Part shown: in pieces, positions 1 through 64,000 of the stretch
Layout of the letters: each line of letters begins with the position of its first letter
How positions within the stretch are numbered: position 1 is the first letter of the stretch
Assembly (NCBI RefSeq): GCF_900184965.1
Contig: NZ_FXYA01000214.1
Location: 124,001-188,000, forward strand
Direction: 5' to 3'
Origin: Akkermansia muciniphila
GTDB taxonomy: Bacteria > Verrucomicrobiota > Verrucomicrobiia > Verrucomicrobiales > Akkermansiaceae
Length of the DNA stretch: 64,000 nucleotides
Notes under the pieces: model-generated
What the model was told of the DNA's origin: nothing
The model's database searches: none
Seen by the model: only the letters and a program-made list of their open reading frames with translations
Translations under genes and position numbers: made by a program

Positions 1-878
1 CGCTCCATGGGGCGGAGGAACCTTCCATAGGGGAGGTTTCCCGCACGCCGGACCAGGCGGCTTACATGAAAGGGGTGGAGCATATCAAGGAGCTGCTGCA
101 TGACGGAGAAGCCATCCAGGTGGTGCTTTCCTCCCAGGCTTCCGCGGAGTTCCACGGAGACGCTTTCATGCTGTACCGCCGCATGCGCAGCATTAATCCG
201 TCCCCATACATGTTTTTCATGCGCCTGCCGGAGGTGACGTTGTTCGGTTCTTCTCCGGAGCTGATGGTGCGCTGTACGGACGGCAAACTTCAGCTTTCCC
301 CCATTGCCGGAACGCGCAGGCGCGGCAGGGATGATGAGGAAGACGCCGCCCTGGCCGCCGATCTTCTGAAAGATCCGAAGGAATGTTCGGAACATGTCAT
401 GCTGGTGGATCTGGGCCGCAACGACCTGGGCCGTGTCGCCAAGCCCGGTTCCGTGAAGCTGGAACGCCTGATGGAGATTGAACGTTTTTCCCATGTGATG
501 CATATGACTTCCCGCGTGACCGCCCAGGTGAACGACGGGTTGGGCGTCTTGGACATTCTCGGCGCTGCTTTCCCTGCCGGGACGGTTAGTGGAGCCCCCA
601 AGGTGCGCGCCATGGAAATCCTGGCGGAGGAAGAGCCTTTGCCCCGCGGTCCGTATGCCGGATGCATCGGGTGGCTGGGGTTGGACAAAAACGGCGTTCA
701 CATGGATTCCGGCATTACCATCCGCAGCATGTGGGTGAAGGATGGGCGCATCCACTGGCAGACGGGAGCCGGCATCGTATATGATTCCGATCCGGCCGCC
801 GAATGGCAGGAGTGCATGAACAAGGGCAAAATTATTGACGTTATTTTGAAAGGAGAAGACCATGTTTCTGTTCATTGA
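1..878 (+). CDS. trpE: Anthranilate synthase component I, C-terminal part (5' end outside window)
   Basis: The reading frame is open from the first bases of the window, so the gene begins upstream. It covers the chorismate-binding catalytic domain. Recognisable blocks are SPIAGTRRRG, LVDLGRNDLGRVAKPGSV, the FPAGTVSGAPK segment and the closing QTGAGIVYDSDPAAEWQEC, all typical of TrpE. The enzyme makes anthranilate from chorismate with ammonia from the glutamine amidotransferase encoded next. Its end overlaps the trpGD start by 17 bp, which suggests translational coupling of the two subunits. PabB is the main alternative, but the setting in a complete trp operon makes TrpE much more likely. Confidence 0.95.
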   Translation, partial: LHGAEEPSIGEVSRTPDQAAYMKGVEHIKELLHDGEAIQVVLSSQASAEFHGDAFMLYRRMRSINPSPYMFFMRLPEVTLFGSSPELMVRCTDGKLQLSPIAGTRRRGRDDEEDAALAADLLKDPKECSEHVMLVDLGRNDLGRVAKPGSVKLERLMEIERFSHVMHMTSRVTAQVNDGLGVLDILGAAFPAGTVSGAPKVRAMEILAEEEPLPRGPYAGCIGWLGLDKNGVHMDSGITIRSMWVKDGRIHWQTGAGIVYDSDPAAEWQECMNKGKIIDVILKGEDHVSVH

Positions 879-2454
879 TAATTACGATTCTTTTTCGTGG
901 AATCTGGTGCAGGCGTTTTACGCCCTGGGACGCAAGCCCGTGGTGCATGCGAATGACGATCCGCGTATCCTGGAACTGGCGACCAGCCCGGAGCTGGAAG
1001 CCGTGTGCATTTCCCCAGGCCCCAGCCATCCGCGCAACGCCGGGCTGTGCCTGGAGTTCCTGAAACGCCTCCCTGCTTCCGTTCCCGTGCTGGGCGTGTG
1101 CCTGGGGCACCAGCTCCTGGGCTACTTCGCCGGAGCGGAGGTTTCCCGCGCCCCGTATGTCATGCACGGCAAGAGCTCCGACATCATCCATGACGGCGCG
1201 GGGTTGTTTGCCGGACTTCCTAATCCCATGACCGTGGGCCGCTACCATTCCCTGGTGGTCCAGTCCAAGGAGGACGAGCCGAACCCCCGTTTTACCGTTA
1301 CTTCCCGCGGGCCGGAAGGGGAAGTCATGGCTCTGCGCTACAATGACCGGCCGTGGGTGGGCATTCAGTTTCATCCGGAATCCATCCTGACGCCGGACGG
1401 GCTTCAGCTTCTGGGCAACTTTCCGGATAACGTCGTGCCCTCGGGGCAGAAGGAAAAGCGCATCAGCCGCATTTTGGACGCCCTGGCCGCCGGACAGGAT
1501 CTGACGGCGGATATGGCCGCCGCAGGCTTTGCGGACATCATGGATGGCCGCATGACTCCGGCCCAGGCGGGCTGCTTTTTAATGGGGCTCCGCATGAAAG
1601 GGGAAACCCCGCTGGAAATGGCCCACGCCGTGGGCATTGCCCTGGGGCGCGCCAACCGGGTGGAAGGATTGGAGGGCGACTGCATTGACGTGGTAGGCAC
1701 GGGAGGGGACGGCCGCAACTCTTTCAATTGCTCCACGGCTACGGCTTTGACCCTGGCCGGAATGGGATACAGGGTGGTGAAGCACGGCAACCGCGCCGTG
1801 TCCTCCTCCTGCGGTTCTGCGGATGCTCTGGAAGGCCTGGGATTCCCGCTGGACGTAGCTCCGGAGGATGTCCGGCGCCTGTTGGACGAGCGGAACTTCG
1901 CTTTCCTGTTCGCGCCTAATTTTCATCCTGCCTTCCGTAATGTAGGCCCCATCCGCCGGGAGCTGGGCATCCGCACCCTGTTCAATCTGCTGGGGCCCCT
2001 TATCAACCCGGCGCGCCCCACGCATATCCTGCTGGGTGTGGCCCGTCCGGAACTCGTTGAGCTGCTGGCGGAGACGCTCCGCCAGTCCCACATCCGCAAG
2101 GCTGCCGTAGTATATGGCGCCGGGGGATATGACGAGGTGACGCCGCTGGGGCCCACCAAGATGATGATCGTCCACAACGGTAACTTGACGCCCATGTCCC
2201 TGGACCCCTCGGATTACGGCATCCAGCCCTGCAATCCGGAGGAACTGGCCGTTCATTCCAAGTCGGAAGCCGTGGATGTGCTGAAGAACATCCTGGCGGG
2301 GAAAGGCCCGCGTGCCATGATGGATATGGTGATTCTGAATGTGGGGGTAGCCATGTTCCTGCTGGAGGAGCACATGGACCTGTCCGTCTGCATGGCGAAA
2401 GCGCGGGAAGCCGTCTGCGCCGGCATAGGAAGGAGAACGCTTCATGCTGCTTGA
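862..2454 (+). CDS. trpGD: Fused anthranilate synthase amidotransferase / anthranilate phosphoribosyltransferase
   Basis: A 530-residue bifunctional protein. Residues 1 to about 190 are a class I glutamine amidotransferase: it opens with FLFIDNYDSFSWNLVQ, has the nucleophile Cys80 in GVCLGHQLLG, and the catalytic His and Glu in QFHPESILTPDG. From about residue 200 it is TrpD, with the phosphoribosyl-pyrophosphate loop DVVGTGGDGRNSFNCST and the KHGNRAVSSSCGSAD block. It supplies ammonia to TrpE and then transfers phosphoribose to anthranilate. The same fusion is known in enterobacteria. The ATG at 862 follows AAAGGAGAAGACC, a good ribosome binding site, and lies inside the trpE end. The 3' end overlaps trpC by 11 bp. 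Confidence 0.96.
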   Translation: MFLFIDNYDSFSWNLVQAFYALGRKPVVHANDDPRILELATSPELEAVCISPGPSHPRNAGLCLEFLKRLPASVPVLGVCLGHQLLGYFAGAEVSRAPYVMHGKSSDIIHDGAGLFAGLPNPMTVGRYHSLVVQSKEDEPNPRFTVTSRGPEGEVMALRYNDRPWVGIQFHPESILTPDGLQLLGNFPDNVVPSGQKEKRISRILDALAAGQDLTADMAAAGFADIMDGRMTPAQAGCFLMGLRMKGETPLEMAHAVGIALGRANRVEGLEGDCIDVVGTGGDGRNSFNCSTATALTLAGMGYRVVKHGNRAVSSSCGSADALEGLGFPLDVAPEDVRRLLDERNFAFLFAPNFHPAFRNVGPIRRELGIRTLFNLLGPLINPARPTHILLGVARPELVELLAETLRQSHIRKAAVVYGAGGYDEVTPLGPTKMMIVHNGNLTPMSLDPSDYGIQPCNPEELAVHSKSEAVDVLKNILAGKGPRAMMDMVILNVGVAMFLLEEHMDLSVCMAKAREAVCAGIGRRTLHAA

Positions 2455-3229
2455 CCGGTTCCGGGAAGCCAAGGCGGAGGAAATAGCCCTGCTTATGGAC
2501 ATGGCCTCCCGCCGGGAACTGCCGCGCCCGTGGAAGGGGCGCCGGCCGGATTTCCTGAAAGCCATTGCGGAACCGCCGGACGGTCAGCCGGTGGCGGTCA
2601 TTGCGGAGTTCAAGCAATCCTCTCCGTCGCGCGGCGTCATCGCCTCCGGGTTGAAACCGGAGGAAGTGGCTGAACAGTACGCTGCGTCGGGAGCCTCCTG
2701 CATCTCCGTGTTGACGGAAGAACAGTTTTTCGGCGGCCGCATCGGATATTTGGAACGCATGAGCCGCGCCGGGCTTCCGCTTCTCCGCAAGGATTTCATT
2801 TTTCATCAGCTTCAGGTGATGGAGACGGCTTCTACGCCGGCTTCCGCGTTGCTGCTCATCGTCCGTCTGACGCCGGACGCACGGACGCTCCGTGTTCTCA
2901 GGGAGCAGGCGGAGGCTTACGGCATGCACGCCGTTGTGGAAGTGTTTGACGCGGCGGATCTGGAAATTGCCAGGGACTCCGGCGCGCGCATCATCCAGGT
3001 AAATGCCCGTGACCTGGATACCTTGAGAACGGACAGGCAGGCCTGCCTGGACATGGCGAAATTCCGCCGTGAGGGGGAGGTGTGGATTGCCGCCAGCGCC
3101 ATGAGCGCCGGGGCTCATCTCAGGGAAGCCGCGGAAGCGGGCTTCCAGGCCGTACTGATGGGAACAGCCCTGATGGACGGAGGAAGGCCGGGTGAAAAAC
3201 TGGCAGCAATTTTAGAAGAAACAATATGA
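2444..3229 (+). CDS. trpC: Indole-3-glycerol phosphate synthase
   Basis: A 261-residue TIM-barrel enzyme that closes the indole ring from CdRP. Diagnostic segments are VIAEFKQSSPSRGVI near residue 50 (catalytic Lys), LLRKDFIFHQLQVMET and VVEVFDAADLEIA. Two usually strict segments are divergent: the helix after LRKDF reads ETASTPASALLLI instead of the common EARAAGADAILLI, and the late substrate loop is IIQVNARDLDTL instead of IIGINNRDL. The ATG lies within the last codons of trpGD. The stop overlaps the trpF start as ATGA. Length is normal for the family. Confidence 0.93.
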   Translation: MLLDRFREAKAEEIALLMDMASRRELPRPWKGRRPDFLKAIAEPPDGQPVAVIAEFKQSSPSRGVIASGLKPEEVAEQYAASGASCISVLTEEQFFGGRIGYLERMSRAGLPLLRKDFIFHQLQVMETASTPASALLLIVRLTPDARTLRVLREQAEAYGMHAVVEVFDAADLEIARDSGARIIQVNARDLDTLRTDRQACLDMAKFRREGEVWIAASAMSAGAHLREAAEAGFQAVLMGTALMDGGRPGEKLAAILEETI

Positions 3230-3873
3230 AGAAGCATTCATTTGCAATCAAGGTGTGCGGAATTACCCGCCAGAGCGATTTATCAACCGCCATGGGGATG
3301 GGGGCCCATTTCTGCGGCTTCATCTTTCATCCCGGAAGTCCGCGTTATATTGCGCCGTCGCGCGCGGCAGCCTTGGACTCCGCCCTGATCCGCCGCGTGG
3401 GCGTTTTCGTGAACCAGAACGCGGAGGAAATCATGGATATCATGAAAACGGCCCGTCTGGAATTTGCCCAGCTTCATGGTGCCCATTCTCTGGACTGCGC
3501 GCGCCGCATCGGTCCGGAAAAAGTGATCCGCGTATTGTGGCCGGACCGGTATGAATCCGTAGATGCCCTGCAAAGGGAAATGGAGCTATGGGCGGACAGC
3601 TGCGCCTGGTTTCTGCTGGATGCCGGCAGCCAGGGCGGCGGCCACGGCGTTTCCCTTGACTGGTCCTCCCTGGCGTTTCTGAGTTCCCCCCGGCCCTGGT
3701 TCCTGGCGGGCGGCCTTTCCTCCGCCTCTCTGAACAGGGCGCTGGAACAATGCTCTCCGGACGGCATAGACCTGAACTCCGGCGTGGAAGCCATTCCCGG
3801 CCAGAAAAGCCCGCAAAAACTGCTGGCGGCCCTCAAACCACTCACCCCTTACACTCCTTACCACATCGCATGA
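3226..3873 (+). CDS. trpF: Phosphoribosylanthranilate isomerase
   Basis: A 215-residue TIM barrel catalysing the Amadori rearrangement before TrpC. It starts with [11 protein letters not shown], which contains the catalytic Cys, continues with [12 protein letters not shown], and ends with [17 protein letters not shown], the phosphate-binding region with the catalytic Asp. ATGA overlaps at both ends (with trpC at 3226 and trpB at 3870) indicate coupled translation. The gene order C-F with separate proteins contrasts with the TrpCF fusion of enterobacteria. Confidence 0.95.
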
Positions 3874-5042
3874 AGAAAGAAGGATATTTCGGCAATTTCG
3901 GCGGTCGCTTCGTACCGGAAGCGCTGCGCCCCCCGCTTATGGAGCTGGAGGAAGCCATGGACTCCATCATGCCGTCCCGCGAGTACCGGGATGCGCTTCA
4001 GGATCTGCTGGTCCATTACGCTGGGCGTGAAACTCCCCTCACGTTCTGTCCCCACCTTTCGGAAAAACTGGGCTTCCGCCTGTGGCTGAAACGGGAGGAC
4101 CTGCTGCACACCGGAGCCCACAAAATCAACAACGCCCTCGGCCAGGCCCTTCTGGCCAAAATGATGGGGAAAACGCATCTTATTGCGGAAACCGGGGCGG
4201 GGCAGCACGGCGTGGCTACGGCTACGGCGGCCGCCCGGCTTAACATGGATTGCACCATTTTTATGGGCGCAGAGGATGTAGAACGCCAGTCCATGAACGT
4301 CATGCGCATGAAACTGCTGGGAGCGACGGTTTTCCCGATTGAGAGCGGTTCCCGCACGTTGAAGGATGCCATCAATGAGGCTTTGCGCTACTGGATTTCC
4401 CATCAGGCGGATACCCTGTATTGTTTCGGTACGGCGGCTGGCCCCCATCCGTTCCCCACATTGGTCAGGCAGCTTCAATCCGTCATTGGGCGGGAGGCCC
4501 GCGCCCAGATGCTGGAGCGCGCAGGCAGGCTGCCGGATGTGGTGGTGGCATGCGTGGGCGGCGGCTCCAACGCCATCGGCATGCTTCACCCCTTTGTGGA
4601 GGATGAAGGCGTCCGCCTGGTGGGTGTCGAGGCGGGAGGCACCGGTGAGCCCGGCTGCTATAACTCCGCCCCCATCAATCTGGGCAGTCCCGGCGTGCTG
4701 CACGGCCATGTGACGATGCTTTTACAGGATAAAGACGGGCAAATACAGCCGTCCCATTCCATTTCCGCCGGGCTGGACTATCCCGGGGTAGGCCCGGAAC
4801 ACGCCTATCTGGCGGAAACGGGGCGCGTTCATTACGGTATGATTTGCGACGCCTCCGCTTTAAACGCTTTCCAGACGCTCACCAGGAAGGAAGGCATCAT
4901 TCCTGCGCTGGAATCCTCCCATGCCGTGGCCTGGGTGCTGGACCATGCGGAGGAATTGCCGCAGGGAGGGGACGTTCTGGTCAATCTCTCCGGCCGCGGA
5001 GACAAGGACCTGGGAATCGTCAGGAAATATATCAATCTTTAA
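3870..5042 (+). CDS. trpB: Tryptophan synthase beta chain
   Basis: A 390-residue PLP enzyme joining indole to serine. The start at 3870 is set by the ATGA overlap with trpF and by the classical opening [18 protein letters not shown]; the frame is open further upstream but that stretch is not TrpB-like. The PLP lysine lies in [20 protein letters not shown], the phosphate loop is [14 protein letters not shown], and [14 protein letters not shown] is also present. It is the standard TrpB1 type, consistent with partnership with the adjacent TrpA. Confidence 0.97.
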
Positions 5043-5056
5043 GCCGCATCATTTCC

Positions 5057-5845
5057 ATGAACAACATGCAGAAAACACCGTTACAGGAAGCCGTGGAAAG
5101 GGCCCATGCCCTTGGCAGACGCGCCGTTATTCCTTTTATCACCGCCGGATTTCCGGACAAGGATTCTTTCTGGACCCACCTGTCCCGCATTGACGAATCC
5201 GGCGCGGATATTATTGAAATAGGAGTTCCCTTCTCGGACCCCGTGGCGGACGGCCCGGTTATTGAACAGGCATCCCGGGATGCCCTGGCCCGCGGCGTCA
5301 GCCTGAAATGGATTCTGGACGGCCTGAAAGCCCGTAAGGGCTGTTTTTCTGCCAAGCTGGTGCTGATGGGATATGTAAATCCCTTTTACCAGTATGGCCT
5401 GGAACAGCTTGCCCGGGATGCGGAGGAGGCTGGCGTCAGCGGTTTCATCGTACCGGATATGCCGCTGGAGGAATCCGGAATGTTCCGGGAAGTTTTCAGC
5501 CCCCGTGGCCTGACGCTCGTCACTCTGGTGGCTCCCAATACTTCCGTGGAACGCATGCGGGAATACAAGCCTTATACTTCCGGCTTCGTTTATGTGGTTT
5601 CCGTTCTGGGAACCACCGGAGGGAAGGCTAACCTGGAACAGAGCGTGACGGAAACTATGCGCCGTGCCCGGTCAGTTTTTGATGTGCCGCTGGCGCTGGG
5701 CTTCGGGCTTCAGACGCCGGACCAGCTGGAGACGCTGCCTGAAGATGCCCGGCCGGATGCCGCCGTGCTTGGGAGCGCTCTGCTCAGGCATATTGGAGAA
5801 GGGAAGGACGCCTGGGAATTTTTGGGAAAATGGACCAGAGGCTGA
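5057..5845 (+). CDS. trpA: Tryptophan synthase alpha chain
   Basis: A 262-residue TIM barrel that releases indole from indole-3-glycerol phosphate and channels it to TrpB. It has the catalytic Glu in IIEIGVPFSDPVADGPVIEQAS, the Asp in GFIVPDMPLEES, and the glycine-rich phosphate loop near LGFGLQTPDQL. The ATG at 5057 lies 14 bp after the trpB stop. Reading from the upstream ATG at 4844 would add 71 residues of trpB shadow. This is the last gene of the operon and is followed by a strong terminator. Confidence 0.96.
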   Translation: MNNMQKTPLQEAVERAHALGRRAVIPFITAGFPDKDSFWTHLSRIDESGADIIEIGVPFSDPVADGPVIEQASRDALARGVSLKWILDGLKARKGCFSAKLVLMGYVNPFYQYGLEQLARDAEEAGVSGFIVPDMPLEESGMFREVFSPRGLTLVTLVAPNTSVERMREYKPYTSGFVYVVSVLGTTGGKANLEQSVTETMRRARSVFDVPLALGFGLQTPDQLETLPEDARPDAAVLGSALLRHIGEGKDAWEFLGKWTRG

Positions 5846-5873
5846 ACCGCGCGTTTCTCCCTGGCTTTTAAGG

Positions 5874-5913
5874 ATAGGCCTGCGCAACTTATTGTGCAGG
5901 CCTATTTTATTTT
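5874..5913 (+). terminator. Rho-independent terminator of the trp operon
   Basis: A 14-bp stem (5874-5887 with 5892-5905, one G-U pair, core ATAGGCCTGC) closes a CTTA tetraloop and is followed by TTTTATTTTA. It lies 28 bp after trpA and insulates the autotransporter promoter region from trp transcription. Confidence 0.9.
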
Positions 5914-5937
5914 ATCTGGTAATAGGTTATGAAAATA

Positions 5938-6138
5938 CGGATTCGCAATCCGCTTCGCTTTTATTCACATATTATTCAATTTTCTAAATAAAAATTGTAT
6001 TGATAATTAATATGTTATTATCTTCAGAATAATCTGTCGGAGGGAAATCTGGATTTTCTTTGACGGAAGGAACGGCCCGGATATTCCGGAAAACCGTTGT
6101 AACTGCTTCTTTTCCTTTGACAGCGGATTGCGAATTCC
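5938..6138. promoter_or_regulatory. Candidate invertible promoter segment, locus A (upstream of the autotransporter)
   Basis: Two dyads bound this intergenic segment. The left one is CGGATTCGCAATCCG (5938-5952) and the right one CGGATTGCGAATTCC (6124-6138). ATTCGCAATCCGCT at 5941-5954 is a perfect 14-bp inverted copy of 6122-6135, with 167 bp between them. The 7-nt cores TTCGCAA and TTGCGAA are exact reverse complements. The enclosed DNA is AT-rich on its left half and encodes nothing. A TTGACA hexamer (6117-6122) sits at the right inner edge, pointing to the autotransporter. Inference: a site-specific inversion cassette, drawn in the ON orientation. Confidence 0.6.
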
Positions 6139-6145
6139 TTATTTA
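6117..6145 (+). promoter_or_regulatory. Candidate promoter of the autotransporter gene, spanning the right inversion site
   Basis: Consensus -35 TTGACA (6117-6122), then exactly 17 bp made of G, the 15-bp dyad and T, then TATTTA (6140-6145; its first three bases match TATAAT). The -35 is inside the invertible segment and the -10 outside it. The predicted start near 6152 leaves a leader of about 75 nt before the ATG at 6227. Confidence 0.55.
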
Positions 6146-6226
6146 TATTCACAATCATATTCCCCTTGCCGTGTTGTGGGAAAGGGTCTTATTTGTTTCA
6201 TTAAATACCTAATTATCAAACGTTAC

Positions 6227-9200
6227 ATGAAATTACACCTCCCTTTGAATTTGTTGGCTGCCCTGATGACCTCCTTCTCCGGAGTAACGCTTGGCACTGC
6301 CACGCTGGCAGGAGTTTCTGGTCTTCTGATGACAGCATCACAGTCTTATGCGGCGGATGTTGCCTTTGACGGAACGCAGGTGAATGTGGCGGCGGGAGGT
6401 ACGGCCTCCTATGACATTGGTACTGTCACGGCTTCTACCACCTTGAATTTTGCCGGAGCCGGCACGGCCACCATCACCAATTTGAACGGAACGGCCCCGG
6501 AAGCCATACTGACGGTAAACCGCGTGGCCAGCGGGGGCGCCAGCCTTTCCACGCTGACGTTGAACGGAGCAGGGACCTTCAACGGAATCATTTCCCTTTA
6601 TTCCAACACGACGGGAGGATCACAGAATAACATCCTGAATCTCAACCACGCGCAGGCTGCCCAATACGCCACGATCAAGCTGGGCGGCCACGGTTACACG
6701 ACGGGAGCTTCCGTCCTGAAAGCCGGCGTGAACACTTCCATCAGCAAGCTGGAGCACAACAATACCGCGGCTCTGATCACCGGGGAGGGGACTACGCTGA
6801 CCATCACGGGGAATTCTTCCTCCTACGGCGGCAGTTTCGGCGGGACCGTGACAGTGGACTATACGGGGGGAGGGACCTTCACCCTGGGCAATTCCAACAA
6901 GGGTACGGCGCTTACGCCCGCGTCCTCTCCTGATGCCACTCTTAAAATCAGCAGCGGCACTCTTTCCCTGTTTTCCGGCAATGTCACCTGGTCCCAGAAA
7001 CTGGTGATGGGTGACGGCACCACGCTGAACGTACAGGACGGTCCTTCCGTGGCGGGGTCTGCCGGCTATAACGCCACTTCCGTCAACAGCGGCGGTTTTA
7101 ACTTTTCCGGAGCGACGACGTTCGGCAGCGGCGTCAATCTGACTTCCAGCTGGGGCAAGAACGTGAAGTTTTCCGGTGTTCTTACCGCGGCAAGCGGTTT
7201 CTCCATCAGCGGCGGCGCGAATGAATATACCTATTACAACCTGCTCAATGCCTCCAATGAAATTGGAGGGACGATTGCCGTTACGCGTAACTTCACCTCC
7301 CTGGGAATTAGTTCTTCTGGCTCCCTTGGCAATGCTGCCGTAACCACTTCCACTGGTTCCCAGTATGTGACGTATTATGGTACTGCGGGAGAAACGGCGG
7401 ATGTTATTGGCAACTCCATCACCGGAGCCGGCAACTTTGTTGCCCAGTCGGGCTGGGTGCATCTTTCCGAGAACGTAGCGCTTACGGGAACCTATACCGT
7501 CAATTCCGGCGCTGTTCTCTCCAAGGTCGGCTCTATCAACGCCGCTCTTGCCGGGGGCAGACTGGATGCGGGGGCCGGAACCATGACCGTGGCGGGGCTG
7601 TCGGGAAATGGCGTCCTTTCCGCTTCTGCGGGCACCATGCATTTCCAGGACGCCTTCACGGTAGGGGAAACGATGGGCATCCTTGCCAACGGTTCCGGGG
7701 AGATCACGGGCAATGTGACGGTGGATGGAGGCCGCCTGTATTATACTTCCATGGACAATGTAGGCAGCGTGCTGCAGAACGTGACGCTGACTTCCGGTCT
7801 CATTGATTTCTCCGGTTTTCAGGAATTCCAGGACCTGTTCGGTTCTGAAGCCCTGGTGAACACCTCCTATAACCTGGGCGTTGATCTGGGGTCTGGCTTC
7901 ACTCTGGCGGATGTTGACGAATCCCTGTACACGATCAGTACTGTGGACGGAAAAACAGTCATCACCTTTACGGCTTCCGGCGCCCATGAGACCGTCTGGG
8001 ACCCTGCCTGGGGGCTGGAAGAAGCTCCCTCTTCCGCAACAGGTACGCTGGCGAACCAGCAGTCTTTGTCCCTGTACGGTATCCGGCCTTCTTCCATGCA
8101 GGAGGGGTTCGGTTCCGTGAATGCCGTCACCGGAACGGGAGACCTGACAGGAGTGACCCTGGCCGGCGGCTACTACAATACTGCGTCCAATGCCACGGCT
8201 ACGCAAATCACCACCGGCATCTGGACGGATGTGCTGGGGGGCAATTATAATCTGATTATCGGCGGCAGCTATGCCAACAACTGGAGCGGTTCCGGCAAGT
8301 GGAACGTTACGGGAGACGTCCATACCCAGATTCAGGGGGACACCTCCGTCAACTGGGTCGTGGGAGGCAACTACAAGGACGGCCAGGCGGCAGGCATCAC
8401 GGGAAACGTTTACGTATCCGTGGACGGGAATGCCGTCATTAAAGGCAGTTTGGTAGGCGGAGGCACGGCAGCCCATAATTCCGTAAACAACCTTGACGGC
8501 AGCACATACGTCGTCGTGCGCAGCATGCAAAGCGTCACGGACGAAACCATTTCGCTCAACTCCGTTGTCCGGGGCTTCATCATCGGCGGCAGCACTTATG
8601 AAGCCAACTCCTCATCCCGTGCCGCCATTACCGGAAGCACCAATGTGACGATTGATTTGGGAACGGCCTCCGGCAGCTTTGTCAAGAGCATCGTGGGCGG
8701 TTCCTATTCGGGAGGTTCCGGGGCGTATACGATAGGAGGCGATTCCAGCGTCAGCATTACCGCCGCCAGTGACGCCGTCTTTACCGGGGCTGTCTATGGC
8801 GGCGGCTACGGCACCTCCGGAACATCCACCGTCAGCGGCAATTCCAGCCTGACGCTGGATGGCGGCACTTATACGGGAGCCCTCTATGCGGGCGGCGGCG
8901 GGGCAAGGTCCGCTGTGAACGGGGACGCTACTCTTACCGTTAAGAAAGCAGTATTCCGTACGGGCAGTACGCTGAATGCATCGGAGGGTACGGTAGGCGG
9001 CACCTCTTCCTTGCTTCTGGGCGGTTACGGCAATACGGCGGACCATGCCATTTCCTTCTCCAATACGGCTGTGACCGGTTTCGACATCGTGACCATGTTC
9101 CAGGATTCTTTCTTTACGGGGAATCTGAACATGACCGGTTCCAGCGTGCTGGCGCTGGCGGGAGGGGCAGGAACGGGAATCAGTGTGGACGGTACGTTCG

Positions 9201-12200
9201 CTCTTTCCGCTGAAGGAGAATTGAGCCTGGATCTTTCCGAATTCGGAACCCTGACAGACGGCATGTCCGTCCTTTCAACTACAGGCCTGTCCAATATATC
9301 TTCCATTAAGGTTTCCTTTGCTGACGGCGTGGCGGGAACCGTCACCGTTTCCGAAAACGGCAAAGACCTTGTTTATACGGCGGGAACCCTCCTCTTGTGG
9401 GCGGGCGGTGAAAGCGGCGTCTGGAGCGCGGAAAATGTCTGGACGGACGACGGCGCCCCAGCCTCGTATGAGGACGGTCTGGCGGTTTCCTTTGCAGACC
9501 AGGCCGGAGTCTCTAACTCTGTTGTACAGCTGGATTCCGAGGTTTCGCCAAGCTCCATGCTTGTCCGCAACTCCACTACCCGTTATGAACTGACGGGGAC
9601 GGGAGAAATTACCAATACGGCCGTCACCAAGGAAGGCACGGGAACGTTGGTCCTCGGCACCTCTTCCATACTCGGCACGGGTACTACTGTGGCTGTGTCG
9701 CAGGGTGTTCTGGCATTCGGTTATGATACGGCCCTTCCCGGCACGGGGGTAACCTGGGAGGCCGGTTCCTTTTTGGGTGCGGCCAATGGAGCGACGGTGA
9801 CGGTGGATTTGGGAACCGTCACTAACCCGGTATTCTCCCTTTCTCCGGATGCCAACTCTTTCATCACTCTGGCGACTCCGTCCGACATCGTTTTCGGCAA
9901 TGCCATTACTGGGGAAGGAACTGTCCGGAAAACCGGCACGGGCTTGCTGAAACTGACGGGGAGCAACTCCGGCCACATCGTGGTGCAGGAGGGCAACCTC
10001 CAGATAGGGAACGGAACCTCATCCATCCGCTGGGGAAGCGCGGGTTCTTCCGTCACCCTGGAAAACGGCACGTCGCTGATTATTGCCGGCAACAGTTCGG
10101 GAACCTCCCACCATACCATCAACTCCGATTTGATTTTGGGAACAAACGCGTCCGACGCCGTTTCCCTGAAATGGGTGGACGCCTCCCAGGCAAGCGCCGC
10201 GGACTATCAGCATAGCTTCACCGGAACCGTTACCGTCAACGGGGCGGTCTCCCTGGTGGGCAGGGACAACTGGGCCAAAGAAATGGGCTTCACCGGAACG
10301 CTCACTGGAGCCGGCTCTCTGACTTACAGCCGCGGAGCGGGCGACGGCAGGTACAATTCCAACGGAAAGCTCATCATCAGCGGAGACGCTTCCGGATTTA
10401 CCGGAATGATCACCATGAATGCTTCCAACGGCTATAGCGCCGGGCTGGATCTGCGCACTTCCATCTCTCAGGGTGGCGTCACCCTGACATCCGGAACGGA
10501 CACGACCGGATTCGCTTTCATGCGCGTGCTGGGGGATGTTGAAATTGCCTCTCTGGACGGAACGGAAAATTCCCAAGTGGGAGCCGTAGGCGGTGCGCGC
10601 ACGCTGACGGTGGGGGCCGGCACGTACAACGGCACGCTCACAGACCGTGGTGTTGCTCTTGGGTACGGAGCCACTTCCATTTCGTATGACGAATCCGGCG
10701 TCCTGTCTCTGACCAAGGTCGGCGAGGAAACGCTGACGCTGGGAGGAACGGTCAGCTACACGGGGCTGACGGATATTCAGGGGGGAACGCTCGCTCTTAC
10801 TGCTTCCGGAGCTACGTCCCTGGGGAATATCACGATGGCGGCCAATACGCGGATGACGACTGCGGGCGCCCTGAACCTGGCGGCCAACTCTACGCTGACA
10901 CTGGATATCAGCTCCGCCCTCGAAGTGGGCGGCGCTTTCGGGGCCGGAACGTTCAATCTTACGCTGAACGGGCTTGAAGGCATTACGGATGCCGGGGAAT
11001 ATACCCTGATTTCCGCCGCCAGCGGTCTTGATGCCGCCAGCGCCGTCTTTAACTGGGCCGGATATACTGGGGACGAAACGCTGATTTATGAACTGGAGCA
11101 GACGGGAACATCCCTCAAGCTGGTAGTGACTTCCGCCGGGGACGTGTGGATCTGGCAGGGAGCGGAAGGAGTGACCTGGAGCGATACGAACACGGGCGCC
11201 ATGTGGGGCATTGAAGGTTCCACGGATACGGCTGCCGGGAAGAATCTGATCTTCAACAGTACCGGGGCGGGAACCGTCACCCTATCCGGAGCGGTGAATC
11301 CTGCTTCCATCACAGTCAACAATGCTGCCGGCAGCGATTATGTCTTCGTTTCCGACGGCACCGGAAAAATCGCCCAGGGAACGCTGACCAAGCGCGGCGA
11401 AGGGAAGCTGGTCCTTAATTTGGACAACACGGGCTGGAACGGGGATATTTCCGTCCAGCAGGGCGAACTGGTAGCCCAGGTCGTCAACTCCCTGGGGTCC
11501 GGCGCCATTACCGTTACGGACGGCATGCTCACGCTGGCTACCGCGGAAGTTCAGCCGGGAATGGGCATGATCAACCTGCAGGGCGGCAGCCTCAATCTGG
11601 CTTCCGGTTCTTTTGCCACGGCGTTTACCGCAGACAACATGACGTGGACGGGCGGTTCCATGACGCTGGGCGAGGAAGTGGCCGCCACCGTCGCCAAGGC
11701 TCTGGCCAATGGAAAAGCCGTGGAATTGGCGGACGGTTCCGTACTGATGGTCAGCGGGGCTAATGATAACTCGGCTCTGAACCTGAATGCCTCCGGTTCC
11801 GGTACCGTTTCCGTGGGACTGGGAACCAGCTATGGGGCCAATGTCCTGAATATGAGCACGGAATTTCAGGGGATCCTGTCCGTGACGTCCGGCTATTTCC
11901 AATTGAATAACGTAACGATGGGGGCGGACGGCATCTTGAAACTTGCGGATTCCAACGTCCGTACGGAATGGAACGGAACAGCCGGAGGAACGTTTGCCAA
12001 TGACGTTGTCTTTACGGGCAACCAGGTCTTTGCCACCAAGGATTTCACCTTCAGCGGCGATTTGAGCGGAACGGCGTTCTCCACCCAGGGCGCGGGCAAT
12101 ATGACCCTGGCGGGCGGCGTCAACCTGGACGGTCAGCTAAAGGTGCACCGCGGCACGGTGACCGTGAATTCCGCCAATGTGACCAAACTGGGGGACAGCA

Positions 12201-15200
12201 TTGACATCCAGAACAACTCCACGCTGGCCTTTGCCCGCGATTTCTCCTACGGAGGCGTCATCAGCGGCACGGCCGGCAGCACGGTATCCGTAAACGCCGG
12301 AACGCTGGAACTCACTGGAGCGAACACCTTCCTGGGCGCACTCTCCATTGCGGGCGGCGCTACGGCGCGTCTGGGTGACGGGAGCGCCTGGGCCGGGTCC
12401 CTCTCCGGAGACGGTTCCCTGGTCATTGACACTGCCGGAGAGATAACGCTGGCGGCCGGCAACACCGGGTTCACCGGTTCCACCACCCTCGCGGGAACGG
12501 GCACCGTTACTTTGGGAGGGGCTGACTCCCTGGGGTCCGGGCGGGTCACCGTCAACGACGGCGTTCTCGATCTGGCTTCCCTGGATGCGGCCAACGTCAT
12601 TCTGATTACGAAGGGCAGCCTGGAAAACGCGGAAGCCAAAACCGCCGGGAATGTGGAAGTAGCCGCTTCCGCCGGAACGCAGGGAGACCTGAATACGATC
12701 AACCTGGGCGGTTTGTCCGGTTCCATGGTCGGCTCCATCGTCATGGAGGATTACTCCCGGCTTACAGGCGTTTCCGGGGCTCTGGACATGACGGGCAAGA
12801 CGGTGACGCTGAAACTGGATTCCGGCAGCCTTACCGCGGGCGGAACAACCGGACAGGGCGTCATTGATGCGGACAGCCTGACGCTCTCCGCCGCCGACAC
12901 AACCATCAACCTCAGCAACCAGGGCGTTCTGGACCTGCTCGCCGCCAACCGGGATTCCACTGACGGCGTAGGGCTTGTACTGACAATGGGAACCCTGGCT
13001 GTGGATAATTTCAAGCAAATCGGATTCTCACCTCTTCTGACTTCTCTCGGTTATACCGTGACGGAAGTCCTGGGTGCGAACGGGACGCTGATGGTCAGCG
13101 GCAATACGGATCTTGTCTATCTGGTGGACACCACCCCCAATTCAGACGACCCCAATATCGGCGATTACGCCGCGCTGGATCCCTACAAGTCCGTCGGTAT
13201 TAATGGCACTACGCTTCATGTGAGCCTGAACGGGGCGCCGGAAGCCTCCCGGAACGGAGACGGCTTGAAAGTCAGCAATCTGGTCGGCAGCGACGGTGCG
13301 CTGGTGGTGACGAATACGGCGGATGATGCGGCCTCCAACCACGTCGTAGTGGATCTGGTTCAGGACGTTGACGCCGGCAGCAACAGCTACGGCGGAACCA
13401 TCAGCGGGGACCATGTGGATTTTGTCAAAAAAGGCGCGGAAACCCTCACCGTGGAGGGCAACTTCACCGGAAATGATTCCAGGCTCACTTCCTCGGAAGG
13501 GAACATCGTCCTGAACGGCGCCGGCAATAGCCTTACTGAGCTGGAACTCGCGGGCGGAGACATAACGCTGGGCGGCCGTGATGACGGCGCGTCCCGCATA
13601 ACTACGGTGGAAACACTGGCTTCCGGCGCGGAAGGGGGAACTCTGGAGCTGGGTAACGGAACCCAGATGGTTCTTACCGGCCAGCAGGCCGGCAGCCATG
13701 TCACGGAGGTGACTATCTCCGGGGACGGTACGCTGACCCTGGGCGGCACGGGCACGGACTCCTCCCTGACATTGGGCAACGGCTCTTCCCTGAATGGTGT
13801 TCTGCTGGACATCCGTGAAGGTTCCGCCCTGTCCGCGGCAACCGGTTCCGTGAACACCGTTTCCGGATTGGCGGGCGGCGGAGCCCTGAAGCTGAGCGGC
13901 GCGGAAATGACGATCAACTCCTCCGCCTCCCATACCTTTACCGGTACGCTGGACGGGGCATCCGGAACGCTCAACGTCAAATCCGGCAACGGAAGCGTCC
14001 AGACTCTCAAGGGTGCGGGCAATGCGGGTTATCTCCTGAATGTGAGTGACGGCGGCGTCCTGACCCTGGCCGGAGCGGCAGGGGAGGGCGGCAATCCCGC
14101 CCAGGCTTCCTATCAGGGGATTACCGTGAACGGCGGCACGCTCAATATCGGCAGTGCGGACGATCCTAAAACCCAGCTGACGCTTGGCTCGGACGGCCTG
14201 AGCGTAACGGGGGACAGCACGGTTGCCATTACCACCTCCGCCACCACGGTGGACGGCCTGGGCAATCCTTTCGTTACTTCCAGCGGCAACATTACGCTGG
14301 GAGACGGGACGGGAGAAGTCACGCTGGTCATGAACAATCTGGATACCCTGGTTTCCGGGAGCGCGGAAACGCTGAATATGGAATTGTTCAAGACGACGGA
14401 CGGCGCGCTGGTGTCCCTGGGCGGCAACGTCACCCTTCAGGACATGATTCTTGGCTCCATGTATGAAAATCTGGAGCTGGCCACCAATGACAGCATGACG
14501 GCCATCATCCTCACCGGCACGGCGCGCACGGAAAACATTTTCCGTAACTCGTCCCTGACGCGGAATGCCTCCACGGGAGCGGACATCCTCTGGAATTCCC
14601 GCTACCACATGGAGGAAGGCTCTGCCTTGCGCGATTTCTATACCTCTGTTCTTCTCTCCCAGAATTCAGGCGACTATTCCGGCGCCGCCCGCAAACTGGC
14701 CGCCGCCGCCGGCAGCACGGTTACCAGCCTGGGCATCGCCCAGCGCGACTCCCTGCGTGACCAGATGGGCTGGATACGCAACCGCGTGGCGCAGATGGGC
14801 GTTAATCCCGCATACGTCCATGAGGACATGCCCTACTTCCATATGTGGATGCAGGGGACAGGGTCCTATGCCAAGCTGGATACCAAGGGCGATGAAAGCG
14901 GCTACGAACTTACTACCTGGGGCGGCACGGTAGGCATGGACGTGGATATCAACGCCCGCTTTACGGCGGGAGCGGCGTTTACGGCCAATTACGGAAGCCT
15001 GACAGCCAATGCTGCGGATACGGCGGATGGAGACCTGGACAGTTACTATGTCAATTTGTTCGTCCGCTACCAGTCCCGCAAATGGTCCCATCTGCTGATC
15101 CTGACGGGCGGCTGGAATGATGCCGCGCTGACGCGCACGGTGAACTATGGTACGGGTTCTTACCAGGCCCACGGCAGTACGACGGGGGCCGGTTTCGGAG

Positions 15201-15685
15201 CCATGTACGAATTGGCGTACGACATCGCTCTCAATGAAGACAGGAGCGTGATTCTCCAGCCTTTATTCAACGCTTCCATTGTGACGACCCGCATGGACGG
15301 TTATCAGGAAAGCGGCTCTGCCGGAAATGCCGGATTGAGGGTGGAAGACCAGGAACTGACTACGGCTGCTGTCGCTGTGGGCGTCCGGCTCTCCGGACTC
15401 ATGGGGGCCAACGTCTTCGGGCGTGAAGCGCTGGGAGAGGTACGGGTGAACGTTTCCCAGGATATGGGAGACCGCCGCGGGCAGGCCAATGTGGGCTTCC
15501 TGGCGGATCCTTCCTATACGCGTCCGGTATATGGCGCCAAGGTTGGAAGCACGGCCTTCCAGATTGGTGCGGGGCTGAGCGTTCCCGTGGGCACCAAGGG
15601 CGTCATTTTCGTGGACGGCAACGCGGATGTCCGCAGCGGTTCCAGCTCCATCAACGGGAGCGTCGGCTACCGCTACAACTTCTAA
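6227..15685 (+). CDS. Giant autotransporter with beta-strand repeats and a C-terminal outer-membrane barrel
   Basis: A 3152-residue surface protein. The ATG at 6227 gives a convincing long signal peptide (KLHLPLNLLAALM through SQSYA, cleaved before ADV); an in-frame ATG at 6128 would place coding sequence inside the inversion site and is not preferred. The passenger is low-complexity, rich in Gly, Ser, Thr and Asn. It has many imperfect autotransporter-type strands such as TKEGTGTLVLG, VVQEGNLQIGN and TKRGEGKLVLNL, and a GGSY/GGGY-rich block at about residues 670-930. The last roughly 280 residues (from about 14840) form an autotransporter barrel ending in GSVGYRYNF with a terminal Phe. The likely role is surface adhesion or host interaction. 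A strong terminator follows. An ON/OFF promoter upstream would fit a phase-varied antigen. Confidence 0.9.
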   Translation: MKLHLPLNLLAALMTSFSGVTLGTATLAGVSGLLMTASQSYAADVAFDGTQVNVAAGGTASYDIGTVTASTTLNFAGAGTATITNLNGTAPEAILTVNRVASGGASLSTLTLNGAGTFNGIISLYSNTTGGSQNNILNLNHAQAAQYATIKLGGHGYTTGASVLKAGVNTSISKLEHNNTAALITGEGTTLTITGNSSSYGGSFGGTVTVDYTGGGTFTLGNSNKGTALTPASSPDATLKISSGTLSLFSGNVTWSQKLVMGDGTTLNVQDGPSVAGSAGYNATSVNSGGFNFSGATTFGSGVNLTSSWGKNVKFSGVLTAASGFSISGGANEYTYYNLLNASNEIGGTIAVTRNFTSLGISSSGSLGNAAVTTSTGSQYVTYYGTAGETADVIGNSITGAGNFVAQSGWVHLSENVALTGTYTVNSGAVLSKVGSINAALAGGRLDAGAGTMTVAGLSGNGVLSASAGTMHFQDAFTVGETMGILANGSGEITGNVTVDGGRLYYTSMDNVGSVLQNVTLTSGLIDFSGFQEFQDLFGSEALVNTSYNLGVDLGSGFTLADVDESLYTISTVDGKTVITFTASGAHETVWDPAWGLEEAPSSATGTLANQQSLSLYGIRPSSMQEGFGSVNAVTGTGDLTGVTLAGGYYNTASNATATQITTGIWTDVLGGNYNLIIGGSYANNWSGSGKWNVTGDVHTQIQGDTSVNWVVGGNYKDGQAAGITGNVYVSVDGNAVIKGSLVGGGTAAHNSVNNLDGSTYVVVRSMQSVTDETISLNSVVRGFIIGGSTYEANSSSRAAITGSTNVTIDLGTASGSFVKSIVGGSYSGGSGAYTIGGDSSVSITAASDAVFTGAVYGGGYGTSGTSTVSGNSSLTLDGGTYTGALYAGGGGARSAVNGDATLTVKKAVFRTGSTLNASEGTVGGTSSLLLGGYGNTADHAISFSNTAVTGFDIVTMFQDSFFTGNLNMTGSSVLALAGGAGTGISVDGTFALSAEGELSLDLSEFGTLTDGMSVLSTTGLSNISSIKVSFADGVAGTVTVSENGKDLVYTAGTLLLWAGGESGVWSAENVWTDDGAPASYEDGLAVSFADQAGVSNSVVQLDSEVSPSSMLVRNSTTRYELTGTGEITNTAVTKEGTGTLVLGTSSILGTGTTVAVSQGVLAFGYDTALPGTGVTWEAGSFLGAANGATVTVDLGTVTNPVFSLSPDANSFITLATPSDIVFGNAITGEGTVRKTGTGLLKLTGSNSGHIVVQEGNLQIGNGTSSIRWGSAGSSVTLENGTSLIIAGNSSGTSHHTINSDLILGTNASDAVSLKWVDASQASAADYQHSFTGTVTVNGAVSLVGRDNWAKEMGFTGTLTGAGSLTYSRGAGDGRYNSNGKLIISGDASGFTGMITMNASNGYSAGLDLRTSISQGGVTLTSGTDTTGFAFMRVLGDVEIASLDGTENSQVGAVGGARTLTVGAGTYNGTLTDRGVALGYGATSISYDESGVLSLTKVGEETLTLGGTVSYTGLTDIQGGTLALTASGATSLGNITMAANTRMTTAGALNLAANSTLTLDISSALEVGGAFGAGTFNLTLNGLEGITDAGEYTLISAASGLDAASAVFNWAGYTGDETLIYELEQTGTSLKLVVTSAGDVWIWQGAEGVTWSDTNTGAMWGIEGSTDTAAGKNLIFNSTGAGTVTLSGAVNPASITVNNAAGSDYVFVSDGTGKIAQGTLTKRGEGKLVLNLDNTGWNGDISVQQGELVAQVVNSLGSGAITVTDGMLTLATAEVQPGMGMINLQGGSLNLASGSFATAFTADNMTWTGGSMTLGEEVAATVAKALANGKAVELADGSVLMVSGANDNSALNLNASGSGTVSVGLGTSYGANVLNMSTEFQGILSVTSGYFQLNNVTMGADGILKLADSNVRTEWNGTAGGTFANDVVFTGNQVFATKDFTFSGDLSGTAFSTQGAGNMTLAGGVNLDGQLKVHRGTVTVNSANVTKLGDSIDIQNNSTLAFARDFSYGGVISGTAGSTVSVNAGTLELTGANTFLGALSIAGGATARLGDGSAWAGSLSGDGSLVIDTAGEITLAAGNTGFTGSTTLAGTGTVTLGGADSLGSGRVTVNDGVLDLASLDAANVILITKGSLENAEAKTAGNVEVAASAGTQGDLNTINLGGLSGSMVGSIVMEDYSRLTGVSGALDMTGKTVTLKLDSGSLTAGGTTGQGVIDADSLTLSAADTTINLSNQGVLDLLAANRDSTDGVGLVLTMGTLAVDNFKQIGFSPLLTSLGYTVTEVLGANGTLMVSGNTDLVYLVDTTPNSDDPNIGDYAALDPYKSVGINGTTLHVSLNGAPEASRNGDGLKVSNLVGSDGALVVTNTADDAASNHVVVDLVQDVDAGSNSYGGTISGDHVDFVKKGAETLTVEGNFTGNDSRLTSSEGNIVLNGAGNSLTELELAGGDITLGGRDDGASRITTVETLASGAEGGTLELGNGTQMVLTGQQAGSHVTEVTISGDGTLTLGGTGTDSSLTLGNGSSLNGVLLDIREGSALSAATGSVNTVSGLAGGGALKLSGAEMTINSSASHTFTGTLDGASGTLNVKSGNGSVQTLKGAGNAGYLLNVSDGGVLTLAGAAGEGGNPAQASYQGITVNGGTLNIGSADDPKTQLTLGSDGLSVTGDSTVAITTSATTVDGLGNPFVTSSGNITLGDGTGEVTLVMNNLDTLVSGSAETLNMELFKTTDGALVSLGGNVTLQDMILGSMYENLELATNDSMTAIILTGTARTENIFRNSSLTRNASTGADILWNSRYHMEEGSALRDFYTSVLLSQNSGDYSGAARKLAAAAGSTVTSLGIAQRDSLRDQMGWIRNRVAQMGVNPAYVHEDMPYFHMWMQGTGSYAKLDTKGDESGYELTTWGGTVGMDVDINARFTAGAAFTANYGSLTANAADTADGDLDSYYVNLFVRYQSRKWSHLLILTGGWNDAALTRTVNYGTGSYQAHGSTTGAGFGAMYELAYDIALNEDRSVILQPLFNASIVTTRMDGYQESGSAGNAGLRVEDQELTTAAVAVGVRLSGLMGANVFGREALGEVRVNVSQDMGDRRGQANVGFLADPSYTRPVYGAKVGSTAFQIGAGLSVPVGTKGVIFVDGNADVRSGSSSINGSVGYRYNF

Positions 15686-15705
15686 AGGAAAAACGTTGGC
15701 AATCG

Positions 15706-15741
15706 AAAAGCCGCTGCGGATGATTCCGCAGCGGCTTTTTT
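15706..15741 (+). terminator. Rho-independent terminator of the autotransporter gene
   Basis: A perfect 15-bp stem (15706-15720 with 15725-15739; core AAAAGCCGCTGCGGA) with TGAT loop, running into a T tract. Its A-rich 5' side could also let it act for the converging OsmC gene. Confidence 0.93.
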
Positions 15742-15800
15742 ATAAACAGGCGGGATTTTGAGGATAACTTCAAGCTTGAGTTTTTGGCCCTGATGGCGGC

Positions 15801-16211
15801 TTACTTCCATTCCCATTCAATGGGCGTTTCCAAATCAGGCCGCAGCGCCTGGCGCACAGGGCAGGACATGGCGGTTTTTTCCAGCATGGCGCGGAGAGGG
15901 TGGCTGCCTTCCAGGGGCATAATGGCCTTGAGTTCAATTTTTTCAATTCCCCTGGATGATTCCGCCGCACGCGCCAGAACGCGCATGCCTTTCAAATCCA
16001 CTCCTTTTCTGGCCGCGACCACGGAAACAAGGCTCATCATGCAGGAGGCGAGCGTGGAGCCGAGCATGACGCCGGGGGAGGGGAATTCTGCGCGGCCTTC
16101 AAAAGAAGCGGGCAGGTCCGTGGCAAAAGTGATGTTGGAAGGAATAAAGGTGGTTTCGCAGCGGAATTGCCCGACATTCTCCGTTTCGGAGGTATAATAA
16201 TGATCAGTCAT
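15801..16211 (-). CDS. OsmC-family protein (putative peroxide-reducing or thiol protein)
   Basis: A 136-residue protein of OsmC/Ohr type length. It has the two conserved cysteines of the family: one in the central helix LGSTLASCMMSLVSVVAARKG and one in MSCPVRQAL near the C-terminus. The family reduces organic hydroperoxides, although many members have no proven substrate. It lies downstream of metX on the same strand with a 152-bp spacer holding a structured element. The closest match is probably the YhfA-like branch, not the true Ohr branch, but this was not tested. Confidence 0.8.
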   Translation of the reverse strand: MTDHYYTSETENVGQFRCETTFIPSNITFATDLPASFEGRAEFPSPGVMLGSTLASCMMSLVSVVAARKGVDLKGMRVLARAAESSRGIEKIELKAIMPLEGSHPLRAMLEKTAMSCPVRQALRPDLETPIEWEWK

Positions 16212-16363
16212 GAAGGTTTGACAGCGGCAACCCCGTCCGGGTTCATCCGAATCAGGTTATTTTCATATGAAAGCGCCGTGTGGTTCCGCGGTGCAGGGAA
16301 CCCGGCCGTTCCTCCATGACATGGTCAATTTTTTCTTTTTACCTTCTCACGGCGGGAAAAAGC
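16212..16363 (-). other. Structured spacer between metX and the OsmC gene, weakly thi-box-like
   Basis: Read on the minus strand, this spacer contains a GGTTCC/GGAACC hairpin followed by AACCTGATTCGG, then a 5-bp stem closing the loop ATGAAC, then GACGGGG. This resembles the 3' half of the TPP riboswitch (ACCTGAT, GGATAAT, CCAGCG, AGGG). The invariant CTGAGA of the 5' half is missing, and thiamine control of an OsmC gene would be unexpected. It may be a degenerate or unrelated structure. Confidence 0.2.
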
Positions 16364-17527
16364 TTACGCCGACCTCTTCGGCTGCTTTGCCGTCAGAATG
16401 CGCCGGATGGGTTCCGCATAAAGCTCCGGCTCCAGCAGGAAGGAATCGTGTCCCTTGGTGGAAGCGATGGTATGGAACTCCGTGGGAATATGGGCGGCTT
16501 CAAGCTGCGCCGCGAAATCCTGCTGTTCCGCCGGGCGGAAACAGCAGTCCGTATCAATGGAAAAGACAAGCGCGGGAATCCCTGCGCGGCGGAAGCCTTC
16601 CAGGGCGGTTTGAAAGGTTCCGTCCGGGGTATGGTCGCGGATGTCGAACTCCGCCCACATATCCGCAATGCGGATATAGGAGTTGGCGTCAAAGCGTTCC
16701 GCGAACTTGGTCCCCTGATGAAGCATGTAGCTTTGCGTGCTGCGGGTGGGGGTCATCCACGTGAGCAGGCCGTATTGGCCACCTACCTCTTTTCTGGCGC
16801 GCTGTTCCAGCCCCTCCTGGTAAACAAATGATTTGTGGCCGATGATGCGGGCGAACGCCAGCCCTTTTTTGGGCGCCGGCCCCCGGTAATAATCTCCGCC
16901 CTGGAAATCCGGGTCAAGCTCAATAGCCAGGATTTGTTCGAACAGGGACAGGCGGTGTTCAATGGAAGCCCGGTAACCGGAACCGATGGAAATGAAGCTC
17001 CGTACCCGTTCCGGGAACTGGCACGCGAAGCTGAGGGCGATCAAGCCGCCCACGGAGGGACCCATAAGATGAACGCGTTCTATGCCCAGGCTGTCCAGCA
17101 GAAGGGCCTGGAAGCGCGCCTGGTCTGCGACCTCCACATGCGGGAAGCGGGAGCCGTAGGGCTGGCCGTCCGCAGGGCATGGGGTAGCGGGGCCTGTGGT
17201 GCCGTAGCATCCTCCCAGGTAATTGGCGCAGATAATGCAGAAGCGGTCCGTGTCCAGCGGCTTGCCGGGGCCGATGATGCTGTTCCACCAGCCTTCGTGG
17301 TTTTCCGGTTTCCAGAGGGAGCCGGTGCCCGGGACTTCCGGATTGTAGCCGTAGGCGTGCTGACTGCCGGAAAGGGCATGGAACAGCAGGATGGCGTTGT
17401 CTTTTTCCGGCGTCAGGCTTCCGTACTGTTCATAGGCGACGCATACCTTGTCCAGTGTAGCTCCATTCCTCAGGGAGAATGAATTGGACAGATGCAGGAA
17501 TTTGGTTTGGACGGCAGGAGGCTGCAT
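16364..17527 (-). CDS. metX: Homoserine O-acetyltransferase
   Basis: A 387-residue alpha/beta hydrolase that activates homoserine for methionine synthesis. It carries the family's FHALSGSQHAYG and WWNSIIGPGKPLDT segments, the nucleophile elbow MGPSVGG (usually GGSMGG), the acid FSIDTDCCFRP and the catalytic His in TKGHDSFLL. The serine elbow is slightly unusual but retains G-x-S-x-G. Whether acetyl-CoA or succinyl-CoA is the donor cannot be decided by eye. It is a single gene, separated from rpmJ by a terminator. Confidence 0.92.
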   Translation of the reverse strand: MQPPAVQTKFLHLSNSFSLRNGATLDKVCVAYEQYGSLTPEKDNAILLFHALSGSQHAYGYNPEVPGTGSLWKPENHEGWWNSIIGPGKPLDTDRFCIICANYLGGCYGTTGPATPCPADGQPYGSRFPHVEVADQARFQALLLDSLGIERVHLMGPSVGGLIALSFACQFPERVRSFISIGSGYRASIEHRLSLFEQILAIELDPDFQGGDYYRGPAPKKGLAFARIIGHKSFVYQEGLEQRARKEVGGQYGLLTWMTPTRSTQSYMLHQGTKFAERFDANSYIRIADMWAEFDIRDHTPDGTFQTALEGFRRAGIPALVFSIDTDCCFRPAEQQDFAAQLEAAHIPTEFHTIASTKGHDSFLLEPELYAEPIRRILTAKQPKRSA

Positions 17528-17553
17528 GGTTGTACGGAAAGATGCTTGGTCAG

Positions 17554-17590
17554 CAAAAAAAGACCGGCACCCGGCGGGCGGCGGTCTTCT
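17554..17590 (-). terminator. Terminator after rpmJ (minus strand)
   Basis: Read on the minus strand, AAGACCG and CGGTCTT (17582-17588 with 17560-17566) form a stem with a GC-rich loop, followed by a run of seven T. It separates rpmJ from metX. Confidence 0.8.
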
Positions 17591-17614
17591 TGAAATCTGT
17601 GCTGGGCCAGGGAA

Positions 17615-17779
17615 TTACTTGACGCCCTTTTTGGAAAGGCGCGTACCTGCCGTAGCGCCCTGGCGGGCCTTGAACTTGGGATTGCTCTTGCAGATCACAT
17701 ACAGCGTGCCCTTGCGCTTCACGATTTGGCAGTCTGCGTGGCGGCGCTTCATAGAGGCTAAGGAAGAAAGAACTTTCAT
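17615..17779 (-). CDS. rpmJ: Ribosomal protein bL36 with C-terminal extension
   Basis: 54 residues. The first 40 are bL36 ([21 protein letters not shown], then [15 protein letters not shown]). The start at 17779 is fixed by this MKVLSS opening; the frame is open upstream but that stretch is not coding-like. The first zinc-ligand Cys pair is absent (RRHADC in place of CxxC), so this is the zinc-independent C-minus form. It carries an extra 13-residue basic tail, [14 protein letters not shown]. It is isolated from other ribosomal genes. Confidence 0.93.
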
Positions 17780-18061
17780 GGTGTATAACTCCGGTTTGGT
17801 GTTCGGTTCGGGAGACGGAATATACCGATTAGTTAAGAATTGTAAAGTCATTTCTTTGCCAAAAGTAAGATGCGGTCTCCTCGGGGATGCTTTTGTGAGG
17901 AATATGCCGTGGGCATGGATGGCTTTGAATTCCGGTCCGGCGGAACAATTTTGAGAAGACATGATTTATCCGAAAAGATAAAGTGCGGGAATGGGGGCAG
18001 TCGGGGAATAAAGGGTTTGTGGACCGGAAGGGATTCGTATAACATCTTTTCCGGTTTCCTT

Positions 18062-19987
18062 ATGACTGATTCTTCCTCTTCTGATTCCACCCCGGCTTCC
18101 CGGAATGCGTTTGTTCATCATCTGGGAATGAAAGGGTTTCTGCTCATGGAAGGGCTGTTGAAGCTCGTGGGCATGAAAACGCTGTACCGTCTGGGGCGCG
18201 TGGCAGGGGCCGTGGCGTGGCATTTGCTTCCCCAGCGCCGGAACATTGTGGAAAGAAACCTGCGCATCGTTTTGAATCCGGCCCTGCGCGGAAGGGAATT
18301 GCAGAAATTAAGCAGGGAAAATTTCAAAAGGACTATTGCCAATTTCCTGTGTTCCGCGAAGACGGCCACCCTGACGGATGAGCAGCTGAAACATTGCGTG
18401 ACGGTCGGAGGGCACGAACAGTTTGCCGCGCCTGTGCTGGAAGGGCGCGGGCAGGTCTGCGCCATAGCCCATTCCGGCAACTGGGAAGCGCTGGCGAGAA
18501 TACGCGCGTTTTACCCGGAGGTGGAGCGTTACGGGTCCATGTACCGCCAGTTTGACAATCCGCTGATGGAGGAATACGTGTACCAGCGGCGCACGGAACG
18601 TGGAACTCAGATGTTCTCCAAGGAGGGCGGCATTAAGGCGCCCATGAAAATGCTCAAGGAAGGAGGGGCCCTGGGCGTGCTGAGCGACCAGTTTGTATGG
18701 GAGGGGGTGTATGTCCCCTTCTTCGGCAAGGTGACCGGCACGACTCCGCTGCCCGCTCTGCTGAGAAAAAGGACGGGCGCGGACATGGTGGCCATAGCGG
18801 TGCGCACGGACGCTCCCGGACACTGGATAGCGGATATGGGGAATGTGGTGGATTTTTCCGGGTCGGACGGCTCTCTGGCGGGAGATACTATTGAAGTGAA
18901 CAGGGGGCTGGAAACGTTGATCCGGGAATCCGTGCTGGATGTGTTCTGGATGCACCACCGCTGGAAATCCGTTGACCGCTTTGCTCCGCAGGATAAAAAA
19001 ACGGCTGCGCTTCTGGAAAATATGGAGCTGAAGCCGTACCGCATTCTGGTAGCCGTTCCCGGGGCGCTGGATGAAGCCCTGGCGACTGTTCCCCTGATTC
19101 GTGCCCTGAAAACCGTCCGGTGCGACATGCAGGTGAACGTCATCTGCCCGTCTGCCCAGCTGGGGATATGGAAGACGGTGCCGGAAATTACCCATGTGCT
19201 GCCGCACGATTCCCTGAAGCAGCTTCGGGAAGCTTTGGCGGCAGATGAATTTTACAATGAAGGCCCGCTGGATCTGGGCGTCATGCTGGATGGAGATATG
19301 GAAACCCTGAAAGCGCTGGAACCGTATGGCCCCATGATGTTCTCCGGGCTGGACACGCATCCCGGCGCCCGGAAATACAAATTCCGGGTAAAGGCCCCCG
19401 TCCTGCGCGCCGCCCCCCCGGTGCACCGGGTGCAGCTGTATCTGCAATTGGGTGGGCTGCATGGGCTGGACGTCGGCAAACCGTCTTTGTTCCCTGTGAA
19501 AAAAGCGGCCCCGGCGGAAGGCGCCCCCATTTTAATTGCTCCGTTTTCCCGTCTGGGGAGCGCCAGTGAATGGAGCAGGGAGCAGTGGACGGAGCTGGTT
19601 TCCCTTCTGCCGGGCAGGACGGTGCTGGCGGCTTTGGAAGAAGACCGGGAGCGCGCCGCCGCGCTGGCGGAACATTTGAATGTGGAGCTCGCGGTGGGAA
19701 CGCCGGAGGCTCTGTTCTCCGTGATGGACGGCGCTGCGGCGGCGGTAGCCGTGGATGGCGATTTCCCGTCCCTCTGTTCTTTCCGGGGGCTTCCGGTGGT
19801 GACTCTGTTTTCCACCCGGCTTCCGGATGTGTACCGCCCTATGGGCACGTTCAACCGCTCCCTTTACAGCCACCAGTGCTGTTCCCCCTGCTTCCGGGAG
19901 ACATGTGACCGGGATGTCCCCTGCAACCGTCACATTGCCGTGCGGGAAGTACTGGATGCTTTGCGGGAAATTTCCGGGAAGGAATAA
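18062..19987 (+). CDS. Fusion of LpxL/HtrB-type lipid A acyltransferase with a GT9 (heptosyltransferase-like) domain
   Basis: 641 residues. Residues 1 to about 310 are an LPLAT-family acyltransferase. They include a hydrophobic N-terminal segment (MKGFLLMEGLLKLVGM), the H-x4-E catalytic motif AHSGNWEAL, and the later GGALGVLSDQFVW and VPFFGKVTGTTPLPALL blocks. Residues from about 325 (PYRILVAVPGALDEAL) resemble the GT-B fold of the heptosyltransferase family GT9, with ILIAPFSRLGSASEW in the nucleotide-sugar half and a late Cys-rich segment HQCCSPCFRETCDRDVPC. The protein would couple late acylation of lipid A with core-sugar addition at the inner membrane. The start at 18062 excludes 64 upstream in-frame codons that look non-coding. 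No partner genes are adjacent. Confidence 0.85.
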   Translation: MTDSSSSDSTPASRNAFVHHLGMKGFLLMEGLLKLVGMKTLYRLGRVAGAVAWHLLPQRRNIVERNLRIVLNPALRGRELQKLSRENFKRTIANFLCSAKTATLTDEQLKHCVTVGGHEQFAAPVLEGRGQVCAIAHSGNWEALARIRAFYPEVERYGSMYRQFDNPLMEEYVYQRRTERGTQMFSKEGGIKAPMKMLKEGGALGVLSDQFVWEGVYVPFFGKVTGTTPLPALLRKRTGADMVAIAVRTDAPGHWIADMGNVVDFSGSDGSLAGDTIEVNRGLETLIRESVLDVFWMHHRWKSVDRFAPQDKKTAALLENMELKPYRILVAVPGALDEALATVPLIRALKTVRCDMQVNVICPSAQLGIWKTVPEITHVLPHDSLKQLREALAADEFYNEGPLDLGVMLDGDMETLKALEPYGPMMFSGLDTHPGARKYKFRVKAPVLRAAPPVHRVQLYLQLGGLHGLDVGKPSLFPVKKAAPAEGAPILIAPFSRLGSASEWSREQWTELVSLLPGRTVLAALEEDRERAAALAEHLNVELAVGTPEALFSVMDGAAAAVAVDGDFPSLCSFRGLPVVTLFSTRLPDVYRPMGTFNRSLYSHQCCSPCFRETCDRDVPCNRHIAVREVLDALREISGKE

Positions 19988-20060
19988 TTTGGGAAAGGGG
20001 GGGAAGATACCTGTATCCGGGGTTTGTTGCGGTTGATGGCGCCAAGGCGCGCAAATCCGG

Positions 20061-20840
20061 TTAATGCACGCAATCCGGAAAGCCTTCCCGCCGGAAAACG
20101 GCGCGTACCTGTTCCACAAGTTCTGCGGACGGTTCCGGGACGTCCTTCAAGGTATAATCCAGCTTCAATTCGTCCCATTTGAATCTCCCCATCTGGTGGA
20201 AAGGGAGCACGTCCACGCGTTCCACGTTGCCCAGGAGTGCCGCATGGCGGGAGAGTTCCTCAATTTCTTCCAGATTGTCCGTAACGCCGGGTACCAGCAC
20301 ATACCTCAGCCACACGGGCTTGCGGAGGGAGGCCAGGCGTTCCGCAAACTCCAGCGTAGGGCGCAGTTCCCCGCCTGTCAGGGCGCGGTACCGTTCCGGA
20401 TTCCATGCCTTGATATCCAGCAGGACCAGGTCCGTATCCGCCAGCATTTTTTCGTCTGCATTCGCGCCCAGATGGCCGGAGGTGTCCAGGCAGGTGTGCA
20501 GCCCAAGCTTCCGGCAGCCTTTCAGCACGGCGCCGGTAAAATCCGGCTGGAAGAGGGGGTCCCCGCCGGAGAGGGTAACGCCGCCGCCCGCCGCCTGCAA
20601 AAAATCCCGGTAACGGGCTATTTCCCTGAGGACATCATCCGCGCTTCTGGTCCGGCCCCGCCGCACGTAGGAGGTATCCGGATTGTGGCAGTAGCGGCAG
20701 CGCAGGCTGCAGCCGGACAGGAAAAGGACGAAGCGGATGCCGGGGCCGTCCACGGTGCCGCAGGATTCCACGGAATGAACCAACCCGGTGACGGAGTTTT
20801 TCCCGTCCGGGTCATGGTTTTGTGGAAAAACCTGCGGCAT
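20061..20840 (-). CDS. pflA: Pyruvate formate-lyase activating enzyme (radical SAM)
   Basis: 259 residues. The radical-SAM CxxxCxxC cluster motif is SGCSLRCRYCHNPDT, followed by GGGVTLSGGDPLFQP (SAM-binding GGE-like motif, here GGD), DTSGHLG and LLDIKAWNPERY. It generates the glycyl radical on PflB under anaerobiosis. It starts 16 bp after the pflB stop, so the two form one operon. Its N-terminus has about 20 extra residues before the VHSVESCGTVDGPGIRFVLF block compared with E. coli. Confidence 0.94.
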   Translation of the reverse strand: MPQVFPQNHDPDGKNSVTGLVHSVESCGTVDGPGIRFVLFLSGCSLRCRYCHNPDTSYVRRGRTRSADDVLREIARYRDFLQAAGGGVTLSGGDPLFQPDFTGAVLKGCRKLGLHTCLDTSGHLGANADEKMLADTDLVLLDIKAWNPERYRALTGGELRPTLEFAERLASLRKPVWLRYVLVPGVTDNLEEIEELSRHAALLGNVERVDVLPFHQMGRFKWDELKLDYTLKDVPEPSAELVEQVRAVFRREGFPDCVH

Positions 20841-20856
20841 CCGTTTGTCTTCCGGG

Positions 20857-23124
20857 TTAGCGGGTGTGGAAGGTGCGGTTGATGACTTCCTGCTGCTGTT
20901 CCCTGGTCAGCTTGATGAAATTCACGGCATAGCCGGAAACGCGGATGGTAAGCTGCGGGTATTTTTCCGGGTGGTCCATGGCGTCGAGAAGCGTTTCCCG
21001 TTCCAGTACGTTCACATTAATGTGGTGGCCTGTAGCGGCAAAGTAGGCGTCCAGCAGGGAGACGAGCTTGACGCGGCGTTCCCGTTCCTCCTTGCCCAGG
21101 GCCTGCGGAACGATGGAGAAGGTGTAGGAGATGCCGTCCAGGGAGTCGTCATAGGACAGCTTGGCTACGGAGAGCATGGAGGCCACGGCTCCGTTCCTGT
21201 CCCTGCCGTGCATGGGGTTGGCGCCGGGGGCGAACGGTTCCCCGGCGCGGCGGCCGTCCGGCGTGTTGCCCGTCTTTTTGCCGTACACCACATTGGAGGT
21301 GATCGTCAGGATAGACTGGGTGGGCAGGGAATTGCGATAAGTGTGGAGCTTGCGCAGTTTTTCCATGAAATTGCTGACCAGGCTGCATGCTATGTCGTCC
21401 ACGCGCGGGTCATTGTTCCCGTAACAGGGGAATTCCCCTTCCGTCTTGAAGTCCACAATCAGCCCTTCTTCATTGCGGATGGCTTTCACGGTGGCGTATT
21501 TGATGGCGGACAGGGAGTCCGCCGCCACGGAAAGCCCGGCGATTCCCGTGGCCATCGTGCGCAGGATTTCCGGATCATGCAGCGCCATTTCAATGCGTTC
21601 ATAGCAGTATTTGTCGTGCATGTAGTGGATGATGTTCAGCGCGTCAATGTAAGTTTTGGCGAGCCAGTCCTGCATCTTGTCGTACAGGGCCATCACTTCA
21701 TCATAGTGGAGAACTTCCTCCGTATAGCGGGGGGAGGGCGGGGCCACCTGCTTGCCCTTGAGTTCATCCACGCCGCCGTTCAGGGCGTAAAGAAGGCACT
21801 TGGCGAGGTTGGCGCGCGCTCCGAAGAACTGCATCTGCTTGCCGATGCGCATGGCGGACACGCAGCACGCGATGCCGTAGTCGTCGCCCCAGTGCGGACG
21901 CATCAGGTCGTCGTTCTCGTACTGGACGGAGGACGTTTCAATGGAGACCTTGGCGCAGAAGCTTTTGAAGGCTTCCGGCAGATCCCGGGACCACAGAACG
22001 GTCAGGTTCGGTTCCGGAGCCGGCCCCAGGTTGTACAGGGTCTGCAGCATGCGGAAGGAGCTGCGGGTGACGAGGGTGCGCCCGTCCTCTCCCATGCCGC
22101 CGATGGATTCCGTCACCCAGGTGGGGTCTCCGGAGAACAGATTATTGTAATCCGGCGTGCGGATGAAACGGACGATGCGCAGCTTCATCACAAACTGGTC
22201 GATGATTTCCTGAGCTTCCTCTTCCGTGATGAGCCCCTGTTCCAGGTCGCGGGTGAAATAAATGTCGAAGAAAGTGGAAACACGGCCCAGGGACATGGCC
22301 GCTCCGTTCTGTTCCTTCACGGCGGCCAGGTAGCCCAGGTACGTCCATTGCACGGCTTCGCGGGCGTTTGCGGCGGGGCGCGTGAGGTCGCAGCCATAGG
22401 AGGCGCCCAGCTGGGCGAGTTCTTCCAGGGCGCGTATTTGTTCGCTCATTTCCTCACGCAGACGGATCAGCTCATCCGTAAGGGGGGAATGTTCACGGTT
22501 TTTGAGATCTTTGCGGCGTTCGGCAATCAGCCTGTCTGTGCCGTACAGGGCCACCCGTCGGTAGTCCCCGATAATGCGGCCGCGGCCGTAGGCGTCCGGA
22601 AGGCCGGTGATAATGCCGGCGGAACGGGCCGCCCGGATGTCGGAGGTGTAGGCGTCGAAAACGCCTTCATTGTGCGTTTTGCGTATCTTTTTGAAAATAT
22701 CCGCGGTTTTCTCGCACATCTTGAACCCGTAGGATTCCAGGGCCTGCTGGGCCATGCGCAGGCCGCCAAAGGGCATCAGGGCCCGTTTCAGGGGGGCGTC
22801 CGTCTGGAGGCCTACGACCACTTCCAGTTCCTTGTCAATGTAGCCGGGCTTGTGGGATGTGATGGAGGATACTACTTCTTCATCAGCATCCAGTACGCCG
22901 CCGTTGTCTATTTCCCGTTTCAGCAGGACTTTCAGTTCATCCCATAAACGAAGCGTGCGCTGGGAAGGTCCGGAAAGAAACTCTTCATTGCCGGAATAGG
23001 GTGTATAATGATGCTGGATGAAGTCCCGTACGTCAATGGACTCCGTCCATGCTCCCGGCTTGAATCCCCGCCATTCCTGCGGAAGGGCGGTGGATTCCGT
23101 CAAGTCTTTTACTATGCTGATCAT
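20857..23124 (-). CDS. pflB: Formate C-acetyltransferase (pyruvate formate-lyase)
   Basis: 755 residues, the usual PflB length. The adjacent active-site cysteines are Cys420 and Cys421 in GIACCVSAM, and the radical glycine is about Gly731 in RVSGYAVNF near the C-terminus. It converts pyruvate and CoA to acetyl-CoA and formate in anaerobic fermentation. It opens with [20 protein letters not shown], typical of true PflB. It is the first gene of the pflBA operon. A long open frame on the opposite strand is a compositional shadow. Confidence 0.97.
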
Positions 23125-23317
23125 AAATGGAATGTAGTGAAGAAGACCGGAGAAAAACGTTCCGCAACCCCTGAAAGGCCGGAAACGGCAAAACTCCGCG
23201 CCGCGTAATTATATCGTGAATTCCGGGGGACAACAAGGCTAATTCTTTGTGAACGGAATATGGGAGCGTTGGCTTGGCATGTTTCACCTGTTTGTCCGTT
23301 GCGGAACGGGAGATGAG

Positions 23318-23528
23318 GGGGGAAATACGATTGCGGGAAAGTGGCGGAAACAATGTATTTTTCTCCAATCCCGGCGGGGAATTTCAGGGGAGGGAGGCGT
23401 GTCCGCAAAGCCCGGGCTGCCGGCGGATGGGCTGTATCCCTGTGCCGGGGGGACGACATGCGGGGAGGTCATTGAGCGTATTGCTGAAGAAAATGGATCG
23501 CAAGTACGGCAAACTGCCCTTTCTCTGA
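23318..23528 (+). pseudogene. Decayed 3' fragment of an SGNH hydrolase paralogue
   Basis: A short frame here reads NNVFFSNPGG and ends with SLSVLLKKMDRKYGK. The intact neighbour at 23761-24534 reads KNIFFANPGK and ends with ELAVLLKKLDAKYRGG. Between these anchors the DNA is also alignable: ATGGGCTGTATCCCTGTGCC here against ATGTGGTGCATCCCAATGCC there, but with frame changes and without the GDS or GTNN blocks. It is therefore the remnant of a tandem duplicate. The rest of 23125-23760 shows no convincing gene. Confidence 0.65.
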
Positions 23529-23760
23529 TGGAAGTAGAATAAGAAGGGGAGATCGCTCCTGTTCCAGGAGATGCCGGGAGATGGATGAAATGGAATGCAT
23601 TTTGGAAAAGGCCGGACGCGGTGTTTGCCTGGGGTCTTATGATGGCGGGATTTGCCGGACGGGCAGTGGTCTTTTTTATTCCGCCGGCGGAAGTGCCGCC
23701 TGCGGTCTTGATCGCCCGGCGGGATTTGCTTAAAATGAAAACCGGTTTCACTTTTTTATC

Positions 23761-24534
23761 ATGAAGTTCCTATCCTGCATGCTCACCATATTGCTGGTGG
23801 TTTACTGTCTGGTGTTTTCTGCATCTTCCGTTCCGGCCCCCGTGTTGCCCGCTACCCTGAAGCCGGAGCCCCATCAACGGGACCCGTATGATTGGAATGC
23901 CCGGCATGAAGCCGTTAAAAAAAGAAACCGGACCGTCAAACCTGAATACGTGATGATAGGGGACAGCATTACCCACCATTGGGGAGGAGAGCCTTCCGGT
24001 GACGGAAAAAATACGGGAGCGGGTTCCTGGGAGAAATTATTCGGCCCGCATGCGGCGACGAATATGGGTTTTGGATTTGATTATGTGGATAATGCCTATT
24101 ACCGTGTGCAAAACGGGGAGCTGGACGGCATTTCTCCGCGGGTCGTCATTGTGTTGCTGGGAACCAATAATCTGGGGCACCGCAAGGATACGCCGCAGGC
24201 ATGTGCGGACAATATCAGGGCTTTTGTCCGCCTGGTGCGCCAGAAATGCCCTTCTTCCAAAATTTTGTTGCTGGGCGTTCTCCCGCGGAAGGAGAAAAAC
24301 CTGGCGGAACCGGTAAAGCAGACGAACAGGCTTCTGGCGGGGCTGCATAACGGAAAGAACATTTTCTTTGCCAATCCGGGAAAGGCGCTTCTTTCCGCAG
24401 ACGGCGTTTCCCCGAAGAATGAATTCATGAAGGATGTGGTGCATCCCAATGCCAGGGGGTATGAGGTTTTGGAAAAGGAACTGGCCGTGCTTTTGAAAAA
24501 GCTTGATGCAAAATACCGGGGAGGGAAGCAGTAG
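23761..24534 (+). CDS. Secreted SGNH/GDSL hydrolase (putative O-acetylesterase)
   Basis: 257 residues with a signal peptide (KFLSCMLTILLVVYCLVFSASS). It has block I VMIGDSITHHW (nucleophile Ser), block III VIVLLGTNNLG (oxyanion Asn) and block V DVVHPNARGY (Asp-x-x-His), the complete set of a PAF-acetylhydrolase-like SGNH esterase. It lies 96 bp upstream of a BNR sialidase-like gene. I infer removal of O-acetyl groups from mucin glycans, possibly from sialic acid, so that glycosidases can act. The substrate is not readable from sequence. Confidence 0.85.
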   Translation: MKFLSCMLTILLVVYCLVFSASSVPAPVLPATLKPEPHQRDPYDWNARHEAVKKRNRTVKPEYVMIGDSITHHWGGEPSGDGKNTGAGSWEKLFGPHAATNMGFGFDYVDNAYYRVQNGELDGISPRVVIVLLGTNNLGHRKDTPQACADNIRAFVRLVRQKCPSSKILLLGVLPRKEKNLAEPVKQTNRLLAGLHNGKNIFFANPGKALLSADGVSPKNEFMKDVVHPNARGYEVLEKELAVLLKKLDAKYRGGKQ

Positions 24535-24630
24535 GGAAAGCGTCCTGATGAACGATCTTTTGGAGGAAAGCGGGAATTGCGCTTGAAGAGAAAGCCCCGG
24601 TTGAGGAAATATACGGCCTTTATTTAGTTT

Positions 24631-26418
24631 ATGAAAAACCTGTTGTTTGCATTGTTGACCGGTTCCTTTTGTTGCTGTTATGCCCAACAGAAGGCTGCAC
24701 CCGTTCCGGAGCCTGAAGTTGTCGCCATTCCGCCGGCTGACGCGGGGCGCGGCCTTATCCGTGTGGACTCCCGTGAAATACGCCATTATTCCGGTACCCG
24801 CAAGGAACCGGATTACCTGGTGAGCAGGGATAACGGAAAAACATGGGAAATGAAGGCCGCTCCGGCCGGCTATCCTCCCAACTACGGCGGCATTCCCAAG
24901 GAATCCCCGGCTATTGTGCGCAACCCTCTGACCAGGGAATTCATTCGTGTGCAGCCTATCGGAGGCTTTGTTTTTCTTTCCAGGGGCGGGCTGGACGGCA
25001 AGTGGCTTGCCGTCACGAATGACGGCAAACTGGAAGAAGACTGGAAAGACCCGGAAAAGAGGAAAAACCTGAAAAAACTGGGCGGCATTATGCGCACCCC
25101 CATTTTTGTGAACAAGGGACGCAGGGTGATCGTGCCGTTCCACAACATGGGCAGCGGCACCAAGTTCCATATTTCCGATGACGGGGGGCTGACCTGGCAT
25201 GTATCCAGGAACGGTGTGACTTCCCCCAGACATGAAGCCAGGCCTCCCCACCAGGGCGTCAGATGGTTCAACAATGCCGTGGAAGCCACGGTTTTGGAAA
25301 TGAAGGACGGTACGTTGTGGGCGCTTGCCCGCACTTCCCAGGACCAGGCGTGGCAGGCTTTCTCCAGGGATTTCGGGGAAACATGGAGCAGCCCGGAACC
25401 TTCCCGCTTTTTCGGCACCCTGACCATGAACACGTTGGGTCGCCTGGATGACGGAACCATCGTTTCCCTGTGGACGAATACGATGCCCCTGCCTGAAAAC
25501 GCTACAGCCGGCAACGGAACGTGGGAGGACGTGTTCACGAACCGTGATTCCCACCACATTGCCATGTCCGGGAACGAGGGCAAAACCTGGTACGGGTTCC
25601 GGGAGATTATCCTGGACGAACACCGCAACCATCCCGGCTATGCTACGCTGGATGGTCCGGAAGACCGCGGCAAGCACCAGAGCGAAATGGTGCAGCTGGA
25701 CAAAAACCGCATCCTTATTTCCCTGGGGCAGCATAAAAACCACCGCCGCCTGGTTATTGTGGACCGCCGCTGGGTAGGGGCCAAAACGCGCGCCACGCAG
25801 ACGGGGAAAGATTTGGATTCCCAGTGGACCATTCATACTTATATCCCCCAGAAAAAAGGCCATTGCAGTTATAACCGCAAGCCTTCCGCAGAGCTGGTCC
25901 CGGACCCGTCCGGAGGCGCGAAAAAGGTTCTGCAAATCAAGCGTCTGAATGATCCCGAACTGGTCAATGAAAAATCCAATGTGGATTACCGGAACGGCGG
26001 AGCTTCCTGGAACTTTCCGAACGGAACTACAGGGTTGGTCAAATTCCGCTTCCGTGCAGCGGACGGGGAGCAGGCGGATGATTCCGGCCTTCAGGTCTCT
26101 CTGACGGACCGGCTGTTCAATGCCTGTGATTCCACCACAAAGGATTATGCCCTGTTCACCTTCCCGATCAGGCTGAGACCTGCGCCCCATCTGTTGCTGG
26201 GGATGAAAAAAGTGCCTTTCACGCCCGGCGCGTGGCATGAAATTTCCCTTCTGTGGCAGGGGGCTCAGGCTGTGGTGTCTTTGGACGGAAAGAAGGCCGG
26301 AACGTTGAAGATGGCTAATAAATCCCCCAACGGAGCCAGCTATATTCATTTCATCAGCACCGGTTCCCAACCGGATGCCGGCATTCTGCTGGATACGGTG
26401 AATGCCCGGGTGAAGTAA
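24631..26418 (+). CDS. Secreted BNR-repeat protein, sialidase-like
   Basis: 595 residues with a short signal peptide ending near CYAQQ; the LTGSFCCCYAQQ segment could instead be a lipoprotein signal. Asp-box repeats are visible: VSRDNGKTWEM, ISDDGGLTWHV, FSRDFGETWSS and MSGNEGKTWYG. The middle (VRWFNNAVEATVLEMKDGTLWALART, then GRLDDGTIVSLW) is typical of BNR_2-type exo-sialidase-like propellers. The usual FRIP/YRIP arginine motif of GH33 is not evident; IRHYSGTR stands near that place. The C-terminal 190 residues look like a jelly-roll lectin-type domain. With the upstream SGNH esterase it forms a likely mucin-processing pair. Sialidase activity is probable but unproven. Confidence 0.75.
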   Translation: MKNLLFALLTGSFCCCYAQQKAAPVPEPEVVAIPPADAGRGLIRVDSREIRHYSGTRKEPDYLVSRDNGKTWEMKAAPAGYPPNYGGIPKESPAIVRNPLTREFIRVQPIGGFVFLSRGGLDGKWLAVTNDGKLEEDWKDPEKRKNLKKLGGIMRTPIFVNKGRRVIVPFHNMGSGTKFHISDDGGLTWHVSRNGVTSPRHEARPPHQGVRWFNNAVEATVLEMKDGTLWALARTSQDQAWQAFSRDFGETWSSPEPSRFFGTLTMNTLGRLDDGTIVSLWTNTMPLPENATAGNGTWEDVFTNRDSHHIAMSGNEGKTWYGFREIILDEHRNHPGYATLDGPEDRGKHQSEMVQLDKNRILISLGQHKNHRRLVIVDRRWVGAKTRATQTGKDLDSQWTIHTYIPQKKGHCSYNRKPSAELVPDPSGGAKKVLQIKRLNDPELVNEKSNVDYRNGGASWNFPNGTTGLVKFRFRAADGEQADDSGLQVSLTDRLFNACDSTTKDYALFTFPIRLRPAPHLLLGMKKVPFTPGAWHEISLLWQGAQAVVSLDGKKAGTLKMANKSPNGASYIHFISTGSQPDAGILLDTVNARVK

Positions 26419-26431
26419 AGAGCGGCGGGAT

Positions 26432-27784
26432 TCAGCGGTTTTCCTTCTTCGGCAGCGGCGGAGCGCTTAATTCCGGCAGGTATTTCAGCACCATTTGGAG
26501 ATGTTCGTTTGACCGGCTGCCTGTCCGCTGGAGGGCTGTGCGTCCGTGTTTGTCTCTCAGGGAGGGGTTTGCGTGGTGGTCTAGCAGAAGACGCGCGATA
26601 CCCAGTTTCAGCCGGTCCAGGGAATCGTCTCCCAGCAGCATGCCCTGGCAGCACGCCATGAGGGGAGTTTCTCCTGCGGCGTTTTGATGGTTGACGTCCG
26701 CTCCCTTGCTGATGAAGAGACTGACCAGCTCCCTGATTTGAGGGAGGTAGGACACATCAATGAAAGCCAGCTGGCGGCACAGGTTCAGCAGGGCCGTATC
26801 CCCCGCGGTTTCCGGCAGGGTTGTGGACGCGGGCATGGCCGCATTCACGTCCGCTCCGTATTCCAGCAGAATATGTGCTGTTTGCAGTGCGGTGTTCGGA
26901 GTGTTCAGATTCAGGGAAAGAAGGGGAGGGGCCATCTCCCCGCGGAAATTGGGATCATACCCGGCTTCGCAGAGCTTGCGGATCAGCCGTGGGTATCCGG
27001 CGGCCGCGGCCCAGGTGAGAAGGCTTGTTTTTTGGCCTTTCAATTCAGGCTGGAGGGAAATATCCGCACCGCATTTCAGGAGAAACAGGGCCGTTTCCTC
27101 ATAAGGCGCTCCTCCAATGCCGGACACGCAGGTGATGACGATGGGCGGCCAGCCCAGCGGCCCCGGTTTATTCACATCCGCACCGTGTTGAATCAGGAGA
27201 TGAATGCAGGAGAGCCTGTTATGCACCGGCAGGGGAATGGAATCGTCCATGCCTGGCTGGCAGGCGTAAGTCAGGGGGGTATTTCCCTGTTCGGAGTTCG
27301 GGATGGAGGGAAAAGCCTGTTGCGGCAGGATAATCTGAACGTTCGGGTCCGCATGGCGCTGTAAAAGGCGGTTCAGCAACTGCACTTCTCCGAGCCCGGC
27401 GGCAAGATGCAGCAGGGTTTCATGGGAGGGAGTGATGCAGCGGCCGTCTGCGCTTTCCGCCGTGTTCCGTATCATCTGAAGCCGTTCCCTGATTTCGTCC
27501 TGCATATATTGGCGCATGGAAACCTCGGAGAACATGTGCCAGTCAATATGGCGTGAATTGAGGGAAAGCCCGCGGTAAATGAAACGTTCCGGATTCCGAT
27601 GGGCTGTGAAGTTCGCAGCGGTAAGAATTTGTTCTTTTTCCGATTTTGTCCAGATGGGGTTGAAATTCCATTCCACGGAAGAAGAATTATTCCTGTTGAG
27701 CCAGAAGATAGCGAACCCTGCGGCAAGAGGGGCAAAAAAGCTCAAAGCTCCAAGAAACCAGAGAGTTTTCTTTCTTAAAGTCAT
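26432..27784 (-). CDS. Membrane-anchored ankyrin-repeat protein
   Basis: About 450 residues. One N-terminal transmembrane segment (TLWFLGALSFFAPLAAGFAIFWL) is followed by a soluble region with at least six ankyrin repeats, for example ETLLHLAAGLGEVQLLNRLLQRHADPN, LIQHGADVNKPG, LLEYGADVNAAM, FISKGADVNHQNAAGETPLM and ANPSLRDKHGRTAL. The repeats probably face the periplasm and bind a protein partner that is not identifiable. The start at 27784 (TLRKKT) is preferred; an ATG three codons upstream (27793) is also possible. It converges with the BNR gene and diverges from the inversion cassette at 27903. Confidence 0.8.
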   Translation of the reverse strand: MTLRKKTLWFLGALSFFAPLAAGFAIFWLNRNNSSSVEWNFNPIWTKSEKEQILTAANFTAHRNPERFIYRGLSLNSRHIDWHMFSEVSMRQYMQDEIRERLQMIRNTAESADGRCITPSHETLLHLAAGLGEVQLLNRLLQRHADPNVQIILPQQAFPSIPNSEQGNTPLTYACQPGMDDSIPLPVHNRLSCIHLLIQHGADVNKPGPLGWPPIVITCVSGIGGAPYEETALFLLKCGADISLQPELKGQKTSLLTWAAAAGYPRLIRKLCEAGYDPNFRGEMAPPLLSLNLNTPNTALQTAHILLEYGADVNAAMPASTTLPETAGDTALLNLCRQLAFIDVSYLPQIRELVSLFISKGADVNHQNAAGETPLMACCQGMLLGDDSLDRLKLGIARLLLDHHANPSLRDKHGRTALQRTGSRSNEHLQMVLKYLPELSAPPLPKKENR

Positions 27785-27902
27785 GTGTATCATAAGCAGG
27801 GGTACTGCGAAACGCCATGATGCAGGAATCCATAACTACGGGCAATGAAAAAATCGTATGAGTAAAGAATGCCCGGGGCAAATGAGGCGGGAATTCGGGT
27901 GG

Positions 27903-28084
27903 CGGATTGCAAATCCGGAGGAGAATTTTTTCCGCTTTATCTAGGAAAAGAACCCGTGGATAAAGCGAATTACGAAGGAAACGGAAAATATGGTGTCATG
28001 ACCTGGCTTTCAAAAAAGTTATGGGGTTTATGGCGTGGATCATTTAGTTCCAGTTATTTGAATTGTATCCGGATTTGCAATCCG
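27903..28084. promoter_or_regulatory. Candidate invertible promoter segment, locus B (ankyrin / HAD intergenic region)
   Basis: The best-preserved pair in the window. CGGATTGCAAATCCGGA (27903-27919) is a perfect 17-bp inverted copy of TCCGGATTTGCAATCCG (28068-28084), with 148 bp between. The cores TTGCAAA and TTTGCAA are exact reverse complements. No coding frame is evident inside. A TTGTAT hexamer at the right inner edge (28063-28068) completes a promoter with TATAAT outside the segment, facing the HAD gene. The equivalent hexamer at the left edge (TCTCCT, read outward) does not resemble a -35. Inference: an invertible element in ON orientation. Confidence 0.62.
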
Positions 28085-28091
28085 GTATAAT
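28063..28091 (+). promoter_or_regulatory. Promoter TTGTAT-N17-TATAAT built across the right inversion site
   Basis: TTGTAT (28063-28068), 17 bp consisting of the inversion dyad flanked by one base on each side, then a perfect TATAAT (28086-28091). The -35 lies inside the invertible segment and the -10 outside. The predicted transcript start is near 28098, giving a leader of about 230 nt before the HAD ATG at 28331. The leader includes a strong GGAGG at about 28173 before a tiny 8-codon frame. Confidence 0.65.
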
Positions 28092-28330
28092 ATGTTAGAT
28101 ATTGCAGATGTGCTGTTGATTTCAAATTATTTGCATTTGTCGTTGTTGCAATCACGGTAAAATAAAGGAAACGGAGGTTGATGGAAGAAATGGAAAGTTT
28201 CCCGTAAGACGAAGGGGAAAACTCTATCTCCGCTGTTGGCCCGCTGCTTTCTCCTTTCATAGTCCGGTCCGTGCTGTCTGAAGCCGCTCTTGCCTTGGAA
28301 GAGAGGACAAACGATGATTCTGGCAACGTT

Positions 28331-29170
28331 ATGGATTCCGTCAAACTTATTGCGTCCGATATGGATGGGACGCTGCTTAATGGAAAGGGAGAGCTGGACC
28401 CTGCGTTTTTTCCCTTGTTTAAGGAGCTTGAGCTTCGCGGCATTCGTTTTGCGGCGGCAAGCGGACGCCAGTATGACGGGTTGCTACGAACCTTTGCCCC
28501 TGTGGCGGACCGGATGCTGTTCATTGCCGAGAATGGCGCCTATGCGGCGGAGGGGAGAGAAGAGTGGCTGCTTCTGGATATGGATCATGAAACGGTAGCC
28601 GGTTTGATTGCCGGGATCAGGCGCATTGAAGGGACCTGCATCGTCCTCGCAGGGCGGGATTCCGCATATATTGAGGACAAACAGCCGGAATTCGTCCGGG
28701 AGGCCCGCAAATATTACACACGCTGTCAAGAAGTGGGGAATCTGCTGGATGTGCAGAGGGACAGATTTCTGAAAATAGCAGTGTATGATTTTCTGGGCGC
28801 CGGGGAAAACAGTTATCCCCGGTTGAAACATCTGGAACATGGTTTCCAGGTGGCGGTGTCCGGAGAGAAATGGATGGATATCAGCCGGAAAGAGGCCAAT
28901 AAGGGGGCCGCCCTGGAATTGATTCAGCGGAAACTGGGAGTTTCTTCGGAGGAGACGATGGTGTTCGGCGATCAGATGAATGACGCCCCGATGATGCGGC
29001 AGGCGCGCTTCAGCTATGCCGTGGCGAATGCCGTGCCGGAAATCCGTTCCATGGCTGCTCTCGAGGCGCCGTCCAATGAGGAAAACGGAGTGATGCAGAT
29101 ACTTGAAAAGATGTTGGAAGCCCGTTCTCTGCAGGAAAGGGCCGGGGATTGCAGAAGACCCCGTTCCTAA
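28331..29170 (+). CDS. HAD-superfamily (Cof-type) phosphatase
   Basis: 279 residues. Motif I is LIASDMDGTLL with both catalytic Asp, motif II is AASGRQYDGLL, the Lys is in the EANKGAALELI segment, and motif IV is MVFGDQMNDAPMM. This is the layout of Cof/YbiV-type HAD-IIB phosphatases acting on sugar phosphates or flavin precursors. The start at 28331 matches the family opening; a GTG at 28271 would add 20 residues without homology. It lies downstream of the candidate invertible promoter at locus B, which would be an unusual target for phase variation. Confidence 0.87.
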   Translation: MDSVKLIASDMDGTLLNGKGELDPAFFPLFKELELRGIRFAAASGRQYDGLLRTFAPVADRMLFIAENGAYAAEGREEWLLLDMDHETVAGLIAGIRRIEGTCIVLAGRDSAYIEDKQPEFVREARKYYTRCQEVGNLLDVQRDRFLKIAVYDFLGAGENSYPRLKHLEHGFQVAVSGEKWMDISRKEANKGAALELIQRKLGVSSEETMVFGDQMNDAPMMRQARFSYAVANAVPEIRSMAALEAPSNEENGVMQILEKMLEARSLQERAGDCRRPRS

Positions 29171-29197
29171 TTGCCAGGGAGGAATGAAATCAGGGTT

Positions 29198-29386
29198 ATG
29201 CTGATGTTCTTGTCAGATTTTTTTGAGATGCTGGTGATGGCCGTGTTCGCTTGCATAGGCGGTTTTTTTTTGGGAATGGGATTTCTGCTGCTCAAGTTGG
29301 CGGGGATTTTTTTGGGAATATTAGCGGGGTGCATTATTTTGATGGAAGCGGCCGGGAGGTGGATGTTCCATTTGATGGGAGCATAA
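29198..29386 (+). CDS. Small hydrophobic membrane protein
   Basis: About 62 residues that are almost entirely hydrophobic: MLMFLSDFFEMLVMAVFACI, then GFFLGMGFLLLKLAGIFLG and ILAGCIILMEA. This makes two or three membrane spans with glycine-rich helices. It follows the HAD gene by 27 bp and may share its transcript. An in-frame TTG at 29171 is another possible start. I do not recognise a family. The consistent hydrophobic pattern argues for a real gene, but it is short and could be chance. Confidence 0.4.
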   Translation: MLMFLSDFFEMLVMAVFACIGGFFLGMGFLLLKLAGIFLGILAGCIILMEAAGRWMFHLMGA

Positions 29387-29659
29387 TCCTGTTATTCGCG
29401 GCAATGAAGGGGGCGCTTCCCGTTGTCGGCTGGTGCCGCTCCGCGTTTTCACCGGAAAATGCCCGGTTTGCCTTCTGCGTGCAGGGGAAAATCTTCCCTC
29501 AGGATTCCGTTGGCGCCTCCATGAAACGGACTTGTTGCCTTTGTACTATCTGGCAGGGCGGGAGACGGAATTTCCCCGTCTCTCCCGTCAGCATGAAAGC
29601 TGTTGCCCTTTTTAGTTTTGCTTTTCCGGAATGTCTGTGGTACATCCGTGCCAGACGTC

Positions 29660-30040
29660 ATGAATCAGGAATTTTTTTCAGTGCTCGTGCAGGTGGCGGC
29701 CGCCCTGGGGCTGGCCGGCATGATCTTGTTGCTCAGTATCTTGATGGGCAAACGTTCTTCCGTGCGCAAACCTGCGGACATCCCCTATGAATGCGGGATG
29801 ATTCCCATGGGGGAAGGAGCCCCCATGTTCTCCGTGAAATTCTATATGGTGGCCATGCTCTTTGTCATTTTTGACTTGGAAGTAGTATTCCTCTATCCCT
29901 GGGCCGTCAATTTCCGGGACTATATTATGATGAATCCGGAATCGTTCACGGCCATGTGCATTTTTATCGGCATTTTGCTGGTGGCCTACCTGTATGCGCT
30001 GGGCAAGGGTGCTCTGAACTGGCACCACGATCCCCGTTGA
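29660..30040 (+). CDS. nuoA: NADH-quinone oxidoreductase subunit A
   Basis: 126 residues with three transmembrane segments. The central signature IPYECGMIPMGEGAPMFSVKFYMVAMLFVIFDLEVVFLYPWA is the conserved NuoA block (YECG, the RFYxxAxLFxxFDxE region and the P-W of helix 2). It is a membrane subunit of complex I. No nuoB or other nuo gene adjoins it; the gene sits alone between a 273-bp non-coding gap (29387-29659, containing a hairpin at 29559-29587) and its own terminator. The ATG at 29660 is preferred over an upstream in-frame ATG at 29603. Confidence 0.93.
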   Translation: MNQEFFSVLVQVAAALGLAGMILLLSILMGKRSSVRKPADIPYECGMIPMGEGAPMFSVKFYMVAMLFVIFDLEVVFLYPWAVNFRDYIMMNPESFTAMCIFIGILLVAYLYALGKGALNWHHDPR

Positions 30041-30062
30041 CCGTTTTTGTTCCTTCTCCCTG

Positions 30063-30097
30063 ACGCCGTGTTCCATGAGGAATACGGCGTTTTTTTA
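30063..30097 (+). terminator. Terminator of nuoA
   Basis: A 12-bp stem ACGCCGTGTTCC / GGAATACGGCGT (30063-30074 with 30079-30090, one G-U pair), ATGA loop, followed by T7. It confirms that nuoA ends its own transcript. Confidence 0.92.
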
Positions 30098-30263
30098 TGT
30101 GAAAGAAAAATTGCTTTGGAAAAATGGCGGGGGGGAAATATCCGTAAATCCTGTCCTTTTCCCGGATGACTTTTTTGCATGTAACATCTTATTGTATAAA
30201 AGATGATTTCTCTTGCCAGGAAAAGGGAATAGGGGTAGCGTTTGCGCAGTCAGGAAATGCAGC

Positions 30264-31424
30264 ATGAATGTGCCTCTTCCCAAAACCACGCAAGGTGTTT
30301 ACCGCCTGTCGGTCAGCGCCTTTTATTTTCTTCAGGGTTTGGTATTCGCCAGTTGGGCCTCCCGCATCCCGGATATTAAAAGCGCATTGGGGATGAACGA
30401 TGCCGACCTGGGCTCCGTGCTCTTTGCCGTTCCGGTGGGGCAGATGTCCGCCATGGCGCTGTCCGGTTACCTGGTTGGCCGCTGCGGCAGCCGGAAAATA
30501 CTGATGGCGGCATCCGTCTTTTATCCTGCCGTGCTTGTATGCCTGGGGATGGCGGGGTCTTTCTGGGAACTGGCGGCCGGGTTGTTTTTCTTTGGGGTAG
30601 CCGCCAATCTGACGAATATATCCGTCAATACGCAGGGAGTGGGAGTGGAACGGCTGTACCAGTGCAGCATCATGGCCCGGTTTCACGGGTTATGGAGCCT
30701 GGCGGGTTTTTTCGGCGCTTTGCTGGGAGCTGCCATGGTGGACTGGCATATCTCTGCGGAGACGCACTTCATCGCCATTTTTCTGATATGCATGATTATT
30801 CTGGCCGTTTTTTCCCCCTCTCTTCTGCCGAGGGATGCCCGGCGTTCCTCCTCCCAGGGCGGCGGCATGTTCCGGAGCATGGATGCCTATGTACTGCTCA
30901 TCGGGCTGATCGCCTTCGGAAGCATGGTGAGCGAAGGAACCATGTTTGACTGGAGCGGCGTGTATTTTGAAAGCGTAGTAAACCCCGGCCCGGGGCTGGT
31001 GCAGATAGGCTACGTGGCATTCATGAGCACCATGGCCCTGGGGCGTTTTACGGCAGACCGCCTGGTGATGCGCTTCGGGCCTGTGCGGGTTCTGCGCGCC
31101 AGCGGCATCCTCATTTCCTCCGGGTTGCTGGTCTCCGTCTTGTTCCCGATGTTGTGGTCAGCCACGCTGGGCTTCCTGCTGGTGGGTTTTGGCACCTCTT
31201 CCATTGTCCCGCTCTGCTACAGCATGGCCGGGAAATCCCGGAAAATGATTCCCAGCATGGCGCTGGCTTCCGTCTCTACCATCGGCTTTCTGGGATTCCT
31301 GCTGGGGCCTCCGGTCATCGGACATATCGCCCATGCTTCTTCCCTCCGGTGGTCCTTCTCCCTGATTGCTCTGGTTGGACTGGGGACGGCTTTCATTGCC
31401 CCTTATCTCAAGAAATATAGGTAA
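30264..31424 (+). CDS. MFS transporter, YbjJ-like
   Basis: 386 residues with about 12 hydrophobic helices. The first half carries FYFLQGLVFASWASRIPDIKSAL and LVGRCGSRKI (the MFS loop 2-3 region), characteristic of the YbjJ/fucose-permease-like branch. The second half repeats the pattern with ALGRFTADRLVMRFGPVRVL. The substrate is unknown; sugar or sugar-derivative export or import is usual for relatives. The ATG at 30264 follows 17 non-homologous in-frame codons. The gene ends 32 bp before the tRNA-derived repeat that marks the left edge of the genomic island. Confidence 0.83.
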   Translation: MNVPLPKTTQGVYRLSVSAFYFLQGLVFASWASRIPDIKSALGMNDADLGSVLFAVPVGQMSAMALSGYLVGRCGSRKILMAASVFYPAVLVCLGMAGSFWELAAGLFFFGVAANLTNISVNTQGVGVERLYQCSIMARFHGLWSLAGFFGALLGAAMVDWHISAETHFIAIFLICMIILAVFSPSLLPRDARRSSSQGGGMFRSMDAYVLLIGLIAFGSMVSEGTMFDWSGVYFESVVNPGPGLVQIGYVAFMSTMALGRFTADRLVMRFGPVRVLRASGILISSGLLVSVLFPMLWSATLGFLLVGFGTSSIVPLCYSMAGKSRKMIPSMALASVSTIGFLGFLLGPPVIGHIAHASSLRWSFSLIALVGLGTAFIAPYLKKYR

Positions 31425-31455
31425 TCACTGTTAATGATATGCCTCTATTATGAAC

Positions 31456-31513
31456 ATGGTGCGTCTGGCAGGACTCGAACCTGTACGCCTTTCGGCACCA
31501 GATCCTAAGTCTG
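31456..31513. repeat. Left attachment repeat: displaced 3' portion of the tRNA-Leu gene
   Basis: These 58 bp match 45564-45621 with a single difference (T for C at 31464). They cover the 3' acceptor strand, T arm, variable arm and the 3' side of the anticodon arm of tRNA-Leu(UAG), then the match breaks off (AATCTG here, GCGCGT there). It is not a functional tRNA. This is the fragment left when an element integrated into the tRNA gene. Confidence 0.92.
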
Positions 31514-31652
31514 AATCTGTGTACTTATTATCAATAAGTTAAATGACTATACACACTTTGAGTTTGTCAATCTAAGTGATCCATGGGATACTCTCAACCG
31601 TGAAAAGATCCCGAAAAGACAGTACGGCTCTCATGCCTCTCTTTCCCCGAGA

Positions 31653-32980
31653 ATGCACCAGGGAAAGAGAAAATGGCTGGTGCGCGGCATGTCGGGAGAT
31701 CGTCATAATCACCGACTCTTTGATTCCTATGAAGAGGCATTGGAAGCATATCAACGACTTCAGCATCAATCATTGGACGATATGCTACTGGAGCACTTGC
31801 GAAAGCAGGAATGGTGGGAACATGTAGATGAACATGACTACAACGCCATTGTTTTATGGAGAGAATTCAGGAACATCTATGATGAAGTAACTCAGCAAAC
31901 TTCTCTCCCTTTATATCTGGTTGTCCGGGAAGCGTTGCAAACCCTGAAGCAGGAAATAGCCAGTGGAGCGATTTATGGTCGGAAAGATGCTAATGGCAAC
32001 TGGATGGTAACGCGTACGGACGAGGAAAATCTGGACAGGCTGGAGGAACTGACCAATTTGTTTTCTCTGACCAGATTTCTTGCCAATAAAACAGAACAGA
32101 TCAAAGTCGATTTCAAAAGAAAGTTTGGTGTTCTTGCAGAACAATGTCAGACAGTTATCGGCAAGAAGCTTGAATCAAACCTGATCAAGAAAGCCCATCA
32201 TGACAGCATGGTCATGGAACTGGAAAAATGGTCACAGGGATGGGAAGAGCTCCCGCTCAACCAGATAACGCCGGACATGATTGAAGAAAAGCTGGCTTCA
32301 TTCCGATATCGGAAACAATCACTCAGTAATGCTACCAAACGACGTTACCGTACAACCCTGCATGGATTCTTTGTCTGGGCCCAGAGCAGGGACCTCATTG
32401 CGTATAACCCGGTTGAAAGGACGCTTGCTCCGAGAGCGGAATCTGTCCAGATTGGCATCATTTCTCCACCTGAGCTAAAGAAACTCCTGCAAGCTGCACT
32501 TGATCACGACAGAGGAATGTTGTTCCGATTAGTCTTGGCTGCCTTTTGCGGTTTGCGCCGTTCCGAATGCGTCAGAATAACACCGGATGACATCCTTGAT
32601 GAAAAGGATGAAGTATTTGTCTCAGCCTCCATAGCCAAAACCGGGAAACAACGTTTTGTTCCACTCCCTGCCGCAGCCAAGGTCTGGCTTGCCTTGGCAG
32701 AGCATGAACCGTCTCCTGACGAAATTGACAGATTATACGAGAACCACCATGGACGTTGCCTCAAAAAACTGGCAGAAATTGCGGGCATCACGTTACCACG
32801 CAATGCCCTGCGCCATTCGTTCGCCTCATACGCAGCCGCCAAAACACACGATATCCCCTGGGATCCATGGGGCTCGGGCATTCGGGAACCAACATGACGG
32901 AAAAGCATTTCCGGGAAGGAGTCCGTGCTGCCGAAGGTGAAGCATGGTTAAGTGTTTTGCCGGAACAAAAGACGAGATAA
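31653..32980 (+). pseudogene. Inactivated tyrosine-recombinase integrase of the island
   Basis: A phage-type integrase. There is an N-terminal DNA-binding region (KRKWLVRGMSGDRHNHRLFDSYEEALEAY), a core-binding SAM-like domain, then catalytic FCGLRRSECVRI (Arg I), SIAKTGKQRFVPL (Lys region) and NALRHSFASYAAAKTHD (box II Arg). After 32860 the frame changes: the homologous continuation SMGLGHSGTNMTEKHFREGV is in another frame and ends at 32980. In addition, the residue where the Tyr nucleophile is expected (HY in KHYRE-type motifs) is Phe (codon TTC). Two independent lesions make it very unlikely to be active. The frame is open upstream to the attachment repeat without a good start, so the N-terminus may also be damaged. 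Confidence 0.82.
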
Positions 32981-32989
32981 ATTCGTGTT

Positions 32990-33891
32990 TTACCACCAAG
33001 ACTTGTCCCTGCAAGACCGGTAATATCGACCCCGGCAGCCTTCTCACGCAAAATCTTCGCGACAGCTTCCTTGGCGAAACCGAGTCCCCGGTATTCCGGG
33101 AGAATGCCGATGGAGTACGAGCCGATAAGTCTGCCTCCCTCCAACATTTGTTGCCATCCGACAAAGCCGGCGGCCTGCTTGGTCATCTTATCGCGAATAA
33201 GATAGACGCCGTCGTGTCCGGGAATACCGAGACCGTAGGGCCAGTAGCTGGGATCTTCGTTGTAGATGCGCTCCATAATGGCCTGCGCTTCCATGCGTCC
33301 TGAAAGATCATAAGCAGACTTTATGCCGGGCGATGGGAACGCGATATAATCGACTGTGTGCGCCTGTTTGGCCTGCATATCGAGGGCATCATTGATAGTT
33401 CCCTGCAGTTTGAGCGAAAGATCGTCGAGATTACCTGCAGGTGGGGCTCCGGATTTACTTGCTGCTGGAACTATACCTGGGGAAGGAGCAGGGTGTTCGT
33501 GACGGGACGCCGGACAAGCTGATTGGCTGGCCTGGGTGGGCCTTGATGTGGAGGAGCCGAAGCGTACTGGTCGAGATCGTCATCGCTGAAATCTTCATCC
33601 GGGTCGGCAGTATAGCCAGCTGGCGATGAGCCTGTGTTTGCGTAGGATGCTTGCGCTTCAGCCTTCGGAGCGCCCTCGGTGGCAGGAGGAACAACAGCAT
33701 TTGCAACAGATGAACCTAGCAGTACACCGCTGAGATCTCCAGCTCCCATTCCAAGGATACCGGTCAGTGCGGTAGCTGTGTCCCCTGCTCCGAGATGTTT
33801 TGCCAAGTGAGCGGCTCCTGCACCGCCGCCAAGAGCTCCTATAAAAGTGTCTCTTTTGGCGGGTGTACTCTACGATGCTGGCCTTGCTCAT
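32990..33891 (-). pseudogene. Broken gene with a Gly/Ala-rich N-terminus and a C-terminal GNAT-like domain
   Basis: Three consecutive minus-strand frames join into one protein. MSKASIVEYTRQK (start 33891) passes, after a slip in an AAAA run near 33852, into RDTFIGALGGGAGAAHLAKHLG and an acidic, Pro-rich linker (DPDEDFSDDDLDQYASAPP). After a second slip near 33500 it continues SKSGAPPAGNLDDLSLKLQGTI and a GNAT-like part with GVYLIRDKMTKQAAGFVGW and SIGILPEYRGLGFAKEAVAKIL. It ends abruptly at LAGTSLGGK against the integrase end. The glycine-rich start followed by a disordered linker suggests a phage or element protein, but I do not recognise the family. Confidence 0.55.
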
Positions 33892-34206
33892 CTTCGGGGG
33901 GCCTTGATTGGTTTACTTAGCTGGACTTTTTGCTCATGCCTTCCATCGTCCTCATATTTTGAGGCAACCAATAGGTTTTTCTCTTCCTTCGATTTTTCTC
34001 CAGCGTCCTGGCTCATGAGTCAACACGTTTGCGGGCTTATACGGACGAAAGCGTTTGACAATTGGTCCTTGCCTAAATATATAAATCGAGAAACATGCGA
34101 TATACGCCCAGCGCATGAGCCGTCTTTAGAAGTTCAAGAAAGAAGGGGATGACGAGTGGGTGAAGGCTGGTATCACAGCTGATTGTAATAAGAAGGATTC
34201 GGAAGC
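33892..34206. other. Low-complexity gap with a short coding-like tail fused to the SNF2 start
   Basis: No complete gene is visible. The last 26 codons before 34210 (from 34130, KFKKEGDDEWVKAGITADC and on) form an open tail whose TGA overlaps the SNF2 ATG as ATGA. Upstream of it the frame has a TAG at 34127. This looks like the 3' end of a lost gene that was once translationally coupled to the SNF2 gene. Confidence 0.35.
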
Positions 34207-37101
34207 ATGATTACAAATTACCATGCAAGTTACTACGCGCATGAATTGAGCCGGGTCGGCGGCACCGGTGTCGACCGTCTTGGTCGTGCGCTATTTGATG
34301 CATGTGTAGACCTGAATCCTCACCAGATTGAAGCAGCCCTTTTCGCATTACGCTCCCCCCTTTCAAAGGGTGTACTGTTAGCTGACGAGGTTGGCCTTGG
34401 CAAGACCATCGAGGCAGGTCTTGTGCTATGTCAATACTGGGCGGAACGCAGACGAAACATTCTGGTAATTAGCCCAGCCTCTCTCCGGAAGCAATGGGCG
34501 CAAGAGCTCTCCGAAAAGTTTAACCTGCCATCCATCATTCTGGATGCAAAAAACTATAAGGAGCAGCAAAAGCTTGGGAGGGCAAATCCGTTCAGGGACA
34601 AGCAAATCATTATTTGCTCTATGCATTTTGCCGCCAGCCGGGCAGAAGATCTCAAAGAGATTGTCTGGGATCTTGTGGTTATTGATGAAGCGCACAAGCT
34701 CCGTAATGCCTACCGGGAAAGCAACCGACTGGGCCAGCGTATCCGCTGGGCAATAGAAGAGCGCAAAAAGCTCCTTCTGACGGCAACTCCGTTGCAAAAC
34801 TCCCTTCTCGAACTCTATGGCCTTTCGACCCTGATCGATGACAGGTTGTTTGGTAACTTGGCATCTTTCCGAACGCAGTACATCAACTATGGCGGTGATA
34901 TCTCTAGCCTGAAGGAACGCTTAGGCGCATTCTGCTGGCGTTCACTTCGCAGCCAGGTCATCGAATTCGTGCGCTACACCGAACGCAAGCTCATTACCAG
35001 GCCGTTCAAGCCTACGGAGCAGGAGCACAAACTATATGAGGCAGTTTCCAGCTATCTCATGCGAGACGAAACCTATGCTCTCCCATTCGGACAGAAACAT
35101 CTCCTAATACTGCTTGTTCGAAAAGTTTTGGCCTCCTCGCCCCACGCCGTTGCCGGGACACTTGAGATCATGCGTGATCGCCTGCTGAAACTGATGGACG
35201 AAGCCAAGCAGAATGCAAGTGCTCTGGATCTGTTGATTTTCGGTGAAGAAATTGATGACGACCTTCTTGATGAAATTCTCGAAGACCAGGAGGATACATC
35301 TCTGGACGATGAAACCCCAATGCCAGAGAAAACACATGAGCCGCAGATCAAGAAGGTCAATCTGGAAAAGCTCAATGCCGAAATTAACGAGCTGACCGAC
35401 TATATCCGCTGGGCCAGAAGCCTCGGTATTGATACAAAAACCCGAGCACTCCTAAAGGCTTTAGATATCGGCTTCAGTGTCATGGATGAAATGGGCGCGG
35501 CCAAAAAGGTCGTCATCTTTACCGAATCCCGGCGAACCCAGAGCTGGCTGAAAGATTTCCTCGAAGGGAACGGCTATGCCGGTCAGGTTCTAACCTTCAA
35601 TGGCACCAACAAGGATGATGCTTCCGGCAAGATTTATCAGGAGTGGCTTGTTGCCAATAAAGAATCAGGTAGGGCAACCGGCTCTCGTCAGGTAGACCTC
35701 AGAGCTGCAATCATTGATCGTTTTCGTGACCAGGCAAGTGTGTTGATCGCGACAGAGGCCGGTGCTGAAGGCCTTAACCTTCAGTTCTGTTCCGCCATCG
35801 TTAACTTTGATCTGCCCTGGAATCCTCAACGTATCGAACAGCGGATTGGGCGATGCCACCGTTACGGACAGAAACACGACGTGGTCGTTATCAACTTCCT
35901 CAACGAGCGTAACGAGGCCGACAGGCGTGTCCATGAACTGCTGGAACAGAAATTTAATCTGTTTACCGGAGTATTTGGTGCCAGTGATGATGTTCTCGGC
36001 TCCATCGAAGCCGGTATGGATTTTGAACGCCGCATTCTGGAAATCTACCAAGGGTGTCGAAGTGAAGAAGAAATTCAGTCTGCGTTCGAGAAGCTGCAGA
36101 AGGAACTGGACGAACAGATCCAGACCAAGATGCGCGACACACGGAAAATGTTGCTGGAGCATTTCGACGAGGATGTACACGACCGCCTGAAAGTGAATCT
36201 AGATGGGACTCAAGAGCGTCTCGACCGTATTGGCCACTTGTTTTGGGCCGTCACACGGCACACATTGCAAAATCATGCTACGTTTGACGATCAGGACTTC
36301 TCCTTCACCCTGCAAAACAGCCCGGTCGCTCATGTTTCACATGGTCGTTATCACCTGATTTCCAAAACTCAGGAAAACGTGCCCGGCGAATACCTGTATC
36401 GCCTGAACCATCCACTAGGGGAATACGTCATTCATGAGGCTTCAAAGCGACCTTGTCCGCCCGCTGAAGTTGTTTTTGATATTTCCGGGCACTCTACCCG
36501 CATCGCGGTGGTGGAGCGCCTCAGGGATAGATCCGGCTGGCTGAGCCTCCAGCATATGCACATCGAGTCATTCGATTCCGAGGAATATCTGCTTTTTTCG
36601 GGAATGGACGATGCAGGCAACAATATTGACCAGGAAACCTGCGAAAAGCTGTTCAACTGCAGCGGTCAGGTTCGTAGCATTGCCGAGATTCCGAATTCTG
36701 CCAAAGAACGCCTCATGGGGGATCAGGTGCGCCATGCCAAGGCAACCCTGGCCAAAAACCTGGAGGAGAACAACCGTCACTTCTCCGAGGCCCGTGACCA
36801 ACTCGACAAATGGGCCGAAGACATGGAAATGGCGACGCAAAAAGAATTGGACGATACCAAACGTCAAATCCGCGACTTGCAACGGCGCAGTCGCCAAGCT
36901 CCCACCATCGAGGAGCAGCACAACCTGCAGGAAGAAATAGCCAAGCTTGAGCGTAAGAAACGCGCCTTACGCGAACGTATTTTTGAAATAGAGGACGAGA
37001 TTGCTGAAAAGAGGGACCGCCTCGTGGAATCTCTCGAAAAACGTATGCAACAAAAAACAACTGTCACGCCGGTGTTCACCATCCGGTGGAGCGTAATTTA
37101 A
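34207..37101 (+). CDS. SNF2-family ATPase/helicase (RapA/HepA-like) of the island operon
   Basis: 964 residues. Walker A is DEVGLGKT at 60-67, Walker B DEAH at 160-163, motif III LLLTATPLQN, and motifs V and VI GAEGLNLQF (from 519) and RIGRCHRYGQ (546-555), a complete two-RecA SNF2 motor. An acidic insertion (EEIDDDLLDEILEDQED) separates the lobes. Residues about 840-950 form a charged coiled coil. SNF2 motors translocate on double-stranded DNA; in defence systems such as class 1 DISARM an SNF2 protein accompanies a methylase. Here it is the first gene of a three-gene unit, 17 bp before the methyltransferase. No nuclease domain is visible in it. Confidence 0.87.
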   Translation: MITNYHASYYAHELSRVGGTGVDRLGRALFDACVDLNPHQIEAALFALRSPLSKGVLLADEVGLGKTIEAGLVLCQYWAERRRNILVISPASLRKQWAQELSEKFNLPSIILDAKNYKEQQKLGRANPFRDKQIIICSMHFAASRAEDLKEIVWDLVVIDEAHKLRNAYRESNRLGQRIRWAIEERKKLLLTATPLQNSLLELYGLSTLIDDRLFGNLASFRTQYINYGGDISSLKERLGAFCWRSLRSQVIEFVRYTERKLITRPFKPTEQEHKLYEAVSSYLMRDETYALPFGQKHLLILLVRKVLASSPHAVAGTLEIMRDRLLKLMDEAKQNASALDLLIFGEEIDDDLLDEILEDQEDTSLDDETPMPEKTHEPQIKKVNLEKLNAEINELTDYIRWARSLGIDTKTRALLKALDIGFSVMDEMGAAKKVVIFTESRRTQSWLKDFLEGNGYAGQVLTFNGTNKDDASGKIYQEWLVANKESGRATGSRQVDLRAAIIDRFRDQASVLIATEAGAEGLNLQFCSAIVNFDLPWNPQRIEQRIGRCHRYGQKHDVVVINFLNERNEADRRVHELLEQKFNLFTGVFGASDDVLGSIEAGMDFERRILEIYQGCRSEEEIQSAFEKLQKELDEQIQTKMRDTRKMLLEHFDEDVHDRLKVNLDGTQERLDRIGHLFWAVTRHTLQNHATFDDQDFSFTLQNSPVAHVSHGRYHLISKTQENVPGEYLYRLNHPLGEYVIHEASKRPCPPAEVVFDISGHSTRIAVVERLRDRSGWLSLQHMHIESFDSEEYLLFSGMDDAGNNIDQETCEKLFNCSGQVRSIAEIPNSAKERLMGDQVRHAKATLAKNLEENNRHFSEARDQLDKWAEDMEMATQKELDDTKRQIRDLQRRSRQAPTIEEQHNLQEEIAKLERKKRALRERIFEIEDEIAEKRDRLVESLEKRMQQKTTVTPVFTIRWSVI

Positions 37102-37118
37102 GGAACCAGGAGATAACC

Positions 37119-40100
37119 ATGCCATCTACCGAACAACTTCGCAGCCGCCTTTTGAAAAAGCTTTCCGAGCTGTTTCAGCTCGACCAGCCGGACCTCGATT
37201 TCGGCTTTTACCGCATCATGCATGCCAAGGCGCAGGAAGTTCAGGAATTCATCGCCACTGACCTGCTGAAAATCGTGGCAGATGCCTTCGGTGATGTGGA
37301 CGAGGCCCGCAAGGCCGAGCTACAGGCCGCCTATGAGAAGACCATTCAGACCGCCAAGGATTTTGGCGCTCCCAATCCGGAAGAGACCGAGCCAGTCAAA
37401 AAGGCCAAAGACGCTCTGGAAGCTGTCAAGGATATGGCCAGCGCCGAGGCCGATGTGTATGACCACCTGTATCGCTTCTTTGAGCGCTACTACGACGATG
37501 GCGACTTTATCTCCCGCCGCTATTACACCCGGGAGACATCCGGCAAGGCTGCTCCCTTTGCCGTGCCGTACAACGGTGAGGAAGTAAAACTGCACTGGGC
37601 CAATGCCGACCAGTATTACATCAAGAGCACCGAGTATTTTTCCAACTTCACCTTCGATTTGCGGCAGGCGCAAGAGATCCGCGCTCTGCGACAGCAAAAT
37701 CAGATCGGTATCATGCTCGGTGCCGAGGACGGTTCCCCGATTAAAGTCCACTTTCGCGTCGTTGAAGCCACCGAGGGCGAGCATGGCAACGTCAAGGCTT
37801 CCGAGGCCAACAAGCGTTTCTTCATTCTGCATGCCGAAAATCCCGTCGCCTTGACCGAAACCGGCGAGCTGGTCGTCAATTTTGAATACCGGCCCGACCC
37901 GGAAAAAACCGGACAAGAAAACACCTGGCGGGACAAGCGCAACGCCGAGGCGGTGAAGACCATACTGGAGCGTCTCCAAGCCATGGCTACTGCTGGTGGC
38001 GAACACGAAAAACAGGTCGCAGAATATTTGCGTCTGTGCAAAGTCCCCGCTCCGACCGACAGCAACAAGGAGCGCCCCGTGCTGGCCAAGTACGTGAACC
38101 AGTACACCGCCCGCAACACCATGGACTATTTTATCCATAAAGACTTGGGCGGCTTTCTGCGACGGGAGTTGGACTTCTACATTAAGAACGAGGTCATGCG
38201 CCTCGATGACATTGAAAACGCCGAAGCTCCGGCGGTCGAAAGCTATCTGGCCAAGATCAAGGTGCTGCGCAAAATCGCGGACAAACTGATCGACTTTCTG
38301 GGCCAGCTTGAGGGTTTTCAGAAAAAGCTCTGGCTCAAGAAGAAGTTCATTATTGAAACCAACTACTGCATCACCCTCGACCGGGTTCCCGAGGAACTCT
38401 TCGCGGAAGTGGCGGCCTGTGATGCGCAGTGTGAAGAGTGGATCAAGCTGTTTGCCATCGACGAGATCCAGGCCGATCTGCACAGCCCAGGGTTCTCACG
38501 GCCTTTGACGGTCGAGTTCCTCAAGGCCAACAACAAGCTGGTGCTGGATACCCGCTTTTTCAATGACAGCTTCAAGGCCCGTCTGGTGGCGTCCATTGAG
38601 AACTTCGATGAGCAGTGCGATGGCCTGCTGATAAATGGAGACAATTTTCAAGGAATGACTTTAATTCTCGAACGATACGCAAAGCAGATTCGCCTTACTT
38701 ACATCGACCCACCATATAACACGGGTGGTGACGATTTCATGTATAAAGATGCCTACCAACACTCTTCTTGGCTTTCGTTTATCCAGAGCAGAGTTTGCGC
38801 ATCAATACCCCTACTTGCCAAAACATATAACTATATATCAAGTATAGATGATGAAGAGGCAGCTAAACTGAGGCTTCTTTTTGAGGAAATTCTGTCACAT
38901 GATAATTTTGTTGCCGATGTTGCGTATGAACGATCAGGAAGTTCTGGACTGGGTCAAGGTGGGAAGATTGTTAATACAAAGGAGCATATCCTAGTTTACA
39001 GCTCAGACAAGTCTGCTATGAACGATGTACAATATGAGCGAGAAATAGAGTTTGAGACACTGAAACGCTATAACAAAATACTCAGCAATGCTGGCGATCG
39101 TGAGCTTGTGGAGTCTTTTGTGGCACCATCAACCGGGGAAGATGTCAAGATATATCGTCACGAGAACTTCCAGATAGATACAATATCACTTCGCAATTTC
39201 GTTGAGCGCAAGGACGAGATTAATCGAGAGTATATCTCTAATTTTAGGAATGTTTTTAGATTAACTAGTGTTCAGAAGGAAAACGAGTTTCAAAATAGAA
39301 TATTATCATTATGCAAAATTGGACTTTATTCAGCGGACTATCTTGTATCAAGAGGACGTTTTGCTGGGAAAAACATTACGCTCTACTATTTTAATGGTCA
39401 GATATTTGTTTGGCTACGTGATAGTGCAAAGCTTGATGGGAATACAATACTCAAAGAAAACAAAATTACTGACCATTGGTCACATGGAGAAATTCCAAAA
39501 GCAGACTTAGCAAACGAAGGTGGAGTAACTCTCTCAAGAGGGAAAAAACCTGAACAGCTGATGAAGCGCCTCATCGAGTGGTGTTCAAACGAACGAGATA
39601 TTATCTTGGATTACTTTGCAGGGTCAGGCTCTACTGCAGCTGTTGCAATGAAACTTAGAAGAAAATTCATTGCCATCGACGCAGAGAAATACTTCGACGA
39701 CAAAAGTATTCTTCGAATCAAAAATGTTTTTGGTGGAGATAAATCAGGGATTTCCAAGCAAACTGAATGGAAAGGTGGAGGGCTTTGTAAATACCTCCGT
39801 CTAGAATCCTACGAGGACACACTCAACAACCTGCGCTTCGACCATAATTCCCAGCGTAAAAAGGCGGTGGCGACCAATCCTGCGCTCAAGGAAGACTACA
39901 TGCTCCGTTACCTGCTGGATGTGGAGACACGGGGTAGTCAGTCGTTGCTCAATATAGACGCCTTTGCCGATCCTTGCCGCTACACCCTGGATGTCAAGAA
40001 GCCGGGAACGGACGAGTACGCCACCCGTGCGGTCGATCTGATCGAGACCTTCAACTATCTGATCGGCCTGCGTGTGCTGCACATCTCTGTGCCACAGACC

Positions 40101-40502
40101 TTCCAAGCGACCTTCAAGCGCATTACGGACCCGGAATTACCCGAAGACCAGAACACCAAGCTGGTGGTGGATGGCCGCATCCGTCTGGACGAAAACGGCC
40201 CATGGTGGTTCCGCAAGGTCGAGGGCTGGGTACCTAAGGACCCGACCAATCCCAACAATGGCCAGCAGGAAAAGGTTTTAGTTGTCTGGCGCAAGCTCAC
40301 CGACGACATCGAGCAGGACAACCTGATGCTGGATGAATGGTTCCAGAAGAATCGCATCAGCACCCGCGATTTCGAGTTCGACACCATCTACGTCAACGGC
40401 AGCAACAATTTGCCCAATCTGAAGCTGGATGACGAGAACTGGAAGGTCCGCCTCATCGAAGAAGAGTTTATGAAACGCATGTGGGATGGCGAGAACGCAT
40501 AA
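37119..40502 (+). CDS. Type III-like DNA methyltransferase (Mod-like) with long N-terminal extension
   Basis: 1127 residues. Motif IV is DPPY at 530-533 in LTYIDPPYNTGGDDF, and motif I is FAGSG at 833-837 in ILDYFAGSGSTAAVAMKL. The order IV before I marks a beta-class N6-adenine or N4-cytosine methylase as in type III Mod subunits. The region between is the expected target-recognition domain. The first roughly 500 residues are alpha-helical, charged and not found in classical Mod proteins (about 650 residues). The last 230 residues after motif I form a further domain. The ATG at 37119 has an AGGAG ribosome binding site. DNA from about 38640 to 39810 is strikingly AT-rich (27% GC in 39241-39300) against 60% in the 5' part, pointing to a mosaic gene. 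Confidence 0.87.
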   Translation: MPSTEQLRSRLLKKLSELFQLDQPDLDFGFYRIMHAKAQEVQEFIATDLLKIVADAFGDVDEARKAELQAAYEKTIQTAKDFGAPNPEETEPVKKAKDALEAVKDMASAEADVYDHLYRFFERYYDDGDFISRRYYTRETSGKAAPFAVPYNGEEVKLHWANADQYYIKSTEYFSNFTFDLRQAQEIRALRQQNQIGIMLGAEDGSPIKVHFRVVEATEGEHGNVKASEANKRFFILHAENPVALTETGELVVNFEYRPDPEKTGQENTWRDKRNAEAVKTILERLQAMATAGGEHEKQVAEYLRLCKVPAPTDSNKERPVLAKYVNQYTARNTMDYFIHKDLGGFLRRELDFYIKNEVMRLDDIENAEAPAVESYLAKIKVLRKIADKLIDFLGQLEGFQKKLWLKKKFIIETNYCITLDRVPEELFAEVAACDAQCEEWIKLFAIDEIQADLHSPGFSRPLTVEFLKANNKLVLDTRFFNDSFKARLVASIENFDEQCDGLLINGDNFQGMTLILERYAKQIRLTYIDPPYNTGGDDFMYKDAYQHSSWLSFIQSRVCASIPLLAKTYNYISSIDDEEAAKLRLLFEEILSHDNFVADVAYERSGSSGLGQGGKIVNTKEHILVYSSDKSAMNDVQYEREIEFETLKRYNKILSNAGDRELVESFVAPSTGEDVKIYRHENFQIDTISLRNFVERKDEINREYISNFRNVFRLTSVQKENEFQNRILSLCKIGLYSADYLVSRGRFAGKNITLYYFNGQIFVWLRDSAKLDGNTILKENKITDHWSHGEIPKADLANEGGVTLSRGKKPEQLMKRLIEWCSNERDIILDYFAGSGSTAAVAMKLRRKFIAIDAEKYFDDKSILRIKNVFGGDKSGISKQTEWKGGGLCKYLRLESYEDTLNNLRFDHNSQRKKAVATNPALKEDYMLRYLLDVETRGSQSLLNIDAFADPCRYTLDVKKPGTDEYATRAVDLIETFNYLIGLRVLHISVPQTFQATFKRITDPELPEDQNTKLVVDGRIRLDENGPWWFRKVEGWVPKDPTNPNNGQQEKVLVVWRKLTDDIEQDNLMLDEWFQKNRISTRDFEFDTIYVNGSNNLPNLKLDDENWKVRLIEEEFMKRMWDGENA

Positions 40503-40514
40503 GAAGGCGATGTG

Positions 40515-43500
40515 ATGGCAAAGAAACGTTTACGCGGCCCCAAACCGCATAATTTTCGCAATAAGCTGCTGCTCAATCAGTGGCTGGTGAGCCTATTCGG
40601 CATCGATCCACTCACCGAACACAAAGTAAATGGAAAGGTGGTTCGTCCCTTTCACAAGCTGGCTGAACCCATCCGCGATCCGCGCCTGGAAGGGTTGGAC
40701 AAGGATAATCTGCATTTTTTCTACCACCATCTCGGCGATAGCCCGCTCTTCAGCTATGCCGATCCAACGGCTAATTTCCCGGACTTTCGCATCAGTCGGG
40801 ACATGCTCTTGACCTATGAGCAGAACATCGTCCGCCATACCCAAGCAATCAACGAAAAACGCCACCGCCCGATTGGGTGGAAATACTACCAATGGCTGAC
40901 ACTGATCTTTGTTGAAATCTACTTGGACCGCTTTTTTGGCAATCGTGAAGGGATGCTTGCCGATCTCAATGCATTCGTTGAACGTTTCAACCGCCACTGG
41001 GACGATTATGCCGATGTGCCGCTTTACAACGAGAATGACCTGAACAAGCTCTGCATGCAGAACGCCACCGGCAGCGGCAAGACGCTGCTGATGCACGTCA
41101 ACCTGCTGCAATACCGACACTATGCCACAAAGTATGGAAAGGATAAAGAACTCTCACGAGTTATCCTGCTGACGCCCAACGAGCGTCTCTCGGAGCAACA
41201 CATCACCGAGTTTCGCGAGAGCGATATTTCTGCAGGCAGCTACCTGCAATCCCGTGGCGGCCTGTTCGGCCTGGTCCAGGGCCTTGAGCGTGTAGATGTG
41301 CTGGAAATCACAAAACTGGCCGATCAGGAAGGCCCGAACACCATCGCCACGCGAAGCCTGGGCGATCAGAACCTGCTTCTGGTTGACGAGGGTCATCGCG
41401 GCATGAGCGGCAAAGAGGAAGGCGTTTGGTTCACACGACGTTCAGACCTTTGCGCCAAGGGGTTTACCTTCGAGTATTCGGCCACCTTCGAGCAGGCCGT
41501 TCAGGCATCAGGCAAGGCCGATTTTGAGAACAGCTACGCCAAGACGGTCGTTTTTGATTACTCCTACCGATGGTTCTATGAGGACGGTTTCGGCAAGGAT
41601 TACCAGATACTGAATCTGCCAGGGTCATTCGAAGAGACGCAGTCGATCTATATGACAGCCTGTCTTCTGAAGTTCTATCAGCAGCTCCGGATCTACGGGG
41701 AAAAGGCGAAGGATTTCGAGCCGTTCAATCTGGAAAAGCCGCTGTGGGTCTTTGTCGGTAGCACGGTTTCATCTGGCAAGATGAGCAAAGATGAACAGAT
41801 CGTAGCCACGGACGTAGCGCTCATCATCCAGTTTATAGCCGACTTCCTCGAGAATCGGAAGGAGGCTACGCGGCGCATACACGAGCTTCTCACCGGCAAA
41901 GGCCGGGATACCGGGCTGCTGGACAAGGATGGGAACGACATATTTGCCGGGGCCTTTACCTATCTGGCCCGGGCCATGAATGGTGGTGAAACCGTTGAAA
42001 CCATTTACCGAGATATTCTCGCAAGGCTGTTCAATCATGCCGCAGGCGGGCATTTGTCACTGGATCGAATCAAAGGCGAATCCGGCGAAGTGGCCTTGCG
42101 TGTGGGTACAAGCGACACGCCCTTCGGTCTGATCAACGTCGGTGATGCCAAGAGCCTGTGCGACCACGTGGCCGAAGTGGCGGCGCAAAACGGCACACGA
42201 CTTACCGTAGAAGATAGTAACTTCACGGAGGCAATGTTCGCTTCCGTGAAGAATTCCACGTCACCGGTCAATCTGCTTATCGGCTCGAAGAAATTCGTTG
42301 AAGGCTGGGACTGCTGGCGCGTCAGCACAATGGGCCTAATGCATGTCGGGCGCTCGGAAGGTTCGCAGATTATTCAGCTCTTTGGACGTGGTGTTCGCTT
42401 GAAGGGTTACGAGTGGAGCCTTAAACGTAGCGGCCATTCCCATGCTCCGCACCGGCCACCCTTCATCGAGGAATTGGAAACCCTCAACGTGTTCGGCATC
42501 GAAGCCGACTTCATGGAGAAGTTCCGCGAGTTCCTTAAAGAAGAAGGCCTACCCGGCAACGAGCGCCGTAAGATCATTACCATCCCGCTGAATGTCACCT
42601 ATGACTTCGGCAAGAAGCTTAAAATCCTCCGCCCTAAGCGGAAGGCCTCTGACGGCAAGGAATACGACTTCAAAAAAGATGCAGCGGTGCTCTCTGTCGG
42701 GGATATCCCGGACTACATGACGCACAACACGGTAGTTGCGGACTGGTATCCGCGCATTCAGACTATGCAGTCACGCGGTACATCTCAGACAACCCAAAAG
42801 GATAGAGTGTCGTTGCGTGAACAACATTTGGCTCTACTGGACTATGACACACTCTTTTTCGAACTGGAGCGCTTCAAACGCGAACGGAGCTGGTACAACT
42901 TCAACATCACCAAGGAGGGTATTCAACATTTACTGGTCACCCCGAACTGGTACACCCTCTACCTGCCCGAAACCCGCTTGAACCCGACAACCTTTGATGG
43001 CGTGCTCTTGCTGCAGCAGGTGGCGTTAGAGCTTTTAAAACGCTACTGCGATCACTACTACAACTATTGCAAACGTGAATACATTGAGCCACGTCTGGAG
43101 CTACGCGACCTAACGCCGGATGATGACAACATCCCGCAGGAGGAATTCTACCAGCTCATCGTGGATGGTGATGAAGAACAGGTCATTCAGGGGATTCAGC
43201 AGATCAAAAAGGATCTGGAGCAGAAGAAGGATGATCTGCTGAAGGTTGGTGATCTGAACGCCTGCAATTTCGGCAAGCACCTGTTTCAGCCGCTTTTTCA
43301 CGTCCGGCGCGGTGGAAAAATCACCATCCTGCCTGTCGTCCTCAACGAGAGCGAATATCAATTTATCACCGATCTCAAAACATGGTGTGACGACAACAAA
43401 GCTGCTTTGGGAAAGGAGGGAGGGGAGATCTTTTTGCTCAGGAACATGAGCCGGGGCAAGGGTGTGGGATTCTTTGAAGCGGGAGGCTTCCATCCAGACT

Positions 43501-43805
43501 TCATTCTGTGGATGCTTATTGGCGAAAAACAGTACATCACTTTCATCGAACCGCACGGTCTTTTGCACGAAGGCCCCGCCAGCGAAAAGATTCTGTTTCA
43601 CAAGCGGATCAAGGATGTTGAGCAACGGTTGAAGGACCCGACCGTGATCCTCAACAGTTTCATCCTCTCTTGGACGCAATATCCGCAACTGAAATGGGAC
43701 AGCACGCAGGACGAGCTCGAGGATATGCACGTGTTGTTCATGACCAATGATCGGGAAAGATATATCGACAAGTTATTTGCTCGGCTGAGGGGGATGGTAA
43801 AATGA
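40515..43805 (+). CDS. Type III Res-like DEAD/DEAH helicase with C-terminal nuclease-like domain
   Basis: 1096 residues. Walker A is GSGKT at 186-190, Walker B is DEGH at 291-294 (a variant of DEAH), motif III is FEYSATF, and motif VI lies in IIQLFGRGVRLKG, as in type III Res proteins. Near the C-terminus HPDFILW (Asp995) and ITFIEPHGL (Glu1012, His1014) match the spacing of a PD-(D/E)xK nuclease, but His stands where Lys is usual. It starts 12 bp after the methyltransferase stop; the ATG at 40515 is preferred to a GTG at 40512. Together the two would modify and cleave DNA; the SNF2 gene is an additional component. Confidence 0.85.
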   Translation: MAKKRLRGPKPHNFRNKLLLNQWLVSLFGIDPLTEHKVNGKVVRPFHKLAEPIRDPRLEGLDKDNLHFFYHHLGDSPLFSYADPTANFPDFRISRDMLLTYEQNIVRHTQAINEKRHRPIGWKYYQWLTLIFVEIYLDRFFGNREGMLADLNAFVERFNRHWDDYADVPLYNENDLNKLCMQNATGSGKTLLMHVNLLQYRHYATKYGKDKELSRVILLTPNERLSEQHITEFRESDISAGSYLQSRGGLFGLVQGLERVDVLEITKLADQEGPNTIATRSLGDQNLLLVDEGHRGMSGKEEGVWFTRRSDLCAKGFTFEYSATFEQAVQASGKADFENSYAKTVVFDYSYRWFYEDGFGKDYQILNLPGSFEETQSIYMTACLLKFYQQLRIYGEKAKDFEPFNLEKPLWVFVGSTVSSGKMSKDEQIVATDVALIIQFIADFLENRKEATRRIHELLTGKGRDTGLLDKDGNDIFAGAFTYLARAMNGGETVETIYRDILARLFNHAAGGHLSLDRIKGESGEVALRVGTSDTPFGLINVGDAKSLCDHVAEVAAQNGTRLTVEDSNFTEAMFASVKNSTSPVNLLIGSKKFVEGWDCWRVSTMGLMHVGRSEGSQIIQLFGRGVRLKGYEWSLKRSGHSHAPHRPPFIEELETLNVFGIEADFMEKFREFLKEEGLPGNERRKIITIPLNVTYDFGKKLKILRPKRKASDGKEYDFKKDAAVLSVGDIPDYMTHNTVVADWYPRIQTMQSRGTSQTTQKDRVSLREQHLALLDYDTLFFELERFKRERSWYNFNITKEGIQHLLVTPNWYTLYLPETRLNPTTFDGVLLLQQVALELLKRYCDHYYNYCKREYIEPRLELRDLTPDDDNIPQEEFYQLIVDGDEEQVIQGIQQIKKDLEQKKDDLLKVGDLNACNFGKHLFQPLFHVRRGGKITILPVVLNESEYQFITDLKTWCDDNKAALGKEGGEIFLLRNMSRGKGVGFFEAGGFHPDFILWMLIGEKQYITFIEPHGLLHEGPASEKILFHKRIKDVEQRLKDPTVILNSFILSWTQYPQLKWDSTQDELEDMHVLFMTNDRERYIDKLFARLRGMVK

Positions 43806-43845
43806 GTAAAAAACATGAGGCCTCACGTTTATCGCATCGAGAACC

Positions 43846-44137
43846 TTGATGTCCAAGTTCCCGATGATAGCAAAAGCATTGAACTCCAGAAAAAATATCG
43901 AACCTTGGCTGGCGGCTGTTTTTCAGTGTGAGCACCTTACTCTCTTACTTGGTAGCGGTTTCACAAAAGCGGTTGCATATCAGTTCGGAACAAACGCAGA
44001 TGACATAGCTTGTAACTATGGAGGTTTCCCACTGAATGAAAAGCTGGAGGATGCCCGCTCAGTAGGCCACTGCGACCATGGGGTGTGTCGAGGCAAATAT
44101 TAAGGATCAGATCCGGACCGCCAACTCGTTGGCTTAA
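43846..44137 (+). pseudogene. Remnant of a SIR2-like gene downstream of the R-M operon
   Basis: The frame from 43846 reads IAKALNSRKNIEPWLAAVF and then CEHLTLLLGSGFTKAVAYQFG, which resembles the N-terminal nucleotide-binding loop of SIR2-type defence proteins. It then stops; the next homologous-looking piece, CVEANIKDQIRTANSLA, is in another frame, followed by a stop at 44135. A further piece, NITPADLADIIFYGIEDLF, occurs near 44240-44300. It probably belonged to the same defence operon and has decayed. Confidence 0.42.
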
Positions 44138-44560
44138 GTTTGGTAAATCCTCTATCCAAGTCCAGCTTGTTATACCGTTTTTCTTGCCCCATGTAGCGTA
44201 CAAGAGTCGTAAGTCGGCAAAGTTGGTGTCCCTTATGTGGTAAATATCACTCCTGCCGACCTAGCGGACATCATCTTTTATGGGATAGAAGACTTATTTT
44301 CAACTCACGCTACCTGCTTTTGAGAGGAAGCGAGAATGCATCGGAGTAGGGTACGAAGAGGATTGATCAACTCTTATATCTAACAGAAAAATGGCGGATG
44401 ACTGGAACCATGACCGAATTGATTAAATTTCATCCGTTCATTATTGCAAGACGAACACCTTTTTACGGAGTAATTCCGCCTTCTTTCTTCACCGATGAGG
44501 CAGAAATGTAGATGTGCTGACTAAAAAGGCGACACACCTCACGACAAGTTTCTGAATAAG
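44138..44560. other. Non-coding, decayed DNA inside the island
   Basis: No frame of useful length. Fragments near 44240-44300 may continue the SIR2-like remnant. A 33-codon frame at 44411-44512 (TELIKFHPFIIARRTPFYG and on) is of unknown origin. The DNA shows the lower GC of the island and no clear regulatory element. Confidence 0.4.
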
Positions 44561-44570
44561 AATGGTTCTG

Positions 44571-44790
44571 TTACCTCCAGAACCACCAGGAATACTCCCT
44601 CCTGTACTGGCACCACGAGCCATTACATCCCAGGTTGGGATGGAAACGTTCGGTGGTAATGCCTTCGTAGGCGATCTTGTACAGGTCGGCGACGTGCTGC
44701 TGGCGCTGTTCGTTGGCTGGTACGACTGGAGACAGATAATCCAAGTGGATAGCAGAGAAAGGCGAAGACTCCGGGGAGAGAGGTAGATCT
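44571..44790 (-). pseudogene. C-terminal fragment of a possible PD-(D/E)xK-type nuclease
   Basis: The minus-strand frame reads VVPANEQRQQHVADLYKIAY and then GITTERFHPNLGCNGSWCQY before it stops at 44571. A helix followed by F-x-P-N and a C-x-x-x-x-C pair resembles the end of RecB/Cas4-like nucleases with a C-terminal cysteine pair. No N-terminal part is present, so it is only a fragment. Confidence 0.3.
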
Positions 44791-44799
44791 ATTCCATCG

Positions 44800-45066
44800 T
44801 ATAGCCCCTTTAATGCTGCTGGAGTCATTTCCTTCTCCATTAAAGTCGGATGCACTAAGTTCCTGGAAATACCCTTCGATAGCGCGTGCTTCATGAGCAG
44901 ACCGTGATTGGCAAACGATGTAGTCGTCCTCCTTCCTGTCCACATTATGGTCCTGAAACAGGCGTTTTTCTGCATTGTTGGTTACTCCGATATAAACCCT
45001 GTTTCAGGTGATACCTTTATCTTCGAAGAAGGCGGTAATGCTTCGAATGATCTGTTGTCTTTCCAT
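44800..45066 (-). pseudogene. Broken GIY-YIG-like gene with an internal stop
   Basis: From an ATG at 45066 on the minus strand the frame reads MERQQIIRSITAFFEDKGIT, a TGA stop, then NRVYIGVTNNAEKRLFQDHN and YIVCQSRSAHEARAIEGYF. The VYIGVTNxxEKRLF segment and the following helix fit small GIY-YIG-type proteins, in which the stop position would be Trp (TGG to TGA). It is read as a nonsense pseudogene. Confidence 0.45.
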
Positions 45067-45563
45067 GATGCTCTTCAGCCGAAGCTTCTATTCGCACCAT
45101 CGCATCAGTTGCGTTAGATGATAGCACGTCGCTACAGGGAAGCTGTCGGTGACCTCAGGAACTCGATCCTTCACCGCCTTCCGCAATGAGTTTCCCGAGA
45201 ACGATTCGTTTCCCCGGGTCTGAGAACAGAACATCCCCGGCCGAGTACTTCCTTTCATGGCCGCAGAGCGTTTCATCCAGTCACCTCATCTGACAGGAAC
45301 GAGTACAGATAGATATAAAACAACATAATATATTGATATTATATCAATTATAAATAATTTTCACGATTTTCGTTTTACAAAGCGGTCAATTGGGCCGTCT
45401 ATTGTGTGATCCGTATGACAGAAATGCCTTGTGAAATAAGGGTAAAAACAACCTGAAAATGTACACACTTTGTACACAGATTGGGGCCGTTTGATGAAAT
45501 TTGCACGAACTTCCCCTGAAACAAGTAACCCTTTTCAAGTTATTTACTTAAAGGGGATTATTG
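45067..45563. other. Right end of the island, no intact gene
   Basis: On the minus strand 45160-45290 contains an in-frame stretch KRIVLGKLIAEGGEGSS that resembles the glycine-rich loop of a Ser/Thr-kinase-like protein and then stops, so it may be another fragment. From 45300 to 45360 the DNA is extremely AT-rich (ATATATTGATATTATATCAA). At 45461-45482 the overlapping GTACACACTTTG and GTACACAGATT are shared with the left end and may be integrase arm sites. Confidence 0.4.
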
Positions 45564-45621
45564 ATGGTGCGCCTGGCAGGACTCGAACCTGTACGCCTTT
45601 CGGCACCAGATCCTAAGTCTG
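45564..45621. repeat. Right attachment repeat within the intact tRNA-Leu
   Basis: The direct repeat partner of 31456-31513 (57 of 58 identical). It is the 3' part of the functional tRNA gene, supplied or kept by the inserted element so that the tRNA stayed intact. Confidence 0.92.
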
Positions 45622-45649
45622 GCGCGTCTACCAATTTCGCCACAGGCGC
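45565..45649 (-). tRNA. tRNA-Leu (anticodon UAG)
   Basis: An 85-nt minus-strand gene. The acceptor stem is GCGCCTG / CAGGCGC, with discriminator A and an encoded CCA. The anticodon stem CCAGA/TCTGG holds the loop CTTAGGA (anticodon TAG), there is a long variable arm (TGCCGAAAGGCGT), and the T loop is GTTCGAGTC. It is the integration target of the island. Confidence 0.95.
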
Positions 45650-45990
45650 GACGAACGGACGGACGCACTCTGCCATACCGGGCTCTGGCGTTCAAGATTA
45701 AACAGGAGTTTTTGCCTTTGACGCGCTTGCTGTAAGCGCCTGTGGTGAGAACCCATGGGGAAGTCGGCTGCCCTGTTGGGCGTCTTCTTTCTGGCGGCTG
45801 GAGAAAGGCAGGCTTTGTCTTAGGCTGGTGTTGCCCGTTGGTCATGGTTCCGGAGCGCATATTTCCCTTATGAGAAGTGCGAGGCTAATGCCAAAAAACG
45901 GCGCGTGAAATTAAGATGAAGGTTGTTGGGCCGGCTAAAAACAGTCCTGAACGGGAGGATGGAATATCCCGCATGTTTTCGCGGGCAGGC
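45650..45990. other. Intergenic region upstream of tRNA-Leu, no gene seen
   Basis: 341 bp between the tRNA 5' end and the end of a membrane protein gene on the same strand. No frame with protein-like composition was found. The tRNA promoter must lie in the part next to 45650, but no convincing -35/-10 pair was identified by eye. Confidence 0.4.
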
Positions 45991-46371
45991 TCACCCCATG
46001 ATTTGCTCCGGAAAGGGGAATAGTTTCACGAACAGGAAGTCCAGCATCCCCAGGCACAGGGCGATGCAGACGGCTTTTTTAGGGGGCAGGAGAGGCGTTG
46101 TTTTCAGCCACGCGACGATGCCGGCGTGAACCGCCAGGGAGATGCCCACAGACCACCAGAAGAACGGAATGCCCGTCATGGCGAAGAGGGCCGCCAGCGG
46201 GTAGGTGAACGCCAGAAAGAGTTTCATGACAGCTTCCCATTCATGCCCGCGCACCATCATCAGCTGCTTGGACAGAAGGGAGACATACAGGCAGGAAGGG
46301 ACCACGACGCACAGGATGAGGGAAACAAGCCCTTTTTTTGCATACCGTTCTTCCTGTGTGGGAATGTACAT
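45991..46371 (-). CDS. Hypothetical membrane protein
   Basis: 126 residues with four hydrophobic segments (LVSLILCVVVPSCLYVSLL, LFLAFTYPLAALFAMTGI, FFWWSVGISLAVHAGIVAW, AVCIALCLGMLDFLFVKLF) and a short polar N-terminus YIPTQEERYAKKG. No family is recognised. It diverges from uvrB, with 86 bp between the starts. The regular membrane-protein pattern supports a real gene. Confidence 0.65.
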   Translation of the reverse strand: MYIPTQEERYAKKGLVSLILCVVVPSCLYVSLLSKQLMMVRGHEWEAVMKLFLAFTYPLAALFAMTGIPFFWWSVGISLAVHAGIVAWLKTTPLLPPKKAVCIALCLGMLDFLFVKLFPFPEQIMG

Positions 46372-46457
46372 GCCGCATATACTGGGTCAGGAGGGGGAAA
46401 TTGTCAAACATTGTCCTAGCCCGGCGGGACGGGGGCATTATACTGACGGCATCGCGT

Positions 46458-48599
46458 ATGTCGTCTTTTGAGTTGAATTCTTCCTTCAAGCCTTCCGGGG
46501 ATCAGGAGCAGGCCATCGGCAAGCTGCTCAAGTCTCTGGAGGCGGGAAACAAGCACCAGGGGCTCCTGGGAGTGACCGGAAGCGGCAAAACATTCACCAT
46601 GGCGAATTTGATTGCCCGGATGAACAGACCCACGCTGGTGATTTCCCATAACAAGACGCTTGCCGCGCAGCTTCATTCGGAGCTGAAGAGCTTCTTTCCG
46701 AATAACGCGGTGGATTACTACGTTTCCTATTTCGATTATTACCAGCCAGAGGCGTATATCGCCAGCTCCGACACCTATATTGAGAAGGATTCCGCCATTA
46801 ATGACGAGTTGGACCGCCTGAGCCTGAATGCCATGAATTCCCTGATGACGCGGCGGGACGTGATTGTGGTGGCGTCCGTTTCCTGCATTTACGGCCTGTC
46901 CACTCCGGAGGATTACAGGAACCTGACGCTGCGCATGCGCGAGGGGGACGTCATGGACCGGGACGTATTTCTGAAGCAGCTGGTGGAACGCCTGTTTGAG
47001 CGGCAGGATTTTGATTTTACCCGCGGCACGTTCCGCGTGCGCGGGGAGGTGGTGGAGGTGTTTCCCGCCTATTCGGAAGGTGAGGCAATCCGCGTGGAGT
47101 TTTTCGGCGACGAGGTGGAGCGGGTTTCTTTGATTGACTCCGCCACCGGGCGCGTGAGGGAGCGGCTGGGGAGTTACACGTTTTTCCCGGCCAAACAGTA
47201 TGTGGCCGCTCCGGAGAAACGGGCGGCGGCGTTGAAGGCTATCCGGGAGGAGCTGGAGGACCGCATAGGCTGGTTTGAGAAGCATGGGCGCCTTCTGGAA
47301 GCGCAGCGGCTGAAATTGCGCACGGATTATGATTTGGAGCTGATAGAAGAGCTGGGTTTTTGCAAGGGGATTGAGAATTATTCCCGCCATTTGTCCGGCC
47401 GCCTGCCCGGAAGCGCGCCGTCCACCCTGCTGGATTTCTTTCCCAAGGATTCATTGACCCTGATTGATGAAAGCCATGTGGCGGTGCCGCAGCTGGGCGG
47501 CATGTACGAGGGGGACCGGAGCCGCAAAAATATTCTGGTGGAGCATGGTTTCCGTCTGCCCAGCGCCCTGGATAACAGGCCTTTGAAATTCCATGAGTTT
47601 ATGGAAAGGCAGAACCAGATAGTGTATGCTTCCGCTACGCCGGGGCCGTTTGAACTGGTGAATTGCCGTGCGGATAATAAGACGTATATTCCCGTGCGCC
47701 GTGCCGCCAGATCCGGAGAGAAGGCTCCGGAAGGGTTCAAAGGAATCCTGTTTACCTCCCCCAAAGACATTCGCGTCACTCCCAGCCCATCCACGGAACC
47801 GGTGGAAAAATTTGACCCTACCAGGCGTTCCACTCCTCTAATTGTAGAGCAGATTATCCGGCCTACCGGACTGCTGGAGCCGAAGATTACCATCCGCCCG
47901 TTGAAAGGGCAGATTGACGAGACGATTGCCATGTGCAATGAACGCGTCGCCAAAAATGAACGCGTGCTGGTTACGACGCTGACCAAGAAGACGGCGGAAG
48001 ATTTGACGGAGTACCTGAGAGGGGTAGGGTTGAAGGTGTCCTATATTCACGCGGATGTGGATGCGATTGAGCGCGTGGAAATTTTGCGTGCTTTGAGAGC
48101 CAGGAAGATAGATGTTCTGGTAGGCATTAACCTGCTCAGGGAAGGGCTGGATTTGCCGGAAGTTTCCCTGGTGTGCATTCTGGATGCGGACAAGGAGGGG
48201 TTTTTGCGCAATGAGACGTCCCTGGTGCAGACGGCGGGCCGCGCCGCGCGGCATTTGAATGGGGAGTGCGTCTTGTTTGCGGATGTGATGACGGATTCCA
48301 TCAAACGGCTGGTTGAGCTGACGGATTACCGCCGGGGCATTCAGGAGAGATACAACCGGGAACACGGCATTGTTCCCCAGACGGTGAGCCGTTCCGAACA
48401 GGGGCAGTTGAAGTTGTATGCAGAGGATGATGAAGAGTCCTTCCGCGTGGCGGAGGATGAAGCCGGGTATGGGCTGGAAGAACGCATCGCCAGGCTGGAG
48501 GCGGAAATGAAGGAGGCTGCTTCCCATTTGGAATTTGAACGCGCCGCCTTGATTCGGGATGAAATCAGAAGAATGCGCGGAGACGGCAAAAAAGCATGA
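46458..48599 (+). CDS. uvrB: Excinuclease ABC subunit B
   Basis: 713 residues. The Walker A is GVTGSGKT, the beta-hairpin region is YYVSYFDYYQPEAYI, VASVSCIYGLSTPEDY follows, and the helicase-like C-terminal lobe has LLREGLDLPEVSLVCILDADKEGFLR and QTAGRAARHLNGE. The last 35 residues are the UVR motif (ERIARLEAEMKEAASHLEFE) that contacts UvrC. It carries damage verification in nucleotide excision repair. The ATG at 46458 fits the family; 40 upstream in-frame codons do not. The segment around residues 440-480 (PSPSTEPVEKFDPTRRSTPL) is a species-specific insertion. Confidence 0.97.
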   Translation: MSSFELNSSFKPSGDQEQAIGKLLKSLEAGNKHQGLLGVTGSGKTFTMANLIARMNRPTLVISHNKTLAAQLHSELKSFFPNNAVDYYVSYFDYYQPEAYIASSDTYIEKDSAINDELDRLSLNAMNSLMTRRDVIVVASVSCIYGLSTPEDYRNLTLRMREGDVMDRDVFLKQLVERLFERQDFDFTRGTFRVRGEVVEVFPAYSEGEAIRVEFFGDEVERVSLIDSATGRVRERLGSYTFFPAKQYVAAPEKRAAALKAIREELEDRIGWFEKHGRLLEAQRLKLRTDYDLELIEELGFCKGIENYSRHLSGRLPGSAPSTLLDFFPKDSLTLIDESHVAVPQLGGMYEGDRSRKNILVEHGFRLPSALDNRPLKFHEFMERQNQIVYASATPGPFELVNCRADNKTYIPVRRAARSGEKAPEGFKGILFTSPKDIRVTPSPSTEPVEKFDPTRRSTPLIVEQIIRPTGLLEPKITIRPLKGQIDETIAMCNERVAKNERVLVTTLTKKTAEDLTEYLRGVGLKVSYIHADVDAIERVEILRALRARKIDVLVGINLLREGLDLPEVSLVCILDADKEGFLRNETSLVQTAGRAARHLNGECVLFADVMTDSIKRLVELTDYRRGIQERYNREHGIVPQTVSRSEQGQLKLYAEDDEESFRVAEDEAGYGLEERIARLEAEMKEAASHLEFERAALIRDEIRRMRGDGKKA

Positions 48600-48740
48600 A
48601 GGAGGAGTGTTTGTCTGAATTCAATTTCCGGTAATACGACTGTTCCATGCTTCTTTCCTGCTCTTCGCATCCCTGTTTTTTGGGGACGATGTGATGTTCG
48701 AGTGATCGCTTAATTGCTGAAAGAGATGTGAGGGTGTGAC

Positions 48741-48923
48741 GCTAACGCAGATTAGAAATCCGTTGTCAAGGTAAAATGTTCTAAAAGGGTCATTTACGCA
48801 TATTCAAGCGTGCATGAAAATGTTGCTGCTTATTCTTGGATCAGAGGTATTTTTCTCATTATAAACGCTTTTAGCATATGAAAAGGCGTTGCGGATAACA
48901 ACGGATTTCTAATCCGTTAGCAA
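48741..48923. promoter_or_regulatory. Candidate invertible promoter segment, locus C (upstream of a membrane glycosyltransferase-like gene)
   Basis: GATTAGAAATCCGTTGT (48750-48766) is a perfect 17-bp inverted copy of 48898-48914. The match extends as GCTAACG (48741-48747) / CGTTAGC (48915-48921) with a 2-nt insertion on the left, and 131 bp lie between. The dyads are CAGATTAGAAATCCG (48748-48762) and CGGATTTCTAATCCG (48902-48916), with cores TTAGAAA/TTTCTAA. A perfect TTGACA is present at the left inner edge but points left, away from the gene (48764-48769 on the minus strand). The right edge has only ATAACA before the site and TAGCAA after it. Inference: OFF orientation; inversion would give TTGACA-N17-TAGCAA facing the gene at 48954. 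A separate TTGGAT-N18-TATAAA (48836-48865) lies inside. Confidence 0.58.
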
Positions 48924-48953
48924 ATAGACGGCATTTTGCCCCCCCTGTTTGCC

Positions 48954-50519
48954 ATGTTCTCCGTTTCGTTTGCCCTGATCATCATCTGCTCTCTGTTTGT
49001 TTTATGGAAAATGCCCGTAAAAGAGCACGCCGTCCCTTGGCGATGGATTGTTCTTTTTGCCGCTCCTGGTGCCCTGGTTCTTTTCCCTTTATCTTATGTG
49101 TTCAGCGTAGAAGGATTCTGCTTTAACGACGCGAGGGCAATTTTAAGGAATGCGGGTGTGTTCTGTCTTATGTTTGCGGCGCTGTGTCTGTCTCTTCAAG
49201 CTTTGAACAGCATTTTGTGGTATGGCGCAGAGCATCAGTCAAACTGGAATCAACGACAGAAGTGGGGCGTTGCGGGGCTGATTGCGCTCGCACTGGCGCT
49301 CGTCTGGATGCGCACAGGGACAGCAACTTGCTGGGACTTTGAACATTGTCAATATCCGCAGATCCTCAGCGGACATTATGGCGTCACCCACACTTTGACC
49401 CACACATTGTTTTGCGAAGGAATTTTAGGAATCTGGCATCATATTCATGCAATCGTTCTAGTCCAGTTATTGCTCTTTCTGTTTGTTCTGTTGATGATGC
49501 TTTCCTGGGGGATCCGTGAAAAAATTCCCGCATGCATCGTGCTTGCGGCGATTCTGTTCAGCATTTACCAATTCAATCTGGTGACGACCGTCATTAAGGA
49601 TACGCCCTATGCCATTTCCGTGATGACTTTGACTCTTGGCCTTTGCATGGAGATGCTGGAGACGGGAAAATCATCCCTGTGGATGATTGCTCTGGGTCTG
49701 GCGGGAATGGGGTGTTTTCGCTACGACGGAAGCGTTCCGTTTTTCCTTACCATTGCCGTGCTCGCGTGCTGCATGCTGCGTCAGAAAGAGGTGCGTTGTC
49801 GCCTGTGGATTCCTTTATCGGCTGCTCTGGCATGCTGGCTGTTCGCCTCTGCCGTACTTCCTGAAGCGTTGCATGCGGATCAGCAGAGAACAGGCACGAG
49901 GTATGCCAAAATGGCGCATGTCATTTGCGATGTCGTTGCGGAAGGGGGGCATGTGAGCGAGCAGGATATGGGACTTATTGAACGGGAAATCATGCCCAGG
50001 GAAATGATTCTGGAACGTTATTATCATTTTCATGATTCCCTGCACCCTGTTGTGTCGACTGCGCGCGGCGAGAAATATCTTTGGAGCGGTCTGTTCCCTT
50101 CCTTGGAAATTGGGGCCAGATATTCGTTCAATACAACCCTGACGGATAAAGGGGAAATGATCACCCGCTTGTTTTTCTCCGTCGCTGTCGATAACCCTCT
50201 GAAAGCGGCAAAGATCCTCCTTTTGAACAGCCAGATGGTATGGAACATGTCTCCCAATGCCTGCGTGGGCCGGTCTCCCCAGCTGTGTCTGTATTATGGC
50301 TGTTTCATCACTTTGCTTCTTGCCTGCATGTTCCGGCGCTGGAAATATCTGATCCCTTTCGTTCCTTTTTATGGGACCGTTCTTGTGATTGGAGCGGTTG
50401 CCACCACTTACGAGATCCGCTACCTGTTGCCTGTCATTATGACGCTCCCCATTTTGTTTCTTTATGCAATCGCCTGCATCAGAAGGCGACGGACAATATG
50501 CGACGCAGATACCGTCTGA
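48954..50519 (+). CDS. Multi-spanning membrane protein, GT-C glycosyltransferase-like
   Basis: About 521 residues with roughly 11 hydrophobic helices. Charged loops between helices include the motif IKDTPYAISV and the later RYDGSVPFF, which resembles the arrangement in GT-C sugar transferases (polyprenyl-phosphate-dependent, DUF6020/GtrII-like). A periplasmic stretch (LHADQQRTG to NTTLTDKG) precedes the last helices. It is probably a membrane sugar transferase for surface glycans. The ATG at 48954 is preferred to the in-frame TTG at 48936 because the predicted transcript start would fall near 48930. It is preceded by the inversion cassette at locus C and unrelated to rpmI downstream. Confidence 0.65.
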   Translation: MFSVSFALIIICSLFVLWKMPVKEHAVPWRWIVLFAAPGALVLFPLSYVFSVEGFCFNDARAILRNAGVFCLMFAALCLSLQALNSILWYGAEHQSNWNQRQKWGVAGLIALALALVWMRTGTATCWDFEHCQYPQILSGHYGVTHTLTHTLFCEGILGIWHHIHAIVLVQLLLFLFVLLMMLSWGIREKIPACIVLAAILFSIYQFNLVTTVIKDTPYAISVMTLTLGLCMEMLETGKSSLWMIALGLAGMGCFRYDGSVPFFLTIAVLACCMLRQKEVRCRLWIPLSAALACWLFASAVLPEALHADQQRTGTRYAKMAHVICDVVAEGGHVSEQDMGLIEREIMPREMILERYYHFHDSLHPVVSTARGEKYLWSGLFPSLEIGARYSFNTTLTDKGEMITRLFFSVAVDNPLKAAKILLLNSQMVWNMSPNACVGRSPQLCLYYGCFITLLLACMFRRWKYLIPFVPFYGTVLVIGAVATTYEIRYLLPVIMTLPILFLYAIACIRRRRTICDADTV

Positions 50520-50551
50520 CGTAGTCTGACGGAAAAAAATCATAAAAATAC

Positions 50552-50579
50552 TTGCGTAGTTGGAAAAAGCCTGTAATCT
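50552..50579 (+). promoter_or_regulatory. Possible rpmI promoter
   Basis: TTGCGT (50552-50557), 16 bp, TAATCT (50574-50579), placed so that transcription would start only a few bases before the rpmI ATG at 50589. The match to consensus is moderate. Confidence 0.35.
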
Positions 50580-50588
50580 CCTTCCACC

Positions 50589-50798
50589 ATGACCCGCAAA
50601 GGTGGTATCAATAAAACCCGCAAGGCAGTCGCCAAGCGTTTCAAGGTTACCGGCACGGGCAAGGTACTGCGCCGTAAACAGGGCAAGCGCCACATCCTCC
50701 AGAAGAAGTCCAGCAAGCGCAAGCGCCAGCTTGGCAAGGTGGCTCTGGTGGACGAGACGCAAGTCTGGGCAGTCAAGCAGAACCTGCCTTTCGCCTAA
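50589..50798 (+). CDS. rpmI: Ribosomal protein bL35
   Basis: 69 residues, highly basic, with the conserved AVAKRFKVTGTGKVLRRKQGKRH and KKSSKRKRQLG segments. In most bacteria the order is infC-rpmI-rplT; here infC is not upstream. It precedes rplT by 149 bp. Confidence 0.96.
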   Translation: MTRKGGINKTRKAVAKRFKVTGTGKVLRRKQGKRHILQKKSSKRKRQLGKVALVDETQVWAVKQNLPFA

Positions 50799-50830
50799 AC
50801 CGCGGAAACGCTCGACTAATGCCGAGCTTT

Positions 50831-50849
50831 CCCCCCGCTGAACGGGGGG
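50831..50849 (+). promoter_or_regulatory. Hairpin in the rpmI-rplT spacer
   Basis: CCCCCCG and CGGGGGG form a 7-bp GC stem with CTGAA loop. There is no T tract, so it is not an obvious terminator. In other bacteria L20 represses its own operon by binding structured mRNA leaders; this spacer is a candidate for such control, but no L20-site homology was verified. Confidence 0.35.
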
Positions 50850-50947
50850 CCTTCATGCAGCCTTCTTCCGATGAGAAGATAAGAACAGGCGAGACTGCAG
50901 GGAGGTGAGGAAGAACAGTCTGTTCAAGATAGAAATAGAAATAAGCT

Positions 50948-51331
50948 ATGCCACGTGCCACTAATGGACCGGCCTCTCGCAAGCGCCGTAAGCGCATTCT
51001 CTTGCGCGCCAAGGGTTTCCGCGGTTTCCGCAGCAAACTCTTCCGCTACGCCAAGGATGCTGTTTACAAGGCTTGGCAGTATGAATACCGTGACCGCAAG
51101 CGTCGGAAGGGACAATTCCGCCGTCTTTGGATTGCCCGTATTTCCGCTGCCGTCCGCGACCGCGGTCTGACCTATTCCCGCTTTATGGAAGGCTTGAAAG
51201 CCGCCAATATCGATTTGGACCGCAAGGTTCTTGCCGATTTGGCCGTCTCTGACGAAAAGGCTTTTGACGCCATCTTCGCTCAAGCGAAGAAAGCCATTGA
51301 AGCCAAGGATGGCGCCGCTCTCCGCGCCTGA
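50948..51331 (+). CDS. rplT: Ribosomal protein bL20
   Basis: 127 residues. It has the long basic N-terminal helix (RKRRKRILLRAKGFRGFRSKL) and the C-terminal globular domain with LWIARISAAVRDRGLTYSRF, typical of bL20. It assembles early on 23S rRNA. A strong terminator follows. Confidence 0.97.
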   Translation: MPRATNGPASRKRRKRILLRAKGFRGFRSKLFRYAKDAVYKAWQYEYRDRKRRKGQFRRLWIARISAAVRDRGLTYSRFMEGLKAANIDLDRKVLADLAVSDEKAFDAIFAQAKKAIEAKDGAALRA

Positions 51332-51370
51332 ATGTGCGGGAGCATCCATCTGTTCAGTAAACGTTAACCG

Positions 51371-51405
51371 ACAGTCTCCGGAAAATTATTTCCGGAGGCT
51401 GTTTT
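51371..51405 (+). terminator. Terminator of the rpmI-rplT transcript
   Basis: ACAGTCTCCGGAAA (51371-51384) pairs with TTTCCGGAGGCTGT (51389-51402), with one G-T mismatch and an ATTA loop, followed by TTTT. Confidence 0.88.
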
Positions 51406-51543
51406 CATGTCCGGGAATAACGGTGCCGGTCGCCGGCATCTTTTGGAATCCGTTCGGAACATCAGCATTCACTTTGTCATTAGGACATCTTTGAAGCTTG
51501 TTCACCGGAGCGCTCCGTGGTAGCCTGAACAGCAAAAACTACC

Positions 51544-52989
51544 ATGGACAGCATTCTTTCCGTTCTTACCACCATCGCCATTATTTTCGGCGTGGTGATG
51601 TTGTTTAACTTCATGATTTTTATTCATGAGCTTGGTCATTTTTTCGCTGCCCGCTGGCGCGGTCTGTATGTGGACAGGTTTCAAATCTGGTTTGGCCGTC
51701 CCATCTGGAAAAAAACGGTGAACGGCGTACAGTGGGGGCTGGGCTGGATTCCGGCCGGCGGCTTTGTTTCCCTGCCTCAGATGGCTCCTATGGAGGCCAT
51801 TGAAGGGCATGCGGAGCTTCCCAGGGATTTGAAGCCGGTCACTCCCCTGGACAAGATTATCGTGGCCGCCGCCGGTCCTGCCGCTTCTTTTCTGCTGGCT
51901 GTGTTGTTTGCCGTGGCCGTCTGGATAGTGGGCAAGCCGGATGTGGAGATGGGCGTGACTACGGTCGGTTTCGTTGCGCCGGACAGTCCTGCGGCGCAGG
52001 CCGGCATTCTGCCCGGGGACAGGATTGTGAAAGTGGACGGCCATCCTGTGGACAAGTGGGCGGGCAATATGGAAGGCGTGCGGGAGTTGATCATGCTGGG
52101 CGAGCATGACCGTGTGGTTTTTACGGTGCAGAGGCCCGGACATGAAGGAGAGATGGAAATTGCCTGCGGATTCCGGATTCCGGAAACGTCCTGGTGGCAG
52201 CGCTCCGGCATGCGCCAGGTGGGATTGATGCAGGCCATGCCCTGCGTGATTGGGGAAGTGCTTCCCAATTCTCCTGCCGCTCTGGCCGGATTGAATCCGG
52301 GCGATAAGGTTACGGCCGCCAACGGAGAACGCCTCTGGAACCCTGCCGCGCTGGACGCTCTGCTGAAGAAGAATGAACCGCTCCTGCTGGATGTGACGGA
52401 CAGGGCCGGGGTTGCAAGGCAGGTGAATATCCAGGGGAAGCTTCCGGAGAATTGGCACAATGGTGCGGACGGCTCCCTGCTCAGGGGGGCCCAGCCTATT
52501 CTGGGCGTGAGCTGGGACCTGAGCTCCGTGGGCCGTGACGTCACCGTCCATCCTTCTCCGTGGGCGCAGATCAAGCAGAGTCTGAAATGGATGGGGGATA
52601 CCCTGGCGAAGGTGGCGGCCCCCGGCAGCAGCGTAGGCGTGGAGCACCTTTCCGGGCCTGTGGGAATTGCCAATCAGTTTTACAAGATGTTCTCTCTGGA
52701 TGAGGGGTGGAAGCTGGCCCTGTGGTTTTCCGTGGTGTTGAACGTGAACCTGGCGATTCTGAATATTCTGCCTCTTCCGGTGGTGGATGGCGGCCATGTG
52801 GTCATGAATGCCATTGAATTGATTTTCCGGCGCCCCCTGAATGCAAAAGTCCTGGAATTCATCCAGTTCGGCTTTGTGTTCCTGCTGATGGGGTTCTTCC
52901 TGTTCGTGACATTCAAGGACGTGGGGGATTTCTTTGGCAAGAAGCCGGACAAGCTGCCCTCCCCGGTATTCAAGGCCGTCGCGGATTAG
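51544..52989 (+). CDS. rseP: Site-2 intramembrane metalloprotease (RseP family)
   Basis: 481 residues. The zinc motif is HELGH in the first transmembrane helix (FNFMIFIHELGHFFAARW), two PDZ-like regions occupy the middle (VAPDSPAAQAGILPGDRIVKV and VLPNSPAALAGLNPGDKVTA), and the third zinc ligand is in ILNILPLPVVDGGHVV near the C-terminus. The family cleaves anti-sigma factors after a first periplasmic cut. Two PDZ domains match E. coli RseP. No rseA or dxr gene adjoins it. Confidence 0.93.
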   Translation: MDSILSVLTTIAIIFGVVMLFNFMIFIHELGHFFAARWRGLYVDRFQIWFGRPIWKKTVNGVQWGLGWIPAGGFVSLPQMAPMEAIEGHAELPRDLKPVTPLDKIIVAAAGPAASFLLAVLFAVAVWIVGKPDVEMGVTTVGFVAPDSPAAQAGILPGDRIVKVDGHPVDKWAGNMEGVRELIMLGEHDRVVFTVQRPGHEGEMEIACGFRIPETSWWQRSGMRQVGLMQAMPCVIGEVLPNSPAALAGLNPGDKVTAANGERLWNPAALDALLKKNEPLLLDVTDRAGVARQVNIQGKLPENWHNGADGSLLRGAQPILGVSWDLSSVGRDVTVHPSPWAQIKQSLKWMGDTLAKVAAPGSSVGVEHLSGPVGIANQFYKMFSLDEGWKLALWFSVVLNVNLAILNILPLPVVDGGHVVMNAIELIFRRPLNAKVLEFIQFGFVFLLMGFFLFVTFKDVGDFFGKKPDKLPSPVFKAVAD

Positions 52990-53020
52990 TTGCGGACGGC
53001 GTTTTATTCCGGCTTGTTCC

Positions 53021-54406
53021 ATGAAGCAGTCACTGGCGGCGCGTTTCCTGTTCCGGGTGGTGGTGCTGGCGTTTCTTGTGTATGCCATGCTGCTTACCTG
53101 GTGGACTCCTTTCACCGGGGACAGCTTGATGCATTCCGTGTTCGGGGCGGACCACCGCCTTGCCTTTCAGCCCGTGCTGGAGCGGTGCTGGTGGTCATAC
53201 ATGCACTGGAATCCCCGGCTGGGGGAATTCCTCGCTATTTTTACGGCTACGGCGGGGAAATGGCTTTTTCTGGCCGTCAATCCCTTCGTGCTTCTTTCCC
53301 TGGCGTTGATGATGTTTTTCCTGGCGCAGGGAAGAAGGGTAAATTCCGGAAACTGGCGGGATGTGCTGCTGTTTGCCGTGGGGGCGCTTCTTTTGCTTAC
53401 GTCTTCATCCAGGCCGGGCATCACGATGTTCTGGCTGTCCGGAGGGACCAATTACGCATGGTCGGCCGCCATCTGGCTGGGTTTCCTGTGCCTGTACCGC
53501 TCCTTATGGGCAGGAACTTCCCGGATCCGGGACACTCCTTTTTCCTGGCTCTGGATAGGCGTCACGGCTTTTGCCGCCGGCATGACGAATGAGAACCAGG
53601 TTCCCGCGTCCCTGGGCATGCTGTTCGTGTACTGGTTTTACGCCCGCAGCCGGGGAATGGTTCTCCCCCGCTGGTTCTTCATTGGCTGGGGATTCCATGC
53701 GTTGGGAGGGGCCTTTCTTCTGCTGGCCCCGGGCAATGCCGCCCGCCTTCATTCGGAAACGGCGGGCGGCGCAGCCGTCCTTCATTCCTGGGGGGAGCGT
53801 TTCGGCGCTATTCCGGAACTGGTAAACGCCTTTTATGAATTCATGCCTATTCCTAAAATGCTGCTGGCCGGTGCCGCCGCCGCTCTGATCCTGCTGACTG
53901 TGAAAGCGGGGATGAAAATCTGGCGGGGGGAGGCCGGGCGGCGCATGTGCGCCTCCCTGCTGTTTATTCTGGTGGCTCATGCCATGGCAATCAGCTTTTT
54001 TGTACGCGTGATTCCGGCATGGCACGCCATGTTTTCCGCTACGGTGTTGATGATGACGGGCATTTTGGGGTTGTACGGAGTATGGATGGAGGCTGTGCAA
54101 AGGCGCTGGATTCCATTCTGCGTACTGCTGGCGGCGGCTGGCGCGGCCCTGTGGATATGCTCCGGATATCTGGATGCTTTCCCCCGTATCCACCGCCAGT
54201 GCGAGGAACGGAACATGTTCATCCGCCGTGAATTGGAACAAGGCAAGAAAAACATTACGGTTCCTCCTTATGATTCCGTGCCGTTGGCTCCTTATGTTTC
54301 CGTGATGTGGCGCATGAGCAGCGGGGATCCGGATGAATTTATCAATCGTTCCATGGCCCGGTATTTGGGGATTGAAAGCATCCGGGTGGCTGTTCCAGAA
54401 CCTTGA
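53021..54406 (+). CDS. Multi-spanning membrane protein, DUF6056-like
   Basis: About 461 residues with roughly ten hydrophobic helices. It contains YMHWNPRLGEF and TMFWLSGGTNYAWSAAIW, features I associate with DUF6056-type proteins related to GT-C glycosyltransferases, followed by ENQVPASLGML. It may transfer sugars to surface glycans, but the function is not known. The start at 53021 gives the N-terminal KQSLAARFLFRVVVLAFLV. It follows rseP by 31 bp and could be cotranscribed. Confidence 0.62.
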   Translation: MKQSLAARFLFRVVVLAFLVYAMLLTWWTPFTGDSLMHSVFGADHRLAFQPVLERCWWSYMHWNPRLGEFLAIFTATAGKWLFLAVNPFVLLSLALMMFFLAQGRRVNSGNWRDVLLFAVGALLLLTSSSRPGITMFWLSGGTNYAWSAAIWLGFLCLYRSLWAGTSRIRDTPFSWLWIGVTAFAAGMTNENQVPASLGMLFVYWFYARSRGMVLPRWFFIGWGFHALGGAFLLLAPGNAARLHSETAGGAAVLHSWGERFGAIPELVNAFYEFMPIPKMLLAGAAAALILLTVKAGMKIWRGEAGRRMCASLLFILVAHAMAISFFVRVIPAWHAMFSATVLMMTGILGLYGVWMEAVQRRWIPFCVLLAAAGAALWICSGYLDAFPRIHRQCEERNMFIRRELEQGKKNITVPPYDSVPLAPYVSVMWRMSSGDPDEFINRSMARYLGIESIRVAVPEP

Positions 54407-54479
54407 CGGCTTATTTTTTTGCCGTTTTACTGATCCATTTCCGGGCGGCCTTTTTTATTTAGCTGCCGGCTAATGTCCG

Positions 54480-54658
54480 CGGATCAACAATCCGGTGTCA
54501 ATGGAAATCATGAAAACTTAATCATATACTACATTTATTTTTTATGGCATCAGTCATCTTCCATCAAGATGATAGAAATATATAACATGTTTAATGAGAA
54601 TAAAATGGATTTTTATTGAGACAACCCGGGACTCACCGGATTGTTGAACCGGTTTACT
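54480..54658. promoter_or_regulatory. Candidate invertible promoter segment, locus D (upstream of the PEP-CTERM gene)
   Basis: TCAACAATCCGGTG (54484-54497) is a perfect 14-bp inverted copy of CACCGGATTGTTGA (54634-54647), with 136 bp between. The dyads are CGGATCAACAATCCG (54480-54494) and CGGATTGTTGAACCG (54637-54651), with cores TCAACAA/TTGTTGA. TTGACA occurs at the left inner edge on the minus strand (54496-54501), 1 bp from the dyad, facing away from the gene. The right edge reads GACTCA before the site and TTTACT (54653-54658, 4 of 6 -10 positions) after it. Inference: OFF orientation; inversion would create TTGACA-N17-TTTACT ending about 10 bp before the PEP-CTERM ATG. Confidence 0.6.
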
Positions 54659-54668
54659 CTCTTTTGTC

Positions 54669-55457
54669 ATGAAGAAATCCTTATTTTCTTTAGCTTTGAT
54701 CGCGAGTTCCCTGCTTGCAGTACAGGCGGCGACGGTACAGATTGATTTCGGACGCAGTGACGCCACGACGGAAGGCGCTCTCAATATGAATTATGATAAC
54801 GCCACCGCCTCTTTGGGCAGCATGCCGGGAAGCGTTTCTTTGGCGTGGAGCACGGCCGGAGGATATGTATCGGAAAACGGTTATACCACCACCAAGACGG
54901 CTGAGGAAGAAGCCGATTGGAAAAATCCTTTCAACGGCAGCATGCCTTTCAGTCTGGGGGACTCCTTTCGTGACGGTCTTTTAACGCAAACGGCCGATGG
55001 TTCCGGTTATTTCATCGTAACGTTCAGTGGTCTTGCCGCCGGGGAATATGCCTTGTCCATCTTTGGAGGTTTCACAGGCAAGGACGTGTTTGCCGGTCAG
55101 ACCTGGACGATTGGAAACGCCGATGCTTCCAATGCCGTGTGGACAAGCTTCGGTACAGACGCCAGCGGGAACTGGGCCGAAATTTCTTCCGTGACGGGAG
55201 ATAATTCCGGCGTTCTGACTCCGGGAAATGCTGGAGCTTCCAGCGCTACCGCCAATAAAGGGCTTTATTCCTCGGTGGAGAACATTGTCGTGGGGGAAGA
55301 CGGAACGCTTACCCTTACGATTCAGGGGAATGGTTCCAGCTCTTACGGCCGGACGGCCCTCAATTATCTTGCCCTGACGCAGGTTCCGGAACCCGCTACG
55401 GCAGCATTGAGCCTGCTGGGCGCTGCTGCTCTGTTCCTGCGCCGCCGCAGGGCCTGA
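54669..55457 (+). CDS. PEP-CTERM exported protein
   Basis: 262 residues. It has a signal peptide (KKSLFSLALIASSLLAVQA), a Gly/Ser/Thr-rich soluble body without recognised catalytic motifs, and a C-terminal PEP-CTERM sorting signal: VPEPATAALSLLGAAALFL followed by RRRRA. Such proteins are exported, cut at VPEP by an exosortase and placed in the envelope or extracellular matrix; an exosortase is therefore expected elsewhere in the genome. The body may be a lectin-like beta sandwich (IDFGRSDATTEGALN, then YALSIFGGF). The gene starts 16 bp after the right inversion site. Confidence 0.88.
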   Translation: MKKSLFSLALIASSLLAVQAATVQIDFGRSDATTEGALNMNYDNATASLGSMPGSVSLAWSTAGGYVSENGYTTTKTAEEEADWKNPFNGSMPFSLGDSFRDGLLTQTADGSGYFIVTFSGLAAGEYALSIFGGFTGKDVFAGQTWTIGNADASNAVWTSFGTDASGNWAEISSVTGDNSGVLTPGNAGASSATANKGLYSSVENIVVGEDGTLTLTIQGNGSSSYGRTALNYLALTQVPEPATAALSLLGAAALFLRRRRA

Positions 55458-55488
55458 CCCGGAAAGCAACAAAGCCTTGTTATCAACG

Positions 55489-55519
55489 CCGCTCCGTAAT
55501 TCACACGGAGCGGTTTTTT
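55489..55519 (+). terminator. Terminator of the PEP-CTERM gene
   Basis: A 9-bp stem CCGCTCCGT / ACGGAGCGG (55489-55497 with 55505-55513), AATTCAC loop, T6 after. Confidence 0.9.
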
Positions 55520-55671
55520 ATTTGGCGTTTTTCCTCTTCCTGTCTGTGCGGCAGGGCATTTCTATTCCAGCCTGTTTTCCGGGTTCCCCTTTTTCCCATA
55601 CCGGAGATGAGCCGGAATTGGAATGAAGCGCGGGAAAATACAGGGAAACGGATTTGTCCGGAAAGAAAGGC

Positions 55672-58600
55672 TTATTGGATGGGAACGGTTTCCTTTAAGC
55701 AGGTGGAAACAATGATGCGCGTTATGCGTTCCAGCGGTATTCCGGTGATTCTGGACACAATGCGGGCATAAGCATTCAATTGGTTTGAGTGGCGCTCGCG
55801 CAGTTGTTCCGGGGATTCGGCATGATCCGTCTTGAAGTCCACGATGACGGCGGCTTCGTCATCAAGAATCAGCCTGTCAATGATGCCGGAAATCCAGTTG
55901 TTCCCGTCAATGGCTTCAATACGCTGTTCCTTCATGATGCGCGCTGTTTCCGGAGGCGTGAAAAGTTCCCGGATGGATGGGATGTCCATGCACTCCGTTA
56001 CGATGCGTTCCGCCTCCGTAGCAGGGTGGAGAGCCCACTCCGGCTTGTTTTCATCATCCCAGCGGGTAATCCGTTCAAACACGGCGTGGACGGCGGAACC
56101 AAGCGCGGCGGCCTTCCCTGCGCCCGCGTGTTTTTCTCCCTGGAGCGGGGAGGCTTCCTCCGACAGGCCGGAAGGGGATATCCGTTCTCTGGCCAACGGT
56201 TTTTGCGTCGGCCATTTCAGCGCGCTTTCCTCCGCGCGTTTTTGTATGATTTCCGGGAATTCCGCGTACCACCCTTCAAGACCGCGGGAGTACAGGCATG
56301 ACGCTCCGGATTCCGGAAGTATGTCTTCCGTTCCCCGGTTGAGGGACCGGATAGAGGAACGGACCACTTTCCACATGGAATCTGCCGTCTCTTCTTCCTT
56401 GTCTTCCCGGTACGGGAGGATAACGTAAGTAGCCCGCTTGGCCCGGGTAAGCGCCACATACAGCTTGCAGAATCCGTCAAATTGCTGCCGCGCGCGCCAT
56501 TCCCCGTAAAGTTCCCGGAATTGCGGAATTTCTTGATAGATTTCTTTGGGCGGTTTGATGACGATTCCTTCTATTCCACCATCCCTGTTTTTTTTGACGA
56601 AGTGAGTCAAATGCGTGGCGTTTGCGAAAGGAGTATCCCTGCCGATCTGGGGCAGGATGACGATGTCAAATCCCAGCCCTTTGGATTTGTGGATGGTCAT
56701 GATGCGGACAATTCCCGCGGCGGGATCTTCCCGCCGGGTCAGGTCCTCCATGCGCCTGATCCATTCATCCAGGGAAACGCCCTGTTCGTCTACCTGTTCC
56801 GCCTCATTCTGCCAGACGGCCAGTCGGTCGCGGTGGAAGTCCGTCAGTTCCGTCCCTCCCCGGAGCAGGCGCCGTTCCAGTTCCTCCATGACGGCGGCGT
56901 AGCCCTCCCGTTCCAGCAGGAGGCGCCATTCTTTCCACCCCATGCTTTCCGGGCATCCCGGCGTGATGAGGGGTCGGAGCGGGGAATGGGTAAGCAGGCC
57001 GACGACAAAGGGATCTCCCGGCATCAGCAGCCAGCGGAAGAAGTACAGCAGGTTTTTCCCCAGCGGAGAGTCCACGCCTACCGGAACGTCGTCACACACT
57101 TCTGCGGGGATGCCGTGATCCGTCAGCCATCCCTTGATGACAAGAGCCTGGTTCTTCGTACTGACCAGTATCGCTGTTTCCAGGCCGCGGCGCAGGGCCC
57201 CTGTACGCTCCAGAATATCAGCCGCCGCCTGGCATACCAGGTCATTGGCGGAGACGTTTTCCGTCTTGGGCGCCTGCCAGATTTGGGAGGCGCCGGGGCG
57301 GCCTTCCAGATGGGGGGCGCACCGGTGCTCCGGATATTCCCCCCATTGTTCCAGGGCGGCGGGTTCGCACCCGGGCGCTGTCCGGGCATAGTCGCAAATA
57401 TCGTTGACCAGATCCAGCACAGGCTGGACGGAGCGGTAGGAAGTGGACATGCCGCGTTGTTCCAGTTGAAGCTGTGAAGAAACGGAGCGGAACAGCTCCG
57501 GGTCTCCGCCGCGCCACTGGTACACGCTCTGCTTGATATCCCCCACCACGAAAATGCTGCCTTCATTTCCGGCCTTGGATTCCGCCAGGTCATCCAGGAA
57601 AGGCTTGATGACGCGCCATTGGGGCTGGGACGTATCCTGAAATTCATCCAGCATCCAATGGTCGTAACGGCAGTACATGCGGTATTGCAGGTCCCGTTTG
57701 AGTTCCGGCGTAATGGTGCCCCCTCCCAGCATGCGCGTAACGTCGTGGAACAGGAACCTTCCCCTGTTGCGGACCAGGGAGGAGTATTTGTCCTCAAACA
57801 GGAGCATCAGTCCGTGCGTGGCGCGGGTGCGGCGCAGTACCTGCAGCGTCTCCATGCGTAGCCAGCTCTGGATGAGTTTTTCCAATAGCGGAGACCAGTA
57901 TTCAGCAAATTTGGCACGAGCCTTTTCCGGGGAGATGTCCGTCTTGGAACCGCTCTTTCCTCGGAACCAGACTTTACCCAGAAACGTGTAGGTGTTGAAA
58001 CTTTTCAGATAACTGATGAAGTCTTCCCGCGTATTCGCTTCTCTTTTTTTCTCCGGTATGGGGGTGGCTTTGGCCTGTTCCAACAGGTCGTGCAGGACGG
58101 AGTCAAATTGTTCCAGGGGGACGGGAGGCGCCAGCTCCTCCTGCGTGAAGCCCAGCGTGACGGGGTTTCCCCACATCCCGGCATCCGGCACATCCAGAAA
58201 AAGTTCGTGATAGGTGTCCAGGCGGCGCATCATGGAATTCTCCGCGTCCGCGGCTTCCGCGTCAGAATCCGCCCCGGAAAGGAAAGCGTCCTCAAAGTCC
58301 TTCCTTCGCTCCCTGTTTACGGAGCATTCCCGGTACAGGGAGAGCAGGGCTTCACGGCGCGCCAGTTTCTCCGCCGTGGGGTCAATCATGCTGAAGCCGC
58401 TGACTCCCAGTTCAAAGGCGCTGGCGGAGGCAATCTGGGCAAACAGGCTGTCAATGGTGCAGAGGTTGAGCCGCGCCAAATTCTGCACCAGAATGTGCAG
58501 TAAATGGAGGAAGCGTTCCCGATGCAGGTTTTCCTCCTTCCATGCCTCCGGAGCGCCGGGCCAGAGGCCGGGCTCCCCATCCGTTCCCTTAATGACCGCC

Positions 58601-58836
58601 CAGAGCCGTTCTTTCAGCCGCGCCGCGCCTGCTTCGTCCGCGGCCCCCGCGGCCAGGTCTGTCAGAATGCGGTCCTTGAACTCTCCCGCCGCTTTGCGGG
58701 TGAATGTAATGGCGATGAGGCGTTCGGGGTGGTTGCCGCCGTTCAGCGCCAGCAATCCCAGGAAACGCAGGGAGAGCTGGTAGGTTTTTCCCGTTCCGGC
58801 GGAAGCGGAGATCAACATGTTGGTCAGGAGCGGCAT
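55672..58836 (-). CDS. addA: AddA-like UvrD-type helicase-nuclease
   Basis: 1054 residues. The helicase motifs are SASAGTGKTYQLSLRF at the very N-terminus, DEFQDTSQPQW, FVVGDIKQSVYQWRGGDPELF, MTIHKSKGLGFDIVILP and KLYVALTRAKRA. The last 150 residues hold a RecB-type nuclease with AAVIVDFKTDHAES (D-x-K). This is the architecture of AddA, which processes double-strand breaks for RecA. It starts 1 bp after the stop of the upstream AddB-like gene. The RecB subunit of RecBCD is the alternative name, but the partner is AddB-like and no recC or recD is present. Confidence 0.85.
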   Translation of the reverse strand: MPLLTNMLISASAGTGKTYQLSLRFLGLLALNGGNHPERLIAITFTRKAAGEFKDRILTDLAAGAADEAGAARLKERLWAVIKGTDGEPGLWPGAPEAWKEENLHRERFLHLLHILVQNLARLNLCTIDSLFAQIASASAFELGVSGFSMIDPTAEKLARREALLSLYRECSVNRERRKDFEDAFLSGADSDAEAADAENSMMRRLDTYHELFLDVPDAGMWGNPVTLGFTQEELAPPVPLEQFDSVLHDLLEQAKATPIPEKKREANTREDFISYLKSFNTYTFLGKVWFRGKSGSKTDISPEKARAKFAEYWSPLLEKLIQSWLRMETLQVLRRTRATHGLMLLFEDKYSSLVRNRGRFLFHDVTRMLGGGTITPELKRDLQYRMYCRYDHWMLDEFQDTSQPQWRVIKPFLDDLAESKAGNEGSIFVVGDIKQSVYQWRGGDPELFRSVSSQLQLEQRGMSTSYRSVQPVLDLVNDICDYARTAPGCEPAALEQWGEYPEHRCAPHLEGRPGASQIWQAPKTENVSANDLVCQAAADILERTGALRRGLETAILVSTKNQALVIKGWLTDHGIPAEVCDDVPVGVDSPLGKNLLYFFRWLLMPGDPFVVGLLTHSPLRPLITPGCPESMGWKEWRLLLEREGYAAVMEELERRLLRGGTELTDFHRDRLAVWQNEAEQVDEQGVSLDEWIRRMEDLTRREDPAAGIVRIMTIHKSKGLGFDIVILPQIGRDTPFANATHLTHFVKKNRDGGIEGIVIKPPKEIYQEIPQFRELYGEWRARQQFDGFCKLYVALTRAKRATYVILPYREDKEEETADSMWKVVRSSIRSLNRGTEDILPESGASCLYSRGLEGWYAEFPEIIQKRAEESALKWPTQKPLARERISPSGLSEEASPLQGEKHAGAGKAAALGSAVHAVFERITRWDDENKPEWALHPATEAERIVTECMDIPSIRELFTPPETARIMKEQRIEAIDGNNWISGIIDRLILDDEAAVIVDFKTDHAESPEQLRERHSNQLNAYARIVSRITGIPLERITRIIVSTCLKETVPIQ

Positions 58837-58837
58837 C

Positions 58838-61711
58838 TTAGAAAGGCAGGTGGGGGGTGAGGCGGAGGCCCAGCAGATCCTGCAGGCTTTCCCTCCGGGA
58901 AGTCATCAGGTCCTTGAATACGTCATAAGAGGGCGGTGTCCAGCCCAGTTCCTCCGCGGTGATGAGCCCGCGGCCTTCATGAAGAAGCTTCATCAGCTCC
59001 ACCGTCCAGGAACGGGCGCTGTCCAGCGCGCATTCCTCATACCCGGGCATGGTGTCGTGGAGGGAGTCCCAGGCGGAGATTCCGATGTCCATGGGATTGG
59101 CGGGAAGGGCGTAATAAGCCGCAGAGGGATGGCCCCCGTAGGTTTCCGAGGCCCACAGCACATAAACGGGCAGCTGCAGGTCTTTCCAGCGCGCGTGCGC
59201 CAGCTTCCCGTTTTCCCGGCGTTTGGTGTAGGGATGCAGGGCCGGGGAAAGCAGGGACAGGGCGTCCGGCCGTCCGAGCGGTTCCAGATGTTTTTTCTCA
59301 CAGGAGGAGGCCGCTCCCGTTTTGTAGTCAATGACCCGTATGCGACCGTCCGCGTGGCGGTCAATGCGGTCAATGCGGAATTTCATGGGGAATCCGCCCA
59401 GTGCCCAGTTCTCTACCTGGCGCTCAAAGGCAATGCAGGACCATCCTTCCTGAAGGGCCTGCAAGTGCTGAACGGCGTAAACGGAAAGCCTCTGTTCCAT
59501 GGAGCGTTTTTGCAGCAGCAGGGGCATGAGGGGGGAGGGGCCGTATTGTTTCCGGAAGGTGTGTTCCAGTATTTCCGTGATGGCGTCCTGAAGGGAGGCT
59601 GCGTTCATGCCGTCTTTCAGGACGGCGTGCTCCCGGCAGAAGCATTCCAGCACGTCGTGCAGCATGGTGCCCAGTTCGTTGACGGCCATGTCCTCTTTGT
59701 CCGGCAGGAATTCTTCCTCGTTCATATGCAACGCCTCCCGCATCCAGAAGCGCATAGGGCAGGCCAGGAACCTTTTGAGGACGGAGGGGGAGAAGGGAAG
59801 TCCTCTTTCCTTCCACGGGTTTTTGTAGCCGGGCGCCATCGCGCCGATGTCCGCAGCGGTCTTCCAGCCTTCCGCGGGTTGAAGATGCCAGTTCCCGCGC
59901 TGGTAGGGCAAGGGCGCGGGCGCATCGCTGATTTCCTGGAAAAGCAGTTCTACACGGCGCGGCAGCTCCGCCTCCGTGCAGTGCATGAGCAGGGAGGAAG
60001 GTGTCAGAGGATCGTTCCTGCTGCTGGTCCGGGAAAGAAGGATGGTGAGGCTGCCTTCCCGTTCGCGGGAATGGAGCAGGGCGGTCAGCAGAAAACTGTC
60101 CCGGGCTTTTTTCCGGTTAAAGGAATCAATGCCCAGGGTCTCCCGCAGCTCCTCTGGCATAAACTGGTCGGAAACGCCCCCTTCCGGTACGGCCCCTTCG
60201 TTTAGTCCCGTCAGAATGAGGTGTTTTTCCGGGCGGAAATGGACTTCCATCCAGCCCAGGGAATCCAGAGCCGCATGAGCTTTTCTCCTGTTTTTGACGC
60301 GCAACGGCTGGAGGCATTTCATCAGGAGCAGGAGGGCCGCCCCCGGGCTGGAGAACTCGGTGGAGCGCTGTTGCAGCCGCATGAGTCCGGAAAGGCAGGA
60401 ATGGAACATTTCCATGGCTTCCGTCTCCGGGCCATAGATTGTTGCCAGGGCCGGAAACCATTCCATCAGCCGTTCCCCCAGCATTCCCGGTTCCGCCATC
60501 CGGTTCCGCCATTCCAGAATGTCCTGGATGGCAGGAAAGGCGCCGGGATAAGCCTCTTTCAGCCTGGAAAGCAGGTATTCTTCCGTTTCCGGAAGGTATT
60601 TCTGCTGGATTTTGTCCAGCGCGGCGCAGCAACTCTGCTGGTTCCTTATCCCCAGGGAGGCGCAGAGCAGGGCGGAGCGCGCCAGGGAATAGACGGGGCG
60701 CGCCGTCCCTTTTTCTTCCAGCGCCCGCCGGAGGTTGCGGAGCAGGTCCATGACGCCGCTTCCGGCAAAAGGCTTCCCTTCCGGATTGTGGAGGCCCCAG
60801 CCGTATTGGCGCAGGGCTGTGTCCAGGGCGACATTCATGTCAGGATCGCAAACGCCCAGGGCGATGTCCGGAGCTTCTCCTTCCGCTGTGCGGGCGATGA
60901 TGCGGCATGTTTCTTCAGCGAGCCGCGCCGGATTGGCCGCCATTCTGATTTGGCCGTCGCGGATTTGGATGGGGCGCCGGGACCACTCTTCCGGCAGAGG
61001 GCATCCCCAGCAATCAAAGGTGGCGGCTTCTTCCTCCGGCGCGTGGATCCATATCTGGACGGGTACGCCATTGCTTTCCGCATGCCGGAGGGCATGGCGC
61101 AGGGGGGCCGGAACCTCCGCTGCGCAGGCCAGAATAATGTTTCCTCCTGTTTCCCTAAGAGAGTTCAGCAGCCGGGGAGGGGCTTCCGCCTTCATGGCGG
61201 TTCTGCTTTCAAGCTTCCAGCTTTCCAGTTGTTGCGCGCATTGTTCTTCCAGCCTTTCCATGTCCGTCCAGCGTTCGTCTCTGCCCGCACTGGCATGGTG
61301 GGCCATGATGCAGGAGACGCCCTGGTTCGCCATGGCGTGCCTCAGGTTTTGCAGGCTGCCGGCCATTTCCACCATGCTGGAAAAATCCTCCGGCATGGTG
61401 TGTGGAAACAGGCGGGGGTAAAGGCGGTGGGGAGAGTCCCCCAGGGCCAGGAGCCACCCGGCCAGTTCTTCCGGAGCGGATGCCGTTTCTTCCTTTTCTT
61501 CCATCCGGGGGAACTGGTCTGCCGGAATGACCTGGGGCGCGAAGATTGCCTGTGTACGGGAAATGGAGGCGAGGAATTCCCTCAGCTGCCTCCCGGATTC
61601 CCGTGTGGGAACCAGCACCAGATGCCGGTGGAGGTCATTTCCCAGGGAAAGCAGGCGTTCCGCCACGGCCCGGCAGACCGGTTTGTCCCAGGATAGAAAG
61701 AAGCGGTTCAT
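58838..61711 (-). CDS. addB: AddB-like inactivated-helicase / PD-(D/E)xK nuclease
   Basis: 957 residues. The N-terminal region lacks an obvious Walker A but has LVLVPTRESGRQLREFL, typical of AddB-like proteins. The C-terminal RecB-like nuclease begins at SVLKRFLACPMRFWMREAL and has LGTMLHDVLE and RVIDYKTGAASS (D-x-K). The three C-terminal cysteines that complete the iron-sulphur cluster in B. subtilis AddB are not evident. It forms a two-gene unit with addA. Function: partner nuclease for resection at double-strand breaks. Confidence 0.8.
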   Translation of the reverse strand: MNRFFLSWDKPVCRAVAERLLSLGNDLHRHLVLVPTRESGRQLREFLASISRTQAIFAPQVIPADQFPRMEEKEETASAPEELAGWLLALGDSPHRLYPRLFPHTMPEDFSSMVEMAGSLQNLRHAMANQGVSCIMAHHASAGRDERWTDMERLEEQCAQQLESWKLESRTAMKAEAPPRLLNSLRETGGNIILACAAEVPAPLRHALRHAESNGVPVQIWIHAPEEEAATFDCWGCPLPEEWSRRPIQIRDGQIRMAANPARLAEETCRIIARTAEGEAPDIALGVCDPDMNVALDTALRQYGWGLHNPEGKPFAGSGVMDLLRNLRRALEEKGTARPVYSLARSALLCASLGIRNQQSCCAALDKIQQKYLPETEEYLLSRLKEAYPGAFPAIQDILEWRNRMAEPGMLGERLMEWFPALATIYGPETEAMEMFHSCLSGLMRLQQRSTEFSSPGAALLLLMKCLQPLRVKNRRKAHAALDSLGWMEVHFRPEKHLILTGLNEGAVPEGGVSDQFMPEELRETLGIDSFNRKKARDSFLLTALLHSREREGSLTILLSRTSSRNDPLTPSSLLMHCTEAELPRRVELLFQEISDAPAPLPYQRGNWHLQPAEGWKTAADIGAMAPGYKNPWKERGLPFSPSVLKRFLACPMRFWMREALHMNEEEFLPDKEDMAVNELGTMLHDVLECFCREHAVLKDGMNAASLQDAITEILEHTFRKQYGPSPLMPLLLQKRSMEQRLSVYAVQHLQALQEGWSCIAFERQVENWALGGFPMKFRIDRIDRHADGRIRVIDYKTGAASSCEKKHLEPLGRPDALSLLSPALHPYTKRRENGKLAHARWKDLQLPVYVLWASETYGGHPSAAYYALPANPMDIGISAWDSLHDTMPGYEECALDSARSWTVELMKLLHEGRGLITAEELGWTPPSYDVFKDLMTSRRESLQDLLGLRLTPHLPF

Positions 61712-61932
61712 GGCAGGTAAGCAGGATTCCCCGGCAAGGGGGAAAGCGGAGGACTACATGGGAATGCTATATCAGAATGACTGGATTTCCCACTTATTTT
61801 TTCATGATTAACGGGGCGGCGCATGGCGCGCCGTGAGGTGAACGGGTTTTGGCCGCATGTTGGCGGAGAAGGGAGGAATTTTTTTGCCTTTCCGGCAGGG
61901 CGTGGCGGCGGAAATCCGGAGGAATGGCGTGT

Positions 61933-62850
61933 TTATTGTTCCTGGACGGTCCGTTTTTTCCTGGTTCCGGTGACCAGAAGCACGCCTGTAAAGACCAGCA
62001 GGACGGAGAGGACTTTCATCCATCCGAAGTGGTCCATGCCCCACATCACCGCCACGGATGAGGCGATCACCGGCTGGCAGTAATTGTACATGCTGACGGC
62101 GGTGGGTTTCAGCCGCTGCTGGGCGAAAGACAGGCAGATATAGCTGACAAAGGTAGCCAGAGCCACCACGTAGGCAATGCCCAGCCATGTTTGTGCGGGC
62201 AGGGCGGAATAATGGATGGAACCAACTTCCCGGAAGGTGAAGGGAAGGCAGGCGGCTGCGGCATAAGTAAACATCCATTTCAGCAGGGTGACGGGCGAGT
62301 ATCTGCCAATCAGGTTCTTAAAGAAGACAAAGTAAACGGCTACGCTGCACTGGGAAGCCAGGCAGAGAATGTCCCCCAGCAGGTTGTTGTCTCCCGGGAG
62401 GGCCGCCGCACGCTCTCCGCTGCCGGAAACCAGCAGAATGGCTCCAATGGCGCTGGCGCAGACCCCGATGATTTTTTTCCCCGTAATCATTTCCCGGAGG
62501 ACGAAGGCTGCCAGAATCATGGTCAGTACCGGCGTAATGGTGGTGATGATGGCCGCATCCGCCGGGGAAGTGAACCCTACGCCTACCGTGAAGGCCATCT
62601 GGTTGAAAATGATGCCGAACAGGGAGGCATAAAACAGGGGCAGACGGTGCTTTCTTTCTATAGGTTCCCCTGGCACGAAAGCGGAGGCCAGCCAGAACAG
62701 GATAGCCGCTCCCAGCAGGCGGAACGTGGCGAGAGAAGCGGAACTTACTTCTCCCTGCTGCATGACCAGTTTACTGACGGGAGACATGAGGCCCCAGATG
62801 ACGGCCGCCGCTCCCATCGCGATATGTCCTTTCAGCATTTCTGACGGCAT
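61933..62850 (-). CDS. EamA-family (DMT) transporter
   Basis: 305 residues from the ATG at 62850, with ten hydrophobic helices in two EamA repeats (for example AMGAAAVIWGLMSPVSKLV and the second-half PFTFREVGSIHYSALPAQTWL to YNYCQPVIASSVAVMWG). The family moves metabolites or amino acids; the substrate cannot be read. An in-frame ATG at 62931 would add 27 residues of hairpin-derived sequence and is not preferred. A 10-bp hairpin ends 2 bp before the chosen ATG. Confidence 0.82.
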   Translation of the reverse strand: MPSEMLKGHIAMGAAAVIWGLMSPVSKLVMQQGEVSSASLATFRLLGAAILFWLASAFVPGEPIERKHRLPLFYASLFGIIFNQMAFTVGVGFTSPADAAIITTITPVLTMILAAFVLREMITGKKIIGVCASAIGAILLVSGSGERAAALPGDNNLLGDILCLASQCSVAVYFVFFKNLIGRYSPVTLLKWMFTYAAAACLPFTFREVGSIHYSALPAQTWLGIAYVVALATFVSYICLSFAQQRLKPTAVSMYNYCQPVIASSVAVMWGMDHFGWMKVLSVLLVFTGVLLVTGTRKKRTVQEQ

Positions 62851-62852
62851 GG

Positions 62853-62878
62853 TGCGGCCCGCTGCGCGGCGGGTCGCA
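62853..62878 (-). promoter_or_regulatory. GC-rich hairpin directly before the transporter start
   Basis: Read on the minus strand, TGCGACCCGC and GCGGGCCGCA form a 10-bp stem (one G-U) with loop CGCGCA, ending 2 nt before ATG 62850. It would cover the ribosome binding region. A second small hairpin (CCGCTT / AAGCGG, 62885-62900) follows upstream. Confidence 0.4.
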
Positions 62879-63023
62879 CATTCTCCGCTTCCGCAAGCGG
62901 ATTGCAAGAGTTTTATGGGTGTTCCCGGCAAAGATAAAAAACGGAAGATGGTTTCTCTGTCCGTTAGATAATTCTGCGCCTGGAATGAATATGGGAGTCA
63001 ACGCGGCAGGCATGGTTCCGGCT

Positions 63024-64000
63024 TCAGGCGATGCCGGGAACTGTTCCCTCTTTTTCCGGGGAGCCGGATGAAGAAGGCCCGATGAAGAGAGCGTTGTGGT
63101 TTAATTGCCAGAAGGCTGCGGATTCCCGGCGTGAAATCCCCTCCATATTGAGATAACGCGTGCGGAGCAGAGACAGGCTGGAGTGCCCCATGTCCATTTG
63201 CAGGGAGGAAAAATCCCTGAATTGCCTGGCGTGGTAGCTGGCGAAGGTGTGGCGGAGCACGTCCGCCTGCCATGGCCTGCCGGTCAGGGCGGAGAAACGC
63301 GCCCTGACCTGTCGCCATTTTTGTTTCCAGTTGGCGGGGGTGACGGGCATGTCTGCGGGCCTCCTGACGCGTTTCAGGATGCTGGACAGCGCGGGCTGGA
63401 GGCTGACATGGCGCGCCCCGCCCGTTTTGGAGTGTTGCGGCGGGATGGAGATTACCTTGTCTTCCAGGCAGACGTGTTTCCAGCGGAGCCGCTCCACTTC
63501 CGCCGGGCGGATTCCCGCAAACAGCATGATGCCTGCCGCCGCCAGACATTCCCCGTGGTGCATGTCCCCGGCCAGGCGCAGCAGCAGGGAGCATGCCTGT
63601 ACGGGCAGGGCGGCAATGCGGCGTTCCTTGATGACGGGGATATCCACCCCCGCCGTTGGGTTGCGTTCTGCCCAGCCGCGGCGTATGGCGTGGGAGCAGA
63701 CCGCGCTGAGGGCCGCCCGGCCATTCAGAAAGCGGCGCGGCGTGCGGAAGCTGCCGTTGAGCCATTCCCGGCAACTGGCGGCATCCAGCCCGCGCACCTG
63801 CCGCCGGGCCAGATCCGGCCTGTCCCGGAGCAGTTTGCCCGTCAGAGTGCGCAGCCCTTTTAAGCTGACTGGGCGCAGGCGGTCTTTTTTACTCTCCAGC
63901 ATATCCTGCGCCGCCTGGGCTACGCTGACGCTTTGTTCCATTTCTTCCAGGTTTTTTGCCCCCAGCAGGATAATGCGGTGCGCTCTTTTCAGGGTTCCCC
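63024..64000 (-). CDS. Tyrosine recombinase / integrase (5' end beyond window)
   Basis: At least 305 residues from an ATG at 63941, but the frame stays open to the window end (AHRIILLGAKNLEEMEQ), so the gene probably begins outside. Catalytic features are AGIRPAEVERLRW (Arg I), SKTGGARHVSL (Lys region), DVLRHTFASYHA (Arg II), MGHSSLS (His) and TRYLNM (Tyr nucleophile), so it looks intact. The core-binding domain precedes them. It resembles phage-type and Xer-like integrases. No attachment repeat or cargo is visible beside it, so it could serve site-specific inversion or belong to an element to the right. Confidence 0.85.
   Translation of the reverse strand, partial: GTLKRAHRIILLGAKNLEEMEQSVSVAQAAQDMLESKKDRLRPVSLKGLRTLTGKLLRDRPDLARRQVRGLDAASCREWLNGSFRTPRRFLNGRAALSAVCSHAIRRGWAERNPTAGVDIPVIKERRIAALPVQACSLLLRLAGDMHHGECLAAAGIMLFAGIRPAEVERLRWKHVCLEDKVISIPPQHSKTGGARHVSLQPALSSILKRVRRPADMPVTPANWKQKWRQVRARFSALTGRPWQADVLRHTFASYHARQFRDFSSLQMDMGHSSLSLLRTRYLNMEGISRRESAAFWQLNHNALFIGPSSSGSPEKEGTVPGIA

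Follow-up and report, generated by a model that had tools for sequence, protein, structure and literature searches.

Probable three-gene Type III restriction-modification system with an SNF2/RapA-like ATPase on a tRNA-Leu island of Akkermansia muciniphila

Introduction

What does a gene encoding an SNF2-type ATPase do directly upstream of the mod and res genes of a Type III restriction-modification (R-M) operon, and do the three genes together constitute a known system, a new one, or the remnant of another? The question is raised by a stretch of 64,000 nucleotides from an Akkermansia muciniphila contig (NZ_FXYA01000214.1), hereafter the window, in which three intact genes running in one direction encode an SNF2 ATPase, an extended Mod and a large Res, an assembly that is far beyond chance. 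The operon is very probably a complete three-gene Type III R-M system of the type represented by Eco86II and BspHIV; it lies on an island in a tRNA-Leu gene, and the window copy is a clean one, devoid of cargo and with a seemingly exchanged recognition domain.

Organization of the operon

The three genes (Table 1) are separated by 17 and 12 bp, spacings given by the initial annotation and found correct on re-measurement. The mod ORF is open from a GTG at 37086; the ATG at 37119 was chosen, which has a ribosome-binding site as read off the sequence, while Res starts at GTG 40512 or at ATG 40515. Pfam analysis reports SNF2-rel_dom and Helicase_C domains in the SNF2 protein, N6_N4_Mtase in Mod, and ResIII and DEAD in Res. 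The catalytic motifs are invariant or almost invariant in alignments of 89 (SNF2), 67 (Mod) and 59 (Res) sequences, the window included. The SNF2 protein is a helicase-like ATPase encoded directly 5' of mod, has no nuclease motif and is not homologous to Res, the Pfam families common to both being the general SF2 helicase ones only.

Table 1. Coordinates of the operon and of its island in the window
Feature	Position	Strand	Remarks
Left attachment repeat, duplicating part of tRNA-Leu	31456..31513	.	58 bp
Tyrosine recombinase/integrase, 414 aa	31653..32897	+	Phage_integrase PF00589, E 6e-8
SNF2/RapA-like ATPase, third Type III gene beside mod and res	34207..37101	+	964 aa, ATG start
Extended Mod, beta-class N6/N4 amino-methyltransferase	37119..40502	+	1127 aa
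Target-recognition region of Mod, hypervariable, low G+C	38799..39758	+	GC and column identity
Res, SF2 motor and putative C-terminal PD-(D/E)XK-type nuclease	40515..43805	+	1096 aa
Putative nuclease centre PD-x(n)-E-P-H-G in Res	43494..43559	+	motif
Right attachment repeat, at tRNA-Leu 45565-45649 (-)	45564..45621	.	

Mod and Res

Mod matches PF01555 (E 1.7e-31) and the PADLOC model MTase_III PDLC03646 (E 4e-166). Its membership in Type III follows from a beta-class amino-methyltransferase core with the order DPPY, target-recognition domain (TRD), FxGxG; Type III Mods producing m6A and m4C are both of the beta class with a DPPY/F motif (PMC8259958). DPP is present in 67/67 sequences, followed by Y in 65 and F in 2, and GSG in 67/67. 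The variable region lies between motifs IV and I, as a recognition domain inside Mod, and there is no separate S subunit, the island being devoid of any further large gene. The G+C content of the TRD is 0.389, against 0.538 and 0.542 in its Mod flanks, and mean pairwise identity amounts to 20% in TRD columns as compared with 54% in the Mod body. The locus L009 is 85% identical to the window over the Mod body and 14% over the TRD, and the window TRD shows at most 17% identity to the TRDs of the 49 other loci in the comparison. Judging from these comparisons, the window Mod seems to have had its TRD exchanged.

Res is assigned to REase_III by PADLOC (PDLC03654, E 3e-170), and its Walker A, DEGH, GRG and PD motifs are conserved in the 59-sequence alignment. 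The protein would combine an SF2 motor with a C-terminal PD-(D/E)XK nuclease, the latter assigned by motif only. The motor part of the Res model aligns to chain C of the EcoP15I entry (4zcf_C, Z 11.5, rmsd 5.8, 374 residues), a match tied with many other SF2 motors, and the VIA-align matches of the model span the motor only; a profile search of solved chains returned no relative at E 0.01. In the putative nuclease centre, PD is found in 59/59 sequences and is combined with D-P-K in 45 and with E-P-H, the version of the window, in 14, the two never being mixed. Since D-P-K is the commoner version, the window nuclease could be altered. E-P-H also occurs in a copy on a Priestia plasmid, and because it is common to 14 of the 59 sequences including this one, it represents a stable variant.

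With the two-gene enzymes EcoP1I and EcoP15I, the locus thus defined has in common a Mod with DPPY, TRD, then FxGxG, and a Res with an SF2 motor and a predicted C-terminal nuclease, whereas it differs by its longer Mod and Res and by the SNF2 gene. That Mod and Res are much larger than classical ones, as first proposed, holds against most PADLOC Type III models: most of the Mod models matched have 465-816 positions, with one of 983, and most Res models 871-989, while the best-fitting models for the window comprise 1057 (Mod) and 1154 (Res) positions.

Relation to Eco86II and BspHIV

The suggestion of the initial annotation that the operon may be a distinct R-M variant has to be withdrawn, as such systems were already described by Murray et al. 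in 2021 (PMC8259958), the assignment coming from the literature and not from a profile. That work reports more than 500 genomes with Type III systems in which a helicase-like ATPase gene, the third of the set, lies 5' of mod, Eco86II and BspHIV being among them (PMC8259958). Eco86II methylates GAGCC, the protecting mark being m4C, and cuts about 25 bp away (PMC8259958). Its ATPase gene is dispensable for methylation, and no ATPase peptides were detected in a partly purified preparation able to cut (PMC8259958); the enzyme therefore does not require the ATPase as a subunit in vitro. The function of the third gene was left open in the 2021 description, and no later work on it was found in our search, outside of which most subscription journals and bioRxiv lay. 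A Cronobacter element lists an SNF2 helicase, Mod and Res together, which the portion of the article at hand does not treat as a unit (PMC12757443).

The Eco86II operon was located in E. coli NCTC86. It has the same ATPase-mod-res order on one strand, full-length homology to the window (54/31/33% for SNF2/Mod/Res) and all of the catalytic motifs, but a D-P-K centre where the window Res has E-P-H. The protein sizes are similar too (963/1040/1126 aa in L183). This comparison concerns the Eco86II operon, BspHIV (Acinetobacter sp. H) being known here by its description. The present analysis adds to the published account the RapA-like architecture, the TRD exchange, the cargo genes, the occurrence of SNF2 beside compact Mod/Res and the coupled D-P-K/E-P-H centre.

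Conservation of the trio

The SNF2 gene is kept beside mod and res well beyond the window. Mod comes after SNF2 in 77 of 80 SNF2 relatives, the remaining three stopping at a contig edge, so that the possibility of a chance neighbor, raised at the outset, is not borne out. Conversely, when 387 genomes were searched from Res, SNF2 was found within 16 kb of 11 of the 13 near-complete Res genes, and was located on another contig in one of the other two cases and absent in one; a search of 194 own-phylum genomes for the PDLC03654 family (9 genomes with a match) is superseded by a larger one. Own-phylum genomes gave 30 SNF2 relatives, of which 25 adjoin Type III genes, three are undecided at contig ends and two lie elsewhere, next to DUF5131 and to a gene with a weak DUF2357 match. 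The association can be broken either way, as one relative (G072) has Mod and Res without SNF2 and another (L032) keeps SNF2 with only a remnant of Mod.

The proteins also evolve together. Over 50 loci with all three proteins full-length (from 99 examined, 94 having at least one), their distance matrices correlate with Mantel r of 0.81, 0.86 and 0.93 (0/999 permutations as high), while TRD distances do not follow the trio (r 0.03-0.09; 252, 42 and 60 of 999 permutations as high). Linkage and co-evolution uphold the earlier proposal that the three genes belong together as a single R-M unit. Members of this SNF2 family nevertheless occur next to no fewer than three Mod/Res families of divergent sequence, both extended and compact, their linkage being near-obligate to the extended ones and rarer to the compact ones: 51 of 53 PDLC03647 Res genes lack an SNF2 gene on the same contig up to a distance of 16 kb. 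Many operons furthermore carry cargo genes of the Fic, RhuM, PemK, Abi and AAA types, in slots on either side of mod.

Comparison with DISARM and Hma

The best profile matches of the SNF2 protein are DrmD proteins (PADLOC DrmD, 679 bits; NCBIfam DrmD_b, 680 bits), and DISARM likewise contains genes for an SNF2 helicase and an adenine methylase (PMC8102008). The operon could accordingly be viewed as a class 1 DISARM locus that is incomplete or has been rearranged, with a DrmD_b-like protein adjoining a DNA methylase. This is hardly credible. The SNF2 protein scores below the cut-offs (NF038318, 680 bits versus 950; NF038317, 292 versus 610), Mod and Res fit Type III models best, and 25 of the 30 own-phylum SNF2 relatives adjoin Type III genes. 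No ORF of the island has a size fitting drmA, drmB or drmC (sizes from general knowledge), no ORF of at least 200 aa being present there beyond the integrase, the operon genes and ORFs antisense to the operon, and none of the three is among the PADLOC matches listed for Mod, for Res and for four small ORFs of the island. The initial view that the locus is not class 1 DISARM thus stands. DrmD_b above its cut-off was found in none of 387 own-phylum, 4 further and 239 other-phylum genomes, the 387- and 239-genome scans scoring the top two or three candidates of each genome, which may have left second copies unnoticed.

Hma (HmaABC; Payne et al. 2021, PMC8565338) likewise distributes a helicase, a methylase and an ATPase over three genes. 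The SNF2 protein is related to HmaA (PADLOC, 192 bits). Hma was largely rejected: Res, whole or in three parts, matches REase_III models only, with no HmaC, for the N- and C-terminal parts of Mod nothing but Type III models appears at E values up to 10, and HmaB is outside the best 25 of 48 families for the whole Mod and the best 25 of 49 for its middle part.

The SNF2 protein and its possible role

The GLGKT and DEAH motifs of the SNF2 protein are invariant in 89/89 sequences. Among solved structures, RapA gives the best profile match to it (E 1e-48), holds Foldseek ranks 1-4 for the predicted model and provides the only listed VIA-align matches spanning more than 500 residues. Residues 1-964 of the model align to RapA 122-966 (8spg: Z 18.2, rmsd 9.5, 695 residues), in a loose superposition (rmsd 9.0-9.5) with Z tied with other SNF2 motors (top 19.0); model quality is moderate (mean pLDDT 73, pTM 0.48). 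The structure predictions used hand-picked alignments of 47 SNF2 and 37 Res rows, and the SNF2 tree was computed by a quick method from 51 hand-picked rows of a larger set. The window protein has the same end-to-end architecture as this RNA-polymerase recycling SNF2 ATPase from RapA residue 122 onward, but is devoid of the N-terminal part of RapA and sits in an R-M operon. That part binds RNA polymerase. It contains a tandem Tudor pair, according to PMC12839542.

How the system would work is drawn largely from its family. The homology, the motifs, the unity of the operon, the co-evolution and the TRD exchange come from our own comparisons; the cutting mechanism would be that of Type III enzymes. 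Mod would both recognize and modify the DNA, with the TRD reading a short site of asymmetric sequence and the beta-class core methylating one strand at an exocyclic amino group, to give m6A or m4C. Where the DNA is unmethylated, Mod-bound Res would use ATP to enter a sliding state, and two Mod-Res complexes arriving from inversely oriented sites would meet, leading to cleavage by the C-terminal nuclease of Res. The SNF2 protein, presumably a RapA-like double-strand DNA motor without the N-terminal part of RapA, may work beside Mod-Res in the cell, stripping proteins off invading DNA or freeing stalled Mod-Res, which would let sliding complexes meet. This role in clearing obstacles or recycling complexes, suggested by fold and association only, is the likeliest of those considered but a tentative reading, to which we give somewhat less than an even chance.

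Two other roles are each unlikely. The SNF2 protein might be a second, partly independent effector of DISARM/DrmD type, reading the same methyl mark and acting on DNA that Mod-Res has left uncut, consistent with its DrmD matches, with the pairing of SNF2 helicase and adenine methylase in DISARM and with its presence beside several divergent Mod/Res families; yet Pfam found no nuclease domain in it, the DrmD cut-off is not reached, no island gene has the size of drmA, drmB or drmC, and its own-phylum relatives nearly always stand by a Type III Mod (25/30). About equally improbable is a safety device, dismantling or removing Mod-Res from newly unmethylated host DNA as a form of restriction alleviation. 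RapA and Mot1, both among the fold matches of the SNF2 protein, take off or recycle other proteins on DNA, the Eco86II ATPase is neither needed for methylation nor seen in the cutting preparation, and SNF2 is the slowest-evolving of the trio (mean identity 60.6% over 50 loci, as compared with 53.7 in the Mod body and 50.4 in Res); many compact Type III systems, however, seem to do without it, as the PDLC03647 counts indicate.

Returning to the clearing role, a broader version, possible though rather doubtful, is that SNF2 is a general RapA-related partner of several Type III families acting on protein-covered phage DNA, the cargo supplying back-up toxins when restriction fails. Such operons would then be two-layer defence machines and not plain Type III enzymes. 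The RapA-like architecture, the linkage pattern, the toxin-like cargo and the coupled variation of the nuclease centre offer testable handles on the third gene.

The tRNA-Leu island

The operon was first placed in an integrated island, and this is borne out by a 14-kb insertion in tRNA-Leu with 58-bp direct repeats, 57/58 bases being identical between the copies, and by an empty site. The latter, in a genome called the same species by the tool used (G024, locus L128), matches window positions 30927-31513 and 45564-46535 with an overlap of 58 bases. Remnants of genes flank the set. Pfam returned no match for the island ORFs 33471-33806 (-), 33847-34152 (+), 44571-44975 and 44623-44943 (-), nor did PADLOC for 33471-33806, 44571-44975, 44623-44943, 32788-33378, 33847-34152 or the integrase. 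The PF00589 match of the integrase covers profile positions 5-138 of 172 only, and its C-terminal box is out of frame as read off the DNA; the gene is probably broken near its 3' end.

This integrase, the gene remnants in the flanks and the histidine in the Res nuclease where 45/59 homologues have lysine would fit a decaying island whose system is inactive in this strain. We consider this quite improbable, as the three genes are intact, their motifs and ribosome-binding sites are present and E-P-H is a stable variant found in 14/59 sequences. The apparent TRD exchange suggests selection, which also argues against decay.

Operon genes and relation to known systems

The three genes of the operon are separated by only 17 bp (SNF2-Mod) and 12 bp (Mod-Res), with ribosome-binding sites recognised by eye, and their intact reading frames, together with Pfam and PADLOC matches, confirm the SNF2-Mod-Res set proposed in the initial annotation. 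Regarding the large Mod and Res, L088, a homologous operon on an E. coli plasmid, scores 1174 bits with PDLC03646 and 1651 bits with PDLC03654, so that such proteins are already covered as Type III by PADLOC.

Features of the operon, its island, and the surrounding region
Feature	Position	Strand	Remarks
SNF2 ATPase, 964 aa	34207-37101	+	intact; Pfam SNF2-rel_dom/Helicase_C; best PADLOC match DrmD, 679 bits
Extended methyltransferase (Mod), 1127 aa	37119-40502	+	intact; Pfam N6_N4_Mtase; best PADLOC match MTase_III PDLC03646, 552 bits
Mod target-recognition region (TRD)	38799-39758		GC 0.389; flanks 0.538 and 0.542
Large helicase-nuclease (Res), 1096 aa	40515-43805	+	intact; Pfam ResIII/DEAD; best PADLOC match REase_III PDLC03654, 567 bits
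Res nuclease centre	43494-43559		E-P-H
Attachment repeats	ending 31513; starting 45564		58-base overlap of L128 matches; 57/58 identical
tRNA-Leu gene	45565-45649		at attachment repeat
Integrase gene	31653-32897		seems broken near 3' end; Pfam match ends at position 138 of 172
Short remnant	43930-44020		possibly decayed gene
Short remnant	44571-44975	-	possibly decayed gene; no match in Pfam or PADLOC
Two large adjoining genes, outside island	55672-61711	-	first weakly matches GajB/UvrD-type helicase models (97 bits)

Murray et al. 2021 reported Type III systems in which mod is preceded by an additional, third gene, as in Eco86II and BspHIV (PMC8259958). This gene encodes a helicase-like ATPase devoid of a nuclease motif, the role of which is unclear, and more than 500 genomes have ATPase, mod, and res in close proximity (PMC8259958). 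In both systems Mod alone methylates DNA. A partly purified Eco86II preparation, in which no ATPase peptides were found, cuts about 25 bp from GAGCC (PMC8259958). One such locus was found in E. coli NCTC86 (L183, NZ_LT601384.1), encoding an SNF2-related protein, a methyltransferase, and a DEAD/DEAH helicase of 963, 1040, and 1126 residues, which share 54%, 31%, and 33% identity with the window proteins along almost their full extent. To judge from strain, gene order, and description, it is probably the Eco86II locus. Since all three genes are homologous and the system has been described by Murray et al., the window operon belongs to an already described kind. The gene set noticed initially is real, and its interpretation is partly supported: the three genes form one R-M unit, but of a kind already described. 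The remaining interest of the system is its unexplained third gene.

Linkage and co-evolution of the three genes

A search of genome contigs with the SNF2 protein as query gave 159 relatives, the best 80 of which were kept. Mod follows SNF2 in 77 of these 80, the remaining three having at most 55 bases of contig left, and Res is present in 54. Of the 26 loci in which no Res was found, 22 have less than 800 bases of contig past the last match. The contig extends 1.1-1.7 kb further in three of them (L033, L037, L038), and 9.4 kb in L032, which has a Mod remnant only. As this search is biased to close relatives, a Res-anchored search was added, which matched 17 of 387 own-phylum genomes, the window's own among them. 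SNF2 lies within 16 kb of 11 of the 13 near-complete extended Res (~80% or more matched; contigs ending nearby included), so the neighbourhood proposed initially recurs in other genomes. In the two others, SNF2 is on a separate contig ending in a Mod piece (G132) or Mod-Res stands without SNF2 (G072); SNF2 is present for one of four Res fragments. Over 50 loci with all three proteins full-length, distance matrices correlate at 0.81 (SNF2-Mod), 0.86 (SNF2-Res), and 0.93 (Mod-Res), with 0 of 999 permutations as high. The plasmid loci L088, L089, L090, L179, and L181 keep the SNF2-mod-res order, with or without additional genes, and plasmid locus L180 has the order mod-res-SNF2. Locus L122 (8473-13298) displays a natural deletion, a mod match lacking both ends being joined directly to the end of res beside a full-length SNF2.

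Catalytic motifs and recognition region

GLGKT and DEAH are present in 89/89 aligned SNF2 sequences, and Mod exhibits DPP (followed by Y in 65 and F in 2) and GSG in 67/67. In the window Res and 58 homologues, PD is invariant (59/59) and the (D/E)XK part varies in a coupled manner, as D-P-K in 45 and E-P-H in 14, with no mixtures; the Priestia plasmid copy L090 shares E-P-H with the window.

Between motifs IV and I, Mod is hypervariable: mean identity is 54% in the Mod body but 20% in TRD columns, where variation does not track that of the other operon parts (r 0.03-0.09). In the nearest relative, L009, the Mod body is 85% identical to that of the window and the TRD 14%. Together with the GC drop of the window TRD, which makes mod a mosaic gene, these features indicate that the recognition cassette is exchanged. 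Base composition points to an exchange recent enough to stand out still.

The SNF2 motor

The predicted SNF2 model (mean pLDDT 73, pTM 0.48) resembles many SNF2 motors (Z 17-19). Among the 50 matches listed, RapA alone aligns over more than 500 residues, starting at RapA residue 122 (8spg, Z 18.2, rmsd 9.5, 695 aligned; 8so8, Z 17.7, rmsd 9.4, 706 aligned). RapA also occupies Foldseek ranks 1-4 and is the best solved relative in the profile search, so SNF2 is a RapA-like motor devoid of RapA's N-terminal part. From this architecture, the absence of the ATPase from the cutting Eco86II preparation, and the tight linkage, we tentatively infer that the motor might remove obstacles for Mod-Res, or recycle it, in the cell. 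A role in restriction alleviation seems unlikely, and it is similarly doubtful that SNF2 is a second effector.

With the NCBIfam DrmD_b model NF038318, 30 SNF2 proteins from 27 of the 387 genomes score 593-720 bits, and none, with the best two candidates per genome scored, exceeds the 950-bit cut-off. Their neighbours are extended Mod/Res in 14 cases (two by a Mod piece only; G215 with truncated mod and res), PDLC03648-type compact Mod/Res in nine (two by Mod only), PDLC03647-type compact Mod/Res in two, a contig end in three, and other genes in two, where the stretches examined hold no Type III gene. These last two lie beside a DUF5131 gene (L175:4225-9237) and beside a weak DUF2357 match with large genes of unknown function (L178:5181-15123), and possibly represent other systems employing this motor. 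With contig ends likewise included, SNF2 lies within 16 kb of 7/20 PDLC03648 Res (elsewhere in the genome for 5 more) and 2/53 PDLC03647 Res (4 more). In a quick tree of 51 SNF2 sequences, a branch of SH-aLRT 100 parts 34 extended-type from 11 compact-type rows, the long DUF2357-associated row falling on the extended side. E. coli 55989 (L185:10905-21668) carries a compact Type III-like operon of SNF2, mod, and res, with AAA ATPase and S8 peptidase genes between SNF2 and mod, adjoining tRNA-Phe and an integrase gene.

Additional genes within the operons

More than 250 bases separate the SNF2/Mod or Mod/Res matches in 36 of 54 SNF2-Mod-Res loci; the window operon is among the other 18. Among 20 gap ORFs scanned, there are matches to Fic, DUF4062/RecG-like, RhuM, YhcG nuclease, AAA_21, HTH with M78 peptidase, 23S_rRNA_IVP, PDDEXK_3, DUF3800, HNH, DUF4143 AAA, UvrD_C-type helicase, sigma-70, PemK, and Abi_2; four have no Pfam match and one a weak wHTH only. 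Two reports describe toxin-like genes within R-M operons, including DarTG2 in a Type I operon (PMC3710099, PMC12255303). A small HTH gene overlaps the SNF2 start at L184:13808-14008, L088:4709-4954, and L179:2799-3002. The NCBI name of the L184 copy, MAD1 (mads1), may mislead, since the 30-kb stretch around it carries no further annotated MADS gene.

The island

The integrated island proposed initially is borne out by 58-base repeats at tRNA-Leu and an uninterrupted site in the same-species genome G024, where sites matching window positions 31500 and 45990 are only 381 bases apart and stretch L128 aligns to 30927-31513 and 45564-46535. The island (GC 0.50, against 0.57 for the rest of the window) contains an integrase gene, remnants, and the R-M operon. 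As the integrase gene seems broken, the island may no longer be mobile. Of the two remnants downstream of the operon, the first may, by reading alone, resemble the start of a SIR2-type protein. Outside the island, the two large adjoining genes look less like a defence system than like an exonuclease-helicase pair of the chromosome.
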